From Veillonella magna DSM 19857 (GTDB lineage Bacteria; Bacillota; Negativicutes; Veillonellales; Veillonellaceae), in contig NZ_AUAN01000006.1 of NCBI RefSeq assembly GCF_000428745.1, positions 1-64,000 on the forward strand: 64,000 nucleotides of DNA, written 5' to 3'. The notes beneath the pieces are model-generated. The model did not search any database. It had not been told where the DNA came from and was given only the letters and a program-made list of their open reading frames with translations. A program made the translations under genes and the position numbers. How positions within the stretch are numbered: the stretch's first letter is position 1; each line of letters begins with the position of its first letter. This document shows, one piece after another, positions 1 through 64,000 of the stretch.

Positions 1-1368
1 TACACAGCTGGGGAAAATGTAACGATAGATAATGACGGAAAAATTTCAGCGAAGGATACAACGTACACCGCCGGTAGTAACCTTGAGTTAACTAATAAAA
101 CTGAATTTTCACTTGTCCCTGAATTGACAAATATTGAATCTATCAAGGGCAAGGACAACACAAAGGGAGAATTGCAATTTACTACTGAAGGTGCTAAGCT
201 ATCTCATCAAACCAACTCCATACAGGTGGGAAACGAGATAAAGGCTACTGCCGGTAACAATACCCTTGTGCTTGGCGATGCCATAGAAGCTACATCCGGA
301 AATAACTCGTTATCCGTTGGCAATACCATTAAGGCCACCGTTGGCACTAACTCGCTGACTGTTGGCAACACCATAGAAGCTAAGGCCGGACAGAATTTGT
401 TCGCTCTTAGCGACAACGATTTAACAGCTGCCGTTGGACAGGCACACATGACGATAGATAAAGAAAAGTGGGAAACAGTCTTTAACGATGCGACATCTAC
501 AGTCATGAAAGATACATCGATAACAACTACAGCGGGCAAATCTACGTTGGCATTGAGTGATACCACCTCAACCTTGACGGTAGGCAACAAAGACACAGGT
601 TCCACAGCCATGAGTCAGACAACGGATACAGTAGCTTGGACGGTAACGGGCAAAGCTGCGGATGGCAAGCCGGCACCTACGGCAACCGTATCGATTACGG
701 CAGAAGGGCTTGACGTAGGTAAGACAATCATTCATAATCTTGCGGATGGCAAAGCTCCGACTGATGCGGCTACCGTTGGGCAATTAACAACGGCGAAAGA
801 AGAATTTAACACGCACTTCACGAAGCTTGACGGTGATGTGACTAACCTCGGTAACCGTGTGACTACGGTAGAAGGTGATGTGGTTAATCTGCAAAATTCC
901 ATAAACGGTATGAACACGCGCATCACCAAACTCGACCGCCGCGTAGACAAAGTCGGTGCCGGAGCAGCGGCATTGGCGGCACTTCATCCGCTTGACTTCG
1001 ACCCGGACAATAAATGGGATATTGCCGGTGGCTATGGTCATTATGCCGGACAGTCAGCGATGGCTCTCGGCGCATACTACCGCCCGAATGAAGATGTGAT
1101 GTTCAGTATCGGCGGCGCCTTTGGCAATGGTGAAGATATGATTAACGCCGGTGTGAGTGTGAAGGTTGGTTCCGGTGAAAGCAAGACGACAACTTCGAAA
1201 GCAGCCATGGCGAAGAAGATTAATGAATTGCAACAAGTGGTTACTACACAGCATCAGCAGCTGGAAGAACAGAAAGCAAATATGGCAAAGCAAGATGCCA
1301 AGATAGCTGCGCAAGAAAATGAAATTCAAGAATTGAAAGCAATGATGCAACAAATATTAGCTAAGTAG
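1..1368 (+). CDS. Trimeric autotransporter adhesin (YadA-like), 5' truncated by window edge
   Basis: The frame is open from base 1, so only the C-terminal part (455 residues) is seen. It holds tandem stalk repeats of about 16 residues of the form GNxIxAxxGxNxLxVG, then the YadA neck (IIHNLADGKAPTDAATVGQL), a coiled coil, and the membrane anchor (KVGAGAAALAALHPLDFDPD to GAFGNGEDMINAGVSVKVGSG). A further coiled coil of about 60 residues rich in K, Q and E follows the anchor. The family (type Vc secretion) forms trimeric outer-membrane adhesins in which the C-terminal barrel carries the stalk to the surface. The post-anchor coiled coil is not part of the classical YadA plan and would lie on the periplasmic side. 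The gene ends in a large hairpin terminator. Family assignment is firm; the ligand is unknown. Confidence 0.93.
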   Translation, partial: YTAGENVTIDNDGKISAKDTTYTAGSNLELTNKTEFSLVPELTNIESIKGKDNTKGELQFTTEGAKLSHQTNSIQVGNEIKATAGNNTLVLGDAIEATSGNNSLSVGNTIKATVGTNSLTVGNTIEAKAGQNLFALSDNDLTAAVGQAHMTIDKEKWETVFNDATSTVMKDTSITTTAGKSTLALSDTTSTLTVGNKDTGSTAMSQTTDTVAWTVTGKAADGKPAPTATVSITAEGLDVGKTIIHNLADGKAPTDAATVGQLTTAKEEFNTHFTKLDGDVTNLGNRVTTVEGDVVNLQNSINGMNTRITKLDRRVDKVGAGAAALAALHPLDFDPDNKWDIAGGYGHYAGQSAMALGAYYRPNEDVMFSIGGAFGNGEDMINAGVSVKVGSGESKTTTSKAAMAKKINELQQVVTTQHQQLEEQKANMAKQDAKIAAQENEIQELKAMMQQILAK

Positions 1369-1372
1369 CCGT

Positions 1373-1473
1373 CATCGGTTAATTGTTCCGAGAGTCCGGT
1401 AGTACCGCTAGGTGGGTAGGTCTTGCGAATACCCACTGCGCAGTACTGCCGGACTCTCTTGTTATAACCGATG
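1373..1473. terminator. Hairpin terminator with conserved 11-nt loop (copy 1)
   Basis: Nested inverted arms (CATCGGTT/AACCGATG and GAGAGTCCGGTAGTAC with its near-complement) enclose the tip stem GTGGGTA/TACCCAC around the loop GGTCTTGCGAA at 1419-1429. It lies directly after the adhesin stop codon. Confidence 0.8.
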
Positions 1474-1503
1474 GCGGGTATTAGCAAATGGGGGAAAGAG
1501 AAG

Positions 1504-1570
1504 AGGGAGCTTCCTATCTCGACAGTCAGGTCTGACGAATGACATGTCTGCGATAGAAATCTCCCTTTTT
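1504..1570. terminator. Hairpin with conserved 11-nt loop (copy 2)
   Basis: Imperfect arms (GGGAGCTTCCTATCTCG on the left, GCGATAGAAATCTCCC then a T-run on the right) enclose GTCA/TGAC around the loop GGTCTGACGAA at 1529-1539. It sits about 130 bp upstream of the next gene, so it is the second terminator-like hairpin in this gap (1369-1697). No other gene is seen there. Confidence 0.7.
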
Positions 1571-1697
1571 CTTTTCATTGGTGCTACAATAAGCATAAAT
1601 GGACAGTTTCTACTTTTAGAGAAGGTGAAACAATATATGAGTGTCTAGCGTTATGTGTGGACGGCAAGAGGAAAGTTTATGGTAAGGAGAGATGACT

Positions 1698-2366
1698 ATG
1701 AAATGTAAATGCCTAGGAAGGTATGCAACGTGGGTATGTCGTGCGGTGTTGGCAGGCAGTTTGTTGATGGCCCCGATGGTGACTGAAAATTTTGTGACAG
1801 CGTCTAATGCATCGACAAGTGTAACGACGGCGGATGAAGCGGATGCGATTGTAAAAGAAGCGAAAGCCATCGTAGCACAGCCGGAAACATTTTATACATT
1901 GTATGTAGGTATGCCGAATTCAGATTTTCGGGCAAATTTTTCTAACTTACCCGGTTGGAAAGTAGGGTATTACGATAACTACAAAGACCCATGGATAACG
2001 AAGAAAACTGCTAGCTGGGAGTATAAAAGAACATTGCCGTTGGGAAAGCGAATGATTAATCAAGACGTTTATATTAAGCAACTTTATAATGGCTCGGTAT
2101 ATAGAGTGGCCGTTATATTTTCTGGATTGGATAAGGGAACAGGGGCTAAGATATATAAGGAAATGTATAATGTGCTCAAGAATCGATATCCTTCGTTTGA
2201 AACATCCATTCCTTATGGTCTAATAGTTCGTCGCGATTATACGCCTACTATCCAAGTAAGCTCTGGCGTACATTTGCAGCTATTGTATTATAAAAATTTT
2301 AAGGAACCGAATAACTATGAAGTGGCTTATATAATCGATGGAGGTCAAGCGTACAACCTGTACTAA
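1698..2366 (+). CDS. Secreted protein of unknown function
   Basis: This encodes 222 residues. An ATG lies at 1692, but the AAGGAG at about 1684-1689 is too close to it, so the ATG at 1698 (MKCKCLGRY) is preferred. The N-terminus is a signal peptide: basic start, hydrophobic stretch AVLAGSLLMAP, and a likely cleavage region near ASNA (residues 36-39). The mature part is rich in aromatic residues and lysine (for example YTLYVGMPNSDF and WKVGYYDNYKDPW), with no motif I recognise. In a diderm cell it is probably periplasmic or outer-membrane associated. It is monocistronic between two hairpin terminators. I cannot assign a function. Confidence 0.7.
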   Translation: MKCKCLGRYATWVCRAVLAGSLLMAPMVTENFVTASNASTSVTTADEADAIVKEAKAIVAQPETFYTLYVGMPNSDFRANFSNLPGWKVGYYDNYKDPWITKKTASWEYKRTLPLGKRMINQDVYIKQLYNGSVYRVAVIFSGLDKGTGAKIYKEMYNVLKNRYPSFETSIPYGLIVRRDYTPTIQVSSGVHLQLLYYKNFKEPNNYEVAYIIDGGQAYNLY

Positions 2367-2393
2367 TTTTACTCATCCTCCCTAGCCGATGAA

Positions 2394-2467
2394 ACAAGAG
2401 GGGTGTCCATGTCGTAGGTACGTCATTCGCAAGACCTGACTACCGAGGCATGGACACCCCTCTTGTT
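2394..2467. terminator. Hairpin terminator with conserved 11-nt loop (copy 3, inverted)
   Basis: Perfect 18-bp arms (ACAAGAGGGGTGTCCATG and its complement) enclose GTCA/TGAC around TTCGCAAGACC at 2426-2436. That is the reverse complement of the loop of copy 1, so the loop occurs in both orientations. Confidence 0.88.
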
Positions 2468-2824
2468 ACTTTATATGTTCTTCTTTTTCTTTTCATGCTA
2501 TAATAAAGCACATCATACGCGGTTTTCCGCTGATTTAGAATGAATGATGTAGTACGTATAACAAATAGAGTGAATCGATACCGGGCGAGATTAACTGACA
2601 CCGGATTAGAGTGAATCGACATTGCGTTAGCGTTAACCAATACCGGCTCAAGGTTAACCGGCGCCGTGAATAGCATGTATCGGCACGGGAATAGAACCGG
2701 CTGCTACCCGAAATCCGATGGGCATTATGAACAGCGTTAACCGGTACGGTCGATGACGATGTTAATCGGTAGTGTCGATGACGACGATAAAAGTGAGAGA
2801 GCTGCGCAGCAGCAAGGAGGCAAT
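2468..2824. repeat. Gap with a promoter-like box and degenerate repeats before dapF
   Basis: A TATAAT occurs at about 2510-2515 close after the terminator. The rest is made of diverged copies of a 20-25 bp unit resembling GTTAACCGGTACCG or GTGAATCGATACCGG (about 2570-2785). No convincing gene is seen. The repeats run up to the dapF ribosome binding site. Confidence 0.5.
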
Positions 2825-3652
2825 ATGAAGTATACAAAGATGCATGGACTGGGCAACGATTTTATTTTCTTTACGGATCCGAACGGCGCGGATACGGATT
2901 ATACGGAATTGGCTAAGCGCCTGTGCCATCGCCAGACGGGCATCGGCGGTGACGGCATTATCGTGGTGGTGCCGTCCAACGTGGCCGATACGCGGATGCG
3001 CATTATCAACGCCGACGGCAGTGAAGCGGAAATGTGCGGCAACGGCATTCGTTGCTTTGCGAAATATGTGTATGAACGGGGCATTGTGACAAAAGAAAAG
3101 TTTACCATTGAAACGTTGGCCGGTATTATGGAGCCGACGCTGACGGTGGAAGACGGCAAGGTTACCTTGGTTACGGTAAACATGGGTAAGCCTTCCTTTA
3201 ACGCGGCGGATATTCCCATGGACATCAAGGCGGACAAGGTGCTCAACTATGATGTGGATGTAGACGGCGTGACATATAAAGTAAGCTCCGTGCTCATGGG
3301 CGTACCGCATACGGAAGTGTTCGTAGACGATGTGACGAAAGTGCCGCTGACTACGCTAGGGCCGAAGCTGGAACGGCATCCGCTGTTTCCGCGGGGAACG
3401 AATGTAAACTTTGTGGAAGTGGTAGACGACAGCCATATTAAGGTGCGCACTTGGGAACGAGGCGCCGGAGCTACGCTGGCGTGCGGTACCGGTTGCTGCG
3501 CTTCTGCGGTAATGGCGCACGAAAACGGCTTGACCGGTCGTGAAGTGGATGTGGCCGTGTATCTCGGCACCTTGCACATCAGCTACAGCGAAGACGGCAC
3601 CGTATTTATGACGGGACCTGCAGCGGAAGTATTCGAAACGGAATTGGCATAA
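2825..3652 (+). CDS. dapF: Diaminopimelate epimerase
   Basis: This 275-residue enzyme interconverts LL- and meso-diaminopimelate in lysine and peptidoglycan synthesis in the cytoplasm. Both catalytic cysteines are visible: Cys71 in AEMCGNG and the second in LACGTG near residue 217. The family N-terminus KMHGLGNDF is also present. The start at 2825 has AAGGAGG at 2814-2820; longer in-frame starts upstream would add a tail that reads through the intergenic repeat and are rejected. In the second active-site motif GAGATLACGTG an alanine stands where E. coli DapF has a glutamate (GAGET). ptsI follows after 141 bp that hold no clear terminator, so partial co-transcription is possible. Confidence 0.95.
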   Translation: MKYTKMHGLGNDFIFFTDPNGADTDYTELAKRLCHRQTGIGGDGIIVVVPSNVADTRMRIINADGSEAEMCGNGIRCFAKYVYERGIVTKEKFTIETLAGIMEPTLTVEDGKVTLVTVNMGKPSFNAADIPMDIKADKVLNYDVDVDGVTYKVSSVLMGVPHTEVFVDDVTKVPLTTLGPKLERHPLFPRGTNVNFVEVVDDSHIKVRTWERGAGATLACGTGCCASAVMAHENGLTGREVDVAVYLGTLHISYSEDGTVFMTGPAAEVFETELA

Positions 3653-3793
3653 CATAGGCAGTACGAACGTATCGGACGTGGCACAACATGTCGGCACGAG
3701 TGTGTCGGGATTGCATTAGGCAGGCACTCGTCGGAACTGGCATAACGCAGCGATACGCACGTATGGGATGAGGAAATTACTAGGGAGATATGT

Positions 3794-5524
3794 ATGAAAC
3801 TACAAGGGATTTCAGGAGCCCGCGGCATCGGCGCCGGCACGGTATATGTATATACGCAGGAAGAGATTTGCATTGATCGCACTCCCATTGAGGAAGCGGC
3901 GGTAGCGGAGGAATTACACAAACTGGACGACGCCATGCAGACGACCATTGATCAGCTGACCGAGGTAAAAGCTAAGGCGGCGGCCACGATGGGTGATGCG
4001 GAGGCGGCTATCTTCGAAGCACACATTATGATTGCGCAGGACCCGTCGCTGTTGACATCGATTCGGCAGGCAGTGGAAAGTGAACACAAATCCGCGGCGG
4101 AAGCTACGGAAGGCGTAATTGAAAGCTTTGCGGCCATGTTCTCTGCTATGGACGATCCGTACATGCGCGAACGCGGTGCCGATATTCGTGACATCGGAGA
4201 CCGTTTGCTCCGCAACATATTGGGCATGACACCGCGCGGCTTGGCACATTTGTCGGGACAGATTATTTTAGTGGCCGATGATTTGACCCCGTCCGATACA
4301 GCGTCCTTGGATGCTACCGTAGTGCAGGGTATTGTAACGGCCAGCGGCGGGCCTACCAGTCATGCCGCCATTATGGCGCGCACCTTGGCGATTCCCGCGG
4401 TTATGGGCGTTGGCGACAGCAGCGCACTTCGCACCGGCGAGCAGGCGGTTGTTAACGGCACGGACGGCATTGTGCTGACGGAGCTTAGCGATGATGAATT
4501 TGCGCGGTACCAAGAAGAAGGCGCACGGTATCGCCGGGTACTGCAAACGATGAAAGAATCGGCGAACCTGCCGGCGAAGACGAAGGACGGTCATGACGTG
4601 CTTCTCTTCGGCAATATCGGCAAAGCTGATGATGCGGCTAAGGCGCGGGAGCTGGGCGCCGAAGGGATCGGCCTGTTCCGAACGGAATTTTTATATATGG
4701 AGCGCGACGAATTGCCAAATGAAGAGGTGCAGTACGAAGCCTATAAGGCGTGCGCCGAAGCGATGGACGGACGCCCCGTCATCATTCGCACCATGGACAT
4801 CGGCGGCGACAAAGAACTAAAATGCTTGGCCTTGCCAAAGGAAATGAATCCCTTCCTCGGGTATCGGGCCATCCGCATTTGCCTGTCCGAACCGGATATG
4901 TTTAAGACGCAGCTGAAAGCATTGCTTCGTGCCGGCGTGCATGGTCAGGTGCACATTATGTATCCCATGATTTCTTCGCTGGATGAAGTGCGCCGTGCCA
5001 ATGCGCTGTTACAGGAAGCAAAGGACGAGCTTGCGGCGGCAGGCGTCGCTTTCAACGGAGACACACCGGTGGGCATCATGGTGGAAACTCCGGCAGCGGC
5101 GATGATTGCGGACATCTTGGCAAAGGAAGTTGACTTTTTCAGCATCGGTACCAATGATTTATGCCAGTATACCTTGGCGGTGGATCGCATGAACGAGCGC
5201 ATCGGGCAGCTGTATGAACCGCTTCACCCGGCAGTGCTGCGGCTCATCAAACAAGTCATCGACGCATCGCATAAGGAAGGCAAGCTTACCGGCATGTGCG
5301 GAGAGATGGCCGGTGATCCGATGGCAACGATGATTTTATTGGGACTGGGGCTGGATGAATTCAGCATGAGTGCTACGGCCATTCCCATGATTAAGGCGGT
5401 GCTTCGGTCGGTGACCGTAGACGAGTGTCGCCACATGGCGGCAAAGGCATTGACCTTGGGAAGTGCCAAGGAAATTGCGGCGTACGTAACGCGCATAATG
5501 ACGGAAAAAGGCATTGAACTGTAA
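3794..5524 (+). CDS. ptsI: PTS enzyme I (phosphoenolpyruvate-protein phosphotransferase)
   Basis: This 576-residue protein takes phosphate from phosphoenolpyruvate and passes it to HPr. The N-terminal HPr-binding domain starts MKLQGISGARGIGAG. The phosphorylated histidine lies in GGPTSHAAIMART near residue 187. The C-terminal PEP-binding barrel shows GIGLFRTEFLYM and GEMAGDP. The length is typical. ptsH follows rather than precedes it, with a 167-bp gap and its own promoter-like box, which inverts the usual ptsHI order. No sugar-specific PTS component is in the window, and galactose uptake here is by ABC transporter, so the partner permeases lie elsewhere or the pair has a regulatory role. 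Confidence 0.96.
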   Translation: MKLQGISGARGIGAGTVYVYTQEEICIDRTPIEEAAVAEELHKLDDAMQTTIDQLTEVKAKAAATMGDAEAAIFEAHIMIAQDPSLLTSIRQAVESEHKSAAEATEGVIESFAAMFSAMDDPYMRERGADIRDIGDRLLRNILGMTPRGLAHLSGQIILVADDLTPSDTASLDATVVQGIVTASGGPTSHAAIMARTLAIPAVMGVGDSSALRTGEQAVVNGTDGIVLTELSDDEFARYQEEGARYRRVLQTMKESANLPAKTKDGHDVLLFGNIGKADDAAKARELGAEGIGLFRTEFLYMERDELPNEEVQYEAYKACAEAMDGRPVIIRTMDIGGDKELKCLALPKEMNPFLGYRAIRICLSEPDMFKTQLKALLRAGVHGQVHIMYPMISSLDEVRRANALLQEAKDELAAAGVAFNGDTPVGIMVETPAAAMIADILAKEVDFFSIGTNDLCQYTLAVDRMNERIGQLYEPLHPAVLRLIKQVIDASHKEGKLTGMCGEMAGDPMATMILLGLGLDEFSMSATAIPMIKAVLRSVTVDECRHMAAKALTLGSAKEIAAYVTRIMTEKGIEL

Positions 5525-5532
5525 ATTGGTCA

Positions 5533-5561
5533 TTACGTAAGCGATACTTGTTTGGTATAAT
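5533..5561 (+). promoter_or_regulatory. Sigma-70-type promoter before ptsH
   Basis: A TTACGT box at 5533-5538 and a perfect TATAAT at 5556-5561 are separated by 17 bp. The -35 match is weak. Confidence 0.5.
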
Positions 5562-5691
5562 AGATAGAGAAAAATGTATGACTCCGTCATACAACAGCAA
5601 GTAATGCGCACGGCAGTAGAGGCTGTGCCGATGTGGATAGCGACGCTAGTGGGTAATAGCGTCGGGGAGCAGGAAGAGGAAGGTGTGCACA

Positions 5692-5952
5692 ATGATTCAA
5701 GAACATGTAACTATTACGAACGAATCGGGACTACATGCCCGTCCGGCGACGCTGTTTACGCAGCTGGCCGCAAAATTTCAGTCGAAAATTACCTTGGCTA
5801 ACGGTGCCAAACAGGCCGATGCCAAATCGATTTTGACCGTGTTAACCTTGGGTGCCACGAAGGGAACGGAACTGGTGGTCACCGTTGACGGTGCAGATGA
5901 AGCCGAAGCCATGGCGGCGGTTAAAGAATTTTTGACAACGCATAAAGATTAA
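5692..5952 (+). CDS. ptsH: PTS phosphocarrier protein HPr
   Basis: This is an 86-residue HPr. The phosphoacceptor histidine is in SGLHARPA near residue 15. The region around the regulatory serine reads AKSILTVLTLGA, which retains Ser46, the target of HPr kinase in Firmicutes. The ATG at 5692 is preferred over an in-frame GTG at 5683 because it gives the normal HPr N-terminus and sits at a good distance from GAGGAAGG. It receives phosphate from the enzyme I encoded just upstream. It is followed at once by a strong hairpin terminator, so it ends its transcription unit. Confidence 0.95.
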   Translation: MIQEHVTITNESGLHARPATLFTQLAAKFQSKITLANGAKQADAKSILTVLTLGATKGTELVVTVDGADEAEAMAAVKEFLTTHKD

Positions 5953-5959
5953 TGGATGA

Positions 5960-6034
5960 TATCCCGTGATTCTATCGCTAGGAAGCTCGTGCGTGGCTAG
6001 AGCGTTCTACGCGATAGAGTCACGGGATTTTTTT
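5960..6034 (+). terminator. Hairpin terminator with conserved loop family (copy 4)
   Basis: Arms ATCCCGTGATTCTATCGC and GCGATAGAGTCACGGGAT precede a T-run. The tip stem GCTC/GAGC closes the loop GTGCGTGGCTA at 5989-5999, a diverged member of the loop family. Confidence 0.88.
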
Positions 6035-6100
6035 AAAGAAGAAGAGATACGGTATGAGCTTGTTTTCTTACTAGCGCAAAGAGGGAAGGAGAGGTAGCGT

Positions 6101-6640
6101 ATGATGTCATTAGTAGAAATAATTGCTGATTGTTTTATGTTAGCATCGTATGTAGCATTGCCCGTGTATGTACTTTATCTTGCGTTTCGTCTTTGGAAGC
6201 ACCGTTCGTTACGGCGGCGTGATATACTGATAGGTATTATCGTGACTGTGTGTACTGTATTTGTGCGCTATGAAATGGAAGAGCCTATAGAACCGCTGCC
6301 CAATAGTATTCCGGTGGAGCAGGTGGCTTCGTTACCGGAGAAGGAAATCGTTCGTGTAATACTAACGCAGGAATTAGAGTATTACAAAAGTAAGCGTCTT
6401 TTGACAAGCAAGAAAATATTTGATTACCGCATTCATGATATAACCTATCCTTTTGGAAAGGCTGAACTGGCGAAAAAATATCCCGGGTGTTATGACGTAT
6501 CCCTATCCGTAAAGACCTTTGAATTCGGATGGATACCGGGGAGCGGAACAAGGGATGGGCTTTGGATTCGAAAAGGGATAAGTTATGGTCTGAAAAAAAG
6601 TGGAGACCGCTACCTATTGGAACAAGTAGGATCTCCTTGA
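6101..6640 (+). CDS. Membrane-anchored protein of unknown function
   Basis: This 179-residue protein starts at ATGATG after GAAGGAGAGG. Two hydrophobic segments are visible (roughly residues 8-28 and 40-57), separated by a basic loop (RLWKHRSLRRR). A soluble, charged domain of about 120 residues follows, with no recognised motif. The basic loop suggests that both ends face outside and the loop faces the cytoplasm. It is flanked on both sides by terminators and so looks monocistronic. I know of no family for it. Confidence 0.55.
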   Translation: MMSLVEIIADCFMLASYVALPVYVLYLAFRLWKHRSLRRRDILIGIIVTVCTVFVRYEMEEPIEPLPNSIPVEQVASLPEKEIVRVILTQELEYYKSKRLLTSKKIFDYRIHDITYPFGKAELAKKYPGCYDVSLSVKTFEFGWIPGSGTRDGLWIRKGISYGLKKSGDRYLLEQVGSP

Positions 6641-6651
6641 TATATAAAAAG

Positions 6652-6723
6652 TTGTATTCCGTAATGTATGCCATGCGTCAGCTCTGGCTTCTCTCCTCTG
6701 CGAAGGAATACAAAATAGCCTCC
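6652..6723. terminator. Hairpin with conserved 11-nt loop (copy 5)
   Basis: Arms TTGTATTCC/GGAATACAA enclose GCCA/TGGC around TGCGTCAGCTC at 6674-6684. It lies just after the upstream gene. Confidence 0.65.
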
Positions 6724-6770
6724 GTATTCTGTAATAAAGAGTCATGCACTCCTCCTCTTCGCCGAAGAAA

Positions 6771-6897
6771 AATAGTGCCTTATTGATTAGAGGATAAAAG
6801 AAAAATGAGTGACCCTCTTATGAAGAACGCCATGCGCTAGCCCTGGCTTCAAGTAAGAGGGTCACTCATTTACCATGTTGATTAATAAGGCACTATT
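6771..6897. terminator. Bidirectional nested hairpin with conserved 11-nt loop (copy 6)
   Basis: Outer arms AATAGTGCCTTATT/AATAAGGCACTATT and inner 17-bp arms (AATGAGTGACCCTCTTA and its complement) enclose GCCA/TGGC around TGCGCTAGCCC at 6833-6843. It separates convergent genes, and its right arm overlaps the last codons of the transglycosylase gene. Confidence 0.85.
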
Positions 6898-7690
6898 CTT
6901 TCTTTAAACCTACATCTTCATAGAATGCGCTGTCCGCTTCTCTGGAGGTAATCATCCCTTGCGCGGCCATCAGGGTGAGGACGGTGCGCTGCCGTTCCTT
7001 GGCGGCGGTAAAGTTTTCTTTCGGATTATAATAGGACGGTGCCTGCGGCAGACCGGCCAGCATCGCTGCCTGTGCTAAAGAAAGTTTGTCCGGCGTGGTG
7101 CCGAAATAACCGGCGGCAGCTGCTTCCAGCCCGTAATAATTATTGCCGTAATAAATGGAATTAAGATACATGGTGAGGATTTGATCCTTCGTGTAATAAT
7201 ACTCCATCAAATACGCCAGCAACACTTCCTCTATCTTGCGCGACATAATGCGCTTGGAAGAGAGAAAGAGATTTTTGACGAGCTGCTGCGTAATGGTGCT
7301 GCCTCCTTCCACGGTGTGACCGGCGACCATGTTGATATAAAAGGCGCGGGAAATGCCAAAAATGTCGATGGCACCGTGATCGTAAAAGCGTTTATCCTCC
7401 GTTGCTACTAAGGCCTCTTTCATAATGGGGGCGATTTCATCGGCTTTTACGCGGCGGTCCGCCGGGACGCGAGCATTCAAGGCTGTGCGCACGGCCTCTT
7501 TGAACGCAAAGAGACGGCGAATACGCTCGGTTCTGCTCAAGCTGTCTTCCGAAGTTTCAATATGTTGTTCCAATCGTGTCTGTGGGGTACGCTGCGCAGT
7601 CTTGTCCGCTTCCGGTTCATAACCGGCAAACCAATACAGGCCGGCGGCCAAGGCGGCAAGTACCACTAAAATTTTCAGTAATAGTTTCAT
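6893..7690 (-). CDS. mtgA: Monofunctional peptidoglycan glycosyltransferase (GT51)
   Basis: This 265-residue protein polymerises glycan strands from lipid II. An N-terminal membrane anchor (LLLKILVVLAALAAGLYWF) is followed by the GT51 domain with its signature motifs in order: EDKRFYDHG (first catalytic Glu near residue 98), GGSTITQQLVKN, RKIEEVLLAYLME (second Glu) and NSIYYGNNYYGLEAAA. There is no transpeptidase domain, so it is the monofunctional form. The gene symbol follows the family; orthology to E. coli mtgA is not shown. It is convergent with the upstream membrane orphan across a shared terminator. Confidence 0.9.
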   Translation of the reverse strand: MKLLLKILVVLAALAAGLYWFAGYEPEADKTAQRTPQTRLEQHIETSEDSLSRTERIRRLFAFKEAVRTALNARVPADRRVKADEIAPIMKEALVATEDKRFYDHGAIDIFGISRAFYINMVAGHTVEGGSTITQQLVKNLFLSSKRIMSRKIEEVLLAYLMEYYYTKDQILTMYLNSIYYGNNYYGLEAAAAGYFGTTPDKLSLAQAAMLAGLPQAPSYYNPKENFTAAKERQRTVLTLMAAQGMITSREADSAFYEDVGLKKE

Positions 7691-8122
7691 GCATCTATCA
7701 TACCACAGGGAGACAAACTAGGATATAGCAATTACCTTTCCTAGGTGGGAAAGAATACGCAAAAGAAATTAACAGGTAGAAAAAATTGACACACGGAAGA
7801 AATTAATGGGAAAGAAATGAATAAGAGGAAGAAATCAATGCGCGAAAGAAATTATGCGGTAGGCAAGAAAAGCCATAGTGTCGGCAGAAGGCAAGTCGGA
7901 GAAATAGCGGGAACCAATCCCGTACAGGTAAGAAAAGTCAGAGTATCGGCAGAAGGTAACACCGGGACACCAACCTATGCGATATTTGCAACGTGAAAGA
8001 TAGTGTCTTGTCATTTGTGGACTGACCCAGTACAATAAAACTATAGAAAAATATAGATATGTGAGTGTCACAATACGACGAAGAACATATCGTCTATGCG
8101 TGAATATATAGGAGGAGTTTTT
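7691..8122. other. 432-bp gap with degenerate repeats and a promoter
   Basis: The left half is purine-rich, with diverged copies of a unit of about 22 bp containing GGAAGAAATTAA (about 7745-7860). A diverged direct repeat of about 40 bp (AAGAAAAGCCATAGTGTCGG and AAGAAAAGTCAGAGTATCGG) then follows. The right part carries the promoter listed separately. I see no gene. Confidence 0.5.
8008..8036 (+). promoter_or_regulatory. Sigma-70-type promoter for the LigB-like gene
   Basis: TTGTCA at 8008-8013 and TACAAT at 8031-8036 have a 17-bp spacer, about 90 bp upstream of the start codon. Confidence 0.65.
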
Positions 8123-8932
8123 ATGGCAGCAGGTAAAATCGTAAGTGTATCGTATTGGCCGGCTCCGTTGGCATATTTTGAGGACCTACCGAAATCGAAG
8201 GCTACGTATAAAGAGCTTACTGCCGCTATGAAGGAAGCTGCCATACATATTAGGGACAGCCATCCGCAAACCATCGTTATCCTAAGTCGGTATCGCTACA
8301 CCTTGCGCGATGCTATTGGGTACAGTCCGCAGCCGCGATTGCGCGGCGCCTTGCAGCCATCCGGCGGAGCGCCGATTACCTTGGGCATGGAAACGGACGA
8401 TTTTTTTAATCATGTCATGCTGCGCTTGGGAGAACGCATGGGCATTCCGTTGGTCAGTATTTTGGATCATATGCCGACGATTTCCACGGATGATTACTTC
8501 CTTCATCATACGGCAGCAATTCCTCTCCATTTCTTAGGTGAAGAAGGTCTGGGCAATAAGCAAATCGTGCGCCTTACCATGGGTCGGCTCAGCTATGAAG
8601 AATTATACACCTTCGGTCGTTTGATGCAGATGGCGGCGCAGCAATCGGGACGGCGCATTGCCGTAGTAGGCAGTGCCAATTTATTGCCGGCACGCTTGGT
8701 CAATCAAGAGGATGTAAGCGTAGATAAAAATATTGCCCTTATGAATGCGTTGGCCGATTGTCGTCCGCAGGCATTGCATGAGCTGGGCTATCCCGTCGAG
8801 GATGAATATGCATTCAGAACTGCCGCCTTTGTCTTGGGCGCGGTAAGCGGTCTCAAGGCAGCGGTACAAACGCATCATTACAGCACTATATCGGGACAGA
8901 GCTACGGTCTTGTACAATATGCGATTCCGTAG
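8123..8932 (+). CDS. LigB-like (class III extradiol dioxygenase fold) protein
   Basis: This encodes 269 residues. The start at 8123 is set by AGGAGG nearby; an ATG at 8096 lies before that site. The pattern of early hydrophobic strands, ILSRYRYTLRDAIG, VSILDHMP and TDDYFLHHTAAIPLHFLGE, with clustered histidines and acids, and RIAVVGSANLLPARL, resembles the LigB/Memo superfamily. In that superfamily these residues bind a divalent metal. Family members range from ring-cleaving dioxygenases to non-catalytic Memo-type proteins, and no AMMECR1 or radical SAM partner is adjacent, so the substrate is unknown. It has its own promoter and terminator. Confidence 0.65.
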   Translation: MAAGKIVSVSYWPAPLAYFEDLPKSKATYKELTAAMKEAAIHIRDSHPQTIVILSRYRYTLRDAIGYSPQPRLRGALQPSGGAPITLGMETDDFFNHVMLRLGERMGIPLVSILDHMPTISTDDYFLHHTAAIPLHFLGEEGLGNKQIVRLTMGRLSYEELYTFGRLMQMAAQQSGRRIAVVGSANLLPARLVNQEDVSVDKNIALMNALADCRPQALHELGYPVEDEYAFRTAAFVLGAVSGLKAAVQTHHYSTISGQSYGLVQYAIP

Positions 8933-8947
8933 TGCGCCGTACACAGC

Positions 8948-8982
8948 ATACAGGTATTGAAAAAAAATACCTGTATTTTTTT
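8948..8982 (+). terminator. Rho-independent terminator
   Basis: ATACAGGTAT and ATACCTGTAT form the stem, followed by a T-run. It lacks the special loop of the other hairpins. Confidence 0.88.
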
Positions 8983-8992
8983 ACAAAAAAGC

Positions 8993-9023
8993 TTGCATTA
9001 TTATACAACGATGTGTATAATAA
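8993..9023 (+). promoter_or_regulatory. argGH promoter with overlapping dyad (candidate ArgR operator)
   Basis: TTGCAT (8993-8998) and TATAAT (9016-9021) with a 17-bp spacer form a strong promoter. A perfect 9-bp inverted repeat, TTATTATAC/GTATAATAA (8998-9006 and 9015-9023), covers the spacer and the -10 box, as expected for a repressor site. ArgR is the natural candidate, but the match to ARG boxes is only partial. Confidence 0.6.
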
Positions 9024-9103
9024 ACTACGAAATAAGAAATCACCATCCCCGAGCGAATACGGGATGACAGACAGTAGAGAAAAGATAAGCAGAGGTGTTA
9101 CAC

Positions 9104-10330
9104 ATGAGTAAGGTAAACAAAGGTGAAGTCAATAAAGTCGTATTAGCGTATTCCGGCGGATTGGACACATCCGTTATTATTCCTTGGTTAAAAGAAAACT
9201 ATGGCTGCGAAGTCGTAGCCGTATGCTGCAACTTGGGACAGCCGGAAGACTATGCAGCGGTGGAAAAGAAAGCTATCGCTTCCGGTGCGGTGAAGGCGTA
9301 CATCGTTGATTGCCGCGAAGAATTCGTCAGCGATTACATTTGGCCCACCGTAAAAGCCGGTGCCGTATACGAAGGAAAATATTTATTGGGCACCTCCTTT
9401 GCTCGTCCGCTCATTGCTAAAAAATTAGTGGAAATCGCTAAGGCCGAAGGAGCCGATGCGATTGCCCACGGTGCTACCGGTAAAGGCAATGACCAGGTAC
9501 GTTTCGAATTATCCATCAAAGCCTTGTCGCCGAATACAAAGATCATTGCGCCATGGCGTGAATGGGAACTGAAATCCCGTGAAGATTGCATGGCCTATGC
9601 GGCTAAGCATAACATTCCCGTAGTGGCGACTAAAAAGCATCCGTACAGCATGGACCAGAACGTATGGCACTTATCCCATGAAGGCGGCGATTTGGAAGAT
9701 CCGGCAAACGCACCGAAAAGCGATGTATACTTGGTAAGCAAATCTCCGGAAGAAGCACCGGATGTACCGACGACGGTAGAGATTACGTTCACCGAAGGGG
9801 TACCGACAGCAGTGAACGGCAAGACCGGCACGCCGCTGGAATTGCTTAACACCTTAAATGAAATCGGTGCCGCCAACGGTATCGGCATTGTAGATATTGT
9901 AGAAAATCGGTTGGTAGGCATGAAGTCCCGTGGGGTGTATGAAAATCCGGGCGGAGCCATCATCATGTATGCCCATCGTGAAATGGAATACCTGTGCCTC
10001 GACAGAGCCACCTTCCACTATAAAGAATTGGTGGCTAACAAATACGCGGAACTCGTGTACGACGGCATGTGGTTTGCACCGCTTATGACAGCCTTGCAGG
10101 CGTTCGTGGATGCCACGCAGAAAACGGTAACCGGCACGGTAACCTTGAAGCTCTATAAAGGCAACATCATCAGCGCCGGAGCAACGTCGCCGTATTCCTT
10201 GTACAATCAGGAATTCGTTACCTTCGAAGAAGACGATGTATACGATCAGGCCGATGCGGAAGGGTTCATCAACCTCTTCGGCTTGCCGCTGACGATCAAT
10301 GCGTTGATGAAAGAAAAGGCAGGTTTATAA
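9104..10330 (+). CDS. argG: Argininosuccinate synthase
   Basis: This 408-residue enzyme joins citrulline and aspartate with ATP, the penultimate step of arginine synthesis. The P-loop-like PP motif [10 protein letters not shown] is near the N-terminus. The family motifs [12 protein letters not shown] and [10 protein letters not shown] are also present. The ATG at 9104 is preferred over an in-frame GTG at 9095. It overlaps argH by one base (TAATG), so the two are translationally coupled. The gene lies downstream of a strong promoter overlapped by a dyad, consistent with repression by arginine. Confidence 0.97.
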
Positions 10331-11748
10331 TGGCAAAATTATGGGGTGGCCGGTTTACGAAGGGCACCGATAAAGCGGTGGAGGACTTTACGTCCTCCAT
10401 TGGCTTTGATGCGCGGATGTACGCGGAGGACATTGCTGGCAGCAAGGCACATGCCACGATGCTGGCCAAGCAGGGCATTATTTCCGAAGCGGATGCAAAG
10501 GCTATCGTAGACGGGCTGACAGAAATAGAACAGGCTATCGAAGCCGGTACGTTTGAGTTTTCCGTAGCTCTCGAAGACATTCATATGAATATTGAAAAGC
10601 GTCTTACCGATGCTATCGGCGAAGCCGGCGGACGCCTTCACACCGGACGAAGCCGTAATGATCAATGCGCCGTGGATCTTCACATGTATGTGCGCAAGGC
10701 CGTGGTGCATATCGGTGAACTGATTACGGATTTGCGCAAAGCTATTTTGGAAGTGGCCGAAGCGAACAAGGATGTTATTATGCCGGGGTATACACATTTG
10801 CAGCGGGCGCAGCCGGTGCTTTTCAGCCATCACCTGATGGCGTACTTTTCCATGTTGGGCCGCGATGCGAAACGGTTGGCGCTGATTTACGATTACGCGG
10901 ACACCATGCCGCTTGGCGCGGGAGCGTTGGCAGGGACGACGTATCCCATCGATCAAAGCTATACGCAGGAGCTGTTGCACTTCGGAAAGATATACGAAAA
11001 CAGCATGGATGCGGTAAGTGATCGCGATTATGTGTTGGAGTTTCTTCATCTGGCGTCCATGGTTATGATGCACCTTAGCCGGTTAAGCGAAGAATTAATT
11101 CTTTGGTCCAGTACGGAATTTGGCTTCATCGAATTGGACGATGCCCATTGCACAGGGTCGAGCATTATGCCGCAGAAGAAAAATCCTGACGTGTGTGAAT
11201 TGGTGCGCGGTAAGACCGGTCGGATTTACGGTCACCTGTTGGGACTGTTGACGACGATGAAAGGCTTGCCTCTTACCTATAACAAGGATATGCAGGAGGA
11301 TAAGGAAGGCATCTTTGATGCGGAGGATACCCTTCACTTTGCCTTGTCCATTAACGCTGCTATGCTGCGGGCGATGAAAGTAAACGGTACGCGGATGCGG
11401 GCTGTGCTGCAAGATGATTTTTCCAATGCCACCGACATGGCAGATTATTTGGCGAAGAAAGGCGTGCCCTTCCGTGAAGCCCATGCCATTGTAGGTGCGG
11501 CGGTGCAGCACTGCATTGAAAAGGGCTGTGTGCTGGCAGATTTGTCGGTAGATGATTTCAAAGCGATTTCACCCATCTTTGAAGACGATATTTTGGATGC
11601 CATTACCATCGAAGCCTGTGTGGCGGGACGCAGCAATTATAGCGGCACCGCACCGGCGAATGTGATGCGGCAGATCGAAAACGGGAAGAATGCGGTACGG
11701 GCCGAGGAAGCGCAGCTTGCTTCCTGGGCGAGAGAGATACAATTATAA
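10330..11748 (+). CDS. argH: Argininosuccinate lyase
   Basis: This 472-residue enzyme splits argininosuccinate into arginine and fumarate. The superfamily signature GSSIMPQKKNPD (near residue 277) holds the catalytic serine loop. TGRSRNDQ and TPGYTHLQ-type motifs (here MPGYTHLQRAQP) are present. The length is normal. The start codon overlaps the argG stop codon. No other arginine genes are in the window, so earlier steps are encoded elsewhere. The unit ends in a hairpin of the special-loop type. Confidence 0.97.
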   Translation: MAKLWGGRFTKGTDKAVEDFTSSIGFDARMYAEDIAGSKAHATMLAKQGIISEADAKAIVDGLTEIEQAIEAGTFEFSVALEDIHMNIEKRLTDAIGEAGGRLHTGRSRNDQCAVDLHMYVRKAVVHIGELITDLRKAILEVAEANKDVIMPGYTHLQRAQPVLFSHHLMAYFSMLGRDAKRLALIYDYADTMPLGAGALAGTTYPIDQSYTQELLHFGKIYENSMDAVSDRDYVLEFLHLASMVMMHLSRLSEELILWSSTEFGFIELDDAHCTGSSIMPQKKNPDVCELVRGKTGRIYGHLLGLLTTMKGLPLTYNKDMQEDKEGIFDAEDTLHFALSINAAMLRAMKVNGTRMRAVLQDDFSNATDMADYLAKKGVPFREAHAIVGAAVQHCIEKGCVLADLSVDDFKAISPIFEDDILDAITIEACVAGRSNYSGTAPANVMRQIENGKNAVRAEEAQLASWAREIQL

Positions 11749-11767
11749 ATAGAATGGTTTTATAAAA

Positions 11768-11828
11768 GCAATGATGATGTGCTGGGCGGTCAGGTCTGAC
11801 GAATTCCCGCTACGCACATCATCATTGC
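11768..11828. terminator. argGH terminator hairpin with conserved loop (copy 7)
   Basis: Perfect arms GCAATGATGATGTGC/GCACATCATCATTGC enclose a tip containing GGTCTGACGAA. The short closing stem here is degraded compared with the other copies. Confidence 0.85.
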
Positions 11829-12271
11829 TTTCTTGCATTCTACAGTAGTTGTAAACTCTCGGCAGGGAGCAAAGCTGGAAGGGGGAGTGTCTTGCGAATT
11901 CCTCTCCCTCTCCCAACATAAAAATAGTAGTGTAATAAAAATAGACAAGAGAAAAAGAGAGCGGCTACCGTGCGCAGAAGGAATTCACCTGCCCGCGCTC
12001 CCAATATAAACAATAAAGGCATTGGCAAACGCAGTAGAAGAGAACAATGAAATCGCCCCTGTGCGTAGAGGAAATTCGTAAGACATGACCTCATAGCATA
12101 GGGGCGATTTCATGTATTGCTTACAAATTTTTACCAACGCCTTTATTTTTATGTTATAATTCCTATAGAAGTTTTGCGTATACTCTATATGTTTTTCGAT
12201 TATACGCAAGACGATAAGTAGGAATAAGAGTGATCATACTACAATCGATCACTCACTAGAATGGAGATAGT
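11829..12271. other. Gap with further hairpins of the same family before the DUF554 gene
   Basis: This gap holds decayed tip sequences (GTCTTGCGAATTCC near 11902) and a good hairpin at 12047-12113. Outer arms around AATAAAGGC and GCCTTTATT (about 12011-12155) surround that hairpin. A TATAAT near 12158 may serve the next gene. No coding sequence is supported. Confidence 0.5.
12047..12113. terminator. Hairpin with conserved loop (copy 8)
   Basis: Arms ATGAAATCGCCCCTGTGC and GCATAGGGGCGATTTCAT enclose AGG/CCT around a tip containing TTCGTAAGACA, in the reverse orientation to copy 7. Confidence 0.75.
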
Positions 12272-12979
12272 ATGACTCTAGTAGGAGTTTGGATCAATGG
12301 GCTAGCCATTGTGGCGGCCGGTGTATTGGGCAGTCGTTGTAAGCGCGGCTTGCCGGAGCGAATCAAAGAACGACTGATGGCGGCGTTAGCGCTGTGCTTG
12401 TTATATATTGGCATTGGCGGTATCAATGCGGATATGAATTTAATGGTGCTGACGATTTCCGTCACTGCCGGGGCGCTTATCGGCGAATGGCTGGAAATCG
12501 AGTATCGCATGGGCGAAGCCTGTCGCTGGTTGCAGCGCATGGGGCGCCGTGTATTCGGCCAACAAGAGACCGGCGACGATACGGACGGATTCGTGGTGAG
12601 CACGCTCATCGTTTGCGCCGGAGCCATGTCGATTGTCGGCGGCATTGAAAGTGGGACACAAGGCACGTACACGACATACTTGGTGAAATCCTGTATGGAC
12701 TTTGTGGTTATTTTTATGTTGGCCTCTACGAAGGGAAGCAGCTGCGCCTTAGCGGGGATTTCCGTATTTGTCTATCAGCTGCTCATTACCGTATCGGCCG
12801 GTTATATTGCGCAGATTGTAACGCCGGCCATCATTACTGAAATGGCAGAAATCGGAGCGCTGCTTATTCTGGCGATTGCCATGAACCTGTTACATATTAC
12901 AAAGCTCAGTGTGGGCAATTTAATCGTGGCTCCGTACATTCCCATTGTGCTGTACTTGCTGCATATGTGGCAGTCATAG
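12272..12979 (+). CDS. DUF554 family integral membrane protein
   Basis: This 235-residue membrane protein has six or seven hydrophobic segments and the family's glycine-rich motifs (GVWINGLAIVAAGVLGS near the start, GAMSIVGGIESG near residues 116-127). It belongs to the YdfK/DUF554 group of putative transporters, whose substrate is not established. The start follows AATGGAGATAGT. A 23-bp palindromic stretch around GAATTC lies in the short gap to the aldehyde dehydrogenase gene. The two may be co-transcribed, but nothing ties their functions together. Confidence 0.85.
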   Translation: MTLVGVWINGLAIVAAGVLGSRCKRGLPERIKERLMAALALCLLYIGIGGINADMNLMVLTISVTAGALIGEWLEIEYRMGEACRWLQRMGRRVFGQQETGDDTDGFVVSTLIVCAGAMSIVGGIESGTQGTYTTYLVKSCMDFVVIFMLASTKGSSCALAGISVFVYQLLITVSAGYIAQIVTPAIITEMAEIGALLILAIAMNLLHITKLSVGNLIVAPYIPIVLYLLHMWQS

Positions 12980-13065
12980 CAGCGGGGACGCCGTAAAAGA
13001 ATACGAATTCAAGAATATATGAATTCTAAAGAGTACGAATAAGAGAAATAAGAGGAGGCATGGCT

Positions 13066-14481
13066 ATGAATTACGAGAAGTTATATATTGACGGTGCTTG
13101 GGTGGACGCGCACGGCACGGGACGCATTGACGTAGAAAACCCGGCGACCATGCAAGTCATCGCCAAAGTACCAGCCGGTGATAGCGAAGATGTGGCACGC
13201 GCGGCGGAAGCAGCCAAGCGGGCCTTTCCGTTGTGGGCAGCCACGCCGATGGAAGAACGCATTCGCTATATGAAGGACATGCTGGTGCAGTTCGAAGGCT
13301 TGCGAGATACCTTTGTGGATACCATCGTCAGCGAATTGGGATCGCCGGTGACATTTACCGAATCCGTACAGGTGGACTACCAATATACCCGAACCCGTTC
13401 CTTCATAGAATTGGCAGAGACCTTACCGTTGGTAGAGAAATTGCCGAACTCTACGGTGTATCGCGATCCGGTGGGCGTCGTAGCGTGCATCACCCCGTGG
13501 AATTATCCGTTGGGACAGATTGTGCAGAAGGTAATGCCGGCCATTTTGACGGGCAACACGGTGGTGTTAAAACCGAGTCAGCACACACCGCTGACGGCGT
13601 ATTGGCTGGTGGAAGCGTTCCATCGCGCCGGCTTCCCGAACGGTGTGATCAACATGGTCACCGGTCGTGGTGGCGAAGTGGGCAATGCTATGTGCGACGA
13701 TCCGCACATTGATATGGTATCCTTCACGGGATCCACCGCAGCGGGGCGCACCGTTTCGCAACGGGCCTTGGGCGGCTTGAAACGCATCAGTATGGAACTG
13801 GGCGGTAAATCACCGTGCGTGATTTTACCCGGTGCCGATTATGAAGCAGCCATCCGCGCTTGCTTTAACACGATTTTCTTTAATGCCGGACAAACCTGTA
13901 CGGCGCAGTCGCGCCTGTTGATTCCTCGCCAGTCCAAGGCGGCGTTGGAAGCGTTGATGCTGGAAATCATCGGTGAATACACCGTAGGCGATCCGACGAA
14001 TCGCAGCTCCGGCATTGGTACGGTAGCATCCAAACAGCAGTTTACGACGATTTCCGAATACATTGCCAAGGGCAAGGAAGAAGGGGCGGTGCTCCTTTAC
14101 GGTAACGAACCGGTAGCACCGGACCGCGGCTATTACGTGGATCCGGTCATTTTCACCAATGTAACGAACGACATGACCATAGCCCGCGAAGAAATCTTCG
14201 GGCCTGTACTGTGCGTCATCCCTTACGATTCCGTAGAAGAGGCGGTGCGCATTGCCAACGATACGCCGTACGGTCTCAGCGGTGCCGTGTGGGGCATGAA
14301 GGACGAAGCCATTGCGGTGGCTCGTCACATTCGCACGGGCAATGTATTTATCAATGACGGACCGCGCGATGTGGAAGCGCCTTTCGGCGGATTTAAATCC
14401 AGTGGTATCGGCCGTGAAGGCGGGCGGGATGGATTGCTGGAATTTACGGAACCACAGGCCCTGTTCGATAACGGACATTAA
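13066..14481 (+). CDS. NAD(P)-dependent aldehyde dehydrogenase
   Basis: This 471-residue enzyme oxidises an aldehyde to an acid. It has the ALDH signatures ITPWNYPLGQ (cofactor entry), SFTGSTAAGR, MELGGKSPCVILPGAD with the general-base Glu, and NAGQTCTAQSRLL with the nucleophilic cysteine near residue 279. The C-terminal part shows EEIFGPVLCVIPY. GGAGG at 13054-13058 lies one base from the ATG at 13060 but seven from the ATG at 13066, so the latter is chosen. The substrate is not predictable from sequence. A simple terminator follows at 14646. Confidence 0.93.
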   Translation: MNYEKLYIDGAWVDAHGTGRIDVENPATMQVIAKVPAGDSEDVARAAEAAKRAFPLWAATPMEERIRYMKDMLVQFEGLRDTFVDTIVSELGSPVTFTESVQVDYQYTRTRSFIELAETLPLVEKLPNSTVYRDPVGVVACITPWNYPLGQIVQKVMPAILTGNTVVLKPSQHTPLTAYWLVEAFHRAGFPNGVINMVTGRGGEVGNAMCDDPHIDMVSFTGSTAAGRTVSQRALGGLKRISMELGGKSPCVILPGADYEAAIRACFNTIFFNAGQTCTAQSRLLIPRQSKAALEALMLEIIGEYTVGDPTNRSSGIGTVASKQQFTTISEYIAKGKEEGAVLLYGNEPVAPDRGYYVDPVIFTNVTNDMTIAREEIFGPVLCVIPYDSVEEAVRIANDTPYGLSGAVWGMKDEAIAVARHIRTGNVFINDGPRDVEAPFGGFKSSGIGREGGRDGLLEFTEPQALFDNGH

Positions 14482-14645
14482 TGGAACCCGGTACATGGGT
14501 ACCTATTCGTAAGGCGTAACCGGCGTCGATCGGTACGCTACCGGTGAAGGATACCATGTAGCTGACGGGTAAGCTATCGGCGAAGGGTAACGTGTAGCAT
14601 CCGTGAAGTAAACCGTGTAACCATTGTTACATAGATAAATTTTAT

Positions 14646-14688
14646 AGGGGATATATGCAATAATTTTCATTGTCAATATCCCCTTTTG
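14646..14688 (+). terminator. Rho-independent terminator
   Basis: AGGGGATAT and ATATCCCC form a stem followed by TTTTG. The 160 bp between the aldehyde dehydrogenase gene and this stem hold diverged repeats resembling GTAACCGGCG and no gene. Confidence 0.7.
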
Positions 14689-14776
14689 TCATATAAAATA
14701 TATGGTGAAGTCATAGTAACGACTGTCTAACGGGAGGTAGTGTTGGGGCAGCCAGGTGAGAAAGGATGTGACAAGT

Positions 14777-15844
14777 ATGCGTGAATACCGTTGTGATACG
14801 GAACGAATTAAACGAATGTACAAGGATATCGCGGTGGCCGTAAGCGAAGCGATTCAGTACAAAGATATTAATGTATATGACAAGATTCAGCTTGTCGTGA
14901 TTGATGATGTAGTAACGGATTGGTACGGGCCGGATGCGTTTACCGGCAAGAGACCGGTGCCGCCGGCGGACAGCTTGGCACGAGAATTTTACAAAGCGCG
15001 TTACGAATATGAAAAGCGTTTCTTTGAAGAGTCCAGCACATCGCATGCCGTGTCCTTAGCGTTGTTAAAGGGAACGGTAGAGGCGACGGAGCAGGATATG
15101 TTGTCCCATGTGCTGACGGATTCGGAAGCAGCGCGGCTGTGGGGCGTAGGTCTTACGGCGGTCATTCGCGCGTGCCAATCGGGCAAGGGCGATGAGCATA
15201 GCTTCCGCCCGACGGAATGCCGCGACAGCATGGGCACATGGCTCGTTACGGAAGCGGCGATGAATCGCGTGTTCGGTAAACGGCGCTCCGTGTATGATGG
15301 TGAACGACCGTACCTGACGGACATGGCCGTGGAAGAAGCGGGCGCGTTGCTTCGCCGGTTGTCGCCGGACGAATACATGCCGCTCTTGAAGAAGGCGTGC
15401 GACGATTTGGAAAACGGCAAGGAAAAACAGCTCGTTGACGATCTGGCGGCGCTGGGTGCCATCACCGGGGTGGCGTTACAAACGGTAACGTACTTGCGGG
15501 ATAATTTTGAAGCGAACAGTAAATTATTCTGGGATTTCCTGGAAGTATTGGTAACCGCTGATGAAACGCGGCGTGCCGAAGGCGCTATGTGGGACGGCGT
15601 TTCCTTGCAGCTGTTGCGCGTGGCTCCGACGGTGACGACACCGACGACGGATAACGAATTACTGGACGCGTACGACGAAGCCGTTCTTGATGAACATGGC
15701 TTCCGGGCAGAAGTGAAAGAACGCCAAGGACAACACTATGATGACGGTAAGGTGGATGAACAAGGACTTACCGACGATATCAGCTACGAAGAATTGATGT
15801 CGAAGGTCGTAGACAGTGACTTGAGTGATTTAATCAAAAAATAA
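14777..15844 (+). CDS. Helix-turn-helix protein of unknown function
   Basis: This encodes 355 residues. A GTG at 14756 is in frame, but AAAGGATGTG sits correctly for the ATG at 14777. The middle (about residues 110-170) reads LTDSEAARLWGVGLTAVIRA, then FRPTECRDSMGTWLVTEAAM. This is an excisionase-like or MerR-like winged helix pattern common in Firmicute proteins of unknown role. The N-terminal part is acidic and helical; the C-terminus is a charged tail. No cognate gene is adjacent, as it stands alone between terminators. It may be an orphan regulator or a remnant of an accessory module. Confidence 0.6.
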   Translation: MREYRCDTERIKRMYKDIAVAVSEAIQYKDINVYDKIQLVVIDDVVTDWYGPDAFTGKRPVPPADSLAREFYKARYEYEKRFFEESSTSHAVSLALLKGTVEATEQDMLSHVLTDSEAARLWGVGLTAVIRACQSGKGDEHSFRPTECRDSMGTWLVTEAAMNRVFGKRRSVYDGERPYLTDMAVEEAGALLRRLSPDEYMPLLKKACDDLENGKEKQLVDDLAALGAITGVALQTVTYLRDNFEANSKLFWDFLEVLVTADETRRAEGAMWDGVSLQLLRVAPTVTTPTTDNELLDAYDEAVLDEHGFRAEVKERQGQHYDDGKVDEQGLTDDISYEELMSKVVDSDLSDLIKK

Positions 15845-15856
15845 TTTTAATAAGGG

Positions 15857-15930
15857 GAAAGGCCTGTATAGGGCACTAGGAAGCCTGCTGACGCAAAGGC
15901 GTTCTACGTGCCCTATACAGGCCTTTCTTT
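15857..15930 (+). terminator. Hairpin terminator with conserved loop (copy 9)
   Basis: Perfect 20-bp arms (GAAAGGCCTGTATAGGGCAC and complement) enclose GCCT/AGGC around GCTGACGCAA, followed by a T-rich tail. A second, decayed tip (GTGCTGACGCAACG) lies near 15980. Confidence 0.92.
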
Positions 15931-16086
15931 CTATGTACAAACATTTTTTGAGTAAATCATACAAGAGGGGGAGGGGAGAGAGTGCTGACGCAACGATATA
16001 CCACATGTATGCATTATCCGTATACGTCCGCATCGTTTTCTAGTTGAAATTTTTATGAAGATATGAAAAAATGTATTCATAAAAAA

Positions 16087-16127
16087 CTTACTTAAAAACT
16101 TAATAAAATATTTAAGTGGGTAGTAAG
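16087..16127. promoter_or_regulatory. Nested AT-rich dyad before galT (candidate ROK operator)
   Basis: CTTACT and AGTAAG flank an inner imperfect palindrome ACTTAAT/ATTTAAGT. AT-rich dyads of this kind are typical operators of ROK repressors, and a ROK regulator is the third gene of the downstream operon. The galT start codon is about 60 bp away. Confidence 0.55.
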
Positions 16128-16189
16128 TATCGTAGAGAGTATTGTCGGTACCGTAGATAGTATGGTAGCCATGAAAGGAAGTTGTCAGT

Positions 16190-17176
16190 ATGTCAGAGTT
16201 GCGGTGGAATCCGTTGTTAAGGACCTGGACGATGGTGGCGTCGAATCGCAAGCATCGCCCGACGATGCCGAAGGATTGGTGTCCCTTTTGCCCCGGCGAA
16301 GGAAAGAAGGTGCCGGAGCATTTTACCGTGTATGCCTACGATAATGACTTTCCCGCACTGACCACATCGCCGGATGTTCCCTATGCGGATAGCACGGGAT
16401 TTTATACGAGCGCGGAGAATTACGGCAAGTGCGAAGTGATATTATATTCGCCGGAGCACACGGCGAAGTTTTACGAGCTGTCCATTGATCACATTGACGA
16501 ATTGCTGGCGCTTATCAGCGAGCGCTGCGACGCATTGGCGGCGGACGAACGCATTAAATATGTGTATCCCTTTGAAAATAAAGGCGAAGCCGTCGGGGTA
16601 ACCATGCCGCATCCGCACGGGCAGCTGTACGGGTATCCCTTCGTGCCGCAAAAGCTTGAAGTCGAATTGGCATCGGCGAAGGCGTATCACGCCGACCATG
16701 ATGGACATTGCTTGTTCTGCGACATGAACCATGCGGAGCTGACCGCCAAGGAACGCATCGTCGCGGAGAATGACAGCTTCCTTGGGTACATTCCGTTTTT
16801 CACGGATTATCCGTACGGCGTATTCATTGTGGCTAAGCGGCACATGGGCTATCTTAGCGAATGCACGGCAAAGGAACGCCGGGATCTGGCGGAGATGCTT
16901 AAATATCTGACAAAGGCCTTTGATGCCTTGTTCGATGCACCGTTCCCATACATGATGGTCTATCATCAACGACCGGTGAACAGTGCGGCTTATGCGGATT
17001 CCGACGAGTACTTTCATTTTCATATCGAGTTCTATCCGCCTTTCAGAGAGGCAAATAAAATTAAGTATTACGCGTCCTCGGAAATGGGGGCGTGGGCAGC
17101 GGCCAACACCAGTGCGGTGGAAGAAACGGCACCGGTGCTGAAGCGGCTGTACACACAGGCAAAAGAGGGAGAGTAG
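16190..17176 (+). CDS. galT: Galactose-1-phosphate uridylyltransferase
   Basis: This 328-residue enzyme exchanges galactose-1-phosphate with UDP-glucose in the Leloir pathway. The HIT-type active site is seen in MPHPHGQLYGY, with the nucleophilic histidine of HPH around residues 141-143. Metal-ligand cysteines occur in WCPFCPGE and HCLFCDMN. It is the short, class I type. It starts an operon galT-galK-ROK-mglB-mglA-mglC; the stop codon is two bases from the galK start. No epimerase gene (galE) is in the operon. Confidence 0.96.
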   Translation: MSELRWNPLLRTWTMVASNRKHRPTMPKDWCPFCPGEGKKVPEHFTVYAYDNDFPALTTSPDVPYADSTGFYTSAENYGKCEVILYSPEHTAKFYELSIDHIDELLALISERCDALAADERIKYVYPFENKGEAVGVTMPHPHGQLYGYPFVPQKLEVELASAKAYHADHDGHCLFCDMNHAELTAKERIVAENDSFLGYIPFFTDYPYGVFIVAKRHMGYLSECTAKERRDLAEMLKYLTKAFDALFDAPFPYMMVYHQRPVNSAAYADSDEYFHFHIEFYPPFREANKIKYYASSEMGAWAAANTSAVEETAPVLKRLYTQAKEGE

Positions 17177-17178
17177 TC

Positions 17179-18333
17179 ATGACGAAAGATGAATTGACAG
17201 CACGATTTGTGGCACAGTTTGGTGAAAGTACGGAGCCGGTGCGCTGTTATTTTGCACCGGGGCGCGTCAACATTATCGGCGAGCATCAGGATTATAACGG
17301 AGGTCACGTGTTCCCGGCGGCGTTGACCGTAGGCATTTGGGGTGCCATGCGGGTGCGTTCGGATAAGAAGGTGCGCCTTTTTTCGGAGAACATGGACACC
17401 ACGGTAGAGGTGGATTTGTCGGTGCCTCTTCGCTATGAAGCCGAGAGGGATTGGGCGAACTATCCGCTGGGCATCATCGACTATGTACAGCGCGATGGGC
17501 ACGACATGCCGGGGATGGATCTCTACTTTGTAGGCAACCTGCCGGCCGGAGCCGGTCTATCCTCGTCGGCGTGCATTCTCGATTTGACGGGATACATGCT
17601 ATGGGATTATCTGGGCGTGCCGCTGGATATGACGAAGCTGGCGGAGATGGCGCAGCAAGTAGAATATAATTTTGTCGGCGTCAAGGTGGGCATTATGGAT
17701 CAGTTCGCCATCAGTCAAGGCAAGGCAGGCCATGGGGTGCTGCTGGATTGCACGACAATGAATTATGAATTGGTCCCGCTTAATTGGGGCGACTACCGGT
17801 TGATCATTATGAACACCAATAAAAAGCGGGGCCTGGTGGATTCAAAATTTAACGAACGCAAAGGCGAATGCGATGCGGCGCTGGCGGAGATTCAAAAGCA
17901 CTATCCACTGACGGCGTTGTCCTTGGCGAAGGAAAGCGATTTGGAGTACATTGCGGACGAGGTACTGCGGCGCAGAGCCCGTCATGCCTTGACGGAGAAC
18001 CTACGAGTGCTGCGCTTTATGGACGCATTGCGCGCCGGTGATATTAACGAAATCGCAGACATTTTAACGGCATCGCACACGTCGCTGCAACAGGATTATG
18101 AAGTCAGCGGTAAGGAGTTGGACACGATTGTGACCATTGCACGGCAGCAACCGGGCTGCTTGGCATCGCGTATGACCGGTGCCGGATTTGGGGGCTGTGC
18201 CATTGCACTGGTAGAAACGGCGCAGGTAGATGCTTTCAAGGAAGCGGTGACCACAGCCTATACAAAGGCCATCGGAACGGAGCCCAGTATGTATGAAGCG
18301 GAAATTGGTGACGGCGTACACGCGCTGTCCTAG
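17179..18333 (+). CDS. galK: Galactokinase
   Basis: This 384-residue GHMP kinase phosphorylates galactose at C1. The galactokinase signature reads GRVNIIGEHQDYNGGHVF near residue 30; the usual threonine after GEH is glutamine here. The ATP-binding motif LPAGAGLSSSA and the C-terminal GHMP motif TGAGFGGCAIAL are intact. The ATG at 17179 follows GAGGGAGAG at the end of galT. Longer in-frame starts inside galT are rejected because they precede the conserved N-terminus by an unrelated tail. Confidence 0.96.
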   Translation: MTKDELTARFVAQFGESTEPVRCYFAPGRVNIIGEHQDYNGGHVFPAALTVGIWGAMRVRSDKKVRLFSENMDTTVEVDLSVPLRYEAERDWANYPLGIIDYVQRDGHDMPGMDLYFVGNLPAGAGLSSSACILDLTGYMLWDYLGVPLDMTKLAEMAQQVEYNFVGVKVGIMDQFAISQGKAGHGVLLDCTTMNYELVPLNWGDYRLIIMNTNKKRGLVDSKFNERKGECDAALAEIQKHYPLTALSLAKESDLEYIADEVLRRRARHALTENLRVLRFMDALRAGDINEIADILTASHTSLQQDYEVSGKELDTIVTIARQQPGCLASRMTGAGFGGCAIALVETAQVDAFKEAVTTAYTKAIGTEPSMYEAEIGDGVHALS

Positions 18334-18348
18334 AAAGGTCGGGGTAGG

Positions 18349-19515
18349 ATGCCGAGGCAGCAGTTGAACAATGATGAAATTATACTGAACTATATACGGC
18401 GCAACGGGCCGGTATCGAAGGCAAGCATTGCGCGCAATACGGGCATTACAGCGCCGACGGTGACGAATATCTGTAATGCATTGATGGAGAAAGATCTGAT
18501 TTACATGGATCGCGAGGAGCGATCGCCCGTAGGCAGACCGTCCATGCTGCTGCGCTTTAACGAGCACACGGAAACGATGATGGTCATCCACATCCGTACC
18601 TATGCGTTGCTGTTTTACGTGGTCACCGCAGGCGGCACCATTTTACATCGCCGTCAGCAGTCTAGTATCGGCATGGGGCGCGATGAAATTATGAACAGCA
18701 TTTATCGGGAAGTGGCGGTTACCTTGGAGAGCTCCCGCTTTACCATCAGCTGTTTGGGTCTCGTCATGCGCGGTCCCGTCGATTCGGTGAAGGGCATTTC
18801 CGTGTACTCGCCACATGCGAAATGGAACAATGTGCCCTTTAAATATATGTTGGAAGAACGCTTTCACTTGCCCGTGTTCCTGGACAATGATGTGCGCTGC
18901 TTGTCTACCGGCGAATATTATTACGGCAGCGGCAAGGGCATTGAAAGCTTGGTGGTGCTAAAGTTTAGCTACGGTCTTGGGTCGGCCCTGTTGTATCAAG
19001 GCTCCTTGTTCCGCGGCTTTAACGAAAGCGCCGGTGAAATCGGTCACACCATCGTGCCCTGTGACAACGGTCAGCGGTATACGACGCTGGAGGAAGTGGC
19101 GTCGGAAACGGCCATTCGCAATTATGTGTTGCAGCAAATCAAAGCCGGACGTCCTTGTGCGGTGGCGGATTCGCCGGAGGTCAATCGCGATGCCTTTCGC
19201 ATTGAGCCGATTTACGAGGCAGCGGTCAAAGGCGATGCGGTGTGTTTGGAAGCATTGCAACGGGTGGGCAACTACCTGGGGGCGACGCTGGCCAACATCA
19301 GCAATCTCATCAATCCGGAGCGGATTGTGCTGAGTAGTGCCCTCGGTGAAGCGGTGACGATTATGGAACCAATCCTGCGGGATATGATCGAGAAGCACGT
19401 GTATAAATCGCGCCCGGTGGATGTGGTGTATTCCGGTAACGGCGTGTATTACACCTTGCTGGGCATGGTAGACATCATGGGTGCCGAACGGGCCGCTACG
19501 GCATGGCTCGTCTGA
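18349..19515 (+). CDS. ROK family transcriptional regulator of the galactose operon
   Basis: This 388-residue protein has an N-terminal winged helix (ILNYIRRNGPVSKASIARNT followed by APTVTNICNAL) and a ROK sugar-binding domain with VFLDNDVRC and FSYGLGSALLYQG. The usual ROK zinc-binding cysteine cluster (CxCGxxGCxE) is missing; the equivalent stretch is GHTIVPCDNGQRYTTLEE. It therefore resembles a non-enzymatic repressor rather than a kinase. Its position between galK and mglB points to galactose or a derivative as effector. The nested dyad before galT is its likely operator. Confidence 0.9.
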   Translation: MPRQQLNNDEIILNYIRRNGPVSKASIARNTGITAPTVTNICNALMEKDLIYMDREERSPVGRPSMLLRFNEHTETMMVIHIRTYALLFYVVTAGGTILHRRQQSSIGMGRDEIMNSIYREVAVTLESSRFTISCLGLVMRGPVDSVKGISVYSPHAKWNNVPFKYMLEERFHLPVFLDNDVRCLSTGEYYYGSGKGIESLVVLKFSYGLGSALLYQGSLFRGFNESAGEIGHTIVPCDNGQRYTTLEEVASETAIRNYVLQQIKAGRPCAVADSPEVNRDAFRIEPIYEAAVKGDAVCLEALQRVGNYLGATLANISNLINPERIVLSSALGEAVTIMEPILRDMIEKHVYKSRPVDVVYSGNGVYYTLLGMVDIMGAERAATAWLV

Positions 19516-19593
19516 TAGGGTAGAAGCGCCGACATAGTATACGGTATGGCGAAGAATAGATTCTACGGTTTCTTTTTAAAGGAGGAGTTTCTT

Positions 19594-20628
19594 GTGAAAA
19601 AGTCATGGAAAGCAGCAATGTTAGCCACCTTGGCGGTAGGCACGTTTGTACTGGGCGGCTGCGGCGGCAGTGGTAGCGGCAGCGGCGAATTACCGCAAAT
19701 CGGTGTAGCCATCTACAAATTCGACGACACCTTTATGAGCGGTGTGCGCGCTCGCATCGACGCCGACGCGAAAGGCAAGGCAAAGGTAGACATTGTGGAC
19801 AGCCAGAACTCGCAGCCGACGCAGAACGAAAAGATTGACCTTTTCATCAACAAAAAGTACAAGGCCATCGGTGTTAACGTAGTGGATCGCACCGCGGCAG
19901 GCGTACTCATCGACAAGGCGAAGAACGCTAACATTCCCATGGTATTCATGAACCGCGAACCGCTGAAGGAAGATATGGCGAAGTGGGATAAGGTATACTA
20001 TGTAGGCGCTAAAGCGGAACAAAGCGGCGAAATGCAGGGCAAGATCCTGTCGGATTATTTCAAAAAGCATCCGGAAGCCTATAAGAGCGGCGACAAGGTG
20101 ATGCACTATGTAATGATCACCGGCGAGCCGGGCCATCAGGATGCGGTGCTTCGCAGCCAGCACGTTATCGAATCCTTGAAGAAGGAAGGCATACAGGTGC
20201 AGGAATTGGCACAGGACACCGGCATGTGGGATCGCGTAAAGGGTCAGGAAAAGATGGCTGCCTTCCTCAGTCGTTTCGGCGACAAGATTGATGCGGTTAT
20301 CTGCAACAACGACGACATGGCCTTAGGGGCCATCGAAGCCTTGAAGGCAGCCGGTTACTTCCAAAACGGTAAGTACATTCCGGTTGTCGGCGTAGATGCG
20401 ACGGCACCGGCGGTGCAGGCACTAAAAGACGGCACCTTGCTCGGTACGGTACTGAACAACGCCAAGAAACAAGGCGATGCAGTATTCAATCTGTCCTTAG
20501 TCCTCGCTAAAGGCGAAACGCCGACGAAGGACAATGTAGGCTTTGACATCGTTGACGGTAAGTACATTTGGGTACCCTACGAAATCGTAACGAAGGACAA
20601 TGCAGATAAGATTTTAGGCGATAAATAA
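19594..20628 (+). CDS. mglB: Galactose/methyl-galactoside ABC transporter substrate-binding lipoprotein
   Basis: This 344-residue protein starts at a GTG, with AAAGGAGGAG just upstream. A signal peptide ends in the lipobox VLGGC, so it is a lipoprotein. The mature part follows E. coli MglB closely in DSQNSQPTQNEKIDLFI, VVDRTAAGVLIDKAKNANIP and ICNNDDMALGAIEALKAAG, a periplasmic galactose/glucose-binding fold. A lipoprotein form fits a Firmicute lineage. A stable hairpin follows before mglA. Confidence 0.95.
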   Translation: MKKSWKAAMLATLAVGTFVLGGCGGSGSGSGELPQIGVAIYKFDDTFMSGVRARIDADAKGKAKVDIVDSQNSQPTQNEKIDLFINKKYKAIGVNVVDRTAAGVLIDKAKNANIPMVFMNREPLKEDMAKWDKVYYVGAKAEQSGEMQGKILSDYFKKHPEAYKSGDKVMHYVMITGEPGHQDAVLRSQHVIESLKKEGIQVQELAQDTGMWDRVKGQEKMAAFLSRFGDKIDAVICNNDDMALGAIEALKAAGYFQNGKYIPVVGVDATAPAVQALKDGTLLGTVLNNAKKQGDAVFNLSLVLAKGETPTKDNVGFDIVDGKYIWVPYEIVTKDNADKILGDK

Positions 20629-20640
20629 TCGCCGGCGGCT

Positions 20641-20674
20641 TCATGGCAGGAGGCAGTTTGCTTCCTGCCCATGA
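20641..20674 (+). promoter_or_regulatory. Intercistronic hairpin between mglB and mglA
   Basis: TCATGGCAGGA pairs with TCCTGCCCATGA (one bulge) without a T-run. Such structures after binding-protein genes usually raise the level of that message relative to the rest of the operon; that role is inferred here. Confidence 0.6.
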
Positions 20675-20720
20675 GGTACAGACCTGCCGTTAAGGCAATA
20701 GTAGAAAGGGAGAACCAAGC

Positions 20721-22232
20721 ATGAGTGAGTATATTTTGGAGATGCAGCACATCACAAAAACCTTTCCCGGTGTGAAAGCACTGAATGATGTATCTCTCAA
20801 ACTCCGCCCGGGTACCGTGCATGCCCTGATGGGTGAAAACGGCGCCGGGAAATCGACATTGATGAAGTGCCTTTTTGGTATTTATACACAAGACGAAGGG
20901 ACCATCGTTTTGAACGGTGAGCCCGTGACTATCTCCGATTCGCGGACGGCGCTGGACATGGGCATCTCCATGATTCATCAGGAGCTGTACCCGGTATTGC
21001 AGCGCAATGTAATGGAAAATTTATGGCTCGGACGCTTTCCGGTAAAGCGCTTCGGCCCGTTATCCTTTGTGGATCATAAAAAGATGAAGGAAGATACGAT
21101 GAAGCTATTCGAGGAAATCGACGTGGACATCGACCCGGAGGAACTGGCCGGTCATCTGTCGGTATCGAAGCTGCAAAGTATCGAGATTGCCAAAGCCGTG
21201 TCTCACAAGGCGCGGATTATCGTTATGGATGAACCCACCTCGTCGCTGACCAGCGATGAAGTAGAGCACCTGTTCAAGATCATTAACAATCTGAAAGCCA
21301 AAGGTGTGGCCATCATCTATATTTCTCATAAAATGGAAGAAATCCTCCGCATAGCCGATGAAGTGACGATTATGCGCGACGGTAACTATATAGGTACCTG
21401 GCCGTCTGAAGAATTGACGACGGACTTAATTATTAAACGCATGGTAGGCCGTGAAATGACGCAGCTGTTCCCGGAGAAAACGAATACCCCCGGCGAGGAG
21501 CTGCTCCGCGCGGAAGGGCTGACATCGGTGCGGGAGAACTCCTTTAAGGATGTGAGCTTTACCTTGCGCAAAGGGGAAATTCTCGGCGTCGGCGGCCTCG
21601 TAGGGGCGCAGCGCACAGAGGTCATCGAAGCCTTGTTCGGCCTGCGCCATTTAGCGAAGGGAAAGATTTTCTTACACGGCAAGGAGATTACCATCAAAAG
21701 CCCGCGGGATGCGAAGAAGCATCGCATTGCCCTTCTTACGGAAGAACGACGGGCCACGGGTATTTTCCCCATGCTGAACATCGTGGACAACAATACGATG
21801 GCATCCATGAAAAAATACCGCAACAAGGCGGGGCTCCTTAACGATCGGCTTCGCGAGCTGGATACGAAGGACGGCGTGTCGTCGCTGCGCATCAAAACGC
21901 CGGATACGCATACGCGCATTCAATCCTTGTCCGGCGGCAATCAGCAGAAGGTGTTGATTTCGCGGTGGCTGAACACGGAGCCGGATATTTTACTGTTAGA
22001 TGAACCTACGCGCGGTATTGATGTAGGGGCTAAGTACGAAATTTACACGATTATCAATCGATTGGCCAGCGAAGGGAAAAGCGTGATTATGATTTCCTCG
22101 GAAATGGCGGAGCTCCTCGGCATGAGCGATCGCATCATGGTCATGAGTAACGGCCTGATGGAAGGCATTATCGATGCGTCGGAAGCTACCGAGGAACGCA
22201 TCATGGAGCTGGCTACAGCCGGTCTGGTATAG
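20721..22232 (+). CDS. mglA: Galactose ABC transporter ATP-binding protein
   Basis: This 503-residue protein has two ABC domains. The first has Walker A GENGAGKSTLMK, signature LSVSKLQSIEIAKA and Walker B IIVMDEPTSSL. The second has GVGGLVGAQRTEV in place of a normal Walker A, and LSGGNQQKVLISRWL plus ILLLDEPTRGID. A degenerate second P-loop is normal for MglA/RbsA-type sugar importers. It energises uptake through MglC. Confidence 0.97.
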   Translation: MSEYILEMQHITKTFPGVKALNDVSLKLRPGTVHALMGENGAGKSTLMKCLFGIYTQDEGTIVLNGEPVTISDSRTALDMGISMIHQELYPVLQRNVMENLWLGRFPVKRFGPLSFVDHKKMKEDTMKLFEEIDVDIDPEELAGHLSVSKLQSIEIAKAVSHKARIIVMDEPTSSLTSDEVEHLFKIINNLKAKGVAIIYISHKMEEILRIADEVTIMRDGNYIGTWPSEELTTDLIIKRMVGREMTQLFPEKTNTPGEELLRAEGLTSVRENSFKDVSFTLRKGEILGVGGLVGAQRTEVIEALFGLRHLAKGKIFLHGKEITIKSPRDAKKHRIALLTEERRATGIFPMLNIVDNNTMASMKKYRNKAGLLNDRLRELDTKDGVSSLRIKTPDTHTRIQSLSGGNQQKVLISRWLNTEPDILLLDEPTRGIDVGAKYEIYTIINRLASEGKSVIMISSEMAELLGMSDRIMVMSNGLMEGIIDASEATEERIMELATAGLV

Positions 22233-22242
22233 GAGGGTTAGC

Positions 22243-23250
22243 ATGAACGGCAAAAGTATAAGTAAGTTTATGACGCAAAACGCGATTTATATCGTACTTG
22301 TCGTCCTCGTTGCGGCTATTTCCATATATAGCCCGAATTTCTTGTCCTTCACCAGTATGAGGGATATTTTGATTCAGTCGTCACCGCGTGTGATCATTGC
22401 CTTGGGATCGGCGATGATTTTGATTACCGCCGGCTGTGACCTGTCCGCCGGTCGCGTCGTAGGGCTTACGGCAGTGGTCTCCGCATCGCTGTCGCAGATG
22501 CCGAACTATCCGCATCCGTTCTTTGAACAGGTGCCGGACTTACCGCTGATTTTACCGATTCTGATTGCCATCGGCGTCGGCGCTTTGGTAGGACTCGTGT
22601 CCGGTCTTATCGTGGCGTATTTAAAAATTGTTCCTTTCATCGCCACCTTGGGCACCATGGTTATGACTTATGGCGTATGTTCGTTGTACTTTGACATGCC
22701 GCCCAATAATTCGCAGCCTATCGGCGGTCTTCGTCCGGAATTTACCGCCATCGGTACGGGCGCTATCGACCTCGGTGTTATTTCCATACCGTACATCGTC
22801 ATTATCGCCGCAGTGATCGCCCTCATTATGTATGTGGTGTATAACAAGACGGTGCTGGGGAAAAACATGTTCGCCATCGGCGGCAATCCGCAGGCGGCGG
22901 TGGTATCCGGGATTAACGTAGCCACCACGCTCATCTGCATTTATGTGTTGGCCGGAGCCTTGTACGGCGTTGGCGGTATTTTGGAAGCAGCGCGCACCGG
23001 CGGTGCCACCAATAACTACGGTAACATGTACGAGCTCGATGCCATCGCCGCAGCCGTTGTAGGCGGCGTATCCGTTACCGGTGGTATCGGTACCGTGCCT
23101 GGGATCATCGCAGGCGTGCTTATTTTTACGGTAATCAACTACGGTCTTACCTTCGTGGGGATGGGGCCGTATTGGCAGCTTATTATTAAAGGGCTGATTA
23201 TCGTAGTGGCGGTAGCGTTTGACGTGCGTAAGTATTTGGCGCGCAAGTAA
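22243..23250 (+). CDS. mglC: Galactose ABC transporter permease
   Basis: This 335-residue permease of the RbsC/MglC family has about ten membrane segments. Family motifs include ITAGCDLSAGRVVGLT near the start and GGNPQAAVVSGINV in the cytoplasmic loop. The ATG at 22243 follows GGAGGG that overlaps the mglA stop. It forms the membrane channel of the mglBAC importer and is the last gene of the operon, which ends in a strong hairpin. Confidence 0.96.
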   Translation: MNGKSISKFMTQNAIYIVLVVLVAAISIYSPNFLSFTSMRDILIQSSPRVIIALGSAMILITAGCDLSAGRVVGLTAVVSASLSQMPNYPHPFFEQVPDLPLILPILIAIGVGALVGLVSGLIVAYLKIVPFIATLGTMVMTYGVCSLYFDMPPNNSQPIGGLRPEFTAIGTGAIDLGVISIPYIVIIAAVIALIMYVVYNKTVLGKNMFAIGGNPQAAVVSGINVATTLICIYVLAGALYGVGGILEAARTGGATNNYGNMYELDAIAAAVVGGVSVTGGIGTVPGIIAGVLIFTVINYGLTFVGMGPYWQLIIKGLIIVVAVAFDVRKYLARK

Positions 23251-23270
23251 AATAAATATAGTAAGAAGAC

Positions 23271-23343
23271 AACAGCCGACATGGTGTGCTAGGAAGCCTG
23301 CTGACGCAAAGGCATTCTATGCACACCATGTCGGCTGTTTTGT
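23271..23343 (+). terminator. Galactose operon terminator with conserved loop (copy 10)
   Basis: Perfect 19-bp arms (AACAGCCGACATGGTGTGC and complement) enclose GCCT/AGGC around GCTGACGCAA, followed by TTTTG. Confidence 0.93.
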
Positions 23344-23652
23344 TTAGGCTAATTTATTCCGTTGCGCGCCGTCTACTTGCGCGCGGTAAATGCGGGGAAG
23401 GGGAAGCCTGCTGACGCAAAGGCGTTCTACACACACTGTGCCATCTTTTTTTATACCATTTACTTGCAGCCGACAAAGGGAGAGAGGGAGGCTGCTGCGC
23501 GCCGTCTGCTTATGCACGGCAAATGCGGGAAGGGGGAGAGAGGGGAAGTCTGCTGACGCAAAGGCGAATAAAGGAAAAGCATCCAGCGATAGTTTTACTA
23601 TCGGGTCTTGTAAAGAAGATCCGGGGTAGCTATCGTTGGGTGCTTTTTTGTG
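23344..23652. repeat. Decayed tandem copies of the terminator module, ending in another hairpin
   Basis: The tip GAAGCCTGCTGACGCAAAGGC recurs near 23404 and as a variant near 23547, each preceded by a GGGGAAG-type purine tract and a GCGCGCCGTCT-like or GCGCGGTAAATGC stretch. At 23575-23650 a strong hairpin (AAAAGCATCCAGCGATAG with its near-complement and six Ts) closes the block. No gene is supported. Confidence 0.6.
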
Positions 23653-23869
23653 TGAACGAGTGATGGATGCATGACAGAGGAAGGTGTAACGAGTGTATGG
23701 CACATGAAGGTGTAACGAGTGTATGGTACACGGCGTTGTAATGGATGTATGGTGCATGAAATATCGATGAATATTTTGCCAATAAAAATAAAATGATGCG
23801 TAGCAAAAGAATGTTTTAAAAGAGCATCTTAAAAAATATTTCAAAAAAATAAATTTTTTTTGAAAATGT

Positions 23870-23911
23870 GTTTACAAGTTTACATCTGCTGGATGGTAAT
23901 AAGTGAGGGGG
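23870..23911 (+). promoter_or_regulatory. Conserved 42-bp element, copy 1 (before the DnaD-like gene)
   Basis: It starts GTTTACAAGTTTACATCTGC and ends TAATAAGTGAGGGGG. It is identical to copy 2 and one base different from copy 3. It contains two TTTACA boxes and a TAATAA box. It lies 36 bp upstream of the start codon, after a run of A and T tracts. Confidence 0.75.
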
Positions 23912-23946
23912 AGAGGACCTAATTCATTTAGAGGAGGTATTTGTCC

Positions 23947-25173
23947 ATGAATTTCATTGAGGAATTTAAAAAATTTGAGAATTGGTTGTTGGTGCATCCC
24001 AATGTATCGCCGTCAGCTAGGCTGGTTTGGCATTCGCTGCTTCATTACAACAATCTGTGCGGGTGGAAAGAGGAATTTGACTTATCCATGTCCGCCTTGC
24101 AGCTGAGCACGGGGCTTTCAGCGCCGACCATTCGCAAAGCCAGAGAGCAGTTACGCCTCATGGGGCGCATTGCGTATAGAAAGGGAAGTATGGACCACTC
24201 GGCAGTATATCGGCTCAGCCCGCTGGCCAGCTTTGGGGCCGCGTCGTCGGCGAAGGAACGGGCGATGGATGAGACTGCGGGGAAGGACGATTCTGAAAGA
24301 ACTACCCAAAGGGCGCATGAAAGATCCAAGGAAAGCTCCAAGGAAAGCTCCAATGAAAGAACCGCTGAAGGAACCAATAAGGAAGCCGATACAAGAACCG
24401 ATGAAAGAGCTTGCGAAAGCGTGAGCGAAACGAAGGACGAAAGACCTAAGGAAACGGCCATGGAAAGTACCATGGAAAGCACCATAGAAAGCCCTATGGA
24501 AAGCACCATGGAAAGTACTACGGAAAGCACCATGGAAAGCCCCATGGAAAGCCCTATGGAAAGAACGGAGGAAAAAAGTGACGCAACTTTTTTAGCTAAA
24601 CCTAAACAAGACAATACAAGACAATCTATCTCTAAAGAAAGTGTAAAGAAAGGTAGCGATGGTGTTCTTGGACAACCAACAGAACAACCAACGAATGAAG
24701 ATGCTGTCGTTGAACAACCAACGAATAGAGAAGCTACGGTTGAACAGCCGACGAAAGTAACCTCTGTTGAGCCATTGGTTAACGAGAACAGCAAGCAACC
24801 AACGGACAAGAGTAGCAAGCAATCAACCGACAAGAGCAGTACGCAATCCGCTGACGAGGACAAGCCCTTTGTGCCGCCAACGATAGAGATGGTGCGGGAC
24901 TACTGCAAGGAGAAGGGCTATCATGTGGATCCGGAGATTTTCATGGCCTATTACGATTCCAAAGGCTGGGTAGTCGGCAAGGGGCCGATGAAGAGCTGGA
25001 CTCGTGCCGTGGCGTACTGGGAACATTTGGACAAGAAGCGAGCCGCGGAAGCCAAGGAGCGGCAACGTCGCTATCGCCAACATAGCTATGGCACAAAGAC
25101 GGACAGCTATCGAACGAACGGACAAGGGCAGACCTCTTCGTCTGCGCCGGTGCGCAAATATCATTACGAGTAA
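23947..25173 (+). CDS. DnaD-like replisome organiser with a long low-complexity linker
   Basis: This encodes 408 residues; the ATG at 23947 follows GAGGAGG. The N-terminus (1-95) is a winged-helix domain like those of phage and Firmicute replication organisers (NWLLVHPNVSPSARLVWHSL, then LSTGLSAPTIRKAREQL). Residues 100-300 are a repetitive linker rich in E, S, T and Q, with tandem MEST/MESP units coded by near-identical 12-15 bp repeats and QPTN/QPTD repeats. The C-terminus (about 310-365) has the typical organiser tail IFMAYYDSKGWVVGKGPMKS. An adjacent DnaC-like loader supports a role in helicase loading. It could be a prophage relic or the host's own primosome protein; no phage structural genes are nearby. 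Confidence 0.78.
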   Translation: MNFIEEFKKFENWLLVHPNVSPSARLVWHSLLHYNNLCGWKEEFDLSMSALQLSTGLSAPTIRKAREQLRLMGRIAYRKGSMDHSAVYRLSPLASFGAASSAKERAMDETAGKDDSERTTQRAHERSKESSKESSNERTAEGTNKEADTRTDERACESVSETKDERPKETAMESTMESTIESPMESTMESTTESTMESPMESPMERTEEKSDATFLAKPKQDNTRQSISKESVKKGSDGVLGQPTEQPTNEDAVVEQPTNREATVEQPTKVTSVEPLVNENSKQPTDKSSKQSTDKSSTQSADEDKPFVPPTIEMVRDYCKEKGYHVDPEIFMAYYDSKGWVVGKGPMKSWTRAVAYWEHLDKKRAAEAKERQRRYRQHSYGTKTDSYRTNGQGQTSSSAPVRKYHYE

Positions 25174-25237
25174 GACGAATGGCAAGCAGCGAAGCCATCA
25201 AATACATGACGTCGGCAAAGCGATACGGCGAATGACC

Positions 25238-25291
25238 GACAGTGAAGTCATACGGCGAATGACCGATAGTGAAGTCATACGGCAGACGGCG
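25238..25291. repeat. 27-bp direct repeat, two copies
   Basis: GACAGTGAAGTCATACGGCG begins the first unit; the second starts GATAGTGAAGTCATACGGCA. It lies in the gap between the organiser and loader genes. Confidence 0.7.
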
Positions 25292-25395
25292 GTCAATACA
25301 GAAGTACCACCGAAGGAATGTCGGCACATAGGTACGGTAATGACGGTTAGCGAAGATTAGCGAAGAGAAAACCAAAGGAACGCTAACCGGTGGAA

Positions 25396-26334
25396 ATGAA
25401 ATCAACGGAGATGAAACCAATGAAGATAGAACCGATGCAACATATTTTGACAACGGCAGGTGCCATGGGTACGGGGGCGATGCCCGACGATAAGGGAATG
25501 GCGGATATATTTGCGAACGCGAAGAAGCGTATTGAAGAAGCCTTGGCCCGTGAGCATGTGGTACTGGACGAAGCGGTGGCGAAGAACGACAACTACTTTT
25601 TGCGCCTTTTGGAATTTGCGGAAAGCAACGAGCATTGTACCTTTCACTGTCCGGGGCGCACGCACTGTGACAGCGCCATTAAGGGCTACACCGCGCGGAT
25701 GGATGCTCATGGCTACATTTCGTATTGCAAGTGCAAGGCCGGCGATACGTATTGGGATATTTTTTCCACGTCCCAAACGAAGGCCTCCCATATTCCTGCG
25801 TTGTACCGACAGATGACACTGGCCAATTACAAGGAAACGGAGGACAACAAAAAGGCCCTGCGCTATGCGAAGGAGCTGTTGGCACAAGGCACGGCGGGGA
25901 AAGGGCTCTTCTTAACGGGCACTACGGGGACCGGAAAAACGCACTTGGCGGTGGCTACCTTGCAGGCGTGGATCGAGAACGGGCACAGCGGAGCCTTTTG
26001 CACGGTGCCGCTGTTGGTGGATCAGTTACGGGCGTGTATGGACGGAAACGACGGAAAGTCGGTGTATATGGATCGCTTGGCACGGGTGGATTTGTTGGTG
26101 CTTGACGACTTCGGCGCGGAGTACAGCACGGACTGGGTGCGGTCGCAGATGTGGCTCATCATCAATGCGCGCTATGCGGAGCATAAGCCGTTTATCATCA
26201 CTTCCAATTTGCGACTGGAAGACATAGAAGCCGGTGGCGGTGTCCAGGGACAGCGCATTTGCAGCCGCATTGCCGGGCATTGTCATGTGTTGGAGCTGGG
26301 CGGTGCGGACAGACGGGTGACACCGTTGTTTTAG
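25396..26334 (+). CDS. DnaC/DnaI-type helicase loader ATPase
   Basis: This encodes about 312 residues. Several in-frame starts exist (GTG 25390, ATG 25396, 25411, 25420) and none has a clear binding site, so the exact start is uncertain. A cysteine-rich segment near residues 75-110 (CTFHCPGRTHC and YCKCKAGD) looks like a metal-binding N-terminal domain. The AAA+ core has Walker A GTTGTGKTHLA, Walker B LLVLDDFGAEY, sensor IITSN and the arginine-finger region QRICSRIAGHC. It is predicted to load the replicative helicase with the organiser encoded upstream. Confidence 0.85.
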   Translation: MKSTEMKPMKIEPMQHILTTAGAMGTGAMPDDKGMADIFANAKKRIEEALAREHVVLDEAVAKNDNYFLRLLEFAESNEHCTFHCPGRTHCDSAIKGYTARMDAHGYISYCKCKAGDTYWDIFSTSQTKASHIPALYRQMTLANYKETEDNKKALRYAKELLAQGTAGKGLFLTGTTGTGKTHLAVATLQAWIENGHSGAFCTVPLLVDQLRACMDGNDGKSVYMDRLARVDLLVLDDFGAEYSTDWVRSQMWLIINARYAEHKPFIITSNLRLEDIEAGGGVQGQRICSRIAGHCHVLELGGADRRVTPLF

Positions 26335-26374
26335 GTGAGGCCGACGGTCGTCTGTCGATGGCGATGATTGCCTT

Positions 26375-26452
26375 GGTCAATCGCTAAGGTAATCATTGCC
26401 GGTCAATCGTTAAGGTAATCACCACCGGCCAATCGCTAAGGTAATCATTGCC
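26375..26452. repeat. 26-bp tandem repeat, three copies
   Basis: Three adjacent units of GGTCAATCGCTAAGGTAATC plus six bases, with few differences. They lie between the loader gene and the second 42-bp element and might bind a protein; no direct evidence exists. Confidence 0.8.
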
Positions 26453-26585
26453 GATAGCTGGAGGATTACCATTGATTGGTGATTACAACATTCATCATGA
26501 TTTAATTGCGATTATGCTATAAAATGACATGTATGCATTGATGAAAAAAATAAATTATGAAAAAAATAATTTTTTTTGAAAATGC

Positions 26586-26627
26586 GTTTACAAGTTTACA
26601 TCTGCTGGATGGTAATAAGTGAGGGGG
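26586..26627 (+). promoter_or_regulatory. Conserved 42-bp element, copy 2 (before the sigma-like gene)
   Basis: It is identical to copy 1 over 42 bp, and the A/T-rich 20 bp before it are also nearly the same. It lies about 150 bp upstream of the leader ORF. Diverged repeats containing CAATCNGTCGGC fill the stretch 26668-26760. Confidence 0.75.
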
Positions 26628-26777
26628 AGAGAGCAAAAAAAAAGAAGAGCCCGTCGGTGGGGGAAAAAGAAGGGCCAATCTGTCGGCGGAAACGACGATG
26701 CAATCAGTCGAAAGAACGACGATTCAATCCGTCGGCAGAAAGACAATCCGGTCAGTCGGTAACAAGGAGATGATGCT

Positions 26778-26861
26778 GTGAAGTCAAATCACGGAAACGT
26801 GTTGCATAGTAATGTTGTAAGTTTGGATAGGAGCGTTAGCGAAGACAATGAAATCATCTGA
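26778..26861 (+). CDS. Possible 27-residue leader peptide overlapping the sigma-like gene
   Basis: A GTG preceded by AAGGAG at eight bases opens a 27-codon frame that ends 14 bp inside the next gene. The next gene has a poorer binding site, so translational coupling is plausible. The peptide has no recognised motif. It may equally be a chance frame. Confidence 0.35.
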   Translation: MKSNHGNVLHSNVVSLDRSVSEDNEII

Positions 26862-27633
26862 CAAAAAAGAAATGAATGTGCAGTTTGTTATTAATACGCA
26901 GGAAGAAGAAGCTACATGGGATGCGGCCACGACACGGGACAGTGACATTCCGTGGGGCGCGGATACGCTATGGGCGTATGTTAGCGTACAAGATGGGGCT
27001 ATACCGGCCGTTGAGAATCTATGCAACACCCATAATCGCTGGGAAGCCATTGATAAACGAGATAATCGCTTGGTAGCGCTGGCGCAAGCCGGTGATACGG
27101 ACGCCATGGCAGAGCTGTTTAGATTGTACGCGCCGATGATTGCCAAATACGACAACGACAGGCATCTGGCCGGACATGGACTGGATGTGATTGATATATT
27201 ATGGATTGCTCTGGTAAGGGCGATTTATACCTATGATTTGGACGGTAACATCCCCTTTACCTGTCACCTGAACAATAAACTTTCCTTTTCGGAAATCGGC
27301 GCGGCCCGCGATCTTTACCGCTTATGGAAGCGGGAGAGGTTCTTTCCGAACGGGGAGATTACGGAGGCCATCGCGTCCTTTGACAACGAGGCCTTTGATG
27401 TGATTGAGGCGGAAACGACTGTATTGCGGCGGTTGCAATATGAAAAGGTGGACAGCATTGTGGAGCAATTACCTGAGAAGGATAAGAAGATTATTCTCGG
27501 CATTTATTTTGAAGGACTGTCCATGACAGAGCTGGCCCATCGCATGGGAATCAGTCGTCAGGCAGTGAGCCAACACCATGCGCGGTGTAAGAAAAAGCTT
27601 CGCTATTTATTGCTGGAAACGAAACTTTTTTAA
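26848..27633 (+). CDS. Sigma-70-family-like transcription factor
   Basis: This encodes 261 residues. The middle carries a region-2-like segment (RLVALAQAGDTDAMAELFRL, then GLDVIDILWIALVRAIYTYD). The C-terminus is a good region 4 (VDSIVEQLPEKDKKIILGIY then GLSMTELAHRMGISRQAVSQ), ending KKKLRYLL. The N-terminal 70 residues are unique. It resembles the alternative or ECF-like sigma factors found next to small DUF proteins in Firmicutes. Identical 42-bp elements lie before this gene, before the organiser gene and before the downstream cassette. That makes it a candidate for the factor that reads them, which is inference. Confidence 0.75.
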   Translation: MKSSDKKEMNVQFVINTQEEEATWDAATTRDSDIPWGADTLWAYVSVQDGAIPAVENLCNTHNRWEAIDKRDNRLVALAQAGDTDAMAELFRLYAPMIAKYDNDRHLAGHGLDVIDILWIALVRAIYTYDLDGNIPFTCHLNNKLSFSEIGAARDLYRLWKRERFFPNGEITEAIASFDNEAFDVIEAETTVLRRLQYEKVDSIVEQLPEKDKKIILGIYFEGLSMTELAHRMGISRQAVSQHHARCKKKLRYLLLETKLF

Positions 27634-27640
27634 AATAGGC

Positions 27641-27682
27641 GTTTACAAGTTTACATCTGCCGGATGGTAATAAGTGAGGGGG
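27641..27682 (+). promoter_or_regulatory. Conserved 42-bp element, copy 3 (before the DUF2922 cassette)
   Basis: It differs from copies 1 and 2 by one base (CTGCCGG instead of CTGCTGG). It begins seven bases after the sigma-like gene's stop codon, and its final G-run runs into a possible start codon. Confidence 0.75.
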
Positions 27683-27684
27683 TG

Positions 27685-27837
27685 ATGACAAAACGAAAAC
27701 GGCTCAGCGTTGGTTACGAAAAGGAGATGGTCAGGGGGCGTTATAAAGGGAACCGGTCAGGGCCGTTTACAAAAGGAACGGTCAAAGGCCGCTTGCCAAA
27801 GGGAACGTATACGACGTTGCGTACGGAAAGGAGGTGA
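27685..27837 (+). CDS. Possible small basic protein (50 residues)
   Basis: The frame starts right after the GAGGGGG of the third 42-bp element and encodes a lysine- and arginine-rich peptide. The coding stretch is itself made of diverged units of about 26 bp (GGTCAGGGCCGTTTACAAAA and the like), so it may be a repeat array that happens to be open. Two further mini-frames with strong AGGAGG sites follow (27844-27882 and 27886-27971). Confidence 0.3.
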   Translation: MTKRKRLSVGYEKEMVRGRYKGNRSGPFTKGTVKGRLPKGTYTTLRTERR

Positions 27838-28066
27838 GTGCCGATGAAGTGGTTACGGAATATCGGTCACAGAAGGAGGTAGGCAGTGATAATCGGTACG
27901 GCCCGGCGAGGCCGTTTACGTACGTTTAGAATTGTGAGTAGTGTAAAGGTACGGCAAGGACAATGCCAATGACGATGCTGATGCCAATGACGATAGCAAT
28001 GGTAATGCCGATAACGATGGCAATGTCAGAGTAATGCCGTACAGGGATGAAAAGGAGATTATACAT

Positions 28067-28306
28067 ATGATTAGTACACACCATAAAATTACCGACGTGA
28101 TTAAAATGAATTTTACCGACGAAACGACGAAGATGTCTTTAAGCGTGCCTATCAGCGCACCTAAGGAAGGTCTTACCTTAGAAGAGGTGGACGAAGTGGG
28201 TCGCTTTATTGCCATGGGCGGCTTTTTTGTCGATGCGGCCGGTCATGTGGCGACTCGTTATATTTGTGCCCACAAAGAGCATACGACGGTAGAGGAAATG
28301 AAATAA
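28067..28306 (+). CDS. DUF2922 family protein
   Basis: This 79-residue protein starts at the ATG at 28067, eight to ten bases after AAGGAG. It shows the family pattern of an N-terminal strand (KITDVIKMNFTDETTKMSLS), a PKEGLTLEEV segment and a final helix. DUF2922 proteins are small Firmicute proteins of unknown function, usually next to a DUF1659 protein and a tiny membrane peptide. The same trio occurs here. Confidence 0.75.
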   Translation: MISTHHKITDVIKMNFTDETTKMSLSVPISAPKEGLTLEEVDEVGRFIAMGGFFVDAAGHVATRYICAHKEHTTVEEMK

Positions 28307-28358
28307 TCCACGGGATTATCGTTGGCGTTACATTCTGTGAGAGAAAACGGGTGATACT

Positions 28359-28427
28359 ATGACAATAAAAGAGTGGGTTAAGCTGCTGGTGGAAGTAGTA
28401 GCCACCGTGGTTTTGAAAAAATTATAG
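28359..28427 (+). CDS. 22-residue hydrophobic mini-peptide in the YvrJ position
   Basis: The frame encodes a peptide starting MTIKEWVKLLVE and ending in KKL. It is a single amphipathic or membrane helix with lysines at both ends. The ATG follows ACGGGTGAT at a fair distance. In related cassettes a small membrane protein (YvrJ type) lies between or beside DUF2922 and DUF1659 genes, and this peptide occupies that place, though it is shorter than YvrJ. A membrane-active role is possible but unproven. Confidence 0.5.
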   Translation: MTIKEWVKLLVEVVATVVLKKL

Positions 28428-28475
28428 TTTGTATGTGGTTGAATCGTGTGTAATACAGGATAAGGAGCGATACGT

Positions 28476-29067
28476 ATGAGTGAAGATATGTTGCGTATGA
28501 TGGATGAAAACGAAGAAGCAAAAGCCAGTGAAGCGAAAGCGGTCGAAGACGGCGGAGTCGAAGCGAACGAAGCCGAAGCAGGTGAAGCAAAAGCAGCCGA
28601 AGTTAGCGAAGACGAAGCAGGTGAAGCAAAAGTAGCCGAAGTTAGCGAAGACGAAGCCAACGAAATCACCCGTGTGATGGCCGGCGGTGCACCTACGGAA
28701 CCTGCGGCGGCAGACAGCGGTGCCACCGAAGACGGCGTACACGGCGAAGGTGATGAAGGCGTGCATGCCGATGCGGACAGCGATGGCGCGGCGCTTGATG
28801 ATCTCGATGATGGCAATGAAGACGAAGAAGAACGCGGCCCGATTTGGGATGCCATGGTGCAGACAACGAAGCTGCAGCTGCGCTTGAATGAAGACATTGC
28901 AGGAGCCACCAAGGTCAAGCTTTACCTTCAACGGCATTGTGCCGAATAAGACCGATGACGAATTGAATGTGCTCAGCGATAAGCTGGCGTCGTTGTTTGC
29001 CTATCCGTCCGTAGGCTTTGTGCGTATTGATACGAAGACCTATAAGCCGGGTAACCCGTTGCTGTAA
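28476..29067 (+). pseudogene. DUF1659-type protein with acidic N-terminal extension, frameshifted
   Basis: The frame from 28476 codes about 125 very acidic residues, including a repeated EDEAGEAKxAEVSEDEA unit, then the start of a DUF1659 domain (TTKLQLRLNEDIAGATKVKL). At 28920-28923 (CTTT) the frame is lost and ends at 28949. The +1 frame carries on with TFNGIVPNKTDDELNVLSDK to GNPLL and a stop at 29067, which completes the domain. A single extra T explains this: mutation, sequencing error or, less likely, programmed frameshift. Normal DUF1659 proteins are about 75 residues and would start at MVQTT; the acidic extension is unusual. Confidence 0.7.
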
Positions 29068-29269
29068 CAATCAGGCCATCCGTTGTTGTAACCAGTGGAG
29101 GCACGTATGGCTGCACCAAGCCGAGTCACGTATGGCGACACGCCATACGTGCCCTGCTGTATGATCACAGTGCCGATGACTGTCGGGCCGTTGTGCCCGG
29201 CAGTATCGGTTACCGTGTTTTATTTAATTTTGTTTAATTTAAGTTAATACCTCTCGATGCATAACACAT

Positions 29270-29344
29270 AAAAGGCGATGCCCTGTACTGCAGCGATCCT
29301 ATTCGATGAATCCGACGCTGGGAGATGGGGCGTCGCCTTTTTTG
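29270..29344 (+). terminator. Rho-independent terminator
   Basis: AAAAGGCGATGCCC pairs with GGGGCGTCGCCTTTT. A secondary GCAGCG/CGCTG stem lies inside the loop. Confidence 0.8.
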
Positions 29345-29480
29345 TATTGGTATATAACGGTGTCCTAGAAAATCCTTGCCATTGTATATTTTAAGAAGTA
29401 TTCCGTGATGAAATTAGACAGCTAGCAAATTTAGAGGTCGTTGATTTCATATTGTGAATTATACATATAAAAAAAAGTTA

Positions 29481-29499
29481 TAATAACGAAACGTTATTA
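29481..29499. promoter_or_regulatory. Perfect 19-bp dyad before the tetrapyrrole island
   Basis: TAATAACG-AAA-CGTTATTA lies about 180 bp upstream of the receptor gene and touches a TATAAT box at 29479-29484. The size and symmetry suit a Fur-like or other iron/heme-responsive repressor, but it is not a standard Fur box. Confidence 0.55.
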
Positions 29500-29681
29500 G
29501 TTTTAGAGTAGAATTTATGATACAAAATAGGAGAAGTTGAATGATGAGATATATTTTCTAGTTGTGTATATACGATGTATTCTTGGATATATAAGATCTA
29601 TGGGGTATATCGAATGAGTGTATGTGTAGAGGACGTAAGTTTATTTGTTGGGCATTGATTAGGTAGAGGTAAAGTAAGCAT

Positions 29682-31934
29682 ATGGGAAAAAAACGAATAT
29701 CTGTAGGAACATTTATAGCAATGGTGTTAGGCACGGGTTGTTTGGGAATAAGTAGTGTACAGGCCATGAATGAAACTGCTGATGGATATAATGAGTACGC
29801 ATTAAATCCGGTAGTGGTAACGGCGACAAAGTCTGAGCAACAATGGATGCAGGTTCCTCAAGATGTGCAAGTCGTATCAGGAAAGGATATTAAGGAGCGT
29901 AATATTAAAACAGTAGCTGAAGCAATTCAATACTTGCCTGGGGTGTATATGAACCAAAAGGCGGTAGGCGATGTACAGATACAGGGATTTGAGGGTTCTA
30001 ATGTATTAGTTATGTTAGATGGAGTCGCTGTTAATAATACGTATGATGGAACCACGAACTGGGCAATGCTTCCTATCGGCACCATCAAGAAAATTGAGTT
30101 GGTTAAGGGTGCAGGCTCATCTTTGTGGGGCGGTCATGCTGTAGGGGCGGTTATTAACATTACTACCCAGGATACGGCTCCGACTGAAAAAGGACATGCC
30201 AATATATCTGGACGCTTGGGTTATGGCTCTCATAATACCTGGAATAGAGAACTGGCGATTGATGGCCGGATCAATGATAAGGTGACGGCAGGAATCAGTT
30301 ATGCAAAACGAAGTACATCGGGATATCCTGGGTATTACTATACAGCAAAGGCTAGCAAGGGAAAAGGAGCTATTGCCCTAGATAATGAACTGCCTAAAAC
30401 ATCAGATGGAAAGTATATATTGGGTGGTCGAGGTAAAAAGGAATGGACTACAGAAAATATAGGTGCTTGGATTAAGTACCAATTAGATGAGAGTAAGAGC
30501 GTTAAATATACATATCAGCATATGGATTACAGCTACCGGTATAAGGGTCCCTTTAGCTATGCGATACATGATGGCAAAGAGATTTTTTCCGGTAAACTTC
30601 GTGTAGATCCAACACATACTGTAAATAGCCAAATTAGTACATACTTAGGATATGATGGTCAGACAGCATCAGATATGCATCATTTGTCTTACGGAGACAT
30701 AAAGAATAAGCTTAATATATCTTTAGGTTATGTAGATACCTATGCTAATGGCTTTAGTTCGGCTGATAAAAAGGCAACTACGATTAGTTGGGATGGAGCC
30801 GGTGAATTTTCTAGTTATCCCGGCAAAGCGTATGACGCGGACATTAATAAAGTATGGGACTTAGGTAGGCATAGCTTGACGGTGGGCTTTAATTACAGGC
30901 AAGAATCATTTGATCAAGAAAGAAGTACATTACTGCATTGGCGCGACCATGATTCGCGTGATATGAATGTGGGCAAGGATGGTGTATTTGCGGCATTTGG
31001 CGGAAAATCTAAAAATACGGCCTTGTATGTACAGGATGAATACGATATTAATGATGATTGGACTGTGTATGCTGGAGCTAGATGGGATTATTATAAAAAA
31101 TTAGACGGCTATGCACATTACTATGATAATAAACATAAAAGTAATGATTTTGGAGGCGAGTCGTTTAGTGAAGTTAGCCCTAAGGTAGCTGTTCAGTATA
31201 ACCTTGATGATACTTCTTCAATATATGCTTCGTACGGTCACTCCTTCAATCCGCCTACATTATACAAGGTATATCGCTATGGTGGTGGAGGTATGGGGGA
31301 TGTTATTCCTAATCCGGGACTCAAACCGGAAACATCAGATACATTTGAATTGGGATATAAGAAAATCATTGGTACTAAAACAGCTTTGACAGCTACTTAT
31401 TTTAATGTACACACCGATGATACAATTCAATATGTAACTCATTATGATGGAGCGGATACAACAAAGGCGTTGTTCAAGCGCTATGAAAACGTAGGCAAGT
31501 CTAAGAAAAATGGGATTGAGTTGGCTGTACAACATGCTTTTAATGATAAATGGTCGGGGTATTTGAATTATACATGGCAAGAGGCAAAAATAACCGGTAA
31601 ATCAATAACTGATACAAACTTTACTGACGATACTACAGTGAGAGACTATACAGTTCCTAAACATATATTGCACAGCGGCGTGCAGTATAAAGTAGGAAAA
31701 TTAGCTACTGTTTTAGATATGCAGTATATCAGTGATAGGCAGGCTCCAGATAAGGTAACCGGCGAATATGGATCGGAAGATTCCTATGTACTGTTCAATA
31801 TGGCGATGAATTATAAATTAAATGAAGTATTGGGTATACAGTTTGCCGTTAATAATATATTTGATCGGCAGTTTTATAACTCAGAAGCTACAGATGGGCG
31901 TAGCTACCATTTGAATTTGGATTTTAAATTTTAG
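29682..31934 (+). CDS. TonB-dependent outer-membrane receptor (candidate heme/tetrapyrrole)
   Basis: This 750-residue receptor has a signal peptide (ending near SSVQA), a TonB-box-like stretch (NPVVVTAT), a plug domain (VSGKDIKERNIKTVAEAIQY, VKGAGSSLWGGHAVGAVINI) and a 22-strand type barrel ending YHLNLDFKF. A motif NPPTLYKVYR followed by NPGLKPETSDTFELG corresponds to the FRAP/NPNL region of heme receptors, but similar motifs occur in other receptors, so the ligand is inferred from context. The gene leads an island with its own energising complex. A hairpin at 31963 separates it from exbB. Confidence 0.9.
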   Translation: MGKKRISVGTFIAMVLGTGCLGISSVQAMNETADGYNEYALNPVVVTATKSEQQWMQVPQDVQVVSGKDIKERNIKTVAEAIQYLPGVYMNQKAVGDVQIQGFEGSNVLVMLDGVAVNNTYDGTTNWAMLPIGTIKKIELVKGAGSSLWGGHAVGAVINITTQDTAPTEKGHANISGRLGYGSHNTWNRELAIDGRINDKVTAGISYAKRSTSGYPGYYYTAKASKGKGAIALDNELPKTSDGKYILGGRGKKEWTTENIGAWIKYQLDESKSVKYTYQHMDYSYRYKGPFSYAIHDGKEIFSGKLRVDPTHTVNSQISTYLGYDGQTASDMHHLSYGDIKNKLNISLGYVDTYANGFSSADKKATTISWDGAGEFSSYPGKAYDADINKVWDLGRHSLTVGFNYRQESFDQERSTLLHWRDHDSRDMNVGKDGVFAAFGGKSKNTALYVQDEYDINDDWTVYAGARWDYYKKLDGYAHYYDNKHKSNDFGGESFSEVSPKVAVQYNLDDTSSIYASYGHSFNPPTLYKVYRYGGGGMGDVIPNPGLKPETSDTFELGYKKIIGTKTALTATYFNVHTDDTIQYVTHYDGADTTKALFKRYENVGKSKKNGIELAVQHAFNDKWSGYLNYTWQEAKITGKSITDTNFTDDTTVRDYTVPKHILHSGVQYKVGKLATVLDMQYISDRQAPDKVTGEYGSEDSYVLFNMAMNYKLNEVLGIQFAVNNIFDRQFYNSEATDGRSYHLNLDFKF

Positions 31935-31962
31935 TTACTTTGTTCTACGGCAGAACAAAGGG

Positions 31963-32006
31963 AGGGGCAGTCGACGTTGACGTATGAGCGAAGACTGCTC
32001 TTTTTG
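31963..32006 (+). terminator. Terminator or attenuator between the receptor gene and exbB
   Basis: GGGCAGTC and GACTGCTC form the stem, followed by TTTTTG. It may lower expression of the downstream genes relative to the receptor. Confidence 0.65.
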
Positions 32007-32031
32007 TATTAGATATAGAGGTGACGTGATC

Positions 32032-32643
32032 ATGGATTTTGGTATTTTAGTAAAGGGTGGCATCGTTATGATTCCTTTGTTGGCGTGCTCCCTGGTTTCG
32101 ATGGCAATCTTATTTGAACGCATGTATTTTTATAAAAAGTGCCACACGGATATATCTACATTGCGGAAGGCTATGACTCAGTATATACCACAAAAGAACT
32201 GGACGGCATTACAAGGTAGTTGCGATATGGTGGGAGGTAAAGCAGCTGAGATGGTAGGAGAGGCCCTTCTCCATGATAAGGCTATTGATGTACAGGAAAA
32301 GTTTGTAGATATGAAAGGAGCGGCTATTGCCGGCGAGTTACAAAACTACTTGAGCTACTTGTCGACTATTGTTACCTTGGCACCGCTGATGGGATTATTA
32401 GGTACTGTGACCGGTATGATTAGTTCATTTAACGTACTGGCAACAGCAGAGGGGCAACCGTTTGCGATTACGGGGGGTGTCAGTGAGGCATTAATTGCTA
32501 CGGCTACAGGTTTATGTGTAGCCATTATTGCATTGGTTATTCATACGTATCTCAAGCAACGACAAAATAGCTTGCTCGATGAGATTGAAGAAGTGGGAGC
32601 GTTATATATATTAACGCTGGTAGGTGATCGACATGAAGCTTAG
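32032..32643 (+). CDS. exbB: ExbB/MotA/TolQ-family proton channel subunit
   Basis: This 203-residue inner-membrane protein has three membrane segments: MIPLLACSLVSMAILFERMY, LSTIVTLAPLMGLLGTVTGM and ALIATATGLCVAIIALVIHT. The ExbB signature APLMGLLGTVTGMI is intact. The ATG at 32032 follows AGAGGTGA; a longer frame from 31984 would read through the terminator and is rejected. It forms the motor with ExbD and TonB to energise the outer-membrane receptors. Its end overlaps exbD by 11 bp. Confidence 0.93.
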   Translation: MDFGILVKGGIVMIPLLACSLVSMAILFERMYFYKKCHTDISTLRKAMTQYIPQKNWTALQGSCDMVGGKAAEMVGEALLHDKAIDVQEKFVDMKGAAIAGELQNYLSYLSTIVTLAPLMGLLGTVTGMISSFNVLATAEGQPFAITGGVSEALIATATGLCVAIIALVIHTYLKQRQNSLLDEIEEVGALYILTLVGDRHEA

Positions 32644-33034
32644 ACCGCGGCGAGACAATGAATCTCCACAACTGATGATTATTCCAATGATTGATATTAT
32701 TTTTTTCTTATTGGTGTTTTTTATGATGAGCATGCTATCCATGGTAGTACAAAAATCAATTCCTGTAGTGTTACCAGTTACGCAATCAGCAAAGCTTGAT
32801 GTAGAGCGTAAGGTTCCAGTAACAGTGACTGCAGATGGTCATGTATATGTGGAACAAGAGGGGATGAACTTGGATGTATTCGTTCGTCGCATGCAACTGG
32901 AAAAGACTCGAAATGAGAAGGTTATTATCATATTAAGGGCAGATAAGAATGTGTCTTATGGTGCAGTTGTAGCGGTACTGGATACATTGAAAAAGGTAGG
33001 ACTTAAAAATGTGTCGATTGCCACAGAACAGTAA
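32633..33034 (+). CDS. exbD: ExbD/TolR-family motor subunit
   Basis: This 133-residue protein has one N-terminal membrane helix with the essential aspartate in MIIPMIDIIFFLLVFFMMS. A periplasmic domain (VPVTVTADGHVYVEQ to VSIATEQ) follows. It is translationally coupled to exbB through the overlap. Together with ExbB it converts the proton gradient into TonB movement. Confidence 0.93.
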   Translation: MKLRPRRDNESPQLMIIPMIDIIFFLLVFFMMSMLSMVVQKSIPVVLPVTQSAKLDVERKVPVTVTADGHVYVEQEGMNLDVFVRRMQLEKTRNEKVIIILRADKNVSYGAVVAVLDTLKKVGLKNVSIATEQ

Positions 33035-33049
33035 AAGGAGGAGCCGATT

Positions 33050-33841
33050 ATGTGTGAACGCAAGCGATGGCAACGAGCGTACATAGCATCCTTAGCGGTA
33101 AATACGATATTAATCGGGTGTGGAGCATGGTATTTAACTATAGCCCATGAAGTGGTGATGCCCTCTTCGGAACCGATAGAAGTAACTATAACCGATGCGG
33201 GGGGAGGAGGCTCCTTGGAAAGTAATGGAAAGAATGCAGTTGGTCCAGCTATTTCTGTGCCTAGATCAAGTAAAGTAGTAATTCCACCGACGCCCACCTC
33301 TCTGTCAGAAGCAGAGGCTATGGTGCAAGAGTCGGTAAAAACCGTAGAAATGAATACTTCTACTCACATGTCGGTAGGAGATTTTAATGAGAGCGCTGTT
33401 GGCAATGGAGGAGAAGATGGCACAGGGGGATCTGGTGCAGGTGCCGGTGTAGGTAGTGGTATAGGCAACGGTGATGGTAATGGTGGTGGCACCGGTGACG
33501 GTAACGGACCGGGTAGTGGCGGCTCCAGCGACGGGGGTGGGGAAGACAGTGATGACTCGGTACATGATGTTGGTAGTTTGATGCCACTACATACAGTGGC
33601 CCCGATATATCCTGAACGTCTTCGAAAGCGAGGTATAAGCGGGCAGACTGTAGTTTGCCGCTTAGTAGTAGAACGAGATGGTTCCGTCAGTTCGGTATCT
33701 GTGATTAGTAGCTCTGGATATGGTGCTATGGATAGAGCTGCGGTTAATGCATTATATCAATGGACGTTTTCACCGGTGATTATTGGAGGACACGCGGTTC
33801 GTGTGACAGCGGTGCAGCCGGTTACGTTCCGGTTGCAGTGA
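33050..33841 (+). CDS. tonB: TonB-family energy transducer with glycine-rich linker
   Basis: This 263-residue protein has an N-terminal anchor (YIASLAVNTILIGCGAWYLT), a long periplasmic linker and a TonB C-terminal domain (LHTVAPIYPERLRKRGISGQ to VQPVTFRL). The linker around residues 120-170 is made of G, N, D and S (for example GSGIGNGDGNGGGTGDGNGP) instead of the proline-rich spacer of classical TonB. It should link the ExbBD motor to both TonB-dependent receptors of the island. It begins 15 bp after exbD. Confidence 0.9.
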   Translation: MCERKRWQRAYIASLAVNTILIGCGAWYLTIAHEVVMPSSEPIEVTITDAGGGGSLESNGKNAVGPAISVPRSSKVVIPPTPTSLSEAEAMVQESVKTVEMNTSTHMSVGDFNESAVGNGGEDGTGGSGAGAGVGSGIGNGDGNGGGTGDGNGPGSGGSSDGGGEDSDDSVHDVGSLMPLHTVAPIYPERLRKRGISGQTVVCRLVVERDGSVSSVSVISSSGYGAMDRAAVNALYQWTFSPVIIGGHAVRVTAVQPVTFRLQ

Positions 33842-33851
33842 GGATGATGAG

Positions 33852-34805
33852 ATGATAGTTATCCGGCGAAGATATTTTTATTATGTTGTTTTAGGGTTGT
33901 CTGCTTTGGCTTTTTTTATATGTGTGATGGGGTGTGGACTGAACATACAACCAAAATTAACGGAGCCTACGCGTATTCTTATTGATGATCAGGGCTGTCG
34001 GGTGGAAGTACCAGAACATCCACAGCGGATTCTATCAATGACATCAGCATTTGATACGATTTTACTGGACATTGTGTCACCTCAGCGCATAGTGGCGATA
34101 GGATCGTTGGCTACCTATGAAGACTACTCTTTGTCGTGGCAAAAAGCGAGGCAGGTACCTATTGTATTGCGGGAATATAATTTAGAACGCATAGTGGCAT
34201 TGCACCCGGATGTTGTTATTGTACCGGATTATTATAGCAAAGATACAGTAGATGGGCTGCGGGGTGCAGGTATTCCTACTGTAGTTATTCATACGGACAC
34301 AACAGTAGAGTATGTACCACAGCTTATTCAGCGTTTAGCAGATGTTGTTAATGAGCCAAAACAGGGAAAAAAATTAGTTGATATTATCAATCAAGATTTA
34401 GATATCGTGAAAAAGAAAGCAGATAGAATTGCTAGGGATGATGAACGTTCTGCTATTTTCTTATCTACGATGAGTGGCTATACGGGCACAGGCAGTCTGT
34501 TTGATCATATGTGTACATATATGCATATTAAACACCCTCCATCAGAGTTACATTATCCTTCAAGGATACCGTTTACGGATGAACGCATTGTTGAGATGAA
34601 TCCTGATTTTGTATTTGTGCCGGTGTATCGAGAAAAAGACTATCGCATGGTGAAACAGTTTTACGAGGATCCGGCGTATTCTGGGATGAAGGCAGTTCGA
34701 GATAAGCGAGTGCTTCCCATGAAGTCAGCATATCTGTATACGGGGAATCAATATATAGGTAAGGTTATGTTAACTATAATGAATGTTGTTTATCCAGAGC
34801 TATAG
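33852..34805 (+). CDS. FecB/BtuF/HmuT-type substrate-binding lipoprotein
   Basis: This 317-residue protein has a signal peptide with a possible lipobox (ICVMGC, Cys near residue 28) and the class III binding-protein fold: RILIDDQGCRVEVPEHPQRI, then IVALHPDVVIVPDYY and RIVEMNPDFVFVPVY. These proteins bind iron-siderophores, heme or corrinoids in the periplasm. It precedes the permease and ATPase genes in typical order. The ligand is not readable from the sequence. Confidence 0.88.
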   Translation: MIVIRRRYFYYVVLGLSALAFFICVMGCGLNIQPKLTEPTRILIDDQGCRVEVPEHPQRILSMTSAFDTILLDIVSPQRIVAIGSLATYEDYSLSWQKARQVPIVLREYNLERIVALHPDVVIVPDYYSKDTVDGLRGAGIPTVVIHTDTTVEYVPQLIQRLADVVNEPKQGKKLVDIINQDLDIVKKKADRIARDDERSAIFLSTMSGYTGTGSLFDHMCTYMHIKHPPSELHYPSRIPFTDERIVEMNPDFVFVPVYREKDYRMVKQFYEDPAYSGMKAVRDKRVLPMKSAYLYTGNQYIGKVMLTIMNVVYPEL

Positions 34806-34832
34806 TTTGTAATGGATGAAGAAAGGTGAGAT

Positions 34833-35873
34833 ATGATGCACCAATTACAGAAAGTGTATGGATACGGGTTAGGTCTTGTCATAGCATTTGTAATATTATT
34901 TGTCGTATCTATTCACATGGGAACAATTACGATACCTATAAATGGAGCCATTGACGAAATTACGCGTGCTATAGGGTTCGTCAATGGAATCGGTGCACCA
35001 CTTGACGATAATCAAAGAGCTGTTTTTTGGTTTATCAGGTTACCACGTTTACTGGTGGGTGTCTTGGTGGGCAGTGCTTTAGCGACAGCTGGAGCGGTTA
35101 TGCAAGGTGTATTCGCTAATCCGCTTGCCGATCCCGGTGTTGTTGGCGTTTCATCAGGGGCTTCTTTAGGTGCCGTGATTGCCATTGCATTAGGGCTTAC
35201 ATCCGTGAGTATGTTTTATATGCCTTTGTTTGCGTTCGGAGGAGCCTTTGGTGCCGTTGTATTAATTGTAGGTCTTGCCATGAGGGATAATAAAGTGCAA
35301 CCGATTACGTTACTATTATCCGGTGTAGCGGTAAGTTTATTTTTAGGGGCATTAACATCAGGACTACTGACATTTATGAATGAATACCGTTTACGGGAAT
35401 TTCTGTTTTGGATGGTGGGAGGTCTCGATTATCGACGATGGGAGCATGTGGTCATTGCCATCGGTCCGATTATAGTAGGTATCAGCGTATTATTTATGCT
35501 GGCACGACACTTAAATGTATTAGTGTTAGGTGATGTAGAGGCAAGGGCACTGGGACAATCAGTAATGTTCTATCGCTTACTATTCCTTAGTATTGCTTCC
35601 GTAATCACGGCTACCGCAGTATGCGTCAGCGGCTTTGTTGGCTTTGTCGGTTTGGTGGTTCCTCATATTATGCGTATTCTGGTAGGTCCCGATCACCGAA
35701 GTCTACTACCACTGTCCGCACTGGCAGGAGCGGTATTCCTAGTCTTTTGCGATACGTTGGGGCGTGTTATATTAACACCTATCGAAATTCGATTAGGTAT
35801 TATGACGGCGCTGGTAGGAGCTCCGTATTTCTTGTTTTTATTGCGTAGATTGCGGGCAGAAGGAGGCATTTAA
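34833..35873 (+). CDS. FecCD-family ABC transporter permease
   Basis: This 346-residue permease has about ten membrane segments and the family signatures FWFIRLPRLLVGVLVGSALA, GVFANPLADPGVVGVSSGAS and GFVGLVVPHIMRILVGPDHR. It belongs to the FecCD/BtuC/HmuU group, which works as a homodimer. Its stop codon is one base from the ATPase start, so the two are tightly coupled. Confidence 0.95.
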   Translation: MMHQLQKVYGYGLGLVIAFVILFVVSIHMGTITIPINGAIDEITRAIGFVNGIGAPLDDNQRAVFWFIRLPRLLVGVLVGSALATAGAVMQGVFANPLADPGVVGVSSGASLGAVIAIALGLTSVSMFYMPLFAFGGAFGAVVLIVGLAMRDNKVQPITLLLSGVAVSLFLGALTSGLLTFMNEYRLREFLFWMVGGLDYRRWEHVVIAIGPIIVGISVLFMLARHLNVLVLGDVEARALGQSVMFYRLLFLSIASVITATAVCVSGFVGFVGLVVPHIMRILVGPDHRSLLPLSALAGAVFLVFCDTLGRVILTPIEIRLGIMTALVGAPYFLFLLRRLRAEGGI

Positions 35874-35874
35874 T

Positions 35875-36732
35875 ATGACTGTCATGGAAGCGAAGAACGT
35901 GTCTGTGTCTGTGCAGGATAGGAGTATTCTTACAAAGTGTTCGCTCACCGTTGGCAGAGGTGAATTTATTGGCATTATAGGACCTAACGGATCAGGAAAA
36001 ACGACGTTTTTAAAGTCGTTACGGGGCATCCAACCCATTAGCCAAGGACAGATTTTTTTGTATGACCATCTATTGACTCAAATGACAGATAAAACTATCG
36101 CACGGCAAGTGGCATACATGCAACAATCGGTAAAAGTGGGCTTTGGTTATAGCGTGAAGGATATTGTCATGACGGCGCGGTATCCGTATATAGCATGGTG
36201 GCAAAATAGTACATCAAAAGATAGCCAAATAGTAGAAGAGGCTATGCGGTATACCGGGGTATGGGAGTTGAGAGAAAAGAATATACAAGCTATTAGTGGC
36301 GGTGAAAGGCAACGTGTTTTTTTGGCTAAGGCGTTAGCACAGGATACAGATATTTTATTATTGGATGAACCGACAGCTGCACTTGATATTGGCTATGCAG
36401 ACGATATGTTTCGACATTGTCAAGAATTATGCCATGCAGGTAAGACTATCGTTATAGTAGTCCATGATTTGGAAATGGCTGCCAAATTTTGTAGTCGCCT
36501 AGTTTTATTTGCTAATGGTCAGATTGTGGCAGATGGGGAACCGCACATAGTTATGAATGCAAAAAATTTGGGAAAGGCATTCCATATTTCGTCTACTGTT
36601 TATGAGGATGCGCTATTCAGACAAAGGAGAATTTATGTATATCCGTATGGTGTACGCATAAGACAGTCGCAACATTTACGCCCGGGGGTACAAATTCCAG
36701 AAGAAGCATCCACTATGATTCTTAATGAGTGA
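35875..36732 (+). CDS. FecE/BtuD/HmuV-type ABC transporter ATP-binding protein
   Basis: This 285-residue ATPase has Walker A GPNGSGKTTFLK, Q-loop AYMQQS, signature ISGGERQRVFLAKAL, Walker B ILLLDEPTAALD and H-loop VVHDLE. Its start follows AAGGAGG at the end of the permease gene. With the two preceding products it forms an importer for an iron complex or metal-tetrapyrrole. Confidence 0.95.
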   Translation: MTVMEAKNVSVSVQDRSILTKCSLTVGRGEFIGIIGPNGSGKTTFLKSLRGIQPISQGQIFLYDHLLTQMTDKTIARQVAYMQQSVKVGFGYSVKDIVMTARYPYIAWWQNSTSKDSQIVEEAMRYTGVWELREKNIQAISGGERQRVFLAKALAQDTDILLLDEPTAALDIGYADDMFRHCQELCHAGKTIVIVVHDLEMAAKFCSRLVLFANGQIVADGEPHIVMNAKNLGKAFHISSTVYEDALFRQRRIYVYPYGVRIRQSQHLRPGVQIPEEASTMILNE

Positions 36733-36759
36733 GTTATACGTATGGAAGGAGTGGTTACC

Positions 36760-37692
36760 ATGAAAAAGATATATCCTTTTTCAGCAATAGTAGGGCAAGA
36801 GGTGATGAAAGAAGCATTGCTGCTTAATGCAATTTCTCCAGAAGTAGGCGGTGTGCTGATAAAAGGGGAAAAAGGGACGGCGAAATCAACGGCAGTGCGC
36901 GCCTTAGCCGATATATTGCCTCCCTTATCTGATGCAGAAGAGACATGTATGAAAGTTGTTGAACTTCCTGTTAATGCTACGGAAGATCGAGTGGTAGGGA
37001 CGATTAATTTAGAGCAAATCTTACAAAAAGGGGAAAAACAATTTGAGCCAGGACTTTTGGCAGAGGCCCATAATAATATTTTGTATGTAGATGAGATTAA
37101 TTTGTTGGATGATCATGTAGTTGATGTATTGCTGGATGCAGCCGCTATGGGGATTAATACAGTAGAGAGAGAGGGGATTAGCTATTCTCATCCGGCAAGA
37201 TTTGTGCTAGTAGGGACGATGAATCCGGAAGAAGGCGAGATTCGCCCTCAATTATTAGATCGAATTGGTTTATCTGTAGATGTATATGGAGAAAGAGAGA
37301 GTCATAAACGCGTGGAGGTTATTAAGCGACGATTGGCATATGAAGCCAATCCAGATGCGTTCTGCGAGTCATATGAAGCAGAACAGCAGGAATTACGTCA
37401 TCGTGTTATATTAGCTCGTAAGCGTTTACAGGAGATTTCTGTTACTGATGAGTTATTAGAAGCGATTACGACAATTTCTATTACGCTCAATGTTGATGGA
37501 CACCGACCAGATATTACCATGTTACATACGGTGCGGGCGATGGCTGCATGGGAGGGTAATGCTGTGGTAACAGAAGAACAATTACTAAGAGCGGCAAGAT
37601 TAGTGATGCCGCATAGAATGCGACGTAAGCCTTTTGAGGAAACAACGATTGATTGGCAATATGTTGCGGAAGTATTGCAAAGAAAGCAGTAA
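36760..37692 (+). CDS. ChlI/BchI-type AAA+ chelatase subunit
   Basis: This 310-residue ATPase resembles the I subunit of magnesium chelatase: [20 protein letters not shown], Walker [15 protein letters not shown], Walker [21 protein letters not shown], and the sensor and arginine-finger region [20 protein letters not shown]. The ATG at 36760 sits correctly behind GAAGGAG; an ATG at 36742 lies before it. It would form the hexameric motor that drives the large CobN-like subunit. No chlorophyll genes are present, so a magnesium chelatase role is unlikely. Confidence 0.92.
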
Positions 37693-37696
37693 CCTT

Positions 37697-39646
37697 ATGA
37701 AAAGAGAAAGAATAGATATTGCGCTAGAAATGGCATACATACATCCTGGTATTGGGAGCATATTGCTTATAGGACCTACCGGCTGCGGTAAGAGCCACAG
37801 AATACGGGCTTTTTTTCAGGAACAAGGGATACCTTTGGTAACGATTCCTATTTATGCAACACAGGAGACTTTGTGCGATCATCTTGATATAAAAGAAACA
37901 TTGCAAAAAGGTACGCTACACACGGAGGAGGGACTGCTTTCCAAAGGCAGAGGAGGAGTTATATATATTGATGATGTTGATCATCTTTCTTGTGAGCAGT
38001 GGCGATGTATTAGACAACAGCAATACAGTAAAGAGAAAGGTTTGCCGATATTTACATTGGTTGGGACAATAAATACAAGTGAAAATGAAATAGATAGGGC
38101 CTTTATCAATGAGTTCGATTTGATTGTAGTTATGTGTAATCCTACGAAGGAAGAGCGTATTACAGTTTTAAGGGATCTAGCAAGAGCGAGTAAACAGTTA
38201 GAGCGACAAGAAATGGTTAAGACCTGTGTTACGGATATTCAGTTACCACAAAAAGAGGCAGCATATAGAGAAAAAATGGCGAGTCGATGTCTCAATATCA
38301 GGCTAGACGATTCGATGAGACAGCTTATTGCTGAGTACTGCACGGCCAATGGCATAGTTGGTAATGTTAAAGAGATTTGTATAGGAAGGGCAGCGTCAGC
38401 GATTGCGGTGCTAGATAATAAGGAATATGTATTACCAAGTCACATTGAAACAGCTATACGCTATACAATCTTTACAGCAGGGAACAGAGACTCTCCGTCA
38501 GGAAATACTAATATGGATAATGTAGATCACAAAGATGAAGGTAAGAAAGATGGTCAAGAAAAACACGAGAGACCACAGAATAATATAGTGCCACCAAGGG
38601 AAAATAAGACAGTAACAGATCGAGAGAGCAATGTGAAGGGGCAATGGCCGACAATACAATTAAAGGATCAAGGCACAGAGGACACGATAGTTTCTGGTAA
38701 AGATAATGAAAGTAAACAAGACGGTTCGTGCAATCAAATAAAAATGACTATGCAAAAGCAATCTGATGGCACGGCAAGGGGCAATAATCAGTTAAAAAAA
38801 GATAAAGAGAAAGTTATACCGACCCCAGAAAATTATAATGCATTAGCTTTTGCCGTAAAAAAACGGATGGACTCCTTTTGTCGATCGGGCGCGGGGAGAC
38901 AGATGACGACGCATAGTAAGAGCGGTAGGGGGCGTTATATTCGAGCTGTTAAATCAAAAGGGGATAGTAGGGATATAGCATTAGAAGCGACAGTACGTGC
39001 AGCGGCTCTTAGACAGGGCGGACGCAGAGAAGGTCCTATGGCTATAGTGATTCATAAGGAAGATATATATGTGAAGTTGAGAGAAACACGGGTAGGTAGA
39101 CATATATTATTTGTTGTAGATACCAGTGGTTCTATGGGGGCGAAAGAACGTATGGAAGCGGTGAAAGGTACGATTGCCGCTCTGTTGCAGGATGCATATG
39201 AAAAGCGAGATGTGGTGGGGGTTATTAGTTTTCGACGGATGAAAGGCGAGGTGATACTCCCCTTCACGCGGAGTGTAGTACTAGCTCGACAAAGAATGGA
39301 ACAATTGTCAACGGGTGGTCGTACTCCATTAGCAGAAGGCATTCGGATGGCGAGTAATACATTGCAACAGTTAATGAGAAAACAGCCGATGGCTCGTCCT
39401 TTGGTGGTGTTTGTAACGGATGGTCGTGCTACATATGGTAGTACGGATAATCCGGTAGAAGAAGCCTATCAAGCGGGACGCCAGCTAGCAATGTTACAGG
39501 TAGATGGGATTATCTTAAATACGGAACAGGGACCGATAACTGTAGGTATTGCCAAACCATTGGCTGAAATTATGGGAGCTGCATACTATCATTTGGATTG
39601 TTTAAAAGATATTCATATTATAGGGGCTATTGCAGCAGCTAGATAG
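37697..39646 (+). CDS. ChlD/BchD-type chelatase subunit (AAA+ plus vWA)
   Basis: This 649-residue protein has an N-terminal AAA+ domain with P-loop GPTGCGKS and VIYIDDVDHL, then a charged, glutamine- and lysine-rich linker (about residues 270-390). A C-terminal von Willebrand A domain has the MIDAS motif VVDTSGSMG, the conserved STGGRTPLAEGI and FVTDGRATYG. This is the D-subunit plan of magnesium and cobalt chelatases. It couples the ATPase ring to the large subunit. The ATG at 37697 is four bases after the previous stop codon. Confidence 0.92.
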   Translation: MKRERIDIALEMAYIHPGIGSILLIGPTGCGKSHRIRAFFQEQGIPLVTIPIYATQETLCDHLDIKETLQKGTLHTEEGLLSKGRGGVIYIDDVDHLSCEQWRCIRQQQYSKEKGLPIFTLVGTINTSENEIDRAFINEFDLIVVMCNPTKEERITVLRDLARASKQLERQEMVKTCVTDIQLPQKEAAYREKMASRCLNIRLDDSMRQLIAEYCTANGIVGNVKEICIGRAASAIAVLDNKEYVLPSHIETAIRYTIFTAGNRDSPSGNTNMDNVDHKDEGKKDGQEKHERPQNNIVPPRENKTVTDRESNVKGQWPTIQLKDQGTEDTIVSGKDNESKQDGSCNQIKMTMQKQSDGTARGNNQLKKDKEKVIPTPENYNALAFAVKKRMDSFCRSGAGRQMTTHSKSGRGRYIRAVKSKGDSRDIALEATVRAAALRQGGRREGPMAIVIHKEDIYVKLRETRVGRHILFVVDTSGSMGAKERMEAVKGTIAALLQDAYEKRDVVGVISFRRMKGEVILPFTRSVVLARQRMEQLSTGGRTPLAEGIRMASNTLQQLMRKQPMARPLVVFVTDGRATYGSTDNPVEEAYQAGRQLAMLQVDGIILNTEQGPITVGIAKPLAEIMGAAYYHLDCLKDIHIIGAIAAAR

Positions 39647-39668
39647 ATTGAGTAAAGGGGGATTGTCT

Positions 39669-42600
39669 ATGATAAAGAAAATACTGTTTATTACTAGTAA
39701 AAATAGGCAATATGAATGTGCATTACAAGGCATTTCGTCAATCAGGAACTCCCTGGAGGTTGATTTGACTGTGAAGTTTATGCGACGTGACGCTGTGTTT
39801 GATGAGCAGTGGAGAAAAGCACTAGTCAATAGTGATTGCGTATGCATTACCCATGCTGGTACGGGGGTGGATACTCCTTTTTTAGAGGATGCGGAAAAAT
39901 GGTTACGACAGTATCATCCTATGTATATCATGGTATTGGATACAGGAGGGCAAAAAAAAGAGAATCCCAAGAAAGGCATTGGACAGCAAGAGGAAGATGA
40001 GATTTTGCTATATTTAGCACATTTTAGTCAAGAAAATTATGGAGGTCTTGTTTCCTATTTGTTATCTTTGACAGGCAGCATGTGTGAGGTTGTTCGCCCA
40101 AAACTAATACCTTGGTATGGTATTGTTGGTATTAATGGTGAAGTATATGAATCTTATGGAGCTTATCGGCAGTCATATCCTGAGAAATCAAAGAACTGCA
40201 TTGGTATCTTATTCTATCGCGAAGAGTGGATAGAAGGAACTCTAGAGTATCAAAGAGCATTGATAGAATGCATCCAACAAAAGGGTTGGGACGCTGTGCT
40301 GTTTTTTTCTTTCTATGGACGCAATGAAAAGACGGGGCAAACGTCGTTAAAGGAATCTATGGATGCCTTGTTTGGTCCCAACCAGTGCCCTTTGTCAGCG
40401 ATTATCAATACGTGTAAATTTTCTTCTATTGGTTTGAAAGGCGTATTACCTGAAGAATTAATTGCCTATGATATCCCTTGGTTTACGGGCACGGTTTCTT
40501 ATGGAAGTGAAGTATCGTGGCAGGAACGGAGTGAGGGCTTGCCGGCACAGGAAATCACTATGTCGTTAGCCATGCCAGAGATGGATGGATGTATTCATGG
40601 AGGGTTAGTAGCGACAAAGGAACAAGGAGAGGAAGGATTTCATAACTATCACCCCATACGAGAAAGAGTAGAGGCTGTTGTAGAGCGAGTGTATCATTGG
40701 GTAAGGTTACGGAACATTCCCAATAAGGATAAGCGCGTAGCTATTATTTTCCATAATTATCCGCCAACGAATGCTACAATCGGTTCGGCAGCGGGGTTAG
40801 ATACTCCGGAATCTGGAAGACAAATTTTACAGGCTATGTATGAAGCAGGGTACACAATAGACTATGTACCGGCTACTGGACAGGATATTATCGAACGAGT
40901 AGTTGCTCATGCGACCAATGATAAAGAGTGGCAAAGCGAGGATAAGCTAGAACTAGCGGAGGGGAAACTAACGCCTAGTAATTACAGCATATTCTATACA
41001 GCGTGCCCTCCTAAGGTGCAACAACAAATGGAGATGCAATGGGGCAAGGCACCGGGAAATGTTTATGTACATCAAGGTGACATGATTGTACCGGGCTTTT
41101 CTAACGGAAATATATGGATTATGTTACAGCCTCCACGTGGGTTTAGTGAGAATCCCAGTGCGCTATATCATGATCCGTTGTGCCCGCCCACACATCAGTA
41201 TGAAGGCGTATATCATTGGCTGCGGTATGTGTGGAAAGCAGATGCTGTTATTCATGTAGGAACACATGGCTCTTTAGAATGGTTACCAGGAAAAGGAACG
41301 GCGCTTAGTGATGGATGTTATCCAGAAATGGCCATTGATTATTTGCCCAATATATATCCGTACTGGACGACCATTGTTGGCGAAGGATTACAAGCAAAGC
41401 GCAGAAGTGCAGCATGCTTAATCGGCCATTTATCTCCACCTATGACGCGGGCCGGTTTATACAGTGAGTACGCAGAATTAGAACGGATGATAGATGAATA
41501 TGAGGATTATCACCGCCACGGTGATATGTTTGCATGTGATCAAGTATATTGTTTACTGGAGAAGAAGGCATATAAGTGTCATCTTCTTGATAAAGGTGGT
41601 GAGATTCATGAAAAAGAAAAAACTATACAAGTATTACACGAAAAGCTTACAGATCTAAAGTTCATGCAAATACGCTGTGGTTTACATGTACTGGGACAAG
41701 TACCTAATGGCAAGAAGAAAGTTGCTTATCTTATTGAGTTGCTCAGAACGTCCAACCCGGGAGCGCCTTCATTGGTACAGTGTCTACAGTCGATAGATAG
41801 CAACGAGGATTGTTGGCAAGCTGCAGAAGAAATGATAGAAGCTGTTCTTGATGAGAGAAGAGGACAAGAGGCTTGGCAGATGACTCCGAGGATGAAGTAC
41901 TTTTGGCAACGGACGCAAGAGAAGGATAGGAAGGCATTATACCGGATAGTGCGTTCAATACGAGAGTGCTATGTACCGGCTTTAGCGCAGACGGGTAATG
42001 AAATTGCACATATAATACATGCACTTGATGGTGGATACATACCAGTAGGCCCAGGTGGGGCTATATTTGGAGGTAGAGCAGATGTGCTACCTACAGGACG
42101 TAACTTTTTTGGCGTAGATGAACGTGCTTTGCCAACGAAGACTGCATATACAATCGGAATGAAATTGGCAGATGAACTAATTATGTCTTTCATCAAGAAA
42201 GAAGGTAAGTATCCAGAAGAGGTAGGGATTGTACTTTGGGCAGATAACACAGCACGGAATTATGGTCAATGTGTAGCTCAATTTTTATACTTATTAGGGG
42301 TGCGGCCCGTATGGCAGGATGGAGGTGGTCGCGTTATTGGTCTTGAGGTTATTCCCTTAGAAGAGTTGAAGCGTCCAAGGATTGATGTTACTGGACGTAT
42401 TAGTGGTTTGATGCGCGATATGATGCCTACGACTATTCAGTGGTTAGATAAAGCCGTTCTTTTGGTAGCTGATAGGGAGGAATCTTGGGATGAAAATTAT
42501 ATAAGAAAACACATACAAGCCGATATGAATTGGCTTATTGAACAAGGCGAGGCAAAGGAAGATGCCCGTATAAAGTCAAGCTGGCGTATTTTCGGTGATC

Positions 42601-43307
42601 CTCCAGGAGCTTATGGCGCAGGCGTTAACCAAGTGATTGATAATAAGAATTGGGAAACCCTTGATGATTTAGCAAGGGTATACACGACTTGGAGTAGTTA
42701 TAGCTATAGCACGCAAAAATCGTTACCGCAGGACAAGCGACTTTTTGAACGTCGGATGGCAACAATTGATGTCACGGTAAAAAATGAAGATAATCGAGAG
42801 GTAAGTTTGCTGAGTACAGATGATTTTAGTTCCTATCATGGTGGAATGATTGCGGCGGTGAAACATTATAGTGGAAAGGTGCCGATGTCATTTGTTGGTG
42901 ATACATCTAATATAGATCAACCTGTGGTGCGACAATTAAAAGATGAAATAGAAAGGACATTTCGGGGGGAAGCAGTGAATCCTAAATTTATTAAAGGAAT
43001 GATGGAGCATGGGTATAAGGGGGCTGCTGATATGGCAGGCTATGTAGCTCATACTTTTGCTTGGGATGCCACGGCAGGAATTGTTGATGACTGGATATAT
43101 GAAGAATATGCTACATCTTACGTACTGGATCACAGTGTAAGAGAGTGGATGCAAGAAGTGAATCCTTGGGCAGTGCAACGGATGGTAAATACGCTGTTAG
43201 AGGCCATTAAAAGGGGACTGTGGCAGGCTATGGAAGAAATGGAAAATCAATTAGCATCTATTTTTTTATCGGTAGATGGTGATTTAGAAGAACGTAGTGA
43301 GTCGTGA
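39669..43307 (+). CDS. CobN/HmuS/ChlH-family large chelatase subunit
   Basis: This 1212-residue protein has the family hallmarks HVGTHGSLEWLPGKGTALSD (near residue 530), GEGLQAKRRSAACLIGHLSP with PMTRAGLY, GGRADVLPTGRNFFGVDERA and GIVLWADNTARNYGQ. The C-terminus is VNPWAVQRMVNTLLEAIKRG. The ATG at 39669 follows AAGGGGG. The family includes CobN (cobalt insertion), ChlH (magnesium insertion) and HmuS, a CobN-like protein of Bacteroidetes heme-uptake operons linked to iron removal from heme. The transporter context, plus the absence of corrin or chlorophyll synthesis genes, favours an HmuS-like role. Direction and metal are inference. Confidence 0.88.
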   Translation: MIKKILFITSKNRQYECALQGISSIRNSLEVDLTVKFMRRDAVFDEQWRKALVNSDCVCITHAGTGVDTPFLEDAEKWLRQYHPMYIMVLDTGGQKKENPKKGIGQQEEDEILLYLAHFSQENYGGLVSYLLSLTGSMCEVVRPKLIPWYGIVGINGEVYESYGAYRQSYPEKSKNCIGILFYREEWIEGTLEYQRALIECIQQKGWDAVLFFSFYGRNEKTGQTSLKESMDALFGPNQCPLSAIINTCKFSSIGLKGVLPEELIAYDIPWFTGTVSYGSEVSWQERSEGLPAQEITMSLAMPEMDGCIHGGLVATKEQGEEGFHNYHPIRERVEAVVERVYHWVRLRNIPNKDKRVAIIFHNYPPTNATIGSAAGLDTPESGRQILQAMYEAGYTIDYVPATGQDIIERVVAHATNDKEWQSEDKLELAEGKLTPSNYSIFYTACPPKVQQQMEMQWGKAPGNVYVHQGDMIVPGFSNGNIWIMLQPPRGFSENPSALYHDPLCPPTHQYEGVYHWLRYVWKADAVIHVGTHGSLEWLPGKGTALSDGCYPEMAIDYLPNIYPYWTTIVGEGLQAKRRSAACLIGHLSPPMTRAGLYSEYAELERMIDEYEDYHRHGDMFACDQVYCLLEKKAYKCHLLDKGGEIHEKEKTIQVLHEKLTDLKFMQIRCGLHVLGQVPNGKKKVAYLIELLRTSNPGAPSLVQCLQSIDSNEDCWQAAEEMIEAVLDERRGQEAWQMTPRMKYFWQRTQEKDRKALYRIVRSIRECYVPALAQTGNEIAHIIHALDGGYIPVGPGGAIFGGRADVLPTGRNFFGVDERALPTKTAYTIGMKLADELIMSFIKKEGKYPEEVGIVLWADNTARNYGQCVAQFLYLLGVRPVWQDGGGRVIGLEVIPLEELKRPRIDVTGRISGLMRDMMPTTIQWLDKAVLLVADREESWDENYIRKHIQADMNWLIEQGEAKEDARIKSSWRIFGDPPGAYGAGVNQVIDNKNWETLDDLARVYTTWSSYSYSTQKSLPQDKRLFERRMATIDVTVKNEDNREVSLLSTDDFSSYHGGMIAAVKHYSGKVPMSFVGDTSNIDQPVVRQLKDEIERTFRGEAVNPKFIKGMMEHGYKGAADMAGYVAHTFAWDATAGIVDDWIYEEYATSYVLDHSVREWMQEVNPWAVQRMVNTLLEAIKRGLWQAMEEMENQLASIFLSVDGDLEERSES

Positions 43308-43430
43308 GCAAATTATGCGAAACATTATAAAGCAAAAATTAGTAAGAGGGGGAGAGGTGAGAAGTGGGAAGGTAATGTATTGGTAGTAAGGCTTGGCAAT
43401 AGTGAATATATTGGGTATGGAGGTAGTACA

Positions 43431-45362
43431 ATGAAAGCAAAAACGTGGTTATATGGAATGGTGATGGCAACATTAATAGTACCTGTAGGAAGTAGTAGTG
43501 CATCAACTGATAATTCAGTAGCGTATACATTAAATCCGTATACAGTGACGGCACAACGTACAAAACGGGCTGATTTAGATACACCTAGTGCAACAACTGT
43601 ATTGACTCAGGAGCAACTCAAGGCAACAGGCGCATCAACGGTATTTGACGCACTTTCTTTTGTTACTGGAATTACAGATTTTTCATATGGCCCAGGTGGC
43701 ATGGATTATGGGGCGATGGATAGTCGTGTAAATATACGAGGCATTGAACGTGGTACATTAATTCTCGTAAATGGGGCACCTATTAATTTGAATGGTAAAA
43801 ACTCTGTCAGTGGACTTAACTTAGATGAGGTAGAACAAGTTGAGGTAGTGCGTGGAGCTGCATCAACTCTGTATGGTGCAGAAGCTATGGGAGGTGTAAT
43901 TAATATTACAACTAAGTCTGCAGATGAATCTAAGAATATAGCAAAAGTATATGGAGGAAATCACGGAAAAAAAGGATATGATGTGACTCTTAGCAATGAG
44001 AAGGTACGTATAAATGTGTCTAAAGATTTTGCTGGACGTATTAATCAAGTGAGTCCGGTGCGGTTGGATAGAGCCTACTATAATAGCTTAGGTAAAAGTG
44101 ATCAGCTCTCACTATCTGCTAATGTACAATTGGATGATCGCTGGAATTTTAATTACATGCGATCGGAAAGTAATAGTCAATATGAACAGACGAATACATC
44201 AGATAATTGGTTAATACGAAAACAGAAAACACCGACGTATGCGTATAATGATAAACGCAATAATGCGGTATTGACATATGATGTTAATGACGTGAAGGGG
44301 ATTATCTTCTACAATGACCGTCTCTTGTACGGACAAACTAAGGATTATCGTAAGTATAAAAATTATAGCTTTTATGACAATGATAGCAATTATACGGCGA
44401 GAAAAATTGGAGGAGATATACAAAAGACATGGCATCTAAGGAATAATAGAGATACATTTGTAGGGGGATTTATGGTAAGCCGTGATACCTATGAGGGTAC
44501 TTCTAAGGCTAATAAGGATGTGCAGGCAGGACGTAATACCCTGGCGGCATATGGCAGTTATAGTTATAAAATTTCTCCGCGTTGGACAACAACAATAGGT
44601 GCCAGATATCAGGTGATTAACGATCCAGTAAAGGATCAACATGTATTTATGCCCCAGTGGCAGACCCTATATGCATTGGATAGTACGACCTCTATTTATA
44701 CAAATATTGGTAAATCATTTACTATGCCAGCCCTTTCAGATAGTATGGCTAAGAATAAGCAAGGGAAATATATTGCCGTAAGTGGGAAAAATCTAAAACC
44801 TGAAGAAGGATGGAATTATGAAATTGGACTGAAAAAAATATATGACAAGAGCTCTTTGCGGATAGCTTTGTATCATATGAAGTTTGATAATTTATTTGCT
44901 TGGGCCCCAGACGACACAGGTAAGAAGACGATTCGTATTAATGGCGGTGAATTCAAAAATACTGGGATAGAAGTAGAGTATCGTCAACATATCAATACAA
45001 AATGGCAATGGGGTAGTGGCGTGTCTTATTCAAATCCACAACAACAAGATTATGTTAAGGGAGCGTGGGAACTGGCATATCCTAAGATTCAAGCAAATGC
45101 ATTCCTTACATATACCAATAATAAATGGAGTGGTGGAACATCCATTAATTGGTTGACCAAGCGACTGGAAAATAGAGATGGACGCACAAATCCTGATCTT
45201 ATTCGCTGGAATGGATATATTGAGTATGAAGTAACGAAGGATAGTAAAATACGATTAGATGTAGAAAATATATTGAATAGGCATAATGTAATAACCAATG
45301 GTAGTTATGAATATTGGGATTACCCGCGCAGTTACCGAATTACGTATACTCAGAGTTGGTAA
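43431..45362 (+). CDS. Second TonB-dependent outer-membrane receptor
   Basis: This 643-residue receptor has a signal peptide ending near SSSAS, a TonB-box-like NPYTVTAQ, a plug domain (TTVLTQEQLKATGASTVFDA, VEVVRGAASTLYGAEAMGGV) and a barrel ending YRITYTQSW. NLKPEEGWNYEIGLKK matches the conserved barrel motif of siderophore and heme receptors. The ATG at 43431 follows GGAGGTAG. It is 123 bp behind the CobN-like gene on the same strand and in the same A+T-rich sequence, so it is probably part of the island. Confidence 0.92.
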   Translation: MKAKTWLYGMVMATLIVPVGSSSASTDNSVAYTLNPYTVTAQRTKRADLDTPSATTVLTQEQLKATGASTVFDALSFVTGITDFSYGPGGMDYGAMDSRVNIRGIERGTLILVNGAPINLNGKNSVSGLNLDEVEQVEVVRGAASTLYGAEAMGGVINITTKSADESKNIAKVYGGNHGKKGYDVTLSNEKVRINVSKDFAGRINQVSPVRLDRAYYNSLGKSDQLSLSANVQLDDRWNFNYMRSESNSQYEQTNTSDNWLIRKQKTPTYAYNDKRNNAVLTYDVNDVKGIIFYNDRLLYGQTKDYRKYKNYSFYDNDSNYTARKIGGDIQKTWHLRNNRDTFVGGFMVSRDTYEGTSKANKDVQAGRNTLAAYGSYSYKISPRWTTTIGARYQVINDPVKDQHVFMPQWQTLYALDSTTSIYTNIGKSFTMPALSDSMAKNKQGKYIAVSGKNLKPEEGWNYEIGLKKIYDKSSLRIALYHMKFDNLFAWAPDDTGKKTIRINGGEFKNTGIEVEYRQHINTKWQWGSGVSYSNPQQQDYVKGAWELAYPKIQANAFLTYTNNKWSGGTSINWLTKRLENRDGRTNPDLIRWNGYIEYEVTKDSKIRLDVENILNRHNVITNGSYEYWDYPRSYRITYTQSW

Positions 45363-45646
45363 AGGTGAGAGTGAAGTACAAATAAAATATTCTCGCTAGA
45401 TGAAGTGGATGGTAGATCTAATGTTTTAGCCATTTACAGTAAGTTAAATGAAATATGCTAATAGGTGACTGTTAGCCTTACACGTCATTTTTGGAACGAG
45501 TCACGATAAAAGACAGCCGCTATAGCGGTCTATATTCGCTATAGTAAGGATAGATCTTGCATAGACGTTGCGAGGAACCATGGTGCTGCATCGGCAGCCA
45601 CCATGTGATGTATGAAGACGCGTATACAGTAGAAAGGATGCTAACT

Positions 45647-46268
45647 ATGAATACATTACGACTACTCTATCCGGAATGGCAAGCCGGAGATAAGAAAGGC
45701 TATTATTTAGGGGCGCAACTATTGGCAACGTTAGCACCGGGTGGTGATCACCAGCGCACGCGGCAGGTGCCGGTGATGATGCCTACGGGAACACGCTATG
45801 GTGTGGGCTAATCTTATGCATCGAGGTGACTCCCTGGTACAATCGACGGTAAAACACCCGTTTACGGCAGAGGATATTTTGTACGTAGGCCTCTAGCCGT
45901 TGACGCAAGAGGAAGTACCGCGCATGAAGGAGTTAGGGATTGCCTATACCATTCAAGGGGTGGAATTACTATCCAATGATGTGATTGGGCAGTGGATAAC
46001 GGCACATGGGTTTACTGCGTTGGCAGTCCATTGGGATTTAGATGTATTGCATCCGGACAGCTTTCATTCTTTATATTTCAATGAACCGGGCGTTCCTCGG
46101 TTTACGGGATCATCCCATGGTATTTATAGCCTAGAGCAAATTACGAGTATGTTGCGATCTGTACAAGATATGGCGGATATCGTAGGCTTTACAGTGGCCG
46201 AGTATCTGCCGTGGGATGCCATTCAATTGCGCCAATCGCTGGGACTGCTGTCTATTTTTAGTGAGTAG
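45647..46268 (+). pseudogene. Arginase/agmatinase-family pseudogene
   Basis: An intact-looking start (MNTLRLLYPEWQAGDKKGYY) runs to a stop at 45811. A second segment (ANLMHRGDSLVQ to EDILYVGL) then reads into an in-frame TAG at 45894-45896. A third segment from 45900 carries the arginase metal motif HWDLDVLHPDSF and ends at 46268. The central part that should hold the DAHxD metal ligands is deleted at the first break. The gene is therefore non-functional through an internal deletion plus a stop codon. It lies at the right edge of the A+T-rich island. Confidence 0.8.
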
Positions 46269-46408
46269 CCTGAGATGTAGTGTTGCAAGATAGAGAAAGG
46301 CTAGGAGTAGTGATACAGGGTGTTGAGTGGTAAGGTAGGGTACGGTATGGAATGAAAATGTATGGTACAATAGGCGTAACATCAGAGAGGTATTAATAGG
46401 AGATTGAA

Positions 46409-46951
46409 ATGAATGCCAAAAAATATTTGCTTCGGGCTGCGTATGAGCTGTGTTGCCTGCGACCTATTGAACGGATTACGCTAAAAGAAATTTGTGAGAA
46501 CGCCGAGGTCAGTAAGCAGACGGTCTATCGGTATTACAGAGATAAATACGAATTGGTAAATGAGCTGTATCGACAGCTAACACAAGAGCATATTATAGAC
46601 GTTAATGCGGTCATGACGATGGATGACTGGAAGCAGATGTATCTTGCACAATTTCGTGTGTTCCGAAACCATTTGGATGTAGTTCGGCATCTATACAGCT
46701 CTAGGGAAACAGGCTGCACCCTTCAGTACGAGATAGAAAGCACGATTCGCTTTGACCGAGGATTGCTAGCCAAAAAAGGGGCGGACCTTACTGATCCTAG
46801 AATTCAATTTGCCATTGAAGCCAAGGATGTGGGCGGTACGTATATGATGAGAGATTGGATTTTGGGGGGAATGCAAGTAGAGGATGATGAAATGGTTGAA
46901 CGGTTTCGATGTATTATTCCGCACATTCTGGTTTCTTACTATGAAACATAG
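46409..46951 (+). CDS. TetR family transcriptional regulator
   Basis: This 180-residue protein has an N-terminal TetR helix-turn-helix (ITLKEICENAEVSKQTVYRY then YRDKYELVNELY). The C-terminal effector domain is unlike any I can name. The start follows TAATAGGAGATTGA. Neighbours give no clear target: a pseudogene upstream and a phosphoesterase downstream with its own promoter. Confidence 0.88.
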   Translation: MNAKKYLLRAAYELCCLRPIERITLKEICENAEVSKQTVYRYYRDKYELVNELYRQLTQEHIIDVNAVMTMDDWKQMYLAQFRVFRNHLDVVRHLYSSRETGCTLQYEIESTIRFDRGLLAKKGADLTDPRIQFAIEAKDVGGTYMMRDWILGGMQVEDDEMVERFRCIIPHILVSYYET

Positions 46952-47041
46952 TGTAGCGATTGCCCGGCGGTACATAGAACTATAGAGAGTGTCGGCACAG
47001 TAACATAGCTTTTAATCTTTCAACATAGGGCAGAAATTGTC

Positions 47042-47072
47042 TTGACTTGGAGTTTACTTCACGTAGTAGAAT
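47042..47072 (+). promoter_or_regulatory. Promoter with 19-bp spacer (MerR-family type)
   Basis: TTGACT (47042-47047) and TAGAAT (47067-47072) are 19 bp apart, and the spacer begins with TTGGAGTTTACT. Overlong spacers with this half-dyad are typical of promoters that MerR-family activators untwist. The right half of the dyad is poor. Confidence 0.55.
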
Positions 47073-47119
47073 GAAACACACAGTAATAGTTGTATGAAGT
47101 AGCGAAAAGGAGAGAGCCT

Positions 47120-48610
47120 ATGAACGAACGAAAGACATGGCAACGCTGGGTCGTATATGTTCTTGGCATGGTAGTTGTCGTCGCCGCATTGGGCGGCTTG
47201 GCGCTGCAAACGACATGGGGGCAGGTGTTGGCGGCGAAGGCCGGTAAGTACACGTGCGTGTTGGCTGCCTATGTGCCTATCGGTGACGGCGAGATCCGCT
47301 TTACCCGTCAGCTCATTACGGCGGACAGCAGCACATCGCGGACGATTATGTGGGAGTCCGTGAAGCCGGAAGCAAGTCCTGTGGTGGAGTATCGCCTGAA
47401 GGACGGGGCAGTGGCAAAGCAAACAGAAGCAAAGCAAACAGCGACAAAGCAAACAGCAACGAAGCAAACAGCAGCGGCGAAGTCACAAGAAAGCGATTCG
47501 GAAATAAAATGCGTTACGGCAACGGAGTCCGTGCTTACCGATGATGAAGTGACGCGGTATTTGTACACTGCCACTATTACGGGATTGACGCCGCGTACGA
47601 CCTATGAGTATCGGGTAGGTTATGAAAATAAACGGGGCGATTGGCATCCTCTAACGACAGCCGGCAGTGGGGCTAACAAAGTAGCGACCACAGATGATGC
47701 GGCGAATACGTCAGCAACGACGGGTGATGCAAACGCGGCAGAAAGTGAAAATTTTACTGCGCTTATCTTTCCCGACTCCCAATCGGCAGATTACCGCGGC
47801 TGGGACGCGCTGGCAAAGGAAGCGTACAAGCGCAATCCGACGGCAGCGTTCTTTATTAACATGGGTGACCTCGTGGACAACGGCGAAGACGCGTCGCAAT
47901 GGGATGCATGGTTTACGGCGGTGGAGCCGATGATTGAAGACATTCCCTTTGTCGGCGTTATGGGGAACCACGAAACATATAACCTGCAGTGGCAGGTGCG
48001 GGAGCCTAAGGCGTACCTGAGCTTGTTCGACTTTCCCGCCGTACCTCAAAGAGAAGATAACAACCGCTACTATTCCTTTGATTATAACGATGTGCATTTC
48101 GTGGTGCTGGATACGCAGCTGGCGGAGCGCCCCGAAGCAGAGCGCGAACAGGCGCTGGCCAGGGAAGAGGCTTGGCTTCGCCACGACTTGTTAGCGACGA
48201 AGGCCCGTTGGAAGGTGGTGCTCATGCACAAGGATACGCTGCGCTATCCGAACACTAAACGGCCGGACACTGTGCCGGGCATAACCGATATGGGCTATGC
48301 GTTCATGCCTATCTTTGATGCGTATCATGTGGATGTGGTGGTGTCGGCGCATTATCACATGTATCGGCGGCGCGGTCACATTAAGGATTTTAAGCGCGAT
48401 GAAAGCGGGCCCTTGTACATCATCAGCGGTGTAGCCGGTGACGTGCGCTACGCTACATTGTGGAAGTCGCACCCCTTGGACACCTTCGTGTCACCCTATC
48501 CGGCGGAGGCCAATTATATTGTGCTGACGAAGACGGATGATCGATTGACATTTGAAGCATTCTTGGCCAATGGAACGAAGTTTGATGAGGTGCAAGTCAA
48601 TAAACAATAG
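47120..48610 (+). CDS. Membrane-anchored purple-acid-phosphatase-like metallophosphoesterase
   Basis: This 496-residue protein has an N-terminal anchor (WVVYVLGMVVVVAALGGLAL), a fibronectin-III-like domain as in purple acid phosphatases (GEIRFTRQLITADSST to TYEYRVGYENKRGDW) interrupted by a KQTATKQTA repeat, and a calcineurin-type domain. The metal-binding motifs are FPDSQSADYRGWD, NMGDLVDNGED, GVMGNHETYN, VLMHKD and VVSAHYHMYRR. It acts outside the inner membrane, probably on a phosphate ester of unknown identity. The ATG at 47120 follows AAAAGGAGAG. It is followed by a cluster of hairpins. Confidence 0.88.
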   Translation: MNERKTWQRWVVYVLGMVVVVAALGGLALQTTWGQVLAAKAGKYTCVLAAYVPIGDGEIRFTRQLITADSSTSRTIMWESVKPEASPVVEYRLKDGAVAKQTEAKQTATKQTATKQTAAAKSQESDSEIKCVTATESVLTDDEVTRYLYTATITGLTPRTTYEYRVGYENKRGDWHPLTTAGSGANKVATTDDAANTSATTGDANAAESENFTALIFPDSQSADYRGWDALAKEAYKRNPTAAFFINMGDLVDNGEDASQWDAWFTAVEPMIEDIPFVGVMGNHETYNLQWQVREPKAYLSLFDFPAVPQREDNNRYYSFDYNDVHFVVLDTQLAERPEAEREQALAREEAWLRHDLLATKARWKVVLMHKDTLRYPNTKRPDTVPGITDMGYAFMPIFDAYHVDVVVSAHYHMYRRRGHIKDFKRDESGPLYIISGVAGDVRYATLWKSHPLDTFVSPYPAEANYIVLTKTDDRLTFEAFLANGTKFDEVQVNKQ

Positions 48611-48619
48611 ATACTGTGT

Positions 48620-48693
48620 GAAAGCACCGCATATAGGTTTCGAAAGTCAGGTCTTACGAATGACGTTTCTCGACCTATATGCGGTGCTTTCGT
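48620..48693 (+). terminator. Hairpin terminator with conserved loop (copy 11)
   Basis: Perfect 18-bp arms (GAAAGCACCGCATATAGG and complement) enclose GTCA/TGAC around GGTCTTACGAA at 48650-48660. Confidence 0.92.
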
Positions 48694-48900
48694 TTCGTCC
48701 TATTGTATTGGCTTGCACATCACAAAGGGGAAAGGGGAGAGAGCTAGGTCTGGCGAATAGCGTTACAGGGCCTATATGAAACGCTTCTTTTTTGCCGTCG
48801 TAGTTTATTGGCTTGCATATCACAAAGGGAAGGGGAAAGTCAGGTCTGGCGAATGACGTTTCTCGACCTATATGTGGTGCTTTCGTTATATCCTGTTGTA
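48694..48900. repeat. Two further diverged copies of the terminator module
   Basis: The unit TTGGCTTGCAYATCACAAAG, a GGGGAAAG tract and a loop hairpin recurs about every 100 bp. At 48743-48761 the stem has changed to GCTA/TAGC around GGTCTGGCGAA. At 48839-48857 it is GTCA/TGAC around the same loop. The left long arms have been lost. Confidence 0.75.
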
Positions 48901-48994
48901 TTGGCGTGTGTTATCATGTGTACAAACGGACGGACACGGATGAGCAAGGGGGACCGTATCCGCTATTATACATGCGGAAGAAGTAGCGGCATAT

Positions 48995-49090
48995 AGAGAG
49001 AAGTAGTAATTGCATGCACAGAGAAGTAGCAACGGCAAGCATAGAGAAGCAGTAATGGCATGCATAAAGTAGCAGTATTGGCATATAAAA
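48995..49090. repeat. Tandem repeat of about 23 bp, four copies
   Basis: Units resemble GAGAAGTAGTAATTGCATGC followed by three bases, with increasing divergence to the right. They lie upstream of the PhoB-like boxes. Confidence 0.7.
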
Positions 49091-49108
49091 AATAATAGCG
49101 AATTCCAG

Positions 49109-49163
49109 TTTCATACTACTTTCATAGAACTCTCATTGCTTTTTCATGTGTGAGACATATACT
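49109..49163 (+). promoter_or_regulatory. Four 11-bp TTTCAT repeats and a -10 box (PhoB/OmpR-type site)
   Basis: TTTCAT occurs at 49109, 49120 and 49142, and TCTCAT at 49131, exactly 11 bp apart. TATACT follows at 49158-49163. Helically phased direct repeats with 11-bp spacing next to the -35 region are the hallmark of PhoB/OmpR-family response regulator sites. Confidence 0.7.
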
Positions 49164-49212
49164 TTCGTCATAACATAACGTGAGTTTATAGATGGGAAAG
49201 GTAAGGATGACT

Positions 49213-50046
49213 ATGAAACGGGAAGGTCTACAGCAAAGAATACAATCAATAAAGGCTTGGTTAGTATCGCCGACGTATAAAACATGGCGGCGCCGTGCAC
49301 TGGCCGGCGTGGTAACGGTGGTAGTACTTGGCGGTGTCGGTGTTGGCAGTGCGCATTATTATGAGGGACAGCAAAAGGCAAAGCTGGAAGCGGCTCGCAG
49401 TGAAATGATTCGCAGCGATGCGGAGGCCCATCACGTAACATTGCTTGATGAGGCGGCGATTCGCAGTATTACGGCTAAAGCGGTGAATGTCGATGAAGAG
49501 CAACTGGCTTTTGAACGAGTGCGCTTAGCACAATTCAAACCGGATAAAGAAGGCCATAACATGAAGCATCGCAATGATACGAAGCATGATGAAGAGGGCA
49601 AACGCGGGACTATGAAAGATGGCGACTACAAAGATCGCGACCATAGAGACCGTGACTACAAAAACCGCGACCATAAAGGAGGTCATTCTTGGGATGTGGC
49701 ACCCATACCGGACGGTTTGCGCGGCCATTATGCCGACATGACACCGGCACAAAATGGTGAAGGGGCTATGCCGCCGGTACAGGCCGATGGACATGTCGAT
49801 AGTAACGGCACTATGCCTTCGGCAGGCAAGGAAGCAGCCGCTGCTTCACCGACTGCGGTGCCTCAAGGTAATCCGTCAAGCAAAGCGATGACCAAGGATA
49901 TGACGAAGATGGATGGCTATATTCATCCTGTCTACAAGGTACGAGCTGCCCACGATGGTGTAGTGTATAAGCTGGTCATTGATGCGGTGGATGGGCATGT
50001 GATTGCTAAGGATGTTGACTCGGCAAGTCCTTTTGATGTGTTGTAA
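49213..50046 (+). CDS. Membrane-anchored PepSY-domain protein with charged insert
   Basis: This encodes 277 residues. The ATG at 49213 has AAGGAT well placed; an ATG at 49192 lies upstream of it. A membrane anchor (RRALAGVVTVVVLGGVGVGS) is followed by a PepSY-like segment (DEAAIRSITAKAVNV). A very polar insert rich in H, K, D and R follows (residues 110-160, KDRDHRDRDYKNRDHKGG). The final PepSY repeat is YKVRAAHDGVVYKLVIDAVD. PepSY proteins are periplasmic and often under two-component control, as the 11-bp repeats suggest here. The His/Asp-rich insert could bind metal, which is only inference. Confidence 0.72.
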   Translation: MKREGLQQRIQSIKAWLVSPTYKTWRRRALAGVVTVVVLGGVGVGSAHYYEGQQKAKLEAARSEMIRSDAEAHHVTLLDEAAIRSITAKAVNVDEEQLAFERVRLAQFKPDKEGHNMKHRNDTKHDEEGKRGTMKDGDYKDRDHRDRDYKNRDHKGGHSWDVAPIPDGLRGHYADMTPAQNGEGAMPPVQADGHVDSNGTMPSAGKEAAAASPTAVPQGNPSSKAMTKDMTKMDGYIHPVYKVRAAHDGVVYKLVIDAVDGHVIAKDVDSASPFDVL

Positions 50047-50178
50047 TGTGAAAATACATAGTGACTAGGTAGCTGACAGTGTTGCTGCTAGTTTATTCCA
50101 TATAAAATAATAGCCTGTATATCGCAACGGGTCACGGAGTGTAGATGACCGGTGCGATATACAGGCTTGTTTTATAGA

Positions 50179-51384
50179 TTAGTTCTTCAGTATGTCCCCC
50201 AAACAGTTGGCTACATAGTCCAGGTCTGCTTCGCTGTGTGCGGCGGTGACGGTCAGGCGCAAGCGACTTTTACCGGCCGGTACGCTAGGCGGTCTGATCG
50301 GGGTGAGGATGATGCCGCGGTCGCGTAGCTGGTCGGCGATACGGAGGGCTTTGTCCGCTTCACCAATCATGATAGGAAAGATAGGGGACTCGGTGTGTAC
50401 GGTGATGCCGTTTTTGGCCAGCGCTTCTTTCATGTACGCTTCGTTACTATGCAGCTGCGGTACCGGCGATTCGGGGCCGGTGATGATTTCCACGGCCGCT
50501 AGGGCAGCTGCGATATCGGCAGGGGTTAAGGCCGTAGAAAAGATAAAGCTCCGCGCTTTGTTAATGATCGTATCGATGAGAAGCCGTTTACCGCATACGA
50601 AGCCGCCTTCCGAGGCCAAGGCTTTACTGAGCGTACCCATCTGAATATCTACGGAGTCGGTAAGTCCGAAGTAGTGAGCGCTGCCGCGGCCATCGCCGAG
50701 TACGCCGGTGGCGTGAGCATCGTCCGTCATTAACAGGGCATTGTGACGGCGGGCCAGGAAGGCCAATTCTTCCAGGGGCGCGATGTCGCCGTCCATGCTG
50801 AACACGCTGTCGGTGACGATGAGGCGGATGCCTGTGGTAGGTGCTTTTAGAAGCAGTTCTTTCAGAGCTACCATGTCCTTATGCGGATACACACAAACGG
50901 TGGCCCCGCTGAGACGACACCCGTCGATAATGCTGGCGTGGTTCAGTTCGTCGCTGAAAATCGTATCGCCTTTGCCGACCAAGGCGCTGATGGTGCCCAC
51001 ATTGGCCATGTAGCCGGTGTTGAATATAAGGGCGCTGTCGGTGCCTTTTAATTCTGAAAGGATCCATTCCAATGCAGTGAAAAGCGGAAAGGCACCCGAG
51101 GTAAGACGGGATCCGCCGGAGCCGGTGCCGTACATGTCGATAGCTTTTTGAGCGGCCGCTTTTACTTCCGGATGATGGGTAAGCCCCAAATAATTGTTGG
51201 ATGCCATCATAATGTGATGCAGCGGAGCGGGGAAGGTGGTAGGTCCTCGCTGGGCTCGTTCTTCTACGATGTCGAGGGGAACGACGTGCGTAGCATCCAC
51301 GGGAAGGTACGACGGACATTGACGACGCAGATGGGCTGCTTCTAAGTCAACCATCTGCTGATAATAACGTTCAAAGGGTTTCAT
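50179..51384 (-). CDS. bioF: 8-amino-7-oxononanoate synthase
   Basis: This 401-residue PLP enzyme condenses pimeloyl-CoA (or pimeloyl-ACP) with alanine in biotin synthesis. The PLP lysine is in MGTLSKALASEGGFVCG. Other family motifs are NNYLGLTHHPEVKAA, GSGGSRLTSG and DDAHATGVLG. The related KBL enzyme cannot be excluded by motif, but the operon with bioW settles it. The start overlaps the bioW end by 14 bp and has AAGGAG inside bioW. Confidence 0.95.
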   Translation of the reverse strand: MKPFERYYQQMVDLEAAHLRRQCPSYLPVDATHVVPLDIVEERAQRGPTTFPAPLHHIMMASNNYLGLTHHPEVKAAAQKAIDMYGTGSGGSRLTSGAFPLFTALEWILSELKGTDSALIFNTGYMANVGTISALVGKGDTIFSDELNHASIIDGCRLSGATVCVYPHKDMVALKELLLKAPTTGIRLIVTDSVFSMDGDIAPLEELAFLARRHNALLMTDDAHATGVLGDGRGSAHYFGLTDSVDIQMGTLSKALASEGGFVCGKRLLIDTIINKARSFIFSTALTPADIAAALAAVEIITGPESPVPQLHSNEAYMKEALAKNGITVHTESPIFPIMIGEADKALRIADQLRDRGIILTPIRPPSVPAGKSRLRLTVTAAHSEADLDYVANCLGDILKN

Positions 51385-52351
51385 AAAGCTCTCCTTGTAA
51401 TGAAACTGTTGGCGGATTAACGAGAGTTACCGTCGTTTCTAAATACTTTTTAATGGCCGCAATATCGGCGGTGGCATCCACGAAGAACAAGCGACCGCCC
51501 AAGGGGGAGCCTACGGGTTTCATGTGGTGCAGGCGATGATAGGTGCTCCCGTAGGACACATAGCCGGTGGTGTAGTCAGGGTCGTCGGAGATGCACAGTT
51601 CACCGACAACGCTCGGGGCGGATAGTACCTTGGACGCCAGTACCAAGGCTTCTTCCAAATGAACGCCGCTGTATCCGGCCGCGTTTAGGGCCGTGATGGC
51701 TGCTGTTTCGTCGGCAAAGCTCATGCGACTCACGCGCACTCCGCGCTGTCCCCACGGATCGAGACGCTGGCCGGTGCGCATATCCACTAGCATAGCACCG
51801 CGCATGGATTCTGGCAAGGATACCAGCTGTGATACGGCACGTCTGAAAGCTACCGGCGTAATTGCCGTGTGCGTAGTCAAAAGGGCTTCCGCCTGTCGGT
51901 GCGAGGAGAGAATACGGGGCAGCGTAGTAAGACCGTTGCCTTCAGCGGTCGTATCTGCGGGTTCGTGATTAGTGGGCGATGCCGCCGCTTCATGCGTGGT
52001 TGTCGGCGCGTTTACTTCATGATTGGTTGTCTGCGCAGCAGTTTCCCCGTTGGTCGGTTGCGCCGCTGCTTCATGGTTGGTTGTTGGCCCCTCTCCTGTA
52101 TGCCCGTCTGTCTGTTCGTCGGCAATGGTCAGGCAAGGAATGCGATGAATGGCTTCGTCCGGAATGGCATCGATGGTGATGCGAATGAAATCGGCACAGC
52201 CTTTACTGTGCGTAAGAGCGCGATGCACCAACTCGGAAGAAATCTGTTCCAGTTCTTCCTTGGTAACCAGCCGTTCGGCTCCGGAAATGTGATGACCGCC
52301 TTGTTCGTGAGGACCGCCTTCGGCAGCGCGCATGCGAATACTGTATAACAT
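51371..52351 (-). CDS. bioW: 6-carboxyhexanoate-CoA ligase (pimeloyl-CoA synthetase) with an internal repeat insert
   Basis: This 326-residue enzyme activates pimelate to pimeloyl-CoA, the substrate of BioF. The N-terminus YSIRMRAAEGGPHEQGGHHI with GAERL and the C-terminal GRLFFVDATADIAAIKKYLE match the family. BioW is usually near 250 residues; the excess is a segment at residues 78-140 made of TTNHEAAAQPTN-type repeats. The ribosome binding site AAGGAGG is 32 bases from the ATG, and a hairpin between them could bring it close (see findings). The operon has no bioA, bioD or bioB. Confidence 0.9.
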   Translation of the reverse strand: MLYSIRMRAAEGGPHEQGGHHISGAERLVTKEELEQISSELVHRALTHSKGCADFIRITIDAIPDEAIHRIPCLTIADEQTDGHTGEGPTTNHEAAAQPTNGETAAQTTNHEVNAPTTTHEAAASPTNHEPADTTAEGNGLTTLPRILSSHRQAEALLTTHTAITPVAFRRAVSQLVSLPESMRGAMLVDMRTGQRLDPWGQRGVRVSRMSFADETAAITALNAAGYSGVHLEEALVLASKVLSAPSVVGELCISDDPDYTTGYVSYGSTYHRLHHMKPVGSPLGGRLFFVDATADIAAIKKYLETTVTLVNPPTVSLQGELYETL

Positions 52352-52390
52352 ATGTGAGGGAAGTTTGTCGTGTAAACTTCCTGCCTCCTT
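52352..52390 (-). promoter_or_regulatory. bioW ribosome binding site separated from the start by a hairpin
   Basis: On the minus strand AAGGAGG is followed by CA, then the perfect stem GGAAGTTT/AAACTTCC with a 7-base loop, then CTCACAT and the ATG. Folding the stem leaves nine bases between site and start. Confidence 0.6.
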
Positions 52391-52404
52391 TATGGATGTA
52401 ACTG

Positions 52405-52540
52405 TAAGAGAATAGGAAAGAAAGCACGCAGACTATAGGCACTGCGTGATGTACGTAGCTTATACCGATGGCTACGCATGGGTTAGCTACATAAGAGATA
52501 GCTACTACATAAGAGATAGCTACTACATAAGACAGGTGCT
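52405..52540. repeat. 18-bp direct repeats and a terminator-like stem between bioW and the membrane gene
   Basis: TACATAAGAGATAGCTAC occurs at 52488-52505 and 52506-52523, with a partial third copy. On the minus strand CACGCAG/CTGCGTG followed by a T-rich tail (about 52415-52448) could end transcription of the membrane gene. Confidence 0.6.
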
Positions 52541-52541
52541 T

Positions 52542-53069
52542 TCAGCCGAGCATGGCACGATGGGGGCCGTAGGATGTGGCCGCCTGCAAAATGCGACGCA
52601 GCAAGGTCGTTACGAACGGAGCGGCACAGGCCGTAAAGAGATAGCCCGGTATGGCGGCGGTTACCATGGCGAACACGAGGTCGCCGAAGAGCGGATACAA
52701 GCTGAGCCGTGCCAAGGCAGAGGCGATGGGCCCGGCCAGAATGATGCTCAGCCAATGGCGGCGCCCCGCATAGAGAAAGAGCCCGACCCATAAGCGAAAC
52801 TGTAGGGCAATGGCTACATGTAACAGCGTTTGCGTACCCAACAGCAAGGAGATCACACTGGCCAAACAGCCGGCGATGATGTAGCGTTTAAACCCGAAAA
52901 CGGCGCAAATGGCCACGGCTAGCGGTGCGGATAGTTGAAAGTCCACGCCGGGAATGACATTGGGAATTTTGATGGCCCCCGTTACGGCAATAAAGGCGGT
53001 GAGCAACGCTAGTTGACATAGCGAAACCGGTGAAAACAAGGAAACCTCCGATGATTGATGATGTGACAT
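52542..53069 (-). CDS. BirA-linked integral membrane protein, possible ECF-type S component
   Basis: This 175-residue protein has about five or six hydrophobic segments (LCQLALLTAFIAVTGAIKIP, APLAVAICAVFGFKRYIIAG, SLLLGTQTLLHVAIALQF and others). It lacks the clear BioY pattern, so I do not call it bioY. The size, the early Ala-Leu-Leu-Thr-Ala-type helix and the BirA operator directly upstream suggest a vitamin-uptake S component. Candidates for the substrate are biotin or pimelate, the latter because BioW depends on it. This is inference. Confidence 0.6.
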   Translation of the reverse strand: MSHHQSSEVSLFSPVSLCQLALLTAFIAVTGAIKIPNVIPGVDFQLSAPLAVAICAVFGFKRYIIAGCLASVISLLLGTQTLLHVAIALQFRLWVGLFLYAGRRHWLSIILAGPIASALARLSLYPLFGDLVFAMVTAAIPGYLFTACAAPFVTTLLRRILQAATSYGPHRAMLG

Positions 53070-53094
53070 TCTGCATCCCTACCCTTTCAAGAAA

Positions 53095-53127
53095 TTGTAA
53101 ACAACAAAAATATAAACACGTTTACAT
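53095..53127. promoter_or_regulatory. BirA operator
   Basis: TTGTAAAC and GTTTACAT flank a 17-bp AT-rich spacer containing a possible -10 box. This matches the BirA biotin-repressor site in arm sequence and spacing, and it lies 26 bp upstream of the membrane-protein start. Confidence 0.82.
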
Positions 53128-53195
53128 TGATATGAGATTATTATAGCTGAAAGGAGAGATGGGGTAAACTCAAAGCGTATTACTGGGAATAAATT

Positions 53196-53265
53196 AGGCA
53201 GCTTATATAGGTATCGCAAGTCAGGTCTGACGAATGACGTTGCTCAACCTATATAAGCTGCCTTT
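53196..53265. terminator. Hairpin with conserved loop (copy 12)
   Basis: Perfect 16-bp arms (AGGCAGCTTATATAGG and complement) enclose GTCA/TGAC around GGTCTGACGAA at 53224-53234. A partial second copy (AATGACGTTTCTCAACC) follows at about 53284. It lies downstream of the antiporter gene on the minus strand. Confidence 0.88.
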
Positions 53266-53375
53266 GGTTGGAAGAAGAGAGAAAATGACGTTTCTCAACC
53301 TCTATACGGATCTTTATATGCAGTTACATTTCCCAGCGGGGAGAGGAGAAAGGGGTTTCTTAATTTATGTGAATA

Positions 53376-54848
53376 TTATAATTTCGGCAAAATAAAGTGA
53401 ATCCACGGCATACCGATGACGATGAAAATCAGCAAGTAGATGATGCCGAAGATAGCACCGAGCTTCCAGAACTCCGGCCCTTTTACATAGCCACTGGCAA
53501 ACCATACCGGACTATGACCGGTGCCGTAAGGCGTAAGGATGCCCATGATGCCCATAGGAAGTAATAAAGCTAACATAATTTCAGCAGGGTTACCGCCGGC
53601 TACATGCGTGGCCAATACGGTGAAGAGTCCCACCATAGCTGTTACATAGGCTGTACCGGAAGCAAAAAAGTAACGCAATACACAAAAGGCAATGAGTAGG
53701 CCTAAGGTAGCCATTGTCGTATCTAGATGTGTTAGGTAACCACCGGCTACGTTGGCTAACCATGTTAGGAAGCCTACATTTTTTAATCCTGCTGCCATAG
53801 GTACTAATGTGGCAAACCAAGTAAGTACATTCCAGGCCGGTTTATTAGCTAAGAAGTCAGACCAGCTGATAATGCGAAACAGTACCATTAGGATGATGAC
53901 AATCAGTGCCGTTGTGGTGGGATTAACACCAAAGAAGGACGAGCCTATCCATAATACCAAGGCTAATAAAGAGATGAGTGCCATGGCGATTTCATTTCGA
54001 CTCATAGTGCCCAGCTTGGTGAATTCTTCGCGGGCCCATGCGGCAATTTCGGGTGATCCTTTTACTTCCGGCGGGCAAAGGAAGTAGGTAAGCAACGGTG
54101 TTATAAGAAATAACAAAAAGCCTACGGGGGCAACGGCGATGAACCAGCCGGTCCAACTAACGAGAGTTACTCCGGACTTGGCGGCGAGTTCTACTGCCAG
54201 CGGATTAGGGGCTTGCCCTGTTAAAAAGAGAGTACTGGATACACAGGTGGTAGCTAAGCTGAGCCATGTTAAATAGGCACCGATGCGCTTTGGGTTTTTA
54301 TCCGGGTAGCTATCAAACATGGGACAGATACCGGATACGATCGGATAAATTGTGCCACCGCTGCGAGCGGCATTACTGGGAATAAACGGGGCTAAAATTA
54401 AGTCGGTAATAGCGATAGCATAACCGAGACCAAGAGAGGACTTGCCCAAATGCTTTACTAAAAATAAAGCAATTCGTTTGCCGAGACCGCTGTTTTGGTA
54501 GCCGATACCAATCATAAAGGCCGCGAAAATGAGCCACACGATGGAGTTGGAGAAGCCGCTTAGCCCCCAGCCGATAGCTTGTGCCGAAGTAGTGGGAACA
54601 ATGGAACCGTTTTTTTCAACGACAGGCATACCTACTCTGAACAGTACGGATAGAGTGATAGCGATAAGACCAATAAATGCCGGAGGCATAGGTTCTAGAA
54701 TTAAACCGATAACAAGACCGGCAAAGATGCTGACAAATATCCAAGCGCTGCTGCTCAAGCCGGCCGGTGCACCAATGAGAAATACCAATAGGCCGACGAT
54801 GATAGGTGCCGCATATTTCCATAGAGGCGTGTTAACTTTGTTTGACAT
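53376..54848 (-). CDS. DASS family anion antiporter (dicarboxylate/tricarboxylate)
   Basis: This 490-residue transporter has about 12 membrane segments and the DASS signatures IPSNAARSGGTIYPI and LFLTGQAPNPLAVELAAKSG in the first half, and MGILTPYGTGHSPVWFASGY in the second. It is closest in pattern to bacterial CitT/TtdT-type citrate or tartrate:succinate antiporters. Veillonellales ferment organic acids, so uptake of a dicarboxylate fits, but the substrate is not determined. It is flanked by terminators and appears monocistronic. Confidence 0.9.
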   Translation of the reverse strand: MSNKVNTPLWKYAAPIIVGLLVFLIGAPAGLSSSAWIFVSIFAGLVIGLILEPMPPAFIGLIAITLSVLFRVGMPVVEKNGSIVPTTSAQAIGWGLSGFSNSIVWLIFAAFMIGIGYQNSGLGKRIALFLVKHLGKSSLGLGYAIAITDLILAPFIPSNAARSGGTIYPIVSGICPMFDSYPDKNPKRIGAYLTWLSLATTCVSSTLFLTGQAPNPLAVELAAKSGVTLVSWTGWFIAVAPVGFLLFLITPLLTYFLCPPEVKGSPEIAAWAREEFTKLGTMSRNEIAMALISLLALVLWIGSSFFGVNPTTTALIVIILMVLFRIISWSDFLANKPAWNVLTWFATLVPMAAGLKNVGFLTWLANVAGGYLTHLDTTMATLGLLIAFCVLRYFFASGTAYVTAMVGLFTVLATHVAGGNPAEIMLALLLPMGIMGILTPYGTGHSPVWFASGYVKGPEFWKLGAIFGIIYLLIFIVIGMPWIHFILPKL

Positions 54849-55058
54849 ACATACATCCTTCCTTATACATATATACTACCTATGTAATACCTAGACGGTA
54901 ACAGTACACTACCGGTACTGCTGTGTTACTATACGCGTATAGGCGTGTTTGAAACGTTATTATTATATATAAAGAGTGACGGTACTACAAATGAATAGTC
55001 GGCATAATGGATATGGGCATACTAAATAATCGCCATAGTTGTATTTACGCGCAGCGGA

Positions 55059-56246
55059 TTATCGGACGGTTAGTCCTTCCCCGATGCGCCGAGCCACGTC
55101 TTCGACGATGGCCGGGGCTGTCGCTAAGTTAAAACGGGCAAAGCCCTGATAGTTGGGGGCAAACCATTCGCCAAAGTCTACGGCAACACCGCAGGTGTCT
55201 TGCAGAAATGCCTTCGTCGCTTCCGGTGCCAGGTAAGCGCGGAAATCCACCCAACAAAGGTAAGTGCCTTCCAGGGGCGTGATGATGAGTTCCGGCGCCT
55301 CTTCCTTTAACCGTCGGGAGAAGGTGACGGCGTTTTGACGAATGACATTAATCAATGCATCCAGCCAATCGTCGCCGTATGTATAAGCCGCTTCGGTTGC
55401 CGTAATGGACAGGGCGTTCGGCTCGATTTGTCCCAAGGTTTTCATGTAAGCCATGTACTGTTTGCGCACGTTTTCGTTGGGAATGAATAGGTGCGAGTGT
55501 AAAAGCGACGCTAGGTTAAAGGATTTTGAAGCGGAGTTGACTACGATAATCCGATCTTGGTACTTGCCGTTAGCAACGCGCAGTGCCGGTGTAATGGGAC
55601 GGGAACCGGGAATGATATCCTGGTGAATTTCATCGCTGATGATTGGCACGTCATACTCGTTGCAAAGCACAAATAAACGGGTCAGTTCGTCTTCACTCCA
55701 CACGCGGCTTACCGGATTGTGGGGGTTGCAGAGAATGAACATGCGCACACGGCCGGAGCGAAGCTTTGTTTCCACATCGGTGAAGTCAATGGAATAGCGC
55801 CCGCTTTCATCGGCAACGAGATCGCTGGTATACAACGTGCGACCGGTATCGTTGATGGCATAGTGGAAAGGATAATAGACAGGCGTGAGAATCAGCACGC
55901 CGTCACCGGGTTTGGTCAAGGCATTGATTAAACTGTACAAGGCGTTGACGACGCCGGAAGAAAAGCGGAACCACTCGCGCTTTAGCGTATAGCCGTGGCG
56001 CCGTTTATGCCAACCGATGACGGCATCGTAATAGCTGTCGGGAATCAACGTGTAACCATACACGCCGTGAGCCACGCGTTCCTCTAACGCGGCAGTAATG
56101 GCAGGACAGGTTTTAAATTCCATGTCCGCTACCCACATGGCGGTTAAGTCGGCATTGCCGAATTTCTTTTCCAAGGCATCCCATTTTAAACTGTTGGTGT
56201 GACGCCGTGATACGAGATACTGTGTTAAAAACTGAGTGGTGTCCAT
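55059..56246 (-). CDS. PatB/MalY-type cystathionine beta-lyase (C-S lyase)
   Basis: This 395-residue PLP enzyme of the aminotransferase fold has MWVADMEFKTCPAITAAL (family N-terminal motif), CNPHNPVSRVWSEDEL, ISDEIHQDII and the PLP lysine in NSASKSFNLA. MalY/PatB enzymes cleave C-S bonds of cystathionine or cysteine, releasing ammonia, pyruvate and a thiol or sulfide. A cysteine desulfidase gene lies 5 kb away. Its own promoter region is AT-rich with degenerate repeats. Confidence 0.92.
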   Translation of the reverse strand: MDTTQFLTQYLVSRRHTNSLKWDALEKKFGNADLTAMWVADMEFKTCPAITAALEERVAHGVYGYTLIPDSYYDAVIGWHKRRHGYTLKREWFRFSSGVVNALYSLINALTKPGDGVLILTPVYYPFHYAINDTGRTLYTSDLVADESGRYSIDFTDVETKLRSGRVRMFILCNPHNPVSRVWSEDELTRLFVLCNEYDVPIISDEIHQDIIPGSRPITPALRVANGKYQDRIIVVNSASKSFNLASLLHSHLFIPNENVRKQYMAYMKTLGQIEPNALSITATEAAYTYGDDWLDALINVIRQNAVTFSRRLKEEAPELIITPLEGTYLCWVDFRAYLAPEATKAFLQDTCGVAVDFGEWFAPNYQGFARFNLATAPAIVEDVARRIGEGLTVR

Positions 56247-56424
56247 AGTGCGCTCCTTTCATGATGAAGCAACTTAATAATAGGTGTTAGTCATAGTAAC
56301 TTAGAGATAGGTATTAGTCATGGTGCCATATGTGTTGCCGCTTCGTTTGGTTATACTGATGAAGACGTTAATAGCTGTTAACGCTGTCACATGCATGGGC
56401 GTGTGTCCGTATAGGGGTAGTATA

Positions 56425-56630
56425 GCACGGTTTCGATGTAGACGTAGTATGGTGTGGTTGCTATATGCGTAGTGTGGCGTGTTTGCTATATACGTAATTG
56501 GTGTATTTGTTATATGTGCAGTATATAGCGTGTTATATATATGTAGTATGCAGTGTGTTTAATATATGCGTAATGTAACGAGTTTAATAGATGTATAATA
56601 TAGTGCGTTTAATACGTGTGTAATGCAATA
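56425..56630. repeat. Degenerate AT-rich tandem repeat, unit about 25 bp
   Basis: About eight units resemble GTAGTGTGGCGTGTTTGCTA followed by TATAC, with much divergence. The stretch 56247-56424 before it holds shorter variants (TTAGTCATAGTAACTTAGAG) and no gene. Confidence 0.6.
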
Positions 56631-56696
56631 AGAAAATTAAAAAAGTTATGTACATAAAATATCGATAGAGTGGAGTAAAGAAAATTGTTAAAAGAC

Positions 56697-56725
56697 TTAA
56701 CATTTTATGTATTTTGTGTTATAGT
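56697..56725 (+). promoter_or_regulatory. Promoter of antitoxin RNA 1
   Basis: TTAACA (56697-56702) and TATAGT (56720-56725) with a 17-bp spacer that closely matches the spacer of the next antitoxin promoter. Confidence 0.65.
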
Positions 56726-56731
56726 AACCGT

Positions 56732-56805
56732 GTTAAGCATTTAATTATGTGACTAGTTATCCTTTTGACTCTCGAAAAAAGGACGGTGGGGACCGTCCTT
56801 TTTTT
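56732..56805 (+). ncRNA. Candidate antitoxin RNA 1
   Basis: The RNA would be about 74 nt, ending at the bidirectional terminator AAAAAAGGACGGT/ACCGTCCTTTTTTT (56775-56805). It converges on toxin gene 1, in the arrangement of Fst/par and TxpA/RatA type I systems, where the small RNA pairs with the toxin message. Confidence 0.55.
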
Positions 56806-56834
56806 CTTGCTTATTTTTTGCGCTTTCTTGCTAA

Positions 56835-56897
56835 CTATTCGCTGTAGATAGTGACAGCGATGGCAATCATTAAAGAAAGAACTTCGTATGTGCTCAT
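56835..56897 (-). CDS. Type I toxin-like mini-gene 1 (chimeric, prematurely stopped)
   Basis: The 20-residue frame reads MSTYEVLSLM joined to IAIAVTIYSE and a TAG. Past the stop the frame continues LARKRKK. The first half is identical to the holin-like toxin 3; the second half matches the Fst-like tail seen at 57127-57186, where the stop is a tryptophan (YSEWLVRKHKK). The site AAAGGTGGTGATC is almost fully complementary to the 16S rRNA 3' end. It looks like a recombinant of two toxins that then lost its tail. Confidence 0.6.
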   Translation of the reverse strand: MSTYEVLSLMIAIAVTIYSE

Positions 56898-56975
56898 GGG
56901 ATCACCACCTTTAGTGATGAACCCAACCTCGTCAGCTATCTCAATACAAGTATAACAGAGTAATCATTGATAGTC

Positions 56976-57004
56976 TTACCATTTTATAGATCGTGTGTTA
57001 TACT
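56976..57004 (+). promoter_or_regulatory. Promoter of antitoxin RNA 2
   Basis: TTACCA (56976-56981) and TATACT (56999-57004) with a 17-bp spacer. Confidence 0.65.
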
Positions 57005-57010
57005 ATTAGC

Positions 57011-57120
57011 AGGTAGTGACAGCGATGGCAACAATGAGCGGGGCGAGCAAGGGCACCCAAATTACAGATGTAACTAGCTCAAAGAGAGATTAAAAAGGAC
57101 GGTGGCAGCCGTCCTTTTTT
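57011..57120 (+). ncRNA. Candidate antitoxin RNA 2
   Basis: It would end at the terminator AAAAAGGACGGT/GCCGTCCTTTTTT (57092-57120). Bases 57016-57034 (TGACAGCGATGGCAA) repeat the antisense of the toxin coding region, a direct-repeat layout known from Fst/par modules. The opposite strand of 57010-57070 would code LAPLIVAIAVTT, like an Fst toxin N-terminal half. Confidence 0.55.
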
Positions 57121-57126
57121 CCTTGC

Positions 57127-57186
57127 TTATTTTTTGTGTTTTCTTACTAACCATTCGCTGTAGGTAGCAACAGCGATGGCAATCAT
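57127..57186 (-). pseudogene. Fst-like toxin remnant (C-terminal half)
   Basis: From an ATG at 57186 the frame gives MIAIAVATYSEWLVRKHKK. The WLVRKHKK tail resembles the WLxxRxKK end of Fst-family toxins. No ribosome binding site precedes it, and the expected N-terminal half is displaced to the other side of the terminator, so it is probably broken. Confidence 0.5.
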
Positions 57187-57201
57187 GAGAGAAGAGAAAA
57201 T

Positions 57202-57231
57202 TTGACTCTCCCCTTATAGATAGCGTATAAT
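57202..57231 (+). promoter_or_regulatory. Promoter of antitoxin RNA 3
   Basis: TTGACT (57202-57207) and TATAAT (57226-57231) are 18 bp apart. It is the strongest promoter of the array. Confidence 0.75.
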
Positions 57232-57237
57232 GAACGT

Positions 57238-57341
57238 ATGAAAAGAGATAGCTGACGAGTGGATGCGTCGGGCTCATCTCTCGAAATTAAAAATTTAGAT
57301 TGATGAAAGGGCCCGACGTTCCTACAGTGTTGGGTCTTTTA
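57238..57341 (+). ncRNA. Candidate antitoxin RNA 3
   Basis: It begins with a hairpin-forming stretch (GAGATAGCTGACGAG to CTCATCTC) and ends at the terminator GGGCCCGACGTT/AGTGTTGGGTC plus TTTT. It converges on and touches the 3' end of toxin gene 3. A related RNA occurs at 63806. Confidence 0.65.
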
Positions 57342-57410
57342 TCATTTTAGGATAAAAGCCACAAGCATAGCAAAGGCAATCATTAAAGAAAGAACTTCGT
57401 ATGTGCTCAT
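57342..57410 (-). CDS. Putative holin-like type I toxin
   Basis: This 22-residue peptide starts MSTYEVLSLMIAFAMLVAFI and ends LK. It is a membrane-spanning peptide of the putative holin-like toxin family (TxpA/BsrG relatives), whose members commonly begin MSTYE or MSTFE. The site AAAGGCGGTGATC pairs extensively with 16S rRNA. A TATACT box lies about 55 bp upstream on the minus strand (57462-57467). It is the only toxin of the array that looks intact, and it is paired with antitoxin RNA 3. Confidence 0.72.
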   Translation of the reverse strand: MSTYEVLSLMIAFAMLVAFILK

Positions 57411-57765
57411 GGGATCACCGCCTTTAGTGATGAAGCCAACCTCGTCAGCTATCCTAATACAAGTATATCATATTTCGTACAAAGAGACTGAAAAACGAAT
57501 TATATGTGTGAAAGAATTTTATAAAATGGTTAATGAAAAAGTCGGAATACAATGATGATGTCCATCGTTGTGCTCCGGCTTTTTTACTGTGCATAAATTA
57601 CTTTACCAGGTGATCCCCCGATAAATTTTCCCTGACAAAAAAGGATTTTTGTCATTGCACTTTGAATATATACAATATGTGATTTATGAAATTTGATGTT
57701 ATTTCGATACTTCCTTTGCTAGAATGAAACCAAATGTAGCCAAATAGACATAAGGAGTGACAAAC
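57411..57765. other. Toxin 3 leader and fixC upstream region
   Basis: The toxin leader contains GATAGCTGACGAG (minus strand). To the right are a T-rich hairpin-like tract (TCCATCGTTGTGCTCCGGC region) and an inverted repeat TGACAAAAA/TTTTTGTCA at about 57632-57653 that may regulate fixC. TTGCAC near 57654 is a possible -35 box. Confidence 0.4.
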
Positions 57766-59052
57766 ATGAGCCAAGAACGTTTTGATGCGATTGTGGTAGG
57801 CGGCGGTATGGCCGGTGCCTCGGCAGCCTATCGTTTGGCCAAGGCCGGCATTCGTGTGCTGATCGTTGAACGCGGCAATTATGCAGGGGCCAAGAACGTA
57901 ACCGGCGGACGCATTTACACGCATTCGCTGGAGCAGCTTATCCCTGATTTTAGAAAGCGTGCCCCCTTGGAACGAAAAGTAACGCAGGAACGCATTTCTA
58001 TTTTAGAAGGCGGTAAGTCGACAACCATAGAATATAACGGCGGTGCAGAGCATCCCGATGAAGAGTCCTATGTGGTACTGCGCAGCGTGTTTGATAAGTG
58101 GCTGGCAGATGAAGCGGCTAACGCCGGTGCGATGGTGGTCAACCGCATTCAGGTGGACAGCTTGCTTATGCAGGGTGATCGCGTAGTAGGCGTGCGTTGC
58201 GGTAATGATGAAGCCTATGCCAATGTAGTGATTCTGGCAGACGGAGTTAACTCGTTGTTGGCAGAGCGCGCCGGTTTGCGTGCGCCCCTACGCCCGGCAG
58301 AGGTGGCGGTCAGTGCCAAAGAAGTATATACCTTTAACAAGGGTGTCATCGAGGAACGATTCGGGTTGGCCGCGGATGAAGGGGCCTCCTGGCTTTTCAT
58401 GGGAGATATTACGCATGGCCTTATGGGCGGCGGCTTTCTATACACCAATAAAAACAGCGTGTCCATCGGCATTGTGGTCAGCTTGGAGCACATCGGCGAA
58501 GCGGATGCGACGATTGAAGATATGATGAATGAATTCATGGCGTATCCTACGGTGGCGCGTCTTCTTAAAGGTGGCAAGCTGGTAGAACGCAGCGGTCACA
58601 TGGTGCCGGAAGCCGGGTACCAAGCGGTATCTACTCTCAGCGGTGACGGGTTTATCATCGTCGGAGATGCCGCCGGTTTCTGTGTGAACATGGGCTACAC
58701 CGTACGCGGTATGGACTTTGCCATCGCGTCCGGCATGTATGCGGCGGATGCGGTGATTAAGGCACATAAGCTAGGCGATTTTTCCGCCGGTGCCATGCGC
58801 TATTACGATCTCAAGGTGGAGGACAGCTTCATCGGCAAGGATTTGAAACAATATCGCCGCTTGCCGGACTTCCTCAACAATCCGCGTATTTTTACAGCCT
58901 ACCCGGCCATGGTCAACGGCATTATGCAGGATGTCTTTACGGTGAACGGTAAAGGGGCATCGCCGTTGGTACCTAAGCTGTTAAAACGTGCGAACAAGGC
59001 CGGCTTGGTGGGCCTTGCCATGGATGCGCTGAAAGGAGGTCGTGCCCTATGA
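57766..59052 (+). CDS. fixC: FixC-type electron transfer flavoprotein oxidoreductase
   Basis: This 428-residue FAD protein of the ETF-quinone oxidoreductase family has the dinucleotide motif VVGGGMAGASAAYRLAKAG and the second FAD motif GDGFIIVGDAAGFCVNMGYT. The ATG at 57766 follows AAGGAGTG. In FixABCX complexes FixC passes electrons from the ETF to a quinone while FixX/ETF serve the low-potential branch. It overlaps fixX by four bases (ATGA), and fixA and fixB follow directly. Confidence 0.93.
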   Translation: MSQERFDAIVVGGGMAGASAAYRLAKAGIRVLIVERGNYAGAKNVTGGRIYTHSLEQLIPDFRKRAPLERKVTQERISILEGGKSTTIEYNGGAEHPDEESYVVLRSVFDKWLADEAANAGAMVVNRIQVDSLLMQGDRVVGVRCGNDEAYANVVILADGVNSLLAERAGLRAPLRPAEVAVSAKEVYTFNKGVIEERFGLAADEGASWLFMGDITHGLMGGGFLYTNKNSVSIGIVVSLEHIGEADATIEDMMNEFMAYPTVARLLKGGKLVERSGHMVPEAGYQAVSTLSGDGFIIVGDAAGFCVNMGYTVRGMDFAIASGMYAADAVIKAHKLGDFSAGAMRYYDLKVEDSFIGKDLKQYRRLPDFLNNPRIFTAYPAMVNGIMQDVFTVNGKGASPLVPKLLKRANKAGLVGLAMDALKGGRAL

Positions 59053-59327
59053 AATTGGAAGAAAAGTTAGGCGTCAATAAATATTATGTCAACGAAGGTC
59101 ATCCGCATATTGAAATCATCCACGACTATCCGGACATGGCAGAAAAAATGAAGCTCGTCAATGCTTGCCCCGCCGGTTTGTATACCTTGCAGGACGATGG
59201 CACGCTGGCCTTTGATTATGCAGGCTGTTTGGAATGCGGTACGTGTCGCGTACTTTGCGGCAACACGATTATAAAGAAATGGGAATACCCGGATGATACG
59301 AAGGGCATTGAGTTTCGTCAAGGCTAA
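59049..59327 (+). CDS. fixX: FixX ferredoxin-like protein
   Basis: This 92-residue protein has cysteines in CPAGLYTL and CLECGTCRVLC, as in the [4Fe-4S] ferredoxin subunit of FixABCX. Its start codon overlaps the fixC stop codon. The family's partner FixC is encoded immediately upstream. Confidence 0.93.
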   Translation: MKLEEKLGVNKYYVNEGHPHIEIIHDYPDMAEKMKLVNACPAGLYTLQDDGTLAFDYAGCLECGTCRVLCGNTIIKKWEYPDDTKGIEFRQG

Positions 59328-59341
59328 CGGAGGACCGAAGT

Positions 59342-60142
59342 ATGGAGTTATTGGTTTGCATTAAACAAGTACCGGATACATCGGAAATCAAACTGGATCC
59401 GGAAACAAATACATTGATTCGCACGGGGTTGCCCAGTATTGTGAACCCCTTTGATTTGAATGCGCTGGAAGCGGCATTGGAGGTAAAGGATGCCAATCCG
59501 GGGGCGCGCATTACGGTGATTACCATGGGACCGCCGCAGGCGCAGATTGCTTTGCGCGAGTGCTTGTCCATGGGGGCCGATGAAGCGTATTTGATTACGG
59601 ACCGTGCTTTTGCGGGAGCGGATACGCTGGCCACCAGTTATACCATTGCTTGTGCGATAAAAAAATTACAACAGGATCAAGGGCATCCGTTCGACATTAT
59701 TTTCTGCGGCAAGCAGGCGATCGACGGGGATACGGCACAGGTGGGCCCGCAGATTGCGGAAGAGCTGGGCATTCCGCAAGTGACCTATGTGTGCGGTATC
59801 GAGGTAACCGGCGATACGGTGAAAACGAAGCGTGAACATGAAGCGGGCTTTGAGGTGTTGGAAACGACCATGCCTTTGTTGGTGACGGCGGTGAAGTCTT
59901 TGAATATTCCGCGGTATCCGCAGCTCATCTATTCCATTCGCGCCAATCGCTATGACATCGGCATGCTTACCGTCAAGGATCTTGATGTGGATCCGAAGCG
60001 CCTGGGCTTACAAGGATCGCCGACGCGGGTGCGCAAGGTATACCAACCGCCGCTTCGCGCCGCCGGTACCGTATGGCAGGAGCCGCCGCAGGAAGCGGTA
60101 GGTAAGCTTATCGATGCGTTGGTGGCTAAGGAAGTTCTTTAA
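59342..60142 (+). CDS. fixA: Electron transfer flavoprotein beta subunit
   Basis: This 266-residue subunit has the family N-terminus MELLVCIKQVPDTSEIKLDP and the nucleotide-binding stretch IIFCGKQAIDGDTAQVGPQI. The motif resembles that of bifurcating ETFs, but the NADH/FAD specificity cannot be settled by eye. It starts 15 bp after fixX. Confidence 0.95.
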   Translation: MELLVCIKQVPDTSEIKLDPETNTLIRTGLPSIVNPFDLNALEAALEVKDANPGARITVITMGPPQAQIALRECLSMGADEAYLITDRAFAGADTLATSYTIACAIKKLQQDQGHPFDIIFCGKQAIDGDTAQVGPQIAEELGIPQVTYVCGIEVTGDTVKTKREHEAGFEVLETTMPLLVTAVKSLNIPRYPQLIYSIRANRYDIGMLTVKDLDVDPKRLGLQGSPTRVRKVYQPPLRAAGTVWQEPPQEAVGKLIDALVAKEVL

Positions 60143-60159
60143 GGCGAGGAGGAATCACG

Positions 60160-61224
60160 ATGTTTGAAGAGTACAAAGGTGTGTATGTGATTGCCGACTG
60201 CTTTGAAGGGCAGGTACGCGGCGTCACCTACGAACTAATAGGACAGGCACGCTTGATTGCGGATCAGCTTGGGGAAAAGGTACATACATTGGTGTTGGGA
60301 GAGGCCGTGGCGGCTACCGCCCCGAGTATGATTGCGCACGGCAGCGATGTGGTGCATGTGTTTGAGCATCCCTTGCTCGGACGGTATACGACGGACGGCT
60401 ACACGAAGGTAATTACCGACTTTTTTGCCGCCCATAAACCGAATGTTATTCTTATCGGGGCGACTAATGACGGTCGCGATTTGGCGCCGCGCATTTCCGG
60501 GCGTATGAAGAACGGCGTTGTAGCAGACTGTACTATTTTAACGGTAGATACAAAGGATGGGTTGGTAGAATGGACACGGCCGGCTTTGGGCGGTAATATT
60601 CTGGCGGAAATTATTTGTCCGGAGCATCGGCCGCAAATGGGTTCGGTGCGACCGAATGTATTTAAAAAGCCGGAGCCTGATGAAACAAGGCAAGGCGAGA
60701 TTTGCAAGGAACCGGTGCAGCTGGCGGACGGGGATATTCGCAATCGCTTTGTGGAGATGATTCATATCGACAAGGGCGATGTGAATATTGAAGACGCGGA
60801 GATTGTCGTTGCCGGCGGACGGGGCATGGGCAATCAGGCGAACTTTGCCAAATTGCAGGAGCTGGCCGATGTGTTGGGAGGCGTCGTAGGTGTCACCAGA
60901 CCTATTGTAGAAAAGGGCTGGTTTGACCTTAGCCGCCAAATCGGACAAACCGGTAAGACCATTGCGCCGAAGCTGTACCTGGCCTTTGGTATTTCCGGTG
61001 CCATTCAGCACACCGCAGGTATCACCGGCGCGGAGGTCATCGTGGCGGTCAACAATGATCCAGAGGCTCCGATTTTCAAAGTGTGTGATTACGGTATCGT
61101 AGGCGATGCGTTGCAGGTAATTGACGAAATGATTAGGCAGTGTAAGCGAATTAAGGCGAACGGCGGCGATGCCGCTGTGGCATTTGCCCAAACGCAGCAA
61201 GTACCATCGGCCGATGAAGCATAA
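60160..61224 (+). CDS. fixB: Electron transfer flavoprotein alpha subunit
   Basis: This 354-residue subunit has the C-terminal FAD-binding signature YLAFGISGAIQHTAGI and NNDPEAPIFKVCDYGIVGD. GGRGMGNQANFAKLQELADV starts the FAD domain. Together with fixA it forms the ETF dimer. The operon ends in a terminator. Confidence 0.96.
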   Translation: MFEEYKGVYVIADCFEGQVRGVTYELIGQARLIADQLGEKVHTLVLGEAVAATAPSMIAHGSDVVHVFEHPLLGRYTTDGYTKVITDFFAAHKPNVILIGATNDGRDLAPRISGRMKNGVVADCTILTVDTKDGLVEWTRPALGGNILAEIICPEHRPQMGSVRPNVFKKPEPDETRQGEICKEPVQLADGDIRNRFVEMIHIDKGDVNIEDAEIVVAGGRGMGNQANFAKLQELADVLGGVVGVTRPIVEKGWFDLSRQIGQTGKTIAPKLYLAFGISGAIQHTAGITGAEVIVAVNNDPEAPIFKVCDYGIVGDALQVIDEMIRQCKRIKANGGDAAVAFAQTQQVPSADEA

Positions 61225-61232
61225 TTACATAG

Positions 61233-61265
61233 AAAAAGGGTAGGCGAACATCGTCTGCCCTTTTG
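61233..61265 (+). terminator. fix operon terminator
   Basis: AAAAAGGGTAGGCGA and TCGTCTGCCCTTTT form a stem with one G-T pair and a T tail. Confidence 0.8.
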
Positions 61266-61385
61266 TTGCCTGGTAGCTTGTCTGTCTTTTGATCGCCTAG
61301 TGGCTTGTCTGTTTTTTGTTGTCTGGCAGTTTGTTTGTCTTTTGGTTGATTGGCAGCTTGTTTGTCTTTTTGTTGACTGTTATCT
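61266..61385. repeat. T-rich tandem repeat, unit about 27 bp, four copies
   Basis: Units follow TGTTGYCTGGYAGYTTGTYT plus GTCTTTT. They fill the gap between the fix operon and the desulfidase gene. Confidence 0.75.
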
Positions 61386-61450
61386 TTCTATGAGCCTAGC
61401 ATACTCCTATGGTATAATTAACATAAATATGTGTGATGTGGAGGTCTACA

Positions 61451-62692
61451 ATGAAACGAATGGTATCTATGCTGACGCAGGAAGTCGTACCGGCTTTTGG
61501 GTGTACCGAGCCGATTGCTTTGGCTTTTACGGCGGCCAAGGCAGTGGAGGAGTTGGGTACATTTCCAGATGCACTGGTGGTGTCCTGCAGCGGTAATATT
61601 ATAAAGAATGCAAAAAGCGTGGTCATTCCTAATTCCGAGGGTCGCCGAGGCATTTACTACAGCCTGATTCTAGGGGCACTGGTCGGCAATGCCCAGCGGG
61701 AACTGGAAGTATTGGAAGCGTTGACGCCGTCGGATATTGAAAAGGCGGATGAGCTGATGAACAGCGACTTTTGCAAGGTAACGTTGGCGGAAAACGTAGA
61801 GAATTTGTTTATTGATGTAACGGCGATAAAAGGCGATCATCGTACTCGTGTGGTCGTTCAAAATAAGCATACGCATATTACGCATATCGAAAAGGACGGT
61901 GTTACCGTTTTCGATGAGCCGTTAGCAGCGACGCAGGCTGCCGATGAGCTGTTGACCTTTGACGATTGCTACACGTTTGCGGAGACCGCCGATTTGTCGG
62001 AGGTACAGGATCGCCTGTTACAACAGTTTACCTATAACATGGCCATTGCCGAAGAGGGGATGACCCATGATTACGGTGCGAACATAGGCAAGCTGATCAT
62101 GGAAGAGGCGACCAGCTTGCGAGATAAAGCAAGAGCTTATGCAGCGGCCGGGTCCGATGCGCGCATGGGCGGTTGCAGTATGCCGGTTATGATTAACTGC
62201 GGCAGCGGTAATCAGGGGATTACGATTTCCGTGCCGATTTGGGTGTATGCGGAGGAACACAACATTCCTATGGAATGGCGCATTAAAGCCTTGGCGTTGG
62301 CAAACCTGTTGGCCCTTTACATTAAGCAGGGCATCGGCCGACTCAGTGCGTATTGTGCCGTAGTCAGTGCTGCTTCCGCAGGGGCGGCCGGTGTGGCCTA
62401 TCTCATGGGCGAGCCGAAAGCGGTGGTGGAAGCTACGCTGTCGAATGCGCTAGCCGGTACATCCGGCGTAGTATGCGATGGAGCCAAGCCGTCATGTGCC
62501 ATGAAAATTGCCTTGTCCGTCGGCAATGCGCTGTTGGCATATAAAATGGCGCGCACCGATAATAACTTTAAGTCCGGTGAAGGCCTGGTGAAAGGCACGG
62601 TGGATCGCACGGTAGCCACCATTGGCGATGTAGCCAGAGTGGGCATGAAGGAAACGGACATCGTCATTTTAGAATCTATGCTGGAAAAATAA
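61451..62692 (+). CDS. cyuA: L-cysteine desulfidase / serine dehydratase-like (UPF0597, YhaM/CyuA family)
   Basis: This 413-residue protein has the family iron-sulfur cysteines in AFGCTEPIAL, GGCSMPVMINCGSGNQG and VVCDGAKPSCAMK. Family members break cysteine into sulfide, ammonia and pyruvate, and some act on serine. The ATG at 61451 follows GTGGAGG. The gene symbol is given by family. With the C-S lyase at 55 kb it points to fermentation of sulfur amino acids. Confidence 0.88.
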   Translation: MKRMVSMLTQEVVPAFGCTEPIALAFTAAKAVEELGTFPDALVVSCSGNIIKNAKSVVIPNSEGRRGIYYSLILGALVGNAQRELEVLEALTPSDIEKADELMNSDFCKVTLAENVENLFIDVTAIKGDHRTRVVVQNKHTHITHIEKDGVTVFDEPLAATQAADELLTFDDCYTFAETADLSEVQDRLLQQFTYNMAIAEEGMTHDYGANIGKLIMEEATSLRDKARAYAAAGSDARMGGCSMPVMINCGSGNQGITISVPIWVYAEEHNIPMEWRIKALALANLLALYIKQGIGRLSAYCAVVSAASAGAAGVAYLMGEPKAVVEATLSNALAGTSGVVCDGAKPSCAMKIALSVGNALLAYKMARTDNNFKSGEGLVKGTVDRTVATIGDVARVGMKETDIVILESMLEK

Positions 62693-62708
62693 GGCTGACA
62701 CAGTAATG

Positions 62709-62828
62709 ACTAAGAAATGAATTGTTGAGAAAGCAATTACTAAGAAGCGAATTGCTAAGAAAGTAATTACTAAGAAGTGAATTGCTAAGAAAGTAATTAC
62801 TGCGAAAGCAACTACTGAGAAATGAATT
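62709..62828. repeat. 30-bp tandem repeat, about four copies
   Basis: Three full units (ACTAAGAAGTGAATTGCTAA and ten more bases) and a diverged fourth lie between the desulfidase and SDR genes. The last copy runs into the ribosome binding region AAGGAGGG. Confidence 0.85.
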
Positions 62829-62843
62829 AAGGAGGGAACCATC

Positions 62844-63602
62844 ATGGGAAGAAATGTATTTATTACGGGAGCTACTTCGGGTATTGGTCGTGAAACGGCC
62901 ATCGCTTTTGCAAAGAACGGCGACAATTTGCTGCTTTGCGCCCGTCGCAAGGATAAATTGGACGAAATGAAGCAGGGTCTGGAAGATTTGTACAAGGTAG
63001 ATGTTACCGTCTTTGAATTGGATGTGACGGATCGTGCGGCCGTAGCGGAAAAGGTACCGGCGATGATTGAAAGCATCGGTCATGTAGATATTCTGGTGAA
63101 CAACGCCGGTTTGGCACAGGGACTTGATGCCTTTGAAGACAGCTCCATCGACGACATGGAAACCATGATCGATACCAATGTGAAAGGTCTCCTTTACGTA
63201 TCCCGCACGGTATTGCCGTACATGTTAAAACGCAATATCGGTCACATCATTAACCTTGGCTCTACTGCCGGTATTTATGCCTACGCCAAAGGCGCCGTAT
63301 ATTGTGCAACCAAGGCCGCCGTTAAAACCTTGAGTGACGGTATTCGCATCGATACCATTGAAAGCGATATTAAGGTGACTACGATTCAGCCGGGCATTGT
63401 GGAAACGCCGTTTAGCGAAGTGCGCTTCCATGGGGATAAAGAAAAAGCCGCCGCTGTCTATGCCGGTGTGGATGCGCTGCAGCCGGAGGACATTGCGGAC
63501 ATCATCCTCTTTGCCTCCAATCGCCCGCGCCGCGTGCAGATTTCCGACATTACCATCATGGCTAATCAGCAGGCTACGGGATTCATGATAGCAAAAAAAT
63601 AA
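62844..63602 (+). CDS. Short-chain dehydrogenase/reductase
   Basis: This 252-residue enzyme has the NAD(P) motif TGATSGIGRETA, NNAG and the catalytic YxxxK in YCATKAAVK, preceded by the serine in NLGSTAGIY. CARRKDK after the second strand suggests NADP preference. It is closest in pattern to YdfG-like serine/3-hydroxy acid dehydrogenases. The substrate is not proven. A double loop-type hairpin follows. Confidence 0.92.
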   Translation: MGRNVFITGATSGIGRETAIAFAKNGDNLLLCARRKDKLDEMKQGLEDLYKVDVTVFELDVTDRAAVAEKVPAMIESIGHVDILVNNAGLAQGLDAFEDSSIDDMETMIDTNVKGLLYVSRTVLPYMLKRNIGHIINLGSTAGIYAYAKGAVYCATKAAVKTLSDGIRIDTIESDIKVTTIQPGIVETPFSEVRFHGDKEKAAAVYAGVDALQPEDIADIILFASNRPRRVQISDITIMANQQATGFMIAKK

Positions 63603-63608
63603 TGTACT

Positions 63609-63728
63609 AAGAGCAGATACTTCTCCTTGCGGTCCGGTCTTGCGAAAAACAATACAACAAAAGCAGATGCTTTTCTTTGCGGTCCGGTCTTGCGAAGGAC
63701 CACATCAGAGAAATATCTGCTCTTTTTA
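63609..63728 (+). terminator. Hairpin terminator with conserved loop (copy 13), tip duplicated
   Basis: Outer arms AAGAGCAGATACTTCTC and GAGAAATATCTGCTCTT plus a T-run enclose GGTCC/GGACC around GGTCTTGCGAA (63686-63696). A second GGTCCGGTCTTGCGAA at 63631 has lost its right stem. Confidence 0.88.
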
Positions 63729-63770
63729 TTGAGAAGGGAAATTTTAAGAGGGGCAGCTTGGCGTCATGAT

Positions 63771-63799
63771 TTGACGACAAAAGAAGAAATAGATATAAT
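63771..63799 (+). promoter_or_regulatory. Promoter of the orphan antitoxin-like RNA
   Basis: TTGACG (63771-63776) and TATAAT (63794-63799) with a 17-bp spacer. Confidence 0.8.
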
Positions 63800-63805
63800 G
63801 AAAAC

Positions 63806-63910
63806 AGAAAGAGATGGCTAAGCGTTGGTACCGTTTGGCTCATCTCGAAGAAATTAAACATAACTTGAGAGATGGCCTTGTCGTTTACGTTACGTCAGGG
63901 CTATTTTCTA
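63806..63910 (+). ncRNA. Orphan small RNA related to antitoxin RNA 3
   Basis: The start (AGAGATGGCTAAGCG to GGCTCATCTCGAAGAAATT) aligns with antitoxin RNA 3 (AGAGATAGCTGACGA to GGCTCATCTCTCGAAATT), and it ends in a similar weak GGCC/GGCT hairpin with TTTT. No toxin frame converges on it in the remaining 90 bp. Confidence 0.5.
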
Positions 63911-63976
63911 TTTAAGGAATGAGCGGCACCGTTTGTGCCGTAGTCTATACTGATATGAAGGAGGTTCGTCTGTTTT

Positions 63977-64000
63977 ATGAAGCAGCCCTTCGTCAGACCG
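63977..64000 (+). CDS. Start of a gene cut by the window edge
   Basis: ATG at 63977 follows AAGGAGG at about 13 bases and is open for eight codons (MKQPFVRP). An alternative ATG at 63955 in another frame is also open. Too little is visible to name the product. Confidence 0.3.

Follow-up and report, generated by a model that had tools for sequence, protein, structure and literature searches.

Analysis of a 64,000-nucleotide stretch of the Veillonella magna DSM 19857 genome (hereafter, the window) revealed a gene island whose probable role is to take up a corrin-type (B12-related) tetrapyrrole with TonB power and to handle its cobalt by means of an ATP-driven chelatase. The genome has a size of 2.2 Mb in 34 contigs and is 99.99% complete; the window is part of contig C5. 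A previous reading of the sequence alone had interpreted these genes as a system for importing heme and removing its iron anaerobically. This function is not favoured by our results, as the traits of HmuS are absent and relatives of the cluster are under the control of cobalamin riboswitches.

Organization of the island

The island extends from 29,682 to 45,362 on the forward strand. On the basis of Pfam and NCBIfam assignments and intact open reading frames, it contains two TonB receptors, ExbB-ExbD-TonB, a FecBCD/BtuFCD-type importer and all three chelatase subunits on one strand, as had been claimed before. The genes are arranged in the order TBDR1 (TonB-dependent receptor, 29682-31934; PF00593/PF07715), ExbB (31984-32643; PF01618), ExbD (32633-33034; PF02472), TonB (33050-33841; PF03544), a substrate-binding protein with an N-terminal hydrophobic segment and a lipobox-like Cys (33852-34805; PF01497), a FecCD/BtuC-type permease (34833-35873; PF01032), the importer ATPase (35875-36732; PF00005), the AAA+ motor subunit ChlI (36742-37692; PF01078/PF17863; 442 bits with TIGR02442), the AAA/vWA subunit ChlD (37697-39646, with alternative starts at 37634 and 37661; PF13519 and AAA; 329 bits with TIGR02442), the CobN-type large chelatase subunit (39669-43307; 1169 bits with PF02514; TIGR02257) and the second TonB-dependent receptor, TBDR2 (43431-45362, first possible start at 43380; PF00593/PF07715). 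None of them contains an internal stop, and the figure of 1212 residues given earlier for CobN is correct when counted from its ATG. The gaps of 1-27 bp reported earlier were found from ExbB to CobN, where two genes overlap by 11 bp instead, but not at the two ends of the island: the gap between TBDR1 and ExbB is 49 bp and holds a weak terminator-like hairpin, and that between CobN and TBDR2 is 123 bp (counted to the likely ATG). The importer-ChlI-ChlD-CobN block is found again in many relatives, so that the gene arrangement cannot be put down to chance.

Upstream of the island, a perfect inverted repeat (TAATAACG-AAA-CGTTATTA, 29481-29499) might serve as an operator. No other site in the source genome matches AATAAC-N5-GTTATT perfectly. 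When one mismatch was allowed, 15 matches were observed versus 10 in the control, which is near chance; the palindrome was thus rejected as a regulon marker, with the exception of a single one-mismatch site (C1:2867) located before a CbiK-type gene and its partner binding protein gene. Further upstream (29080-29345), we observed two inverted repeats, one being CACGTATGGCG-ACA-CGCCATACGTG and the other a hairpin (GGCGAtgcc...ggcgTCGCC) with T's behind it; they had no Rfam match.

The G+C content of the island is 41.5%, compared with 49.7% in the remainder of the window, and an IstB-type gene is located ∼3 kb upstream. Thus, it is possible that the island was acquired by horizontal transfer. Between TBDR2 and a TetR regulator gene (46409-46951), the region 45639-46268 contains broken remains resembling an arginase-family gene, without a family match. 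The purple-acid-phosphatase gene to the right of the island has homologs in congeners.

Comparison with NCBIfam models and solved structures suggested that the receptors and the binding protein leave the substrate ambiguous. The top subfamily model for TBDR1 was TonB-hemin (214.6 bits, below the cut-off of 316.85), and its best PDB match was the heme receptor PhuR (91 bits), with BtuB at 59 bits. TBDR2 has partners with 42-53% identity in other Veillonellaceae CobN clusters. PDB matches of the binding protein included siderophore, hemin and B12 binders, all of them weak. The permease had BtuC (PRK09535, 293 bits) as its top NCBIfam model, and the importer ATPase scored equally with heme and corrinoid ATPase models (228 bits each).

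Chelatase subunits and origin of CobN

The Walker A motif of ChlI is intact (GEKGTAKST), and ChlD, whose PDB matches were BchD and ChlI, possesses both a Walker A motif (GPTGCGKS) and a MIDAS motif (DTSGS). Judging from these motifs, the ChlI-ChlD-CobN machine looks complete, and the earlier claim of tetrapyrrole uptake and a three-subunit, ATP-dependent class I chelatase is supported by gene content as well. CobN scored 881.7 bits with the cobN equivalog model TIGR02257 (cut-off 822.05) and 714 bits with the ChlH model TIGR02025 (below the cut-off of 829). Its nearest solved protein was Mycobacterium tuberculosis CobN (677 bits), compared with 368 bits for HmuS.

A tree was built on 421 C-terminal columns; it covers only this part because the PDB rows are the aligned parts taken from the search output, and the HmuS branch is long. 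The island CobN was placed in a clade of CobN-like proteins from Negativicutes and a few other anaerobes (support 100/100), which is nested in a CobN group (100/99) together with B12 CobNs, Acetobacterium and archaeal proteins, with HmuS and ChlH outside. Approximately unbiased (AU) tests rejected the grouping of the island CobN with HmuS (p 0.0011) as well as that of its clade with either HmuS (p 0.00065) or ChlH (p 0.006). Kinship with HmuS, as suggested before, is thus not supported by the phylogeny, which indicates a CobN-type ancestry. The sequence-only reading had also regarded placement within the B12 CobN clade as evidence against a heme function. The island CobN clade is separate from the B12 CobNs, to which a sister relation was supported by 51/16 only, yet it lies within the wider CobN group that holds them. 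Acetobacterium CobNs form a distinct clade, and CobN-like proteins of Runella and Pseudoalteromonas cluster with HmuS, away from the island CobN. On a Runella slithyformis plasmid (L163:3962-12358), such an HmuS-group gene, together with a TonB receptor and ExbB, is surrounded by hydrogenase (hyp) and urease-accessory genes, which suggests a nickel role for it.

HmuS is membrane-bound and NADH-dependent, has a Met-rich insertion and two cleft residues, His-538 and His-1209, and works without ChlI/ChlD (PMC12583661, PMC13227078); its heme ligands in the head and neck are Met-79/His-254. In the Bacteroides thetaiotaomicron protein, 21 Met occur within about 120 residues (PMC12583661). Neither a Met-rich insertion (at most 4 Met per 60 residues and 8 per 120) nor an N- or C-terminal membrane anchor (top 19-residue hydropathy 1.15) was found in the island CobN, which is soluble according to hydropathy. 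HmuS His-1209 aligns with Asp-1052 of the island CobN. In an alignment of 121 proteins, this position is Asp in 109, including B12 CobNs, and His in HmuS, Synechocystis ChlH, Roseobacter BchH and one divergent row. Such a difference may separate corrin from porphyrin substrates, a rule with few characterised proteins behind it. The superfamily His (His-538 in the GHT of HmuS, His-533 in the GTHG of the island CobN) is kept in 112 of the 121 rows and is not specific to HmuS. The island further departs from the hmuYRSTUV operon, which lacks ChlI/ChlD, in having adjacent ChlI and ChlD and a FecBCD importer. On the basis of the missing insertion and anchor, the Asp residue and the rejected joint clade, we rejected an HmuS identity. 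A magnesium chelatase (ChlH/BchH) identity was also rejected, considering the TIGR02025 score, the AU test and the absence of BchN/BchB, as no PF00148 protein was found in the source genome.

Second CobN copies of Acetobacterium and Alkalibaculum (L136:18373-21813; L134, L135 and L140) have Ala or Gly instead of the superfamily cleft His and lack the Asp pair, and thus may be non-catalytic partners.

Homologous clusters and cobalamin riboswitches

A single-sequence contig search with the island CobN yielded no relatives, and an alignment query was required. Homologous CobN was identified in two of six searched congeners. The importer-ChlI-ChlD-CobN block occurs repeatedly in Veillonellaceae and, in reordered form, in other Negativicutes, Acetobacterium, Bathyarchaeota and Methanomassiliicoccales. 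In the 35 named loci of the CobN clade, radical SAM proteins, ChlD and the binding protein were most frequent (25 each), followed by ChlI (23), FecCD (20), TonB receptors (17), nitrogenase component-1-like proteins (16) and CbiZ (15); the identities of CbiZ, NifH-like and component-1-like proteins are based on a Pfam check of example proteins. Four Cys are invariant across 18 NifH-like proteins, and two of these Cys (97 and 131) are at the iron-sulfur ligand positions of NifH. We considered whether the module requires nitrogenase-like genes and rejected this, since they are absent from the source genome and from most Veillonellaceae genomes with CobN, and present in one congener without CobN. 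Several CbiZ-like proteins (∼370-420 aa; for example, L082:15256-16425 and L079:16772-18028) have a C-terminal extension past the 191-position CbiZ domain.

In the sister group in the tree, CobN-ChlI-ChlD is followed by heme-synthesis genes. In Veillonella sp. 3891 and its kin (L086:16549-20723; L122 and L051), genes for uroporphyrinogen decarboxylase, ferrochelatase and a fused amino-oxidase/chlorite-dismutase-type protein come straight after CobN-ChlI-ChlD, and the same continuation was found in Veillonella sp. 3310.

The 39 CobN loci (831 kb) contained 42 cobalamin riboswitches (50.6 per Mb) versus 2 in the 2.2-Mb source genome, a density that refers to loci picked for holding CobN and not mutually independent. 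Thirteen of the 42 head gene runs that contain CobN, such as those of Selenomonas F0473 (L092) and Megamonas (L087). The run of Phascolarctobacterium faecium (L082) comprises NifH, two component-1-like proteins, binding protein, FecCD, CobN, radical SAM and CbiZ, and in Acididesulfobacillus (L081) a short ORF on the opposite strand separates the riboswitch from the binding protein-FecCD-ABC-CobN run downstream of it. Riboswitch-led CobNs of L069, L081, L082, L087 and L092 all fall into the 100/100 clade of the island CobN. Homologs of ExbB (44% identical) and ExbD (56%) are located in one operon directly behind a cobalamin riboswitch in L078, and so is a partial TBDR2 homolog (44% identical) in L089. 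Cobalamin riboswitches allow expression when cobalamin is low. No cobalamin riboswitch was found in the window (at gathering score or E ≤ 5) or in the closest Veillonella clusters scanned, and no CbiZ was found in the island.

Riboswitches also head operons encoding NifH-like and two nitrogenase component-1-like proteins in five CobN loci (L082:4296-16425, L064, L069, L071 and L072); these loci also encode a CbiZ-like protein or a radical SAM enzyme. No description of a riboswitch-controlled nitrogenase-like system of this kind was found in the literature searched.

B12 and heme genes in the source genome

It was previously stated that corrin synthesis genes and cobalamin riboswitches are lacking. 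This is true within the window but not for the genome, which contains cbiC, cbiJ, cbiH, cbiG, cbiF, cbiT, cbiE and cbiD (all on contig C12), cbiK and two riboswitches. Three CbiK homologs are encoded on contig C1, two of which adjoin a CbiL-like gene (named from its sequence) and one of which has an N-terminal signal-like segment. The latter is paired with a binding protein (C1:547-2734; L058); the palindrome similar to that of the island is ∼133 bp upstream of this pair, and the two other CbiK genes follow on the opposite strand. The single CbiZ of the genome is located away from the island (C2:94185), and ferrochelatase is present. A cobalamin riboswitch 6 kb to the right of the window (C5:70261-70441) lies upstream of a MATE transporter gene and then nickel/cobalt-type Opp ABC importer genes. 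As the genome possesses CbiD, CbiG and CbiK of the early-insertion (anaerobic) route, inserting cobalt de novo does not require CobN. The earlier view that the island does not insert cobalt is supported for de novo B12 synthesis; cobalt insertion into a salvaged corrin is now favoured.

Comparison with known systems

The most similar clusters are operon-2 of Dehalobacter restrictus and its Acetobacterium woodii counterpart, in which a FecBCD/BtuCDE-like importer is clustered with CobN and ChlI/ChlD-type subunits in anaerobes that also have cbi genes; this cluster is thought to have been horizontally acquired (PMC4285132). Operon-2 encodes a FepBCD/BtuCDE-like importer, CobN and Mg-chelatase subunits. 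Unlike the island, it contains two cbiZ genes as well as a cobalamin riboswitch, and TonB receptors are not mentioned (PMC4285132). On corrinoid starvation, its transcript increased 346-fold and its protein 46-fold (PMC4285132). Induction by cobalamin limitation, which the sequence-only reading had named as evidence against a heme function, is thus the published behaviour of a similar cluster, not of the island itself.

In Chlorobium/Chlorobaculum, which are anaerobes with anaerobic cbi genes, a TonB receptor and BtuCDF are likewise found near CobN and the I/D subunits; these organisms differ in being phototrophs with an extra BchH-like copy and riboswitches near transport genes, and it has been suggested for Chlorobaculum that cobalt is put into cobalamin that has been acquired (PMC8620254). 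The Bacteroidota hmu operon shares with the island a TonB receptor, an ExbB-type protein and a CobN-fold protein, but HmuS is membrane-anchored, Met-rich and NADH-dependent, has no ChlI/ChlD and belongs to another clade with another cleft residue (PMC12583661, PMC13227078). In Bacteroides, hmu-like operons with a cobalamin riboswitch have already been treated as probably related to cobalamin and not heme (PMC10100974). In aerobic B12 CobN-CobS-CobT, the CobN-type large subunit likewise has an AAA+ and a vWA partner; the island CobN belongs to a separate clade, its partners are of the ChlI/ChlD type, and the B12 synthesis genes found in its genome are those of the early-insertion route. Finally, Pseudomonas aeruginosa PA1922-PA1925 contains a TonB receptor, a CobN-like protein and ExbD, but is zinc-regulated, and ChlI/ChlD are not listed in the operon (PMC4542158). 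Judged by these comparisons, the island belongs to a known type of CobN-ChlID cluster that is linked to cobalamin and uncharacterised in biochemical terms; it is a TonB-fed version that lacks both a riboswitch and a cbiZ gene in the cluster.

Proposed function and alternative explanations

With regard to substrate, metal, direction of transfer and regulation of the island copy, we infer the following. One or both TonB-dependent receptors would bring the ring across the outer membrane, energised by ExbB-ExbD-TonB of the island, and the BtuFCD-like binding protein, permease and ATPase would carry it into the cytoplasm. There, CobN would bind the tetrapyrrole, and the AAA+ ring of ChlI/ChlD would power an ATP-dependent metal transfer. 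Most likely, the metal would be cobalt and its acceptor a salvaged corrin without metal or with the wrong one, which would then enter the organism's own B12 pathway. Two considerations favour insertion over removal: expression of homologous clusters is expected at low cobalamin, as shown for D. restrictus, and metal insertion is what the characterised three-subunit complexes of CobN and ChlH carry out (PMC7689651). A corrin substrate is suggested by the CobN score and tree, the Asp cleft residue, riboswitches and CbiZ in loci of the clade, the BtuC-like permease, the cbi genes, the induction in D. restrictus and the Chlorobaculum proposal; evidence against it includes the lack of a riboswitch and CbiZ in the island, the heme-receptor-like TBDR1 and the heme-synthesis genes of the sister group. 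More tentatively, the island could be a reduced version of a previously undescribed tetrapyrrole pathway of diderm Firmicutes under cobalamin repression, in which CobN-ChlID metallates an imported corrin-type ring and fuller versions add nitrogenase-like reduction and modification by radical SAM and long CbiZ-like amidohydrolase enzymes, all under cobalamin riboswitches.

The same heme-receptor-like TBDR1, together with the absence of riboswitches from the nearest clusters and the heme genes that follow those of Veillonella sp. 3891 and 3310, makes a substrate change in a Veillonella subclade possible, whereby CobN was recruited to heme and ATP-driven CobN-ChlID removes its iron anaerobically after uptake, leaving protoporphyrin. 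HmuS demonstrates that the CobN fold can remove heme iron, but it does so with NADH and no ChlID (PMC12583661). Considering that the island CobN lacks the HmuS traits and is rejected from its clade, that the His common to the porphyrin enzymes HmuS and ChlH is replaced by Asp, and that homologous clusters are cobalamin-regulated, such a heme function appears unlikely.

Two further explanations concern metal acquisition. In the first, an exported CbiK would load cobalt into a metal-free tetrapyrrole outside the cytoplasm, the island would import the product and CobN-ChlID would strip the cobalt for B12; this seems improbable. CbiK genes with signal-like N-termini adjoin CobN clusters in relatives, the source genome has its own signal-like CbiK and binding protein pair behind a related palindrome, several relatives' clusters contain ABC-2 exporters, and cobalamin control would suit a need for cobalt; however, export genes are absent from the window, the shared palindrome is near chance level and no scavenger of this kind is known. 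Uptake of another metal (zinc or nickel) via a CobN-like system, comparable to the Zur-regulated PA1922-PA1925, is very improbable: zinc or nickel genes are absent from the island, and the Runella protein encoded amid nickel-hydrogenase genes groups, like that of Pseudoalteromonas, with HmuS and not with the island CobN, although CobN-like genes with TonB receptors do respond to zinc in P. aeruginosa (PMC4542158).

Implications

The annotation 'cobaltochelatase CobN' is common in anaerobes with no need for such an enzyme, and most sequences annotated as such cannot be reliably assigned according to the study of HmuS (PMC12583661). In relatives of the island, the link between cobalamin riboswitches, CobN-ChlID and nitrogenase-like proteins points to chemistry for which no description was found in the literature searched. 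The case of the island guards against spreading the term 'heme dechelatase' to Negativicutes from operon resemblance alone. It also suggests a testable rule for sorting corrin-type from heme-type members of the family, which may be told apart by their clade, by Asp or His in the cleft and by riboswitch context.
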